Below, piece by piece: positions 1-26,864 of a stretch of 26,864 nt of DNA; position 1 is the first letter of the stretch; each line of letters begins with the position of its first letter. This DNA comes from Ruminococcaceae bacterium AM07-15. GTDB lineage: Bacteria; Bacillota; Clostridia; Oscillospirales; Butyricicoccaceae. The notes under the pieces were generated by a model. It ran no database searches and was not told the origin of the DNA. It saw only the letters and a list, made by a program, of their open reading frames with translations. The DNA lies in assembly GCA_003477405.1 (NCBI GenBank), contig QUDE01000029.1:1-26864 (forward strand), given 5' to 3'. The position numbers were made by a program, and so were the translations under genes.

Positions 1-63
1 ACAGGTCTTACTCTCTTTTCCTCATCTGTAACACATCATTGACAAACCTACATCTCACGAAAG

Positions 64-97
64 GGTGAGTGCACAGGGTTTAACTAAGACTCACCCC
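64..97 (-). terminator. Hairpin downstream of the 81-aa element gene, possible terminator
   Basis: An 8-bp perfect inverted repeat (GGGTGAGT at 64-71, ACTCACCC at 90-97) lies 45 bases after the stop of the minus-strand gene at 142. On the minus strand it is followed only by TTTCG, so the U-run is poor. It may be a weak terminator or a processing hairpin. Confidence 0.3.
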
Positions 98-141
98 CAT
101 CTTTCAAAACATCATTAAACGCAACACCGATTTCATACCTA

Positions 142-387
142 TCAATCCAACAATGTTTTCTCCGTCACAGCCTTTAGATATAGTTCCGGCTCACCATTCA
201 AAATCAGCTCAGCATAGGCCAATGGGTGGTTATAGATCAGCCAGTCCAGCTCCGACCGCTGGTACATACTATTTGCCACTTCGTTCTCCACGGCAGTACA
301 GTCGATGGAGAGCAGCGTCCCGTCCTCCATGTGCAGCTCCACGCAGGCAGTGTCCAGGTTGAACTCAACGGACAAAATCTTTCGCAT
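142..387 (-). CDS. Small conserved mobile-element protein (DUF6061-like)
   Basis: This is an 81-residue acidic protein with no signal peptide or membrane segment. From memory it resembles the DUF6061 family, small proteins of unknown function that travel with Clostridia mobile elements. The recognisable part is the run around residues 20-45, containing EDGTLLSIDCTAVENEVA and then MYQRSELDWLIYN. The ATG at 387 is preceded by a strong AGGAGG ribosome-binding site at good spacing. The gene lies downstream of the other minus-strand element genes, behind a gene-free, repeat-rich stretch, so it probably has its own promoter. No function can be assigned. The coding call is firm and the family name is a recollection. 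Confidence 0.75.
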   Translation of the reverse strand: MRKILSVEFNLDTACVELHMEDGTLLSIDCTAVENEVANSMYQRSELDWLIYNHPLAYAELILNGEPELYLKAVTEKTLLD

Positions 388-466
388 ACTCGTTACCTCC
401 TAATGCTTAAATTTCGATTGACTTTTCGCATCGTCACAAGCGCTGTTTTGTTTATTCACAACTGTA

Positions 467-531
467 GCAAGCAATGCGTGTGGATAGCCACACACAAGAC
501 TGGCAAGCAATGCGAGTGTTAATACACACTC
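467..531. repeat. Two iteron-plus-hairpin units, candidate oriT or replication-protein binding site
   Basis: The 12-mer GCAAGCAATGCG occurs at 467-478 and 503-514, 36 bases apart. Each copy runs directly into a different small hairpin: GTGTGG/CCACAC (478-483 and 488-493) and GAGTGT/ACACTC (514-519 and 526-531). The stem sequences differ while the hairpin shape and its offset are kept, which suggests a selected structure. A nick region, a replication-initiator site or paired RNA structures would all fit. Confidence 0.55.
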
Positions 532-740
532 ACATTTCCTGCCGTCTGCTTGTTGAGGGCAGCGCCCCCAAGCCCCTTTTGAACACAGAATTTCATTCTG
601 TGGCTGCGCGTTCTCCGAACGCTTTTTTGTCTGTGCCCAGTGCCCTGTTTCGGAGCATAGGGGTGCGTGAATCGCGCATCCCTTTTGTTGATATGAAACA
701 CCCTGAAACAGCGTTCTTCTTTTTCCCTCTGCCAGCAAAA

Positions 741-763
741 ACAGGAGCGTGGCACGCTCCTGT
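741..763. repeat. Perfect 23-base palindrome, likely protein-binding site
   Basis: ACAGGAGCGTG at 741-751 is the exact reverse complement of 753-763, with a single central base at 752. A hairpin with a one-base loop is unfavourable, so a dimeric DNA-binding protein site is more likely than an RNA structure. It lies in the gene-free stretch of the element, about 70 bases downstream of the small gene at 832. Confidence 0.5.
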
Positions 764-831
764 CCCTGCCGACAAGGAGAAAACTTTTGCGCTAATCTCA
801 TTGGTGAAATTAGTTTGAACGGAAACCTATC

Positions 832-1065
832 TTACCATCGGAAATCCGGGAATACCCCGCGCTTGTCCAGGTATTCCTGCCGGGCCTGCTCCCGTTCTTC
901 TGCGGTGGGTGCGGTCTTATATTTTGCATACAGCTCATGCCGCACCAGTGCATCTAATTTCTGTTCCAAACCTTGGCGAATTTCCTCGGCGTAGTCATCA
1001 TCGTAGGCCAGATGATACTCCACTAAAGCCACAAAAAGGTCATAGGGGATTTGTACATTTTTCAT
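832..1065 (-). CDS. Small conserved element protein of unknown function
   Basis: This is a 77-residue charged protein that is probably helical (VQIPYDLFVALVEYHL, then an acidic patch and EEREQARQEYLDKRG). I recall close relatives in Clostridia mobile elements, sometimes misannotated in databases as 'complexin-2'; the vertebrate name carries no functional meaning. The start at 1065 is supported by an AAGGAAAG ribosome-binding site. The gene follows the AAA ATPase gene at 1159, separated by a large nested inverted repeat. No enzymatic motif, signal peptide or transmembrane segment is seen, and no function can be given. Confidence 0.7.
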   Translation of the reverse strand: MKNVQIPYDLFVALVEYHLAYDDDYAEEIRQGLEQKLDALVRHELYAKYKTAPTAEEREQARQEYLDKRGVFPDFRW

Positions 1066-1080
1066 GTTCTCTTTCCTTCC

Positions 1081-1153
1081 GCGACGGTTGCGACGATAGC
1101 GACGATGTTTTTGACGGTACCATTTTCACCGTCGCGACCGTCGCTATCGTCGC
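1081..1153. repeat. Inverted repeat whose arms are built from 9-base repeats
   Basis: The left arm has three tandem GCGACGNNN units (1081-1107). The right arm has the complementary CGTCGC units in reverse. A perfect 15-bp stem (1090-1104 with 1139-1153) forms around a 34-base loop. The repeat fills the gap between the stop of the AAA ATPase gene and the next start. It could attenuate or process the transcript, or be a binding site for an element protein. Confidence 0.6.
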
Positions 1154-1158
1154 GCTCC

Positions 1159-2349
1159 TTATTCTTCACTCACTTCATAGGCCGTCGATTTTACCAGCAT
1201 ATAGGTCAATTTCACCCGCCTCCCGGAATGTCTGGCCTTGTTTTCATAGCCCACATGGTACTCTTCCAGCAGCCTGCCGGACTTAACATTCAGGTACTTG
1301 GTAAGAGCGTTGGAGGCCATTCCCGTTTGGATGGCTTCAGCCAGTTCAGACGGAGAACCGACCCACTCCCGACACTCGGCGGAAACCAGCTTTGCCACCG
1401 CTTCCAGCACCGGGTCCGGCGGCTCTTTATACAGCTCGTTTTCCATGCGTTCCAGGTTCCAGATCTGAGTTTGAGGGTCTTTCTTCAAGTAGATGATCTG
1501 ATCCGGCTGATCCCGTCCCACCACCTTGATAGTAGCGTCCAGTTCCGTTCGTTTTTTCTTCTGCATCAGCAGCGAACCGTCCGCACAGCCCAGCAGCCCG
1601 GTGGTGCCGGAAATCGTCTCAAAGGAATCGTCTGCCTGCTGCTTCCGGGTGTGGTGGACTGTCAGTACACAAATGCCGTGGTGATCGGCAAACTGTTTGA
1701 TCCTGCCGATGATTTCGTAGTCACTGGCGTAGCTGTATGCTTCACCGCCAACCTCCCGGATCTTTTGCATGGTGTCAATGATAATGAGTTTGGTGTCCGG
1801 GTATTCCTGCATGAAGTTTTCCAGCTGTTCGCCCGGTCCGTTCCCGATTTTTCCGGCCGTGGTGGCAAAGTGGAGATTGGGAGTGTCATTCACGCCATAC
1901 ATCATAAACATCCGGCTCTGGATGCGCTGAAAATCATCTTCCAGCGCGAGGTAGAGCACTGTTCCCTGGTGGACCTTGTAGCCCCACAAGTCCTGCCCGG
2001 TACTGACATGGTAGGCAATCTGGGCCACCAGAAAGGACTTGCCGATCTTGGGCGCTCCGGCAAGGATATATGCCCCTGCGTAAAGCAGTCCTTCCGCCAC
2101 TGGCGGCCTGCTCATATAAGCGGTCTGGAACAGCTCCGTCATGGTGAGCGTATGCAGGTATCGAGGGTCTACCATACGCTGCATCCTGCGGTACACTTCT
2201 TCCAGGCTCTCCGGGGAATTTACAATTTCATCGTTGATTTCTTCCCCGGAAGTGGGTATACTATTTTCAGTTGTTTGAGAGATTGACTGCCCATCATCTG
2301 CGCCAACAGATGAGCCCTGGGCGGTCATTTTCTTTTTTTCATCGATCAT
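1159..2349 (-). CDS. RepA-like AAA/RecA-fold ATPase
   Basis: This 396-residue protein resembles the RepA/DnaB-type hexameric ATPases of small plasmids and mobile elements, which unwind DNA or help load replication proteins. It has a Walker A motif GAPKIGKS (about residues 98-105), a LALEDD segment (about 134-139), a Walker B strand ending IIID (about 189-192) and a TVHHTRK sensor-like motif. The N-terminal 60 residues are polar and probably disordered. The C-terminal 100 residues may be a small winged-helix or binding domain. ATG 2349 has an AGGAGG site nine bases upstream and overlaps the end of the preceding gene by 11 bases, so the two are probably translationally coupled. The likely role is replication or maintenance of the excised element, by inference. 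Confidence 0.85.
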   Translation of the reverse strand: MIDEKKKMTAQGSSVGADDGQSISQTTENSIPTSGEEINDEIVNSPESLEEVYRRMQRMVDPRYLHTLTMTELFQTAYMSRPPVAEGLLYAGAYILAGAPKIGKSFLVAQIAYHVSTGQDLWGYKVHQGTVLYLALEDDFQRIQSRMFMMYGVNDTPNLHFATTAGKIGNGPGEQLENFMQEYPDTKLIIIDTMQKIREVGGEAYSYASDYEIIGRIKQFADHHGICVLTVHHTRKQQADDSFETISGTTGLLGCADGSLLMQKKKRTELDATIKVVGRDQPDQIIYLKKDPQTQIWNLERMENELYKEPPDPVLEAVAKLVSAECREWVGSPSELAEAIQTGMASNALTKYLNVKSGRLLEEYHVGYENKARHSGRRVKLTYMLVKSTAYEVSEE

Positions 2350-2674
2350 AGGCGAAATCCTCCTGCATTCCGTTCATAATGGTGGTGATCATACGGATGG
2401 TGTCCAGCAGCTCGTCGTTCACGCCCTGCCCGGCTTCAATCCGGTGCAGTTCGTCCAGCACGGCGGCCAGCTGATCCCGCAGGGCCTTGTAGACCCTGGG
2501 GTTGCCCTGGACTACCACATCCCGTTCCAGCAACCGCCGGATGATATAATCCTGCTTGGTCAGTCCGGTGAGTTTCACCAGGGCTTCCAGATGGAGATCT
2601 TCCTCCGCCGACACTCGGAAAGCCACCGTCTTATTTCTCCAGCGGTTATGGTTGTCATAGTTCTTCTTGGACAT
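2339..2674 (-). CDS. Ribbon-helix-helix-like protein, possibly MobC-type mobilization accessory factor
   Basis: The 111-residue product has a basic N-terminus, then VAFRVSAEEDLHLEALVKLTGL followed by KQDYIIRRLLERDV. This is the strand-helix-helix pattern of ribbon-helix-helix DNA-binding proteins such as MobC. The C-terminal half is helical. I chose ATG 2674 because AAGGAG lies upstream of it. A start at 2695 is possible but would overlap the integrase gene and has a poorer site. The ribosome-binding site falls inside the integrase 3' end, so expression is tied to the integrase transcript. The role could be relaxosome accessory protein or element regulator; without a relaxase in view this stays open. 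Confidence 0.7.
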   Translation of the reverse strand: MSKKNYDNHNRWRNKTVAFRVSAEEDLHLEALVKLTGLTKQDYIIRRLLERDVVVQGNPRVYKALRDQLAAVLDELHRIEAGQGVNDELLDTIRMITTIMNGMQEDFAYDR

Positions 2675-2678
2675 TTTC

Positions 2679-3761
2679 TTACACTCCTTTCTCATTCTTT
2701 AGTGAATCCAGCTTGTCGGCCATTTCCACCTGGCGGGTGGGAAACAGATGGGCATAGCGGTAGGTGATGTCTATACTCTCATGCCCCACACGCTCCGCGA
2801 TGGCCAGAGCGGTAAAGCCCATGTCGATCAACAAACTGATGTGGCTATGTCTCAAATCGTGTATGCGAATCCTTTTCACCCCTGTTTGCTTGCAGCCACG
2901 GTCCATTTCCCGGTGAAGATAGCTTTTGCTGATGGGAAACATCCGGCTGTCTGGCTCCACGCCGTAGAGCTGCTTGAGGTAGTCCTGCAACTCGTCACAC
3001 AGAAACTGGGGCATCTGGATCACCCGGTTGCTCTTGGGCGTTTTGGGCGTGGTAATAACATCCTGCTTGTTGAGCCGCTGGTACGACTTGTTGATGGTGA
3101 GAGTACGCTTTTCAAAGTCGAAGTCCGCCGGGGTCAGGGCCAGCAGCTCGCCTTCCCGAATACCGCACCAGTAAAGCACCTCAAAGGCGTAGAAGGACAG
3201 CGGCTTATCCATCATAGCCTCGGAAAACTTGGTGTACTCCTCCCGGGTCCAGAACAGCATCTCCTTTCGTTCTTCCGCCCCCATGTTGCCCGCCTGCCGG
3301 GCCGGGTTGATATTCAGGCCGTAAAATCGGGCAGCGTGGTTGAAAATGGCGCTAAGTTGATTGTGAACCGTCTTAAGGTAGGTTTTGGACAGAGGTTTGC
3401 CGTGGCAGTCCCGCATTTCCCGGATCTCGTTCTGCCAGCGCATGATGTCCTTGGCCGTGATTTCTGACAGCTTCCGCTTGGCAAAATAGGGCAGGATCTT
3501 CTTTTTGATGATGCTCTCCTTGGTGAGCCAGGTGTTGAGCTTCAACTTGGGCTTAATGTCCCTCTCATAGAGAGCAACGAAGCTCTCGAAGGTCATGTTT
3601 ACATCGGCCTGCTTCTCCATCAGGAACTCCCGTTCCCATTCCAGCGCCTCTCGCTTGGTGGCAAAGCCCCTTTTGAGCTTCTGCTGACGCTCTCCCTTCC
3701 AGTCGGTGTAGCGGAACTGCACATACCAGGTGCCGTTGTCCTTGTTCTTGAACGCTGCCAT
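2679..3761 (-). CDS. int: Tyrosine recombinase (integrase) of the element
   Basis: This 360-residue integrase catalyses site-specific integration and excision. It has an N-terminal arm-binding domain (about residues 1-55, GTWYVQFRYTDWKGERQQK), a SAM-like core-binding domain (about 57-155) and a catalytic domain (about 165-350). The catalytic residues are visible: Arg202 in GIREGE, His301 and Arg304 in HDLRH, His327 in VGHES, and the nucleophile Tyr336 in TYRYAHL. The length is normal for the Tn916/phage-like family. A GGGGGAG site precedes ATG 3761, two bases after the excisionase stop, so the two genes form one unit. Its position near the guaA 3' end fits that gene being its target. Confidence 0.95.
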   Translation of the reverse strand: MAAFKNKDNGTWYVQFRYTDWKGERQQKLKRGFATKREALEWEREFLMEKQADVNMTFESFVALYERDIKPKLKLNTWLTKESIIKKKILPYFAKRKLSEITAKDIMRWQNEIREMRDCHGKPLSKTYLKTVHNQLSAIFNHAARFYGLNINPARQAGNMGAEERKEMLFWTREEYTKFSEAMMDKPLSFYAFEVLYWCGIREGELLALTPADFDFEKRTLTINKSYQRLNKQDVITTPKTPKSNRVIQMPQFLCDELQDYLKQLYGVEPDSRMFPISKSYLHREMDRGCKQTGVKRIRIHDLRHSHISLLIDMGFTALAIAERVGHESIDITYRYAHLFPTRQVEMADKLDSLKNEKGV

Positions 3762-3763
3762 AA

Positions 3764-3967
3764 TTACTCCCCCTTTCTCGCCGTCTCGGTTCTCGTGCCA
3801 TAAAACTTCTCGTGGAAGAACTTGCGGTCAATCCGGCCAGAGATAGTGATACAGCCGGTTTTCGCCAGTTCCTCGTTCATCTGCCGGATGAGCTTGTAGG
3901 CGTAGGGGACGGATACCCCCAGCTCCTCGGCTACTTCATTGACGCGCATAAAAATCTGGTTTGCCAT
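3764..3967 (-). CDS. xis: Excisionase-type winged-helix DNA-binding protein
   Basis: The 67-residue protein starts IFMRVNEVAEELGVSVPYAYKLIRQMNEEL, the helix-turn-helix of MerR/excisionase-like proteins, followed by a short wing (GCITISGRIDRKFF). Such proteins bend the attachment site and steer the integrase towards excision, and they may also regulate their own promoter. ATG 3967 was chosen because GGAAGG lies eight bases upstream; an in-frame ATG at 4012 lacks a comparable site. The gene directly precedes the integrase with two bases between stop and start. It is probably transcribed from the promoter at 4134-4162 and controlled by the divergent XRE regulator. Confidence 0.88.
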   Translation of the reverse strand: MANQIFMRVNEVAEELGVSVPYAYKLIRQMNEELAKTGCITISGRIDRKFFHEKFYGTRTETARKGE

Positions 3968-4026
3968 GATAAATACCTTCCTTTCCTTGTTGTTGGTGAC
4001 TGTGGCCTGCAAGTGTTGTGTTTCAT
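3931..4026 (-). CDS. Possible 31-codon leader peptide upstream of and overlapping xis
   Basis: An ATG at 4026 preceded by a strong AAGGAGG (five-base spacing) opens a 31-codon frame rich in basic residues (MKHNTCRPQSPTTRKGR). It ends at a TAG inside xis, in another frame. Its ribosome-binding site is stronger than that of xis, so translation of this leader would pass over the xis start. It could be a regulatory leader, a remnant, or chance. There is no homology evidence. Confidence 0.3.
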   Translation of the reverse strand: MKHNTCRPQSPTTRKGRYLSWQTRFLCASMK

Positions 4027-4108
4027 AAATGCCTCCTTACTTATGTCCGCCACTTTTTTTCAGTTTCGCAACCAAAAATCTGGCGGGCCATTTGATGCGC
4101 TATATTAT

Positions 4109-4221
4109 CTAAGCTTATCCGCTTAGTATTCTCATAATACTATACATATAAGCTTAGTTCAAGCCTTTTGAAAGAAATATTGTTAAATAAATTTGCTTAG
4201 ATTATCTTGACAAAGCTAAGC
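4109..4221. promoter_or_regulatory. Operator array of CTAAGC/GCTTAG half-sites between divergent promoters
   Basis: Five copies of the hexamer lie in an AT-rich gap: CTAAGC at 4109-4114 and 4216-4221, GCTTAG at 4121-4126, 4152-4157 and 4195-4200. The last pair extends to TTGCTTAG/CTAAGCAA around the -35 box of the regulator promoter. Two copies form TAAGCTTA palindromes (4110-4117 and 4149-4156). The layout fits binding by the XRE regulator encoded at 4271, as in phage-type switches. Confidence 0.65.
4134..4162 (-). promoter_or_regulatory. Predicted promoter of the xis-int operon
   Basis: On the minus strand TTGAAC (4157-4162) and TATTAT (4134-4139) are separated by 17 bases. Operator hexamers overlap the spacer and lie just downstream, so the promoter is likely repressed by the divergent regulator. 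Confidence 0.5.
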
Positions 4222-4235
4222 AAATATGCTATGTT
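4207..4235 (+). promoter_or_regulatory. Predicted promoter of the XRE regulator gene
   Basis: A perfect TTGACA (4207-4212) is followed after 17 bases by TATGTT (4230-4235). The -35 box sits between the two halves of the TTGCTTAG/CTAAGCAA inverted repeat, which suggests autorepression. Confidence 0.6.
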
Positions 4236-4270
4236 TCTTATAACAACAACCATAGATGGGAGCTGGATGT

Positions 4271-4759
4271 ATGGCGATTGGCGAACGGATTCACTTTTTC
4301 CGTCTCCTACGGGGGATGACACAGAAATATCTCGGTATGGCGCTGGGCTTCCCGGAGAAGTCCGCTGATGTGCGCCTGGCACAGTACGAAACAGGATCAA
4401 GAACCCCTAAGGCGGACCTTACCGCTGCCCTGGCCCAGGTACTGGATGTCTCGCCCCATGCCCTTTTTGTCCCGGACATAGACTCCTATGTGGGGCTCAT
4501 GCACACTTTGTTTACTCTGGAGGATAACTACGGTTTGAAGATCACGGAGCAGGACGGTGAGCTTGCCTTGCAGGTAGATTTCCGCAAAAACAAGGATGCT
4601 GCCCGGCTGCACGAAATGCTTTGGGCCTGGCGGGAACAGGCGGCCAAACTGGAGGCCGGTGAGATCTCCCAGGAGGAGTACGACCGCTGGCGTTACTACT
4701 ACCCGGAGTACGACAGCAACCAGATCCACGCCAAGGTACCTCCGGAAGGTCTGATCTGA
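4271..4759 (+). CDS. XRE-family helix-turn-helix regulator of the element
   Basis: The 162-residue protein begins with an XRE helix-turn-helix (about residues 3-62: GERIHFFRLLRGMTQKYLG, then RLAQYETGSRTPKADLT and a hydrophobic last helix). The C-terminal half is acidic and contains Trp/Tyr-rich helices (LHEMLWAWREQAAKL, EYDRWRYYYPEY), perhaps for oligomerisation or inducer sensing. ATG 4271 was chosen over an in-frame ATG at 4256 because GGGAG lies eight bases upstream. It is the only plus-strand gene of the element in view and is divergent from xis-int. The likely role is repressor of excision and of its own promoter. No peptidase motif that would indicate self-cleavage was seen. Confidence 0.85.
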   Translation: MAIGERIHFFRLLRGMTQKYLGMALGFPEKSADVRLAQYETGSRTPKADLTAALAQVLDVSPHALFVPDIDSYVGLMHTLFTLEDNYGLKITEQDGELALQVDFRKNKDAARLHEMLWAWREQAAKLEAGEISQEEYDRWRYYYPEYDSNQIHAKVPPEGLI

Positions 4760-4827
4760 ACCTCTCACTTGTAGGCCACGGGAGAGACCGTTTGTCGCAC
4801 AAATTCAGATAAATGAGAGCAAAATAA

Positions 4828-4867
4828 AAAAGGTCTAACTGATTAGCAAAAATCAGTTAGACCTTTT
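4828..4867. terminator. Strong bidirectional terminator
   Basis: A perfect 16-bp inverted repeat (4828-4843 and 4852-4867) has an 8-base loop and A/T tracts at both ends, so it can end transcription in either direction. It closes the XRE gene on the plus strand and stops read-through from the guaA-like gene into the element on the minus strand. Confidence 0.9.
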
Positions 4868-5055
4868 ACTTATGAATAAAAAGATGAGGATTTTTAGGCT
4901 ACTCGCAAGCCACCCGATTTTTCTTTTCAAACTCGATAAATCGGGATTTGACGAGTGCTATCAATCTGCTATCAAATGGGAATTTGAAAAATCAAAAAGT
5001 CAGTATTTTCAAGGGTTTACGGGCCCTCATATCCACTTTTTGCTTATTCCCACTC
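4868..5055. other. Element end with integrase-type repeats, and inferred attachment core at the guaA end
   Basis: This gap has no gene. It contains an 8-bp inverted repeat (CCCGATTT at 4913-4920, AAATCGGG at 4938-4945) and a direct repeat TGCTATCAA (4956-4964 and 4967-4975) with 11-base period, the kind of helical-phase repeat bound by integrase arm domains. The attachment core is inferred to be the last bases of the guaA-like gene (GAGTGGGAATAA on the minus strand, 5044-5055). Without the other element end the crossover cannot be fixed. Confidence 0.45.
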
Positions 5056-6024
5056 GATAGTGCCGGTGGGCTTGGGAGTCAGGTCATAGCAGACCCGGTT
5101 GACGCCCTTGACTTCGTTTACGATCCGGTTGGTGATGTGCTGCAAAAGGGCAAAAGGCACATCCTCCACAGTGGCGGTCATGGCGTCCTTGGTGTTGACG
5201 GCCCGGATGATCACCGGCCATTCATCGGCACGCTTATTGTCCCGCACACCCACGCTCTTGAAATCGGGGATCAGGGTGAAATACTGCCAGACCTTGCCCT
5301 CCAGGCCGTTTTTGGCAAACTCTTCCCGCAGAATGGCGTCCGACTCCCGCACCGCTTCCAGACGGTCCCGGGTGATGGCGCCCAGGCATCTCACGCCCAG
5401 ACCAGGGCCGGGGAACGGCTGACGGTAGACCATGCCGGCCGGCAGGCCCAGAGCATCGCCCACAACCCGCACTTCGTCCTTATACAAAAGGCGCAGAGGC
5501 TCCACCAGCTCAAACTGCAGATCCTCCGGCAGGCCGCCCACATTGTGATGGGCCTTCACCGGGCCGCTTTCCAGAATATCGGGATAGATGGTGCCCTGGG
5601 CCAGGAACCGGATGCCTTCCTGCTTGCGGGCTTCTTCCTCAAACACACGGATGAACTCGGCGCCGATGATCTTCCGCTTCTGCTCCGGCTCGGCCACTCC
5701 CTGGAGCTTATCCAGGAAACGATCCACTGCATCCACATAGATCAGGTTGGCCTTCATCTGGTTGCGGAACACTTCCACCACCTGCTCCGGCTCTCCTTTG
5801 CGCAGAAGGCCATGGTTCACATGCACGCACACCAGCTGCTGGCCAATGGCCCGGATGAGCAGCGCTGCCACCACCGAGGAATCCACACCGCCGGACAGGG
5901 CCAGAAGCACCTTCTTGTCCCCTACCTGGTTCTGGATCTCCTTCACCTGCTCCTGGATAAACTGTTCCGCCAGGGCCGCTGTGGTAATGCGTTCCATATT
6001 CTCCGGGCGTTTGTTGTTGTCCAT
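5044..6024 (-). CDS. GMP synthetase ATP-pyrophosphatase subunit-like protein without glutaminase domain
   Basis: The 326-residue protein matches only the C-terminal part of GMP synthetase, which adenylates XMP and replaces the adenylate with an amino group. The PP-loop SGGVDSS (residues 44-50), the [10 protein letters not shown] and [12 protein letters not shown] motifs and the dimerisation domain to GTIEWE are intact. The N-terminal class-I glutaminase domain is absent, not decayed: the gene has its own AGGAGG site and a near-perfect promoter. It could use free ammonia or a partner glutaminase, as in archaeal two-subunit enzymes; no such partner is adjacent. A full-length guaA lies at 12391-13929. 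The mobile element is inserted at this gene's 3' end, apparently leaving the C-terminus intact. Confidence 0.88.
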   Translation of the reverse strand: MDNNKRPENMERITTAALAEQFIQEQVKEIQNQVGDKKVLLALSGGVDSSVVAALLIRAIGQQLVCVHVNHGLLRKGEPEQVVEVFRNQMKANLIYVDAVDRFLDKLQGVAEPEQKRKIIGAEFIRVFEEEARKQEGIRFLAQGTIYPDILESGPVKAHHNVGGLPEDLQFELVEPLRLLYKDEVRVVGDALGLPAGMVYRQPFPGPGLGVRCLGAITRDRLEAVRESDAILREEFAKNGLEGKVWQYFTLIPDFKSVGVRDNKRADEWPVIIRAVNTKDAMTATVEDVPFALLQHITNRIVNEVKGVNRVCYDLTPKPTGTIEWE

Positions 6025-6078
6025 CGTTCTTCCTCCTTATATATTCCCGTTTTCGCCACGATTCCTTAGAATTTAGCT

Positions 6079-6107
6079 AATATACCACAGGGCGCTGTAT
6101 TTGTCAA
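6079..6107 (-). promoter_or_regulatory. Predicted promoter of the short guaA-like gene
   Basis: On the minus strand a perfect TTGACA (6102-6107) and TATATT (6079-6084) are 17 bases apart, about 55 bases before the start codon. This is a strong housekeeping-type promoter. No purine riboswitch core was recognised in the short leader. Confidence 0.75.
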
Positions 6108-6184
6108 CTAAATTTACCTTTTTCTTCTAAATGTAACGCCGTTTTTACCCGATTTTCCGGGCTTCTTCCTTCATGGCCGAACGG

Positions 6185-8659
6185 TCAGTTGCCGCTGGGC
6201 GGAGTGATGGAAACGGTGCTTTCCTCCATGACATACTCCGAATCGGCGGCCACACGGGAAAGGCCGGAGACATGGACAATGCAGCCGGTCTCCCCTGCCA
6301 CCTGGGCGCAGGCGGTTTCCAGCACATCGCGGTAGTTGTTTTCGGTCTTAAAATGGGTGGCCAGTTTCAGCTGGGTCTCCCCACGCTGGATGGCATCCCG
6401 GATCTGCTGGGTGTAATAGGCCAGGGCTTCCTCCTGTGTCATATTGCCCTGGGCGGGATACTCGATGCGGGCCGTGGTGACCCGGGTGTTGGCATTGATT
6501 TTGGGTGCATACAGCACATAGTCCACTTTGGAAATGAGGCCGCCCACGGTGTAGCCCTCCACCGCCACCTGACGGACGGCCTTGGAGGCATAGTAGCTTT
6601 TTTCTTTGTCGGGATAATTCCCCGGCTGCAGCTCCACACGCTGACGGCCATTGCGGATGGCCTCCTCGATCTGATCGATGTAGCGCTGGGTCTCATTCCG
6701 GCCCCACTTGTAGTTGGTGATGGCAACGATGCCCCCTGTTTTGGCGGTGACATTGTAATCCGAAGTGGTGCTGGATGCTGCATAGGTGTAGCCGCTGAAG
6801 GTATAGCCCGGGGTCTTCATGTTCTTGCAGGCCAGCTGGATGGCCCCATCGGTGTAACCGGTGAGGGTGATCTGATAGGTTTCGCAGGTGCCGCTTACAA
6901 TGGCCTGCTCCAGGAGCTTCTGAACCTCCGGGGCGTTGGCGGCATCCTGGGCCTCCTGCTGATCCTTCTCCTCTTCCTTGATATCCTGGCGGCGCTTCTT
7001 TTCGGTCGCAATATCCGAGCGGAAAAATTCAAAGTGCTTCTCACTGGAGCGGAAGGAGCCATAGGCAAACTGGGGATGCTGGGCCACGATGGTGTTGATC
7101 ACTTCACGGCTGTATTTGCTCAGGGTGTTGGAATCCCAGCCGGAGTCCGACAGGTCGATGATGAAATACAGCTCCTCATCCAGCTGCTGGTCGGAAAGGG
7201 CCTGGATCTCTGCCTGGGTCCAGGTGGGCACCTTCTCCAGGGCGGGAGCGCAAAGGGCCAGGATGGCGTTCACCTGCTTCTGGCGCTCGTCGGCCGTGGC
7301 CTGGTCCACAGAGTCCAGCAGGTCTTCATCGTATTTGGTGCTGGTGCAGGAGTGAAGAACTTCCCAGTTCCGGTGGCTCCGGTTGACCATCACCTTGTCG
7401 CTTTTGAGGAAATACTCATAGCGGATGTAGTCGCCGCCACGGGTGGTGGGATCGTCCCAGGTGGTGTCCACATGGTACCACTCCCCGTCCACCTGCACCA
7501 GGTTCCAGGCGTGATAGCCCCCGGCAAAGCCGGTGATGGTCTCGCAGGGGATGCCGGCGGCATCCAGCAGGATCTCGTAGGCCTTGGCATAACCGGAGCA
7601 CACGGCGGTTCCCTTGAGCAAGGCCCCTTCGGCCTGGTGGGAAATAAAGGGCATATTGCCAATGTCCACCCGGATGTCATAATCGCAATGGGTGATCAGG
7701 TAATCGTGGAGGGTCTTGACCACATCGTAATCGCTCATGTTGCTGGTGATCAGGTTGCCCACCACCCGCTGGGCCTCAGCCTGGGCGGCGGCAGACACAT
7801 AGCGCCAGTCGTTCTCCGCCACGGTGGCAGAGGACGCGGTGCTGCTGGTATAGGTCACCGACAGGTGCTTGGCAAGGTTTCCATCCTGCTCAAAGGCATG
7901 GATGCTTTTGATGCCATAGGGGTTCTTGCCGTCCAGATCGGCAATCTTCCGGGCCAGCTGCTCGGCCTGGGAAGCCTCCAGATTGAACGGACTGATGTCA
8001 ATGGTGGCTTTCCGGTCCAGGAAACCGGTGGTGATGGTCAGAGTGGCTCCGGCTTCATCGCTGAGAACGGGCTGCTCCTCTGTTTCCCCGTTGTCTCCCA
8101 GCTGCTGGAACAGGCAATAGACCACATCCCGGCGGGGACAGCCTGCCTTGGCTGAGAAGCTCAGGCCATCGGTCAGGCCGGTTTCTTTTGCCCAGCTGAG
8201 AGCGGAAGCCGACCAGTTGCTTCCCAGGGCATCTTCCCCGGCAAAGCGGCACAGGAAGGCCAGAATCTCATCGTAGGCCAGGGTGCCGTAGGGGTCGAAC
8301 CGGCCGCCGCCCACGCCGTTGGTGATCCCCTTCTCCAGGGCCCACAGGACGGGCTTATAGTAATAGGCGTTTTTGTCGGTCACATCGCTGAAGGTGGAAA
8401 CCCCGGCGGGAGCCGGAGACCCGGCGGCCCGCCACAGGAAGGTGACGGCCTCTGCACGGGTGACGGTGCTCTCCGGTGAAAAAGCGCCGTTTCCGGTGCC
8501 CAGGGTGATCCCCTCTTCCGATGCCCATGCGACGGCGTCGGCATAGTAGGCGCCCTCCGGCACATCGTGGAAGCCGGTATTGGCGGCCGCCACCGGCAGG
8601 ATGCCCGCTGTCAGCACCAGGGCCAGCAGCAGGGCAAAAATCTGTTTGATCTTCTTCAT
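6185..8659 (-). CDS. Secreted SLH protein with transglutaminase-like domain and C-terminal repeats
   Basis: The 824-residue protein has a signal peptide (about 1-26), three SLH-type segments (about 28-188), a linker, a transglutaminase-like domain and a repeated C-terminal region. The catalytic triad is visible as Cys354 (TAVCSGYA), His383 (GGYHAWN) and Asp398 (YHVDTTWDD). Bacterial members act as cysteine proteases or cross-linking enzymes, so the reaction cannot be named. Residues 545-575 are highly charged and may form a helical stalk. Three degenerate repeats of about 75-80 residues follow (about 578-650, 655-735, 745-820). SLH domains usually bind cell-wall polymers, so the protein is probably wall-attached. 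ATG 8659 has AGGAGG upstream. It lies 130 bases after the membrane sigma-factor gene and may be cotranscribed with it. Confidence 0.88.
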   Translation of the reverse strand: MKKIKQIFALLLALVLTAGILPVAAANTGFHDVPEGAYYADAVAWASEEGITLGTGNGAFSPESTVTRAEAVTFLWRAAGSPAPAGVSTFSDVTDKNAYYYKPVLWALEKGITNGVGGGRFDPYGTLAYDEILAFLCRFAGEDALGSNWSASALSWAKETGLTDGLSFSAKAGCPRRDVVYCLFQQLGDNGETEEQPVLSDEAGATLTITTGFLDRKATIDISPFNLEASQAEQLARKIADLDGKNPYGIKSIHAFEQDGNLAKHLSVTYTSSTASSATVAENDWRYVSAAAQAEAQRVVGNLITSNMSDYDVVKTLHDYLITHCDYDIRVDIGNMPFISHQAEGALLKGTAVCSGYAKAYEILLDAAGIPCETITGFAGGYHAWNLVQVDGEWYHVDTTWDDPTTRGGDYIRYEYFLKSDKVMVNRSHRNWEVLHSCTSTKYDEDLLDSVDQATADERQKQVNAILALCAPALEKVPTWTQAEIQALSDQQLDEELYFIIDLSDSGWDSNTLSKYSREVINTIVAQHPQFAYGSFRSSEKHFEFFRSDIATEKKRRQDIKEEEKDQQEAQDAANAPEVQKLLEQAIVSGTCETYQITLTGYTDGAIQLACKNMKTPGYTFSGYTYAASSTTSDYNVTAKTGGIVAITNYKWGRNETQRYIDQIEEAIRNGRQRVELQPGNYPDKEKSYYASKAVRQVAVEGYTVGGLISKVDYVLYAPKINANTRVTTARIEYPAQGNMTQEEALAYYTQQIRDAIQRGETQLKLATHFKTENNYRDVLETACAQVAGETGCIVHVSGLSRVAADSEYVMEESTVSITPPSGN

Positions 8660-8789
8660 TGCAAATACCTCCTTTTATTTCTCCCAGGGAACCTTTCAAA
8701 GCCGGGTCCCCATGTAAGACAGGGTCATGTGGTGGAGGATTTCCCGTCCTCCTTCTATGATGGAACAGCGGCGCAAAAGGGCCTGCAAA

Positions 8790-10367
8790 TCAGGATGCGT
8801 GGTCGCTGATGCGGACGAACTCATAGTGGGCCGGGTCGTCTACTGCCAGATCCCATGGAATCTGGATTGTCCGGTTCAGATCCGGCGGATCGACGATATT
8901 CACTCCCAGGAGCACACCGTCATAGTCCTGGGGCACCCGGAGGGTATAGGTCACATCCTGCCAGGCGTCGATGGTGATCTCCCGGTTCAGGCCAGGCCGG
9001 CTGCTTTCCTGCCAGTCGCCGTAGTCCATGCCGCTCTGCCACACCTTCTCATAGGAGATGGAGAAGGTCTTTCCCTCGTGCTCCACCTGGGCCTCCCCTT
9101 TGGCCTGGACCTGTCCGCCACCATCTGACCGCTGATCGGGAAAATAAAGCTGGCCGATGTACCAGTCGTAAAGACTGTATTCCTGGGTGACGATGGTGAA
9201 GGCCAGGGAGGCATTACCTGCATTGCCCAGGAGGACCTGGGCGGTGTTGCTGTAGCGGATGGTATAGGTCACATACCCTTCCCCATCGGGCTCGCTCACC
9301 GTGATGGACGGCTGGCTCAGCCCGCCGGTGGAGGAAACGGTCTCCAGGGCCGCATCTCCGGTCTGGGTGGTCAACGGGATATCCTCATAGGCCCGGGGGT
9401 CTACCAGGGTGAAGCCATGGAGGGCGCCGAAAGAGGTGTCCTCCTGTTCCTCCTGTTTCGCCTGGGAGTTCTCTGGCGGAGTGGACGCCTCCTCCTTCTG
9501 GCCGAAACGGGAGAACAATTCCAGAGCTGCGCCGCCGATGACCACGGCCCCGGCCAATACGGCGGCCACCACCTTCACGGAGATGCCCGCAGCCGCCCCG
9601 GTTCCGGCAGAAACACCGGCGGCCGTTTCTGCTGCGGCGGCCGCTGTGCCCGAAGCGGCGTTTTTGGCCTGGGAGAGCACCTGGCTGGCCATGGCGGCAG
9701 AAGCGGCGCTGTCCAAAGCGGTGCTTTCCGCCTCCCGCCGCAGGAAATACAGCAGAAGCAGCACAGGGCTGAGGCCATAGAGCTTGACGCCCCGGCGTTC
9801 GTGCTCCTCCACCCCGGCCTTGATGGATTTTCTGGCATAGTTCAGCCGGCTTTTCACCGTGCCTTCGCTGGTGCCCATGGCCTGGGCAATCTCTTTTACG
9901 CTCATTTCATCGTAATAATAGAACAGCACGCACATCCGCTGTTCCGGGGGCAGGTTGTCCACCAGCTCCAGAATCATCCGGCTGGTTTCTTCGTTGTCCA
10001 GGGCCTGCTCCGGGATCAGCGTTTCGTCCAGGTTCGGGGCCTTGTCCAATAGCGAGACGCCTTCCTCATCCTCCGGGATCTGCCACTCCTTGTGGGGAGC
10101 GGAAAGCAGATGGCGGCAGCGGTTGGCCGTGATGCCGTTGACCCAGCCCCAGAAAGCGGCAGGCTCCCGCAGCTTGGAAAGGCTGCTCAGCATGACGATC
10201 AGCACATCCTGGGTGGCATCCTGGGCGTCCTCTTCTTTTTTCAGCATCTTTTTGCAGTGATAATACACTTTATTCTGCACCGCCTGCACCAGGGCTTCCT
10301 GGGCCTCTTCCTCCCCCTGGACGCTTCGGCGGATCAATTCCTCCAGCTTTTCCTCATCGATTTTCAT
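8790..10367 (-). CDS. ECF-type sigma factor fused to a transmembrane anchor and extracytoplasmic domain
   Basis: This 525-residue protein is much longer than ordinary ECF sigma factors. Residues 18-90 form sigma region 2 (AQDATQDVLIVMLSSLSKL, FWGWVNGITANRCRHLL). Residues 135-185 form region 4 (LPPEQRMCVLFYYYDEMS, then GTSEGTVKSRLNYARKSIK). A short hydrophobic patch (about 199-209) and an alanine-rich linker (211-262) lead to one clear membrane helix (about 263-284, VKVVAAVLAGAVVIGGAALE). A polar Glu/Gln stretch and a beta-rich domain of about 215 residues follow, predicted outside. I do not recognise that domain. The sigma part would be tethered at the membrane and might be freed by proteolysis or act in place; this is inference. 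No separate anti-sigma gene is adjacent. Surface-protein genes flank it on the same strand. Confidence 0.88.
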   Translation of the reverse strand: MKIDEEKLEELIRRSVQGEEEAQEALVQAVQNKVYYHCKKMLKKEEDAQDATQDVLIVMLSSLSKLREPAAFWGWVNGITANRCRHLLSAPHKEWQIPEDEEGVSLLDKAPNLDETLIPEQALDNEETSRMILELVDNLPPEQRMCVLFYYYDEMSVKEIAQAMGTSEGTVKSRLNYARKSIKAGVEEHERRGVKLYGLSPVLLLLYFLRREAESTALDSAASAAMASQVLSQAKNAASGTAAAAAETAAGVSAGTGAAAGISVKVVAAVLAGAVVIGGAALELFSRFGQKEEASTPPENSQAKQEEQEDTSFGALHGFTLVDPRAYEDIPLTTQTGDAALETVSSTGGLSQPSITVSEPDGEGYVTYTIRYSNTAQVLLGNAGNASLAFTIVTQEYSLYDWYIGQLYFPDQRSDGGGQVQAKGEAQVEHEGKTFSISYEKVWQSGMDYGDWQESSRPGLNREITIDAWQDVTYTLRVPQDYDGVLLGVNIVDPPDLNRTIQIPWDLAVDDPAHYEFVRISDHAS

Positions 10368-10496
10368 AGGTTCCCTCTCTTATTGCAAAAATGGCCTGGG
10401 GCCAGCCCATTTCCTGCTATCAATAGTGTACAGGATATGGAATCAAAAAGAAACCATCCGGCGGGCTTTTTTGAAAAAGTTTGGAAAGCACCCGGG

Positions 10497-10538
10497 CCAT
10501 AGAACAGAAACCGGCCCACCTGTAAAGAGGTGGGCCGG
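10497..10538 (-). terminator. Hairpin terminator after the LRR-SLH gene
   Basis: A perfect 10-bp GC-rich stem (CCGGCCCACC 10511-10520, GGTGGGCCGG 10529-10538) lies 33 bases after the stop codon at 10572. On the minus strand it is followed by the moderately U-rich TTTCTGTTCT. It would separate the LRR gene from the sigma-factor gene. Confidence 0.65.
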
Positions 10539-10571
10539 CCTTCGGGCAAATCAAATCCGGTGGATATCCGA

Positions 10572-12032
10572 TCAGGCGGCGGCCCCCAGCTGCTTCCACA
10601 GGCAGTAAACCATGTCGGAGCGGGGGCAGCTGGCCTTGGGCGAAAAGTTCAGACCTTCGGTCAGACCGCTGGACTGGGCCCAATTCACTGCGGCGGCAGA
10701 CCAATCGGAACCGGAGGCCGTTTCTCCGGCCGCCCGGCACAGGAAGGCAAAAATCTGGTCATAGGACAGGGCGCTGGACAGACCGAAAACGCCGCCGCCC
10801 ATGCCATCGGTGATGCCCTTTTCGGCGGCCCACAGAACGGCATTGTAATAGTAGGCGTTTTTATCTGTCACATCGGAGAAGGGAGAAACAGAGGACGCAG
10901 GCGCCGGAGACCCGGCGGCCCGCCACAGGAAAGTGACCGCTTCGGCCCGGGTGACGGTGCTGGCGGGAGAGAAGGTGTTGTTGCCGGTGCCGGTGGTGAT
11001 CTTTTCATCCACGGCCCACTGCACGGCCTGGGCGAAATAATCACCGGTGTCCACATCGGTGAAGCCGGCCACCGGCTGGGCAAAGTGGATGGTGGCCCGG
11101 TCCAGGCCGTCGTTCAGACCGCCCATCTCGATCTGGCTCCACTGGAGGGCGGTGCCGCCATAGTACACATCGGTCAGGCTGTCACAGCCGTAAAAAGTAC
11201 CGCTGACAATTTGGGTGACGCTGTCGGGGATGGTCACTGTTTTCAGGTTGGTACAGAAGCGGAAGGCGTCGTTCATCAAAGTCACGCCGTCGGGAATGAC
11301 GCAGCTTTCCAGATTGATGCAGCCTTCAAACAGCCGCATGGGCAGAGTGGTGATGCCGGAGGGCAGACGCACGCTTGTGAGGCTTTGGCAGTTGCTGAGG
11401 GCCCACTCCCCCAGATAGGTGACGCTGTCCGGGATATACAGGCTTTGCAGTTTTTTGCAGTCGGCCAGAGAGGAGTTGGAGAGGGTGGTGACGCTATTGG
11501 GCAGGGTCAGGCTGGTGATGCCGGAGCCAGAGAAAGCGTCACGGCCGATGGTGGTGATCCCCTCCGGCAGAGTGACGCTGGTGAGAGAGGAGCAAGCGGC
11601 GAAGGTATCCCGGGGAATGGAGGTCAGGCTGCGGCTGAGGGTGACGCTTTTCAAGCCGGTGCAGTTAGAGAACACTCCTTGATCCAGGAGGGTGACACTG
11701 TCGGGCAGCACCACCTGCTCCAGAGAGCTGCAAGCGCCGAAGGCCTGCCGCCCGATATAGGTGACCGTATCGGGAATGGTAATGCTCTCCAGCTGCTTAT
11801 GCTGATTAAAGACATAATCCCCGATGGCGGTGACGGGCACACCGTAGATCTCAGCGGGGATATCGGCTTGGGTAATGGTTTCGTCGGCCCGGGTGATGGT
11901 ACCGGTGGCTGCGTCAAAATAGAGCTTGCCGCCTGTGACTTCATAGGTCAGTTCGGCCGCCTGGGTTGGCAGGAACAAAGTCAAAGCCAATCCAAGAGCT
12001 AAGACAAAGGGCAGGAGTTTGCGTACTTTCAT
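10572..12032 (-). CDS. Secreted BspA-like leucine-rich-repeat protein with C-terminal SLH domains
   Basis: The 486-residue protein has a signal peptide (about 1-25), then LRR_5/BspA-type repeats of about 23 residues (about 60-300, pattern LTSVTLPEGITTIGRDAF), then three SLH-type segments (about 322-486). LRR_5 proteins are surface-exposed binding proteins and adhesins in many gut bacteria, and the SLH part would hold it on the wall. The SLH part is very similar in protein and DNA to that of the transglutaminase-like protein at 6185-8659 (both contain STVTRAEAVTFLWRAAGSPA), but here it is C-terminal instead of N-terminal. ATG 12032 is preceded by AAGGAAG. The ligand is unknown. Confidence 0.9.
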   Translation of the reverse strand: MKVRKLLPFVLALGLALTLFLPTQAAELTYEVTGGKLYFDAATGTITRADETITQADIPAEIYGVPVTAIGDYVFNQHKQLESITIPDTVTYIGRQAFGACSSLEQVVLPDSVTLLDQGVFSNCTGLKSVTLSRSLTSIPRDTFAACSSLTSVTLPEGITTIGRDAFSGSGITSLTLPNSVTTLSNSSLADCKKLQSLYIPDSVTYLGEWALSNCQSLTSVRLPSGITTLPMRLFEGCINLESCVIPDGVTLMNDAFRFCTNLKTVTIPDSVTQIVSGTFYGCDSLTDVYYGGTALQWSQIEMGGLNDGLDRATIHFAQPVAGFTDVDTGDYFAQAVQWAVDEKITTGTGNNTFSPASTVTRAEAVTFLWRAAGSPAPASSVSPFSDVTDKNAYYYNAVLWAAEKGITDGMGGGVFGLSSALSYDQIFAFLCRAAGETASGSDWSAAAVNWAQSSGLTEGLNFSPKASCPRSDMVYCLWKQLGAAA

Positions 12033-12337
12033 GGGATATCTTCCTTTCTGTTTTTTTGGTCCTATTGGATAGTGCCGGTTGGACGCCGGTTGGTTTTATA
12101 AAAAAGAAAAAATTTTTAGAAATTTATAAATACCGGAAACCAGCATCATCGGCTGGGCAAAAGAGCAGCTCCCTCTCCCCTGTTTGCCCCCTTCCCTGCC
12201 GAAAGAGTATGGCCCGTTTTCAGCGGGGCCCGTGACTGTTCTTTGGCATGACGGCCCGGTCATGACCGGACTGTCTGGAAATGGTAACCTGGAAATAGTA
12301 TATCACAGACGGATTTCTATTGTACCAGGTACTTGCA
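12033..12337 (-). promoter_or_regulatory. Long, hairpin-rich leader of the LRR-SLH gene with possible promoter
   Basis: There is no gene in these 305 bases. A candidate extended -10 (TGATATACT on the minus strand) lies at 12297-12305, but no good -35 box accompanies it. It would give a leader of about 260 bases. Within the leader, successive minus-strand hairpins are visible: a GGTCATGACC palindrome, a GGCCC/GGGCC stem, a GGGCAAA/TTTGCCC stem and a CCAGC/GCTGG stem, followed by an AT-rich stretch and the ribosome-binding site. No known riboswitch consensus fits as a whole. Confidence 0.35.
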
Positions 12338-12380
12338 TAAAAAAACACCGGAAACCCTGATGTGTCAAGGCTTCCGGTGC
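12338..12380 (-). terminator. Rho-independent terminator of guaA
   Basis: On the minus strand CACCGGAA (complement of 12372-12379) pairs with TTCCGGTG (complement of 12346-12353) and is followed by seven U residues. It lies just after the guaA stop codon. Confidence 0.9.
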
Positions 12381-12390
12381 TTTGTTTTTC

Positions 12391-13929
12391 TTATTCCCAT
12401 TCCACCGTTGCGGGGGGTTTGCTGGTGATGTCGTAGACGATGCGGTTGATATGGGGCACTTCGTTGACGATGCGGTTGGAGACCTTCTCCAGCACATCAT
12501 AGGGGATGCGGGCCCAGTCGGCGGTCATAAAGTCCGAGGTGACCACTCCTCTCAGGGCCAGGGTATAATCATAGGTGCGCTCGTCGCCCATGACGCCCAC
12601 CGACCGCATATCGGTCAGAACGGCAAAATACTGGTTGATGTCCCGGTCCAGCTTGGCATTTGCGATCTCCTCCCGGAAGATGGCATCGGCCTCCCGCAAA
12701 ATGGCCAGCTTGTCCGCTGTGATCTCGCCGATAACCCGCACGGCCAGACCCGGTCCCGGGAAGGGCTGACGCCATACCAGCTCTTCCGGCAAGCCCAGCT
12801 CCAGACCCAAAGCACGCACTTCGTCTTTGAACAAAAGCCGCAGCGGCTCGATGATCTCCTTGAAGTCCACATGGTCGGGCAGACCGCCTACATTGTGATG
12901 GCTCTTGATGACGGCGCTTTTGCCCAGGCCGCTTTCCACCACATCGGGATAAATGGTGCCCTGGGCCAAAAAGTCCACGGCGCCGATCTTGCGGCTCTCT
13001 TCCTCAAAGACCCGGATGAATTCCTCGCCGATGATCTTCCGCTTCTGCTCCGGATCAGTGACGCCCTCCAGCTTGCTGAGGAAACGATCCTGCACATTGG
13101 CCCGGATGATGTTCATATCGAACTTTTCACCCATGATCTTTTCCACCATGTCCCCTTCGTCCTTGCGGAGAAGACCATGGTCCACAAACACGCAGGTGAG
13201 CTGATTGCCCACGGCCTGGCTGATCAGCGCGGCGGCCACCGAAGAGTCTACGCCGCCGGAAAGGGCCAGAAGCACCCGGCCATTGCCCACCTTCTGACGG
13301 ATTTCTTCAATGGCCTGCTTGGAATAGGCCGCCATGGTCCATTCGCTGGAAAGGCCGCAGATCTTATACAGGAAGTTCTCCAGAATCAAAGTCCCTTCCT
13401 CGGTGTGCATCACTTCGGGATGGAACTGGACGCCATAGAGCTTTCTCTCCGGGTTTTCGATGGCGGCGGTGGGGCAATCCTTGGTTTTGGCGCTGGTGAC
13501 AAAGCCCTCCGGCAGCTGATCCACCGAGATAGTATGGCTCATCCAGCACACCGACTGCTGGCGCACGCCCTCAAAAAGCAGGCTGCTGGAATTGTGCCAA
13601 AGCTCGGCTTTGCCATATTCCCGCACCTGGCCTGCCTTGCAGGTACCTCCCAGCATCAGGGTCATCAGCTGCTGGCCGTAGCAAATGCCCAGAACGGGCA
13701 CGCCCATCTCAAAAACGGCGGGATCGCATTTGGGCGCTCCCTCTTCATAGACGGTGGAAGGGCCGCCGGTGAAGATGATGCCCGAAGGGGCAAACTGACG
13801 GATCTCCTCCATCGTGGTGTTATAGGGTTTGATCTCGCAATAGACTCCCCTTTCCCGCACGCGGCGGGCGATGAGCAGATTATACTGCCCGCCGAAATCC
13901 AGGATCAAAACGCGGCTGCGTTCACTCAT
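12391..13929 (-). CDS. guaA: GMP synthase (glutamine-hydrolysing), full length
   Basis: This 512-residue enzyme makes GMP from XMP, glutamine and ATP in the last step of de novo guanine nucleotide synthesis. The N-terminal class-I glutaminase carries Cys83 (GICYGQQ), His170 and Glu172 (FHPEVMH). The PP-loop SGGVDSS is at 214-220, followed by the pyrophosphatase core and the dimerisation domain ending ATVEWE. The length is normal. ATG 13929 has AGGAGG upstream. The gene is monocistronic between a candidate promoter and a good terminator, and is divergent from the SLH gene at 14135. Its 3' end reads GAATGGGAATAA, one base different from the paralogue end that hosts the mobile element. Confidence 0.97.
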
Positions 13930-13965
13930 TGTGCATCCTCCTGTTGGCTTAAATCGATTACTTCT

Positions 13966-13994
13966 ATCATCTCACAAACGGTGGATAATTTCAA
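13966..13994 (-). promoter_or_regulatory. Candidate guaA promoter
   Basis: On the minus strand TTGAAA (13989-13994) and GATGAT (13966-13971) are 17 bases apart, about 35 bases before the start codon. The -10 box is imperfect. No purine riboswitch was seen between it and the gene. Confidence 0.45.
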
Positions 13995-14134
13995 CCTTTT
14001 TCTGGCTTCCTGGCAACATTTATCACCCTTTTCAAGGGAATATTCCCCCTTTCCAGGGGGACATTATCTCCAAAGGAACCGGAGGACGCTTTTGCCCCTC
14101 CCTTCCATTTTTGCATGACTGGAGGAAACACCTT

Positions 14135-15457
14135 ATGGATAAACGCACATGGAAAATACGGTGCGCGGCCTTTTGCAGCAGTCTGGCTTTTTGCGCTCTT
14201 CTGCCTGCCGCTTTCGCTCTTTTGGAAAAGGAAGACCCCGCTCCGGCGGTGACCACCTTCTCCAAAGTGGAGGACGCCGGAAAAACCGTCACCTTCTCCC
14301 AGGAGGACTTCACCACCCGCCTGACAGGGGAAGACACCCTGGAGGGCATCGTGGTTTCGGCTTTGCCCGACACCGCCGCAGGCACCCTGCTCCTGGGCGG
14401 CCAGCCCCTTTCCCAGGGGGAAAGCGTCTCCCTGGAGGGACTTTCTACCCTCTCTTTTGAGCCAGCGGGAGAAAGCGACACCCAGGCCAGCTTCTCTTTT
14501 CTGCCGGTGTTTGCAGGCTATGGAGCCGGAGAAGAAAGCGTGCAGGTCAATATCAACCTGAGCGACACCCCCAACAGCGCCCCCATCGCCACTTCCCTTT
14601 CCTTTGAGACCTATGTGGACCTGCCCCTCACCGGACAGCTGGAGGCCAGCGATGCCGAAGGAGATGCTCTGTCCTTTGCCATCATGGAAAAACCCCAGAA
14701 AGGCACCGCGGAAGTGACCGAAAGCGGCGCATTCCGCTACACCCCCAAAGAGGGCAAAAGTTACGAAGAATCCTTCACTTATTATGTCACCGATGCCCAG
14801 GGAAACTCCTCCAACCCGGCCCAGGTGAAGGTAACCGTGAAAAAACAGGAGGAAAAAGAGACCATCCGCTACGCCGACCTGGAAGATGACCCGGCCCATT
14901 ACGCCGCCATCAAGCTCACCGAAGCAGGGGTGTTTTCCGGGGAGCAGATCGGGACGGATTATTTCCTGGACCCGGAGGAAACGGTGACCAGGGCCCAGTT
15001 CATCGCCATGACCATGGCGGCCAGCGACATTCCCCTGCCCTCCATGGCGGTGCCCAGCGGTCTGGCCGATGATGCCCAGACCCCGGATTGGGCCAAAGCC
15101 TCTTCAGCGGCGGCCCTGGCATCCGGCGTGGTGGAAGGCAGCCCCGACGGCAGCGGCAGTAAGGTGCTGCGTCCCAACGAACCCATCACCCGGGCCGAAG
15201 CGGTGGCCATTCTGGACCGGGCCCTGGATGTGCCCGCCGGGGTGAATTTGCCCATGGATCTGAAAGACGCCGCCCAGGTGCCCCAGTGGGCTGCTCAGGC
15301 GGTGCAGGATGCCTTGCAGGCCGGTATTTTGCAGACCACCGACGGGAATGTGCGCCCCAATGACAACCTGAAGCGTTCGGAAGCGGTGCAGATGGTCTAC
15401 AAGGCCATGGATCTTGGTGACGAGGAAGAAAAGAGCTTCTGGGACTTCCTCAGGTAA
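14135..15457 (+). CDS. Secreted SLH protein with cadherin-like domain
   Basis: The 440-residue protein has a signal peptide with a Cys-containing hydrophobic core (about 8-29). An unrecognised beta-rich region follows (about 36-142), then a cadherin/tandem-Ig-like domain (about 148-236; EASDAEGDALSF, GAFRYTPKEG and TYYVTDAQGN are its signature strands and calcium-type acidic motifs). Three SLH segments come last (about 244-298, 308-366 and 374-428; ITRAEAVAILDRAL is typical). It is likely an S-layer-associated or wall-bound structural or adhesive protein. ATG 14135 was chosen because GGAGG lies nine bases upstream; the reading frame is open further 5' but overlaps guaA without a site. It is divergent from guaA and ended by the terminator at 15649. 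Confidence 0.88.
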   Translation: MDKRTWKIRCAAFCSSLAFCALLPAAFALLEKEDPAPAVTTFSKVEDAGKTVTFSQEDFTTRLTGEDTLEGIVVSALPDTAAGTLLLGGQPLSQGESVSLEGLSTLSFEPAGESDTQASFSFLPVFAGYGAGEESVQVNINLSDTPNSAPIATSLSFETYVDLPLTGQLEASDAEGDALSFAIMEKPQKGTAEVTESGAFRYTPKEGKSYEESFTYYVTDAQGNSSNPAQVKVTVKKQEEKETIRYADLEDDPAHYAAIKLTEAGVFSGEQIGTDYFLDPEETVTRAQFIAMTMAASDIPLPSMAVPSGLADDAQTPDWAKASSAAALASGVVEGSPDGSGSKVLRPNEPITRAEAVAILDRALDVPAGVNLPMDLKDAAQVPQWAAQAVQDALQAGILQTTDGNVRPNDNLKRSEAVQMVYKAMDLGDEEEKSFWDFLR

Positions 15458-15479
15458 TCCGGTAGCGGTGAAGGAACCC

Positions 15480-15645
15480 AAGCGGTGCTCCCGCACCTAG
15501 TCGCACAACCTGACTAACTGATGCACCCAACTTCACAATCCCCCCTGACCGCCTGAGGCGGTCTGTCCCCCCTTTGCACAAGGGGGGCTGCGGCGAGCCG
15601 CCGCTGCCAAGCGGTGCTGTCGCACCCGGCAACAGAACCTGACCA
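15480..15645. repeat. Modular intergenic repeat sequence
   Basis: The gap holds AAGCGGTGCTCCCGCACC (15480-15497) and a variant at 15609-15627. Between them is a hairpin-like CCCCCCTTTGCACAAGGGGGG (around 15567-15587), and GGCAACAGAA lies near 15628. The same modules recur around 18741-19070 and 20737-20900, so this belongs to a dispersed repeat family. No gene is present. Confidence 0.6.
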
Positions 15646-15648
15646 AAC

Positions 15649-15677
15649 AAAAAACTCCCCCATTGGGGGAGTTTTTT
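15649..15677. terminator. Strong bidirectional terminator between the SLH gene and rqcH
   Basis: A perfect 13-bp inverted repeat (15649-15661 and 15665-15677) with a 3-base loop has a C5/G5 core and A6/T6 ends. It can end the plus-strand SLH gene and any minus-strand transcript leaving rqcH. Confidence 0.92.
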
Positions 15678-15792
15678 GTGATTTGCTGGTTTCTCTCTTT
15701 GCTCTGGAGAAAACAACCGACCCAAAAATAATACCTGGCCTTTTCTGTGGCATCTGGAACCGGTGGGGCCCCGCCTGGGGCGCGAAAAAGGT

Positions 15793-15960
15793 CGGGGAAA
15801 AACCTAGTTTTTCCCCGAGCGCCAGCGGCGGCGTGGGCTGACGGCATGATGGTTATTTCGGCTTTACGCCGAAATAACACGCCGCGGGCGGCCCAGGAGG
15901 GGCCCGACGGCTTTCGCCGCCGGGAGGAAGCCTGGGGCAACACCCGCCGCAGCGGGTGTT
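15793..15960. repeat. Three consecutive perfect hairpins downstream of rqcH
   Basis: In a gene-free stretch three inverted repeats follow one another: 15793-15803/15807-15817 (11 bp, CGGGGAAAAAC type), 15852-15862/15868-15878 (11 bp, GTTATTTCGGC type) and 15939-15947/15952-15960 (9 bp, AACACCCGC type). None has a long U-run, so they look less like terminators than like processing or stability hairpins or repeat remnants. Confidence 0.6.
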
Positions 15961-15969
15961 CTGGCGCTT

Positions 15970-17673
15970 TTAGTCTTCCAGCGGGCGGACGAACAGGGTC
16001 TTATAATCGGTGTAGATCACCATGCCCGGCTTGGCCCCGGCAGGCTTTTTCACATGGCGGGCCAGGGCGTAATCAATGGGGGCCAGGCTTTGCTTGGCCA
16101 GTTTGGAATGTCCCGCGGCGATCCGGGCGGCATATTCCAGATCCTCCCCCGTGGGGGTCTGGCCCTGGGTGAAGAGGATCACATGGGAGCCAGGGGCCTT
16201 CTGGGAATGGAACCACAGGTCGTTTTTCCCGGCGGTGCGCAGGGTGAGCTGATCGTTTTCCCGGTTGTTCCGGCCGCAAAGGATGCGCAGGCCCGAAGGC
16301 GAGGTGTATTCTCTCGGCTGAAAAGCGGCGGGCTTTTTCTTTTTGGGGTGCTTCTCCTTGGAACGGAGATAGCCGCTTTCCAGCAGCTCTTCCCGGATGG
16401 CGTTCACCTCTTTGATGTCCCGGGCCTGCTGCAAGGCCAACTGGACGCTTTGCACATACTCCAGCTCCTGCTCCCCCTGGACGATCTGCTCCTCCAGGGC
16501 CTGCTGGGCGTTTTTCATCCGGGTGTATTCCTTAAATAAGGCCTGGGCGTTCTGCTGCGGGGTCTTGTCCCCGTCCAGTTCCAGCTCCACCTGGGGCAGA
16601 TCGGGGGAAAAATAGTCGGTGACGGTGACTTTCTCCGCCCCCTGGGGGATCATATGGATGTTGGCCATGATCAGATCGGCCCGGCGTTTCAGATCCTCCC
16701 GCTTCTCAGCCCGGAGCAGGTCATTCTGCTGGTTGGCCAGCTTGCGCACAAGGCGGCTTTCCTGGTTTGCCATCAGCTTTTCCAGGGCCGAGGACACCGA
16801 TTTCCGCCGCTCTTCCGCAGCCCGCGCCCCATAAAACCTTTCGATCATCTGGGAAAAGCCCTCCTGGGGCAGGTTCTGGGTGTCCTCGCCCAGATGGCTC
16901 ATGGGCATGAAGGAAAAGTCCACATATTCCTCTCCCCGGCGCAGCAGGGTGGGCTGGTAGTCCCCTTCCTGCACCCGGCGGGAAAGGTCCATAATCTCTG
17001 CGGCCAGGGCTTCTTCCCTGCCCCCGCCCCGGTGCCAAAGCTCCCGGGCAATAAGGGGAGACACCAGATCCAGTTCCCCGGTGAGGGCTTTGGCCCCCTC
17101 TTCCTGGGAAAGGGCTTTTTTTGCCAGGGCCCGGGCTTCCTCCTCTGTCAGGGCCAGCAGGCTGCGGCGCACAGGCCGGGGAGGCATCTGGTAGCGCAGC
17201 CCGGGCAGGATGGGCCGCTGGGGGGACATTTCGCTGTCCACCTTCTTCAGGCAGCCCAGAATGGTGCCGTCTCCCGAAAGCAGAATCAGGTTGTTCCGCC
17301 GGCCTGTCAGCTCCACCACCAGGGATTTTTCCGACAGCTCTCCGAAATCGTCATAGGCGGAAAACCGGAACCACAACATCCGCTCATGCTCCGGCTGGCT
17401 CACTTCTAAAAGCCGGGCGGCGGTGAGGTGTTTGCGCAGCAGCATGCAGAACATGGGGGGCGCATCGGGGTTTTCGGTCTTTTCCCCGGTGAGATACACC
17501 CGGCCCCCGGCGCCGGAGCAGGAAATCACCAGTTTCCAGGCCCCCCGATGGCTGCGCAGGGACAAAATGACCTCCTCCCTGCGGGGCATGAAGATCTTAT
17601 CCACCCGGCTGTCCGAAAGCTCCTGCTGTAGCTGGCGGCACAGGCCGTCGATGGTGATGGCGTCCATGGACAT
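15970..17673 (-). CDS. rqcH: RqcH, NFACT-family ribosome quality-control protein
   Basis: The 567-residue protein belongs to the NFACT/Rqc2 family, once called fibronectin-binding proteins. RqcH binds stalled large ribosomal subunits and recruits tRNA-Ala to add alanine tails to the blocked peptide, marking it for degradation. The NFACT-N domain (about 1-180) starts with DAITIDGLCRQLQQELSDSRVDKI. Helix-hairpin-helix and long coiled-coil segments (about 270-430) follow. The NFACT-R domain (about 445-545) has GRNNRENDQLTLRTAGKNDLWFH. The length is usual. The start at 17673 has GGAAGGA upstream; an ATG two codons later is possible. It lies 38 bases after trmK on the same strand and may be cotranscribed with it. 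Confidence 0.95.
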   Translation of the reverse strand: MSMDAITIDGLCRQLQQELSDSRVDKIFMPRREEVILSLRSHRGAWKLVISCSGAGGRVYLTGEKTENPDAPPMFCMLLRKHLTAARLLEVSQPEHERMLWFRFSAYDDFGELSEKSLVVELTGRRNNLILLSGDGTILGCLKKVDSEMSPQRPILPGLRYQMPPRPVRRSLLALTEEEARALAKKALSQEEGAKALTGELDLVSPLIARELWHRGGGREEALAAEIMDLSRRVQEGDYQPTLLRRGEEYVDFSFMPMSHLGEDTQNLPQEGFSQMIERFYGARAAEERRKSVSSALEKLMANQESRLVRKLANQQNDLLRAEKREDLKRRADLIMANIHMIPQGAEKVTVTDYFSPDLPQVELELDGDKTPQQNAQALFKEYTRMKNAQQALEEQIVQGEQELEYVQSVQLALQQARDIKEVNAIREELLESGYLRSKEKHPKKKKPAAFQPREYTSPSGLRILCGRNNRENDQLTLRTAGKNDLWFHSQKAPGSHVILFTQGQTPTGEDLEYAARIAAGHSKLAKQSLAPIDYALARHVKKPAGAKPGMVIYTDYKTLFVRPLED

Positions 17674-17711
17674 ATTCTTCTCATCCTTCCCGAAAAGATC
17701 AAATCAAAGGC

Positions 17712-18371
17712 TCAAAGGTTTTGGAGCAGCCGGAAAATGCGCTGCTCCGGCGTGTCCGAAAGCCCGGCCTGCTCCTGGCCCCGGGCGCTGGCGCCGTACT
17801 TCGTCAGCAGCTTTTCCTTGTAAAGAGGCCACAGCGGGTCCTGCAAAAGGGCCGTTCCGAATAAATATGCATACTCCCGGGCACCACTTTCATCGGCGCC
17901 TTTTTGAATATTCATGGCTGTATAAACTTTGCGCCCTTCCTGGATGACCCGCTCTTTTTTGACATTGTAGCCGTTCTCCGTCAGCCACTGGCGCAGCTTG
18001 GGGATGTTGGTCATGGGCTGCAAAATTACCTGTCCCCCGTTGTCCCCGGCCCAGGGGGCCCGGGAGAGAATGAGGGTCATTTCCTCCCCGCCCATACCGG
18101 CGATGATCACCGTATCGCCGTCCCCGGGGCCGAAGGCATCCAGGCCGTCGGAGAGCACCGGGGTGATCCTGCTTTCAAGCCCCAGCTCTGCTATGGTGCG
18201 CCGGGCATTTTCCAGAGGCCCCGGGCGGATGTCCGAGGCAAAGGCGTGCTCCACGCCGTATTCCGTCACCAGCAAAGCGCACAAAAAGGCATGGTCGCAC
18301 CCCACATCGATCACCCGCCGGGCGCCCTGGCACAAATCGGCCAACGCCTCCATTCGCTTGGAAAACACCAT
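17712..18371 (-). CDS. trmK: tRNA (adenine-22-N1)-methyltransferase TrmK
   Basis: This 219-residue class-I SAM methyltransferase matches the TrmK family, which methylates N1 of A22 in tRNA. SAM-binding motif I is VIDVGCDHAFL (about 20-30), the acidic end of strand 2 is ASDIRPGPLENA, and the family motif VIIAGMGGEEM and the ILQPMTN segment are present. The length is typical. The ATG at 18371 follows a GGGAG-type site. The gene is upstream of rqcH; in many Firmicutes trmK instead neighbours rpoD and a Nif3-like gene, so this pairing with a translation quality-control gene differs from that arrangement. Confidence 0.9.
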   Translation of the reverse strand: MVFSKRMEALADLCQGARRVIDVGCDHAFLCALLVTEYGVEHAFASDIRPGPLENARRTIAELGLESRITPVLSDGLDAFGPGDGDTVIIAGMGGEEMTLILSRAPWAGDNGGQVILQPMTNIPKLRQWLTENGYNVKKERVIQEGRKVYTAMNIQKGADESGAREYAYLFGTALLQDPLWPLYKEKLLTKYGASARGQEQAGLSDTPEQRIFRLLQNL

Positions 18372-18402
18372 GGCCCTTTCTCCCCTTTCTCAAACGCAAA
18401 GC

Positions 18403-18437
18403 AAAAGAAAACGGCAGGCCTTTGTCCCGACCTGCCG
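18403..18437 (-). terminator. Terminator of the DUF1858-type gene
   Basis: On the minus strand CGGCAGG/CCTGCCG (7 bp, complements of 18431-18437 and 18412-18418) is followed by TTTTCTTTT. It lies 15 bases after the stop codon, upstream of trmK. Confidence 0.85.
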
Positions 18438-18452
18438 CCTTTGTCCGTTTTC

Positions 18453-18653
18453 TTATTTGGACTGGAAATACTCGTTCAGCTTGCTCACCAGCTCGTCCTC
18501 GTTGGTGCCGTGCACCACGCAGGCCTCGGCGATGGATTCGCCGCTGGAAGAGGGGCAGCCCACACAGTGCATGCCGATCTCGAAGAAGAAACGGGCGGCG
18601 CCCATGTCCTCGGCCAGCACCTCACCGATGGTGGTATCTCTTGTTACGACCAT
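18453..18653 (-). CDS. DUF1858 redox-disulfide domain protein
   Basis: This 66-residue protein matches the small family named hybrid-cluster protein-associated redox disulfide domain (DUF1858). It has TTIGEVLAED, then GMHCVGCPSSSGESIAEAC with a CxxC pair (Cys30 and Cys33) and Cys45. Members are proposed to carry a redox-active disulfide or bind metal near nitrogen-oxide or iron-sulfur proteins in anaerobes; the actual substrate is unknown. The gene is monocistronic, with a near-consensus promoter at 18694-18722, a strong GGGAGG ribosome-binding site and its own terminator, so it is probably well expressed. No hybrid-cluster protein gene is in the window. Confidence 0.9.
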   Translation of the reverse strand: MVVTRDTTIGEVLAEDMGAARFFFEIGMHCVGCPSSSGESIAEACVVHGTNEDELVSKLNEYFQSK

Positions 18654-18693
18654 TGTTTACACCTCCCATCCCACTGACATGGAATCTTTTCTT

Positions 18694-18722
18694 ATTATAC
18701 ACGAATCTTCTCCCCATTTCAA
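18694..18722 (-). promoter_or_regulatory. Promoter of the DUF1858-type gene
   Basis: On the minus strand TTGAAA (18717-18722) and a perfect TATAAT (18694-18699) are 17 bases apart, about 40 bases before the start codon. Confidence 0.8.
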
Positions 18723-18740
18723 CCCCAGTGCCTGGGGTGT

Positions 18741-19070
18741 CATATTGCGCTGCCGCGCTGGGCAACAGCAATGAAGCCGATGGAATACTCCGGTGCGGGA
18801 GCACCGCTTGGCCGTCCGGCCACCGGACCAGCGTGACGCTGCACCTCAATCCCTCAGTCGGCGCTGGCCGACAGCTCCCTTTGCACAAGGGAGCCTTCTT
18901 TGCCGGATTGCACCCAACCAGCCTGAGAAAAGATAGGAACGCCAGCGGAAAAATTCCGCTGGCGTTGATTGTTTGATCTAAACAGAAGCAGCCTTGGCTC
19001 TGTTGCCTGGCGCGGCAGCGCAGGAACGAGTGCAGCGTCACGCTGCCGCAGTATGGGAGTGGCGGCTCGC
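18741..19070. repeat. Composite intergenic repeat with inverted ends
   Basis: There is no gene here. A module at 18741-18778 (TGCGCTGCCGCGCTGGGCAA) reappears inverted at 19000-19022. GCGTGACGCTGCAC at 18831-18844 reappears inverted at 19030-19043. An inverted copy of the AAGCGGTGCTCCCGCACC module is at 18792-18809, and a palindrome-like CTCCCTTTGCACAAGGGAG is at 18875-18893. The same modules occur at 15480-15645 and 20737-20900, so this is a member of a dispersed family, perhaps two copies facing each other. Confidence 0.6.
18938..18966. terminator. 13-bp hairpin between repeat modules, possible terminator of the zinc-ribbon gene
   Basis: AACGCCAGCGGAA (18938-18950) pairs perfectly with 18954-18966 around AAA. 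U-tracts are short on both sides (TTGATTG on the plus strand, TATCTTTTC on the minus strand), so termination may be partial. Confidence 0.55.
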
Positions 19071-19073
19071 CAC

Positions 19074-19358
19074 CTAGGCCTGCTGCTCCTCCTTCATCTT
19101 GGCGAAGCATTCGCTGCAATAAACGGGTCTGTCGCTCTTGGGCTCGAAGGGCACTCTGGCCTCCTTGCCGCAAGCGGCGCAAGTGGCAGTGAAATACTCT
19201 CTGGGGCCACGGGCGGCAGCCTTTCTGGCGTCGCGGCAGGCCTTGCAGCGCTGGGGCTCGTTCTGGAAGCCACGCTCGGCGTAGAATTCCTGCTCACCGG
19301 CGGTGAAAACGAATTCATTGCCGCATTCTTTGCAAACGAGTGTTTTGTCCTGGAACAT
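19074..19358 (-). CDS. Zinc-ribbon protein with four CxxC motifs
   Basis: The 94-residue protein has four CxxC pairs: Cys9/12, 38/41, 60/63 and 81/84. The first half (DKTLVCKECGNEFVFTAGEQ, EFYAERGF) is the 'probable zinc-ribbon' (zf-trcl) domain found in small Firmicutes proteins. The second half forms another ribbon. It is probably a cytoplasmic zinc-binding protein that binds nucleic acid or protein; no activity is established. ATG 19358 is preceded by AGAGAGG. It lies 64 bases downstream of the SigH-like gene on the same strand and may share its transcript. Confidence 0.88.
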   Translation of the reverse strand: MFQDKTLVCKECGNEFVFTAGEQEFYAERGFQNEPQRCKACRDARKAAARGPREYFTATCAACGKEARVPFEPKSDRPVYCSECFAKMKEEQQA

Positions 19359-19422
19359 GATGCGTTACCTCTCTTTTTTCTCCCATTCGGATGGGATTGG
19401 ATGATTTTATTGCGAACAGGAG

Positions 19423-20001
19423 TCAATCCTGCTGTCGCCCTTGTTGCAGGTATTTGGCCAGCTTGCGCCGGATACGGCCGATGGCGTTTTCCACCGCCTT
19501 GGGCGTGCGATGGAGCGCTTCGGCAATTTCCGAAGAAGTGTAGCCTTCCAGATAGGATCGCAGCACAGCCGTTTCAAAGGCAGACAACAGCCCGGATAAC
19601 GCTTTCTGGATCTCCCATGCCGACTCTTTTGCCAGAAACTGTGCTTCCGGGTCCTGGGAGGCCGAACCGTGAGGCAAACCCTCCCCATCCCCTTCCGCCT
19701 GCTCCACATACTCGATGTGAAGATGGCCGTCCTTCCGCTTGCTGCGGCGGAGGGCATCATAGACCTGGCGGCGGATGCACAAAGCGGCGAAGGCTTCAAA
19801 ATTCTGAGAGCGGGCGGGATCATATTCCCGGATAGCCTTGAGTAGACCGATCATTCCTTCCTGCACCAAATCGTCATAATCGCCGCCGGTGAGGAAATAG
19901 GGCCGCACACAGGACTGCACCAGACGGGCATACCGCCGGGCCAGCTCCTCTTCTTCCCCCTGGGAGAGAGCTTTGTGAAAAAACTGGTTTTCCTGTGGCA
20001 T
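19423..20001 (-). CDS. sigH: SigH-like sigma-70 family factor
   Basis: The 192-residue sigma factor has region 2 (about 22-85: LVQSCVRPYFLTGGDYDDLVQEGMIGLL..., then FEAFAALCIRRQVYDALRR) and region 4 (about 128-185: LSAFETAVLRSYLEGYTSSEIAEALHRTPKAVENAI). The DDLVQEGMIGLLKAIREYDP signature and absence of region 1.1 fit SigH/Spo0H, which directs early-sporulation, competence or stationary-phase genes in Firmicutes. It is somewhat shorter than Bacillus SigH, and an alternative sigma of the same group cannot be excluded. A near-consensus sigma-A promoter lies 42-71 bases upstream. The ribosome-binding site (GAGGG) is modest. Confidence 0.75.
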   Translation of the reverse strand: MPQENQFFHKALSQGEEEELARRYARLVQSCVRPYFLTGGDYDDLVQEGMIGLLKAIREYDPARSQNFEAFAALCIRRQVYDALRRSKRKDGHLHIEYVEQAEGDGEGLPHGSASQDPEAQFLAKESAWEIQKALSGLLSAFETAVLRSYLEGYTSSEIAEALHRTPKAVENAIGRIRRKLAKYLQQGRQQD

Positions 20002-20042
20002 AAAAGGGGCCCTCGCTGTGCAAAAGTGTCTAACACGATGCC

Positions 20043-20072
20043 AGTATACTCCACCTTTTCGGCCTTTGTCAA
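20043..20072 (-). promoter_or_regulatory. Promoter of the SigH-like gene
   Basis: On the minus strand a perfect TTGACA (20067-20072) and TATACT (20043-20048) are 18 bases apart. This is a strong vegetative-type promoter. Confidence 0.75.
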
Positions 20073-20107
20073 GAAGAATTATCCAAATCTTCCCGGGAGG
20101 GTTTCCC

Positions 20108-20566
20108 CTATTTCAATATTTCCTCCGGGTCCACCGAATATTCGTTTTTCACCGTGGAAAGGATGACGATGGTTTTGGTCATCTTCACGCCACTCACGCT
20201 TTTGATCTGGTTGAGCACCCGCTCCAGGGTCTGGGTGGAGTTGGTGACCACTTTGAGCATAAAGTCAAAATCCCCGGTGATGTAATGGCACTCCAGGATC
20301 TCCTTGTTGTCCTTGACGAAATTGGTGAAACATTCGATATACTTGGGGTGCTCCAGGCTGATGGAAATGAAGCTGGTCACATCTTTCCCGGCCTTGACCT
20401 GATCGATGATGGTGGTGTGCTGCCGGATCATCCCCGAGTTTTCCAGCTTGCGAATGCGCTCGATGACGGCGGACACCGACATGCTCACCTTCTCGCTGAT
20501 CACCGAGGCGTTTTCTCTGGCGTTGTTTTTCAGGCAGCGCAGTATTTTGACATCGATCTCATCCAT
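20108..20566 (-). CDS. Lrp/AsnC-family transcriptional regulator
   Basis: The 152-residue protein has the N-terminal winged helix of the Lrp/AsnC family (about 1-60: DEIDVKILRCLKNNARENAS, SVSAVIERIRKLENSGMI) and the C-terminal RAM ligand-binding domain (about 66-148: TSFISISLEHP, CHYITGDFDFMLKVVT). These proteins form dimers to octamers, sense amino acids and often repress their own promoter. ATG 20566 has GGAGGA upstream. The gene stands alone, downstream of a promoter with a perfect TATAAT and direct repeats that could be its own operator. The effector and other targets cannot be told from the sequence. Confidence 0.93.
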   Translation of the reverse strand: MDEIDVKILRCLKNNARENASVISEKVSMSVSAVIERIRKLENSGMIRQHTTIIDQVKAGKDVTSFISISLEHPKYIECFTNFVKDNKEILECHYITGDFDFMLKVVTNSTQTLERVLNQIKSVSGVKMTKTIVILSTVKNEYSVDPEEILK

Positions 20567-20608
20567 GAACTGATTCCTCCTCCCGGAAGGCTCCGGGCCG
20601 TCCGGTCA

Positions 20609-20664
20609 ATAGTGTTGTCGATAGTGTTACAGAAATATTATACGGAATTTTGCCTGTGATGCAA
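20609..20664 (-). promoter_or_regulatory. Promoter of the Lrp-type gene with a direct-repeat operator candidate
   Basis: On the minus strand TTGCAT (20659-20664) and TATAAT (20637-20642) are 16 bases apart. Just downstream, ATAGTGTT occurs twice on the plus strand (20609-20616 and 20621-20628) with a 12-base period, close to one helical turn. This suits autoregulation by a multimeric Lrp-type protein. Confidence 0.6.
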
Positions 20665-20736
20665 GATTTATTTCCCGCCTTTCTCTATTTTTTTCGGAAA
20701 ATCCCCCTCACCCATGAAAATTTTTGCGGCAGCGGC

Positions 20737-20920
20737 GGCGTGGCGCCGCTTCCATACTGCGGCGGAGTGCCTCCGCAGGCAAGCGGTGCTCCCGCACCCT
20801 ATTACACAACCAGGCCAAACAAAAAAGGCTCCCCGACGGGGCGGCGTGGCGCCGCACCCATACTGCGCTGCCGCGCTAAGCAACAGAACGAAGCCAAACA
20901 AAAAAGGCTCCCCGACGGGG
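20737..20920. repeat. Tandem copies of a modular intergenic repeat, including a partial duplicate of the glmS terminator
   Basis: The unit beginning CGGCGTGGCGCCGC and continuing CCATACTGCG occurs twice (near 20737 and 20842). Each copy ends in CCAAACAAAAAAGGCTCCCC followed by GACGGGG (near 20814-20840 and 20894-20920). Only the second copy completes the terminator stem. AAGCGGTGCTCCCGCACC is at 20780-20797. These modules are shared with the gaps at 15480 and 18741. No gene is present in the roughly 350-base gap before glmS. Confidence 0.65.
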
Positions 20921-20929
20921 AGCCTTTTT
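20901..20929. terminator. Terminator downstream of glmS
   Basis: AAAAAGGCTCCCC (20901-20913) pairs perfectly with GGGGAGCCTTTTT (20917-20929) around a 3-base loop. A/T tracts on both sides make it bidirectional. It ends the glmM-glmS transcript. Confidence 0.92.
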
Positions 20930-21046
20930 GATTCACTTGGCCAGGACTGCAAAACAGCCCCTTCCAGTGGCGGCCTGCCGCCACTGGAGCAACAAAGCCT
21001 CCAGCGCATAAAGCCTGGGAGAGTTTTGGGTGCGGAGGCACTCCGC

Positions 21047-22873
21047 CTATTCGACGGTGACGGATTTGGCCAGGTTACGGGGTTTATCAATATCGCAGCC
21101 CCGATACACGCCCATATAATAGGAGAACAGCTGCATGGGGATGATGGACAGGGACGCCGACAGAGCCGGGTCGCAATCGGGGATCTTCACCACAAAGTCG
21201 CAGATCTCCGGATCGGGCTCCACTTCCTCATTGGTCACCATGATCACGCTGGCGCCACGGGCCTTCACCGACTTCACATTGGACAATGTCTTTTCATACA
21301 GCGCCTTGTCGTTGGCCATGGCCACCACCAGGGTGCCGTCCTCAATGAGGGAAATGGTGCCGTGCTTCAGCTCACCGGCGGCATAGGCCTCGCTGTGGAT
21401 GTAGGAAATCTCCTTCAGCTTCAGGGATGCCTCCTGGGCGGCGGCATAGTCCACCCCGCGGCCGATGAAAAAGACGCTCTGCCGGTTGCTGTACAGAGAG
21501 GCCAGATACTGGATCTGGGGCCGGGTGCGCAGAGCTTCGTTGATCAGCTCAGGCAGCTCATTGATCTTCCGGCAATATTCCTTGCCCTCTTCCTCGGTGA
21601 GAGTGCCCCGGGCCAGGCCGGCCTTGATGGCCACCAGGTACAGCGCCGCCAACTGGGCGGAATAAGCCTTGGTGGTGGCAACGGCGATTTCCGGGCCAGC
21701 CCAGGTGTACAGCACGCTGTCGGCTTCCCGGGCCGCCGAAGAGGACACCACATTGACGATGGCAATGGTGCGGGCGCCCCGCTTCTTGGCCTCACGCATG
21801 GCGGCCAGGGTGTCCGCCGTCTCGCCGGACTGGCTGATGACGATGCACAGATCCTCTTTGCCGATGATGGGGTTACGATACCGGAACTCCGAAGCCACCG
21901 AAGCCGAAACCGGCACACGGGCGAACCGCTCGATGACCTCTCTTCCCACCAGGCCGGCATGGAGAGCCGAGCCGCAGGCCACAATGTGGATGTTCCGCAG
22001 ATCGTGGAAGATCTCGTCGGTGAGACCGCACTCTTCCAGCCGGGGCAGATCGCCCTCGATCCGGGGAGAGATGGTGTCACGCAGGGCCTTGGGCTGCTCC
22101 ATGATCTCCTTGATCATAAAGTGCTCATAGCCGCCCTTTTCCGCCGAGGAAATGTCCCAGTTCACCGTCTGCACTTCGGGCTCCAGCTTCTGGCCGAAGG
22201 CGTTGAACACCTCCACCGAATCCGGCGTGATGCGGGCGATCTGGTTGTCTTCCAGCACAATATAATGCTTGGTTTTCTGGATGATGGCGGGGATATCGGA
22301 GGCGATCAGGTTCTCCCCTTCGCCCACGCCGATGATCAGCGGGTTGTCCCGCTTGGTGCAGTAGATCTCGCCGGGGTCATCGGCAGACAGAATGCCCAGA
22401 GCATAGCTGCCCCGCAGATCCTTCACGGTGTCCATCAGGGCCTGCATCATATCCCCCTTGAAGTGGTACTCAAACAGGTGGGCCACCACTTCGGTGTCGG
22501 TCTGGGACTGCATCTCATAGCCCTCTTTGGTGAGCATTTCCCGCAGTTCCAGGTAGTTTTCGATGATGCCGTTGTGGACGATGGCAATCCGTCCATTGCG
22601 GCTGATGTGGGGATGGGCATTCACATCGGAAGGCTCACCATGGGTGGCCCACCGGGTGTGACCAATGCCGCAGGTGGCTTCCATGCCGCCTACCTGCTGC
22701 ACCTTGTCCTCCAGGTTCTTGATGCGGCCCTTGGTCTTGACCACCTTCAGCCCTTCGGGGCGCAGCACCGCCACACCGGCAGAGTCATACCCACGGTACT
22801 CCAGCTTATACAGTCCTTGCAGCAAAACGGGCACGGCCTCTTCCCGGCCCACATATCCTACGATTCCGCACAT
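21047..22873 (-). CDS. glmS: Glutamine-fructose-6-phosphate aminotransferase (isomerizing)
   Basis: This 608-residue enzyme makes glucosamine-6-phosphate from fructose-6-phosphate and glutamine, the first committed step to UDP-GlcNAc and peptidoglycan. The N-terminal Ntn-type glutaminase starts MCGIVGYVG with the catalytic Cys2. GYDSAGVAV, the GIGHTRWATHG loop and RNGRIAIVHNGII are present. Two SIS isomerase domains follow (about 285-420 and 455-590; VISQSGETADTLAA binds the sugar phosphate), ending with the usual KSVTVE tail. The length is standard. The ATG at 22873 follows AGGAGG or GGAGG, and the leader contains a glmS ribozyme, so synthesis is controlled by the enzyme product. Confidence 0.98.
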   Translation of the reverse strand: MCGIVGYVGREEAVPVLLQGLYKLEYRGYDSAGVAVLRPEGLKVVKTKGRIKNLEDKVQQVGGMEATCGIGHTRWATHGEPSDVNAHPHISRNGRIAIVHNGIIENYLELREMLTKEGYEMQSQTDTEVVAHLFEYHFKGDMMQALMDTVKDLRGSYALGILSADDPGEIYCTKRDNPLIIGVGEGENLIASDIPAIIQKTKHYIVLEDNQIARITPDSVEVFNAFGQKLEPEVQTVNWDISSAEKGGYEHFMIKEIMEQPKALRDTISPRIEGDLPRLEECGLTDEIFHDLRNIHIVACGSALHAGLVGREVIERFARVPVSASVASEFRYRNPIIGKEDLCIVISQSGETADTLAAMREAKKRGARTIAIVNVVSSSAAREADSVLYTWAGPEIAVATTKAYSAQLAALYLVAIKAGLARGTLTEEEGKEYCRKINELPELINEALRTRPQIQYLASLYSNRQSVFFIGRGVDYAAAQEASLKLKEISYIHSEAYAAGELKHGTISLIEDGTLVVAMANDKALYEKTLSNVKSVKARGASVIMVTNEEVEPDPEICDFVVKIPDCDPALSASLSIIPMQLFSYYMGVYRGCDIDKPRNLAKSVTVE

Positions 22874-22896
22874 AAGAATTTTTCCTCCAAAATCAA

Positions 22897-23044
22897 ATTA
22901 ACGCCTGCGGGGATGTTGTCACGGCGGTCACCCGCCCTTTTTCTCTCCTCCGCTTCATGGCCAGGCGTCAATGCGCAGGGGGCATCCGCCGAATGGTTCG
23001 ATCCTCCCCCACCTCGTCAACTGCCCGCAGGCAGTCCCGGCGCT
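22897..23044 (-). ncRNA. glmS ribozyme (glucosamine-6-phosphate-activated self-cleaving RNA)
   Basis: Read on the minus strand from 23044, the leader gives A|GCGCC at the expected cleavage site (between 23044 and 23043). It continues with GGGACTGCC and its complement GGCAGT, then TTGACGAGG, GGATCGAACCATTCGGCGGA and TGCCCCC. These are the conserved P1, P2 and pseudoknot elements of the family. The 3' part closes by ATTGACGCCTG pairing with CAGGCGTTAAT (end at 22897), a distal P3/P4-type extension. When glucosamine-6-phosphate is bound the RNA cleaves itself and the glmS message is degraded. The 3' boundary is approximate. Confidence 0.93.
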
Positions 23045-23105
23045 TTTTTCTTCGCTTCTGCTCTTGCGCGGCCTCACCACCTTTCCATTGTTCGGCCTTT
23101 GCCGC

Positions 23106-23137
23106 CCCATATCCCCGGCAAAAACCGGGGATATGGG
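23106..23137 (-). other. Stable 13-bp hairpin between glmM and the glmS ribozyme
   Basis: CCCATATCCCCGG (23106-23118) pairs perfectly with 23125-23137 around a six-base loop, 44 bases after the glmM stop. No U-run follows on the minus strand, so it is probably not a terminator. It may protect the glmM 3' end after ribozyme cleavage. Confidence 0.6.
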
Positions 23138-23180
23138 TGTAAAGGCATATTCCTTTCCTGCCTTTCAAAAGACAGGGTTT

Positions 23181-24527
<1,347 letters not shown>

Positions 24528-24553
24528 TTTCTTTCTTACCCCTTCTTGCCCGT

Positions 24554-25594
24554 TTACAGCGTCAGCTCCTGCTGGCCGAGAAACGGGATATTCAAATGAT
24601 CGTAGGCTTTTTTGGTGACGCAGCGCCCTCGGGGCGTGCGGGTGAGGAAGCCGATCTGCATGAGATAGGGCTCCTGCACATCTTCCAATGTCACGGCCTC
24701 TTCCCCGATGGTGGCCGCCAGGGTCTCCAGCCCCACCGGGCCGCCCCGGAAATTATAGATGATGCTTTCCAGCATCCGCCGGTCGGTCATGTCCAGCCCC
24801 AGCTTGTCGATCTCCAGGGCGCTGAGGGCCAGGTCGGCCATCTCCCGTGTGATGGCGCCGCCCCCCTTCACCTGGGCAAAGTCCCGCACCCGCTTCAGAA
24901 TCCGGTTTGCAATACGGGGGGTGCCCCGGCTGCGCATGGCCACTTCCAGGGCCCCTTCCGGCTCGATGTCGATGCCCAGGATGCCGGCGCTGCGGGTGAC
25001 GATCTTCTGCAGTTCCCCGGCGGAGTACATCTCCAGCCGGAGCATCACCCCGAACCGGTCCCGCAAGGGCGAAGTCAGCTGTCCCGCCCGGGTGGTGGCC
25101 CCGATGAGGGTGAACTTGGGCAGGTCCAGCCGGATGGACCGGGCGGCCGGGCCTTTGCCGATGATGATATCCAGGGCGTAGTCCTCCATGGCGGGGTAGA
25201 GCACCTCTTCCACGCTGCGGTTTAAGCGATGGATTTCATCGATAAAAAGTACATCGTTTTCATTGAGATTGGTCAAAAGAGCCGCCAGGTCCCCTGCCTT
25301 CTCGATGGCCGGGCCCGAAGTGATGCGGATATTGACCCCCATTTCGTTTGCAATGATGCCGGCCAGGGTGGTTTTGCCCAGGCCCGGCGGGCCATAGAGC
25401 AGCACATGGTCCAAAGGTTCCCCCCGCTGCCGGGCGGCTTCGATGAACACCGACAGATTGTCCTTGGCCTTGCTCTGGCCGATGTATTCATTCAGCTTCC
25501 GGGGGCGCAGGGAGTTTTCCCCTTCGTCCTCTTTTGTCAAGCTGCTGGTGACGATCCGTTCTTCTTCCAGATCCTTTTCAAATTCGATTGCCAC
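24554..25594 (-). CDS. ruvB: Holliday junction branch-migration ATPase RuvB
   Basis: RuvB forms hexameric rings that drive branch migration of Holliday junctions with RuvA. The 346-residue protein has Walker [10 protein letters not shown] (68-76), Walker B FIDEIH (117-122), sensor GATTRAG (165-171), the arginine-finger region PLRDRFG (176-182) and the C-terminal winged helix ([22 protein letters not shown]). The start codon is GTG at 25594, preceded by GGGGGA, 12 bases after the ruvA stop. It is the third gene of ruvCAB and is followed by glmM. Confidence 0.97.
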
Positions 25595-25606
25595 TGTGAT
25601 CCCCCA

Positions 25607-26206
25607 TTACCGCATGAGCTTTTTCAGGCACTGGCGCACCAGCTCCTCCACCGGCAGACTTTCGTCCAGGCCCTTGAGAGCTTCGGCGGCTTCGGCCCGG
25701 CCATAGCCCAGCACCGTGAGGGCGGCCAGAGCTTCCCCGGCAGAGCCCATATTGACTTCCGGCACAGGCAGCTCCACTCCGGCGGAGCCGGAGACCGACA
25801 GCTGGCTTTTGGCCAGTTTGTCTTTCAGCTCCAGAATGATCCGCTGGGCCAGCTTTTTCCCCACGCCGGGGGCTTTGGTCAGGGCCTTTTCGTCCTCGGA
25901 AATGACGCACAGGGCCAGTTTTTCCGGGGTGACCACCGACAGGATGGCAAGGGCCGCCTTGGGCCCTACCCCGGAGATGGAAGTGAGCATCTTATAGCAG
26001 GAAAGCTCCTCCTCGGTGGCAAAGCCATAGAGCTCCATGGCGTCCTCCCGCACATGGAGATAGGTGTAAAACAGGGCTTCCTCCCCCTTTTTCACCGCCG
26101 AGGCCGAGAAAAAGGAGGTGTTGATGCTATACCCCACCCCGCCGTTGTCCAGCACTACACGGCTGGGGTCCACATGAAAAACCGTTCCTTTGATATGATG
26201 AAACAT
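25607..26206 (-). CDS. ruvA: Holliday junction-binding protein RuvA
   Basis: The 199-residue protein binds the four-way junction as a tetramer and loads RuvB. It has the N-terminal OB fold (about 1-62: MFHHIKGTVFHVDPSRVVLD, VREDAMELYGF), helix-hairpin-helix motifs (LTSISGVGPKAALAIL about 74-89 and KAPGVGKKLAQRIILEL about 109-125), a flexible linker and a C-terminal three-helix domain that contacts RuvB. ATG 26206 lies two bases after the ruvC stop, with AGGAG inside the ruvC end, so the two are translationally coupled. Confidence 0.97.
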   Translation of the reverse strand: MFHHIKGTVFHVDPSRVVLDNGGVGYSINTSFFSASAVKKGEEALFYTYLHVREDAMELYGFATEEELSCYKMLTSISGVGPKAALAILSVVTPEKLALCVISEDEKALTKAPGVGKKLAQRIILELKDKLAKSQLSVSGSAGVELPVPEVNMGSAGEALAALTVLGYGRAEAAEALKGLDESLPVEELVRQCLKKLMR

Positions 26207-26208
26207 CC

Positions 26209-26706
26209 TTATGTACTCCTGTTTTCAAACATTCGGGAGGAGGCGCTGTGGGCATGACACACCGCCAGCGCCAGGGCATCGGCGGCGTCATCGGGCCGGG
26301 GGATTTTTCGGAGGCCCAGGATGTTCCGGGTCAGCTCCATCACCTGGCGTTTTTCCGCCTTGCCATAGCCCACCACCGCCTGCTTCACCTGGCCGGGGGT
26401 GTACTCATAAAAAGGCAGGCCCTTCTGGGCGATGCTGAGCAGGATCACCCCTCTGGCATGGCCTACGGCGATGCCGGTGGTCACATTGGTGTTGAAAAAC
26501 AGCTCCTCCACGCTCACCGCATCGGGTTTGAAATGATCCAGCAGGGTGAGCATATCCTGATAAATCTCCAGCAGCCGGTTTTGCAGAGGCACCCCGGCGG
26601 GGGTGGTGATGGCCCCATAGCCCAGGGCACGCATCCGGCCTTTGTCAACTTCCACGGCGCCATAGCCCACAATGGCATACCCCGGGTCGATCCCCAGTAT
26701 CACCAT
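26209..26706 (-). CDS. ruvC: Crossover junction endodeoxyribonuclease RuvC
   Basis: RuvC resolves Holliday junctions by paired nicking. The 165-residue protein has the RNase H-like fold with four acidic catalytic residues recognisable: Asp7 (GIDPGYA), Glu67 (SVEELFF), Asp140 and Asp143 (PDDAADALALAVCH). The length is normal. It is the first gene of the ruvCAB-glmM-glmS run and follows a promoter at 26755-26783. No LexA-type SOS box was recognised upstream, so damage control is not evident. Confidence 0.97.
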   Translation of the reverse strand: MVILGIDPGYAIVGYGAVEVDKGRMRALGYGAITTPAGVPLQNRLLEIYQDMLTLLDHFKPDAVSVEELFFNTNVTTGIAVGHARGVILLSIAQKGLPFYEYTPGQVKQAVVGYGKAEKRQVMELTRNILGLRKIPRPDDAADALALAVCHAHSASSRMFENRST

Positions 26707-26754
26707 GCACTTTGCCGCCTTTCCATTTGCAGATATTCGCAGATATACATTTTT

Positions 26755-26783
26755 ATTATACTACGGTTTCGCGCCCAACACAA
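26755..26783 (-). promoter_or_regulatory. Predicted promoter of the ruvCAB-glmM-glmS run
   Basis: On the minus strand a perfect TATAAT (26755-26760) has a poor TTGTGT -35 (26778-26783) at 17 bases. The roughly 50-base leader contains the direct repeat ATATCTGC twice with a 10-base period (26730-26747 region). The remaining bases to the window end (26784-26864) show no gene. Confidence 0.55.
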
Positions 26784-26864
26784 CGACAAATTTGCAGTCC
26801 CGTGTCGGCAGCGTGTAGGTGTTACAATGATGTGTGACAAATAGAAAAAAGAAGAGCGAATAGG

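Follow-up and report, generated by a model that had tools for sequence, protein, structure and literature searches.

The window, by which we mean the whole analysed stretch of 26,864 nucleotides, carries on its minus strand a gene for a fused ECF sigma factor (P0001, 8790..10367), which starts with ATG and encodes 525 aa. The gene is flanked on the same strand by two genes for surface proteins with S-layer-homology (SLH) domains. One of them (10572..12032) encodes a BspA-type LRR (LRR_5) and SLH protein of 486 aa, has an ECF-type promoter element in front and is the predicted target of the sigma factor. The other (6185..8659) encodes a protein of 824 aa with domain matches to transglutaminase and SLH. 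A terminator-like hairpin, found by consensus scan only, lies between the LRR-SLH gene and the sigma gene (10508..10541, minus strand).

Regarding the rest of the window, two GMP synthase genes are present on the minus strand (5044-6024 and 12391-13929); one is full, and the second (326 aa) is without the amidotransferase domain. A possible mobilizable element occupies positions 1-5040 and adjoins this second guaA, with genes for a tyrosine integrase (2679-3761), a NikA-like protein (2339-2695) and an AAA_25 protein (1159-2349), all on the minus strand. A third SLH protein with bacterial Ig/cadherin-like domains is encoded beside guaA on the plus strand (14222-15457, frame open from 13871). 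We also noted, next to an AsnC-type regulator, an ordinary ECF sigma factor (19423-20001, minus strand), as well as a glmS ribozyme (22897-23055, minus strand) in front of a glmS-like gene (21047-22873).

Layout of the fused sigma factor

The earlier note, which gave no strand, had described one uninterrupted frame that joins sigma regions 2 and 4, an alanine-rich linker, one membrane helix and a beta-rich outer domain of about 215 residues, with no separate anti-sigma gene beside it. This description held in all its parts. The 525-aa frame is intact, with no internal stop. Sigma region 2 (residues 26-88, 10104..10292, minus strand as all parts below) is matched by Pfam PF04542 Sigma70_r2 with an E-value of 4.2e-9 and region 4 (residues 130-181, 9825..9980) by PF08281 Sigma70_r4_2 with an E-value of 4.7e-17, and region 3 is absent, which is the ECF layout. 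P0001 also scores above the family cut-off of NCBIfam TIGR02937 (sigma70-ECF), and its model superposes on solved ECF chains.

Region 4 is followed by a conserved segment (residues 191-215, 9723..9797) with the family signature GxKL(Y/H)xxxPxPFL. Its conservation is 2.49 bits per column over residues 191-200 and 1.75 over residues 201-215, with 2.28 for sigma region 2 and 2.78 for region 4, and residues 201-215 form a confident helix in the AF2 model. We regard this segment as a candidate built-in inhibitory element. Then comes a cytoplasmic linker (residues 216-258, 9594..9722), Ala/Gly-rich by its composition. In a set of 200 proteins, which combines the homologues from the protein search with the locus proteins and contains some duplicates, the linker is on average 58 % Ala+Gly versus 13 % in the sigma part and 16 % outside, and its median length is 58 residues.

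Hydropathy gives a single membrane helix at about residues 259-283 (9519..9593). Conserved positions in the helix are K265 and G278-G279, the small ones being A268, A272, G278 and G279, and the helix of the window protein includes VAA and GAA. Across the helix, from its N-terminal to its C-terminal side, the net charge drops in 188 of the 200 proteins, is equal in 11 and rises in one, so the sigma part is predicted to be inside (N-in/C-out).

The outer domain (residues 302-525, 8793..9464) is predicted by AF2 to be mostly beta with a mean pLDDT of 93.2. Fold comparison gave middling Ig-like matches only, with which other families are still compatible, and in the model the domain looks like an Ig-like beta sandwich. 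The earlier note could not place this domain, and our profile and structure searches likewise assign no family: none was found in Pfam and none among the NCBIfam matches listed (25 of 80), and DUF3298 had no match in this part. When the domain was used as its own query, in a search bounded by length and shared words, it found only three proteins of 169, 153 and 273 aa, so there appears to be no clear free-standing relative among them.

No anti-sigma family was matched in the scanned neighbours. In P0001 itself, no zinc-finger family was matched in Pfam and residues 191-258 contain no Cys. Neither Pfam nor the NCBIfam matches listed (25 of 80) gave a FecR-like anti-sigma, the cell-surface-signalling type of IutY, in P0001, or a match to the RsgI family in P0001 or the scanned neighbours.

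The family and the exchange of outer domains

The protein search scored 7998 candidates and yielded at least 1077 homologues at E≤1e-3, of which 120 were listed; the closest among the matches listed is 97 % identical over 100 % of P0001. In Intestinimonas butyriciproducens An565 (locus L036) the fused sigma gene is full length and 97 % identical, and its surroundings align collinearly to the window, with DNA identities of 92-97 %, hence An565 and the window are not the same genome. A frameshift or misassembly, which the earlier note had named as a possible refutation, is ruled out by this full-length copy in another isolate. The An565 locus also has an amidotransferase-less GMP synthase gene beside the transglutaminase-SLH gene, and its match to the window stops at position 5040.

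Scanning one genome per species confirmed 166 relatives, of which the best 80 loci were kept; L036 is the closest of these, and their titles name Clostridia or Bacillota. The presence of the fusion in relatives, also raised earlier, was checked with a sigma profile on 115 loci. A membrane helix follows the sigma part in 88 of the 92 ORFs scoring at least 112.6 bits. The four exceptions are two ORFs cut by a contig end (L048, L051), one entering an unread stretch (L062) and a short ORF preceding a full one (L046). None of the 26 ORFs at or below 92.7 bits has a helix. The family is patchy: in a sampled search of 295 genomes from the order, the matches listed that span the helix in frames of at least 333 aa came from at least 19 genomes. 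Judged by sequence, the fused sigma is a member of a large clostridial family. Frames of about 1050-1155 aa in G232, G261, G221, G184, G303 and other genomes match the chassis through sigma region 4 only, and possibly represent a different fused-sigma family.

Two further features were seen in front of fused sigma genes. In L068 and L071-L074, a conserved gene of 108-111 aa, which by eye resembles a helix-turn-helix regulator, directly precedes the fused sigma of that subclade. Elsewhere, a conserved micro-ORF beginning M(R)YITFFQFLRRCLLLDAE runs ahead of the sigma gene and into it, and the phase between the two is the same in all 14 loci (L060, L043, L040, L047, L041, L039, L046, L048, L049, L045, L051, L061, L062 and L037, the last without a start codon). 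It lies roughly 50-140 nt upstream of the sigma start and is also present in L038; in the window, L001 and L036 none was seen ahead of the sigma gene. Its differences by codon position number 166/148/542 and, over all pairs, 384 single changes are synonymous versus 107 non-synonymous, so that the micro-ORF looks protein-coding.

The conserved part of the family, here called the chassis, consists of the sigma regions, the KLYxxxPxPFL segment, the Gly/Ala linker and the membrane helix, and it is conserved under unrelated outer domains. Outer parts were compared by blastp clustering for 85 proteins of the loci together with the window protein. These 86 outer parts fell into 33 clusters, 21 of them single-member, and as some are single truncated pieces (e.g. 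L094, L112) this is not a count of domain families. Pfam recognised LRR_5 in six outer parts, Big_2 in five, RCC1 in three and DUF5050 in two, and DUF3298, A2M, RHS, DUF2963 and others once each. The clade of the window is a mosaic of three modules, namely the Ig-like domain (A), another domain at the C-terminus (C) and an RCC1 propeller (R), and the 200 proteins divide into 71 A, 16 AC, 14 CR, 7 R, 5 C, one AR and 86 other architectures. When 42 labels were mapped onto a FastTree tree of 157 chassis, no fewer than 60 changes were required, the least possible number being 41 and the range in 100 shuffles 106-115. For the six architectures alone (75 rows) at least 19 changes are needed versus 25-33 in shuffles. 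Unrelated outer domains (Ig-like, RCC1, BspA-LRR, DUF3298 and others) have thus been repeatedly exchanged on one chassis.

Two gene pairs illustrate the exchange. In locus L109 two fused-sigma genes are neighbours; their sigma parts share 91.5 % identity, whereas their outer parts are dissimilar, and in L115 a pair about 2 kb apart has sigma parts 96 % identical and outer parts that are dissimilar at E 0.026, a value that leaves room for weak similarity. A third case, P0061 versus P0101 (99 % sigma identity, unrelated outer part), was set aside, as P0061 comes from one 2.7-kb contig and is possibly a chimera; the exchange therefore rests on the two pairs and the tree.

Surface-protein neighbours and a promoter element

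The neighbour genes were called by a codon-score caller trained on the window, which missed many sigma genes elsewhere, and the neighbour listing covers 63 of the 92 sigma ORFs, leaving out 29. Conservation of the surface-protein neighbours, which the earlier note had wanted checked, was borne out: an SLH gene lies within two genes of the sigma gene at 21 of the 27 loci scoring at least 290 bits (L001 excluded as a copy of L036), and three of the remaining six are cut by contig ends. Of the 903 genes called across all loci, 50 have SLH domains.

The upstream regions of the sigma genes share AAAACC-N15-GGCACT, often as ATAAAACC and GGCACTA. This layout, in which a box that contains AAC is followed after 15 nt by a second box, is that of ECF promoters. 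In the window, the predicted element ATAAAACC-N15-GGCACTA is matched exactly at 12070..12099 on the minus strand, where AAAACC starts 65 nt before the start codon of the LRR-SLH gene. It is the sole match in the window at up to three mismatches, a looseness at which 0.38 are expected in shuffles. The transglutaminase-SLH gene has no element of its own in the window, and the matching SLH gene of L038 has one upstream. Scans of the upstream regions at up to one mismatch found no recognisable element before the sigma gene itself in the window or An565, and a consensus scan found no standard sigma70 promoter directly before the sigma gene of the window.

The subclade of the window comprises 16 loci (15 at 406 bits or more and the truncated L051, again without L001). 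These contain 31 sites at up to one mismatch, every one of them in the same orientation as the sigma gene, and in 11 of the 16 loci an element lies at most 310 nt upstream of the sigma start. Eight of the 11 remaining loci with 290 bits or more have no element at this stringency, by which we rejected the idea that it is general to other subclades; L050 and L062 have one distant one-mismatch site each, and L052, with a sigma of another subclade, has two exact sites. Over these 27 loci the true pattern gave 35 sites versus 4 for the reversed one. In L038, L045 and L060 an element lies about 35-65 nt past the sigma gene and 330-400 nt before the SLH start, which implies a long leader RNA.

Fourteen whole genomes with this fused sigma were searched for the exact core, 13 of them distinct as G356 repeats G001. 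The core has 29 sites in 12 of the 13 (reversed pattern, 1), and 24 of the 29 are on contigs carrying the fused sigma. Among 86 other genomes of the family of G001, 12 have one core site each (reversed pattern, 36), and of 294 other genomes of the order 7 contain the 13-base form of the element; in sampled genomes without the subclade of the window the element is rare. Only close matches are meaningful: at up to two mismatches the longer pattern gave 72 sites in the 14 genomes versus 60 when reversed, 20 of the 72 being exact, and the sites added at two mismatches are about as many as in the reversed control. The genes behind the sites encode the sigma factor itself, SLH proteins, zinc-ribbon membrane proteins, secreted-looking proteins, a lipoprotein-like one and some unnamed ones. 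These sequence comparisons support a promoter element that links the sigma subclade to SLH genes. Moreover, the loci that bear the element include A, AC, R and CR architectures, so the output seems tied to the sigma part and not to the outer domain.

Proposed working and comparison with known systems

We consider it fairly probable that P0001 combines sigma and anti-sigma in a single-protein switch, by which the state of the envelope is read and surface genes nearby are turned on. The fusion, its topology, the conservation of the chassis, the exchange of outer domains and the subclade-specific element with the genes behind it are supported by computation. The N-terminal ECF sigma would face the cytoplasm, tethered through the post-sigma4 segment and the Gly/Ala-rich linker, and the C-terminal domain would be an exchangeable sensor module outside the membrane. 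At rest, as the model suggests, the sigma part may be held in the closed form known from sigma/anti-sigma complexes. A cue from the envelope or surface would act on the outer domain and cause the sigma part to be set free, with regulated proteolysis within the membrane helix or close to it as the most likely means. The freed sigma could then take RNA polymerase to the promoters before nearby SLH genes and, in most relatives of the subclade, to its own gene. The earlier proposal of an envelope-to-transcription switch is supported in part, by a conserved fusion, a predicted topology, the lack of an anti-sigma match in the scanned neighbours, SLH neighbours and a promoter link; RNA polymerase binding, inhibition, cue, cleavage and release are the steps that we infer.

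As to the proteolysis, IutY is a tested membrane-fused ECF that is described as freed in this way (PMC8999054), and for RsgI it is reported that ClpXP reads XAA sites in the helix after RseP (PMC12203970). Long Gly-Ala repeats are reported to hinder degradation by ClpXP, and also to lengthen the dwell time and not to be slippery (PMC9531181). Given its 58 % Ala+Gly, the linker may, speculatively, act as a protease stop that spares the sigma part. A more far-reaching version, which we put forward tentatively and think somewhat doubtful, places the whole proteolysis cascade in one chain. KLYxxxPxPFL would be a new minimal built-in anti-sigma, the sensor would be swappable on a sigma that changes little, with many inputs leading to one promoter, and with the Gly/Ala-rich linker as the stop for an AAA+ protease, the inhibitory tail would be trimmed once intramembrane cleavage had taken place, leaving an intact active sigma for the neighbouring surface-layer genes.

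Rather unlikely, in our judgement, is that the sigma works still tethered and without proteolysis, the outer domain altering its orientation or oligomeric state and RNA polymerase being recruited at the membrane. ToxR and CadC are activators that work membrane-bound, and they share the topology of an N-in DNA-binding part, one helix and a C-out part; the conserved A268, A272, G278 and G279 could serve helix packing, and the linkers are long. However, no ECF is known to form its promoter complex at the membrane, and the tested IutY uses proteolysis (PMC8999054).

The element could also be read by another regulator, i.e. another ECF or a response regulator, with the fused sigma as merely one target. 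A common regulator would fit the element standing before the sigma gene as well as SLH genes, the SLH gene as its only bearer in the window, and its presence in L052. We nevertheless think this quite improbable, as the element tracks the sigma subclade and has the ECF promoter layout. In addition, besides G001 its 13-base form is found in none of the 18 genomes of the order for which full chassis matches were counted, and it is missing from G054, the sole other genome of the genus of G001, in which the best sigma match ends before the helix. That the protein is mainly a surface protein or adhesin whose sigma part is vestigial or only sets its own dose, as the resemblance of outer domains to adhesin or structural modules (LRR, Big_2, RCC1) might suggest, is very improbable given that the sigma part is conserved while the outer parts differ, and that a subclade-specific promoter element exists.

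If the preferred switch reading is true, a single gene would connect the exterior of a clostridial gut bacterium with a promoter. The sensor modules would be naturally interchangeable over one sigma and one promoter sequence, which makes the system open to direct tests in B. subtilis and of use in sensor construction. The reading also predicts how these Oscillospiraceae choose SLH surface proteins for display, and the conserved segment, only about 25 residues long, would count as a very small anti-sigma element, provided that the closed form exists. In the literature searched, whose scope did not extend to the 2021 ECF classification, we found no description of the clostridial membrane-fused family, nor of its exchangeable outer domains, post-sigma4 segment and promoter element. 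Many ECFs with C-terminal extensions are reported to be scattered over the classification groups (PMC8103513), so the clostridial group may already be numbered.

Several known systems resemble parts of this arrangement. With SigV/RsiV, some fused-sigma relatives share DUF3298, the domain of the lysozyme-binding anti-sigma RsiV, which they carry outside (P0118, P0120 and one locus member); RsiV is however a separate anti-sigma, and the window protein has no match to this domain. Membrane-fused ECF factors are already known in other phyla, as the earlier note had stated, namely ECF48, ECF52 (SCO4117 of Streptomyces), ECF53 and IutY (PMC8999054). The first three are likewise described as an ECF with a C-terminal extension and one to two membrane helices, as in the extension of P0001, and as expected to be activated by proteolysis; SCO4117 also has an outer part (PMC8999054). 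They are actinobacterial with a zinc-finger, whereas the window protein has no zinc-finger match and its outer domain is freely exchanged. IutY (ECF243, Pseudomonas putida) likewise joins sigma and a membrane anti-sigma in one chain and is freed by Prc and RseP, but it belongs to siderophore cell-surface signalling in a Gram-negative, and such an anti-sigma is unmatched in P0001 in Pfam and among the NCBIfam matches listed (PMC8999054 for IutY). SigI/RsgI of Clostridium thermocellum is itself clostridial, with one cytoplasmic and membrane part and divergent C-terminal sensor domains; RsgI is described as a membrane anti-sigma carrying many sensors, on which RseP and then ClpXP act (PMC12203970). 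It is a system of two proteins, in which RsgI has an autocleaving periplasmic domain (PMC12203970), whereas that of the window is a single chain.
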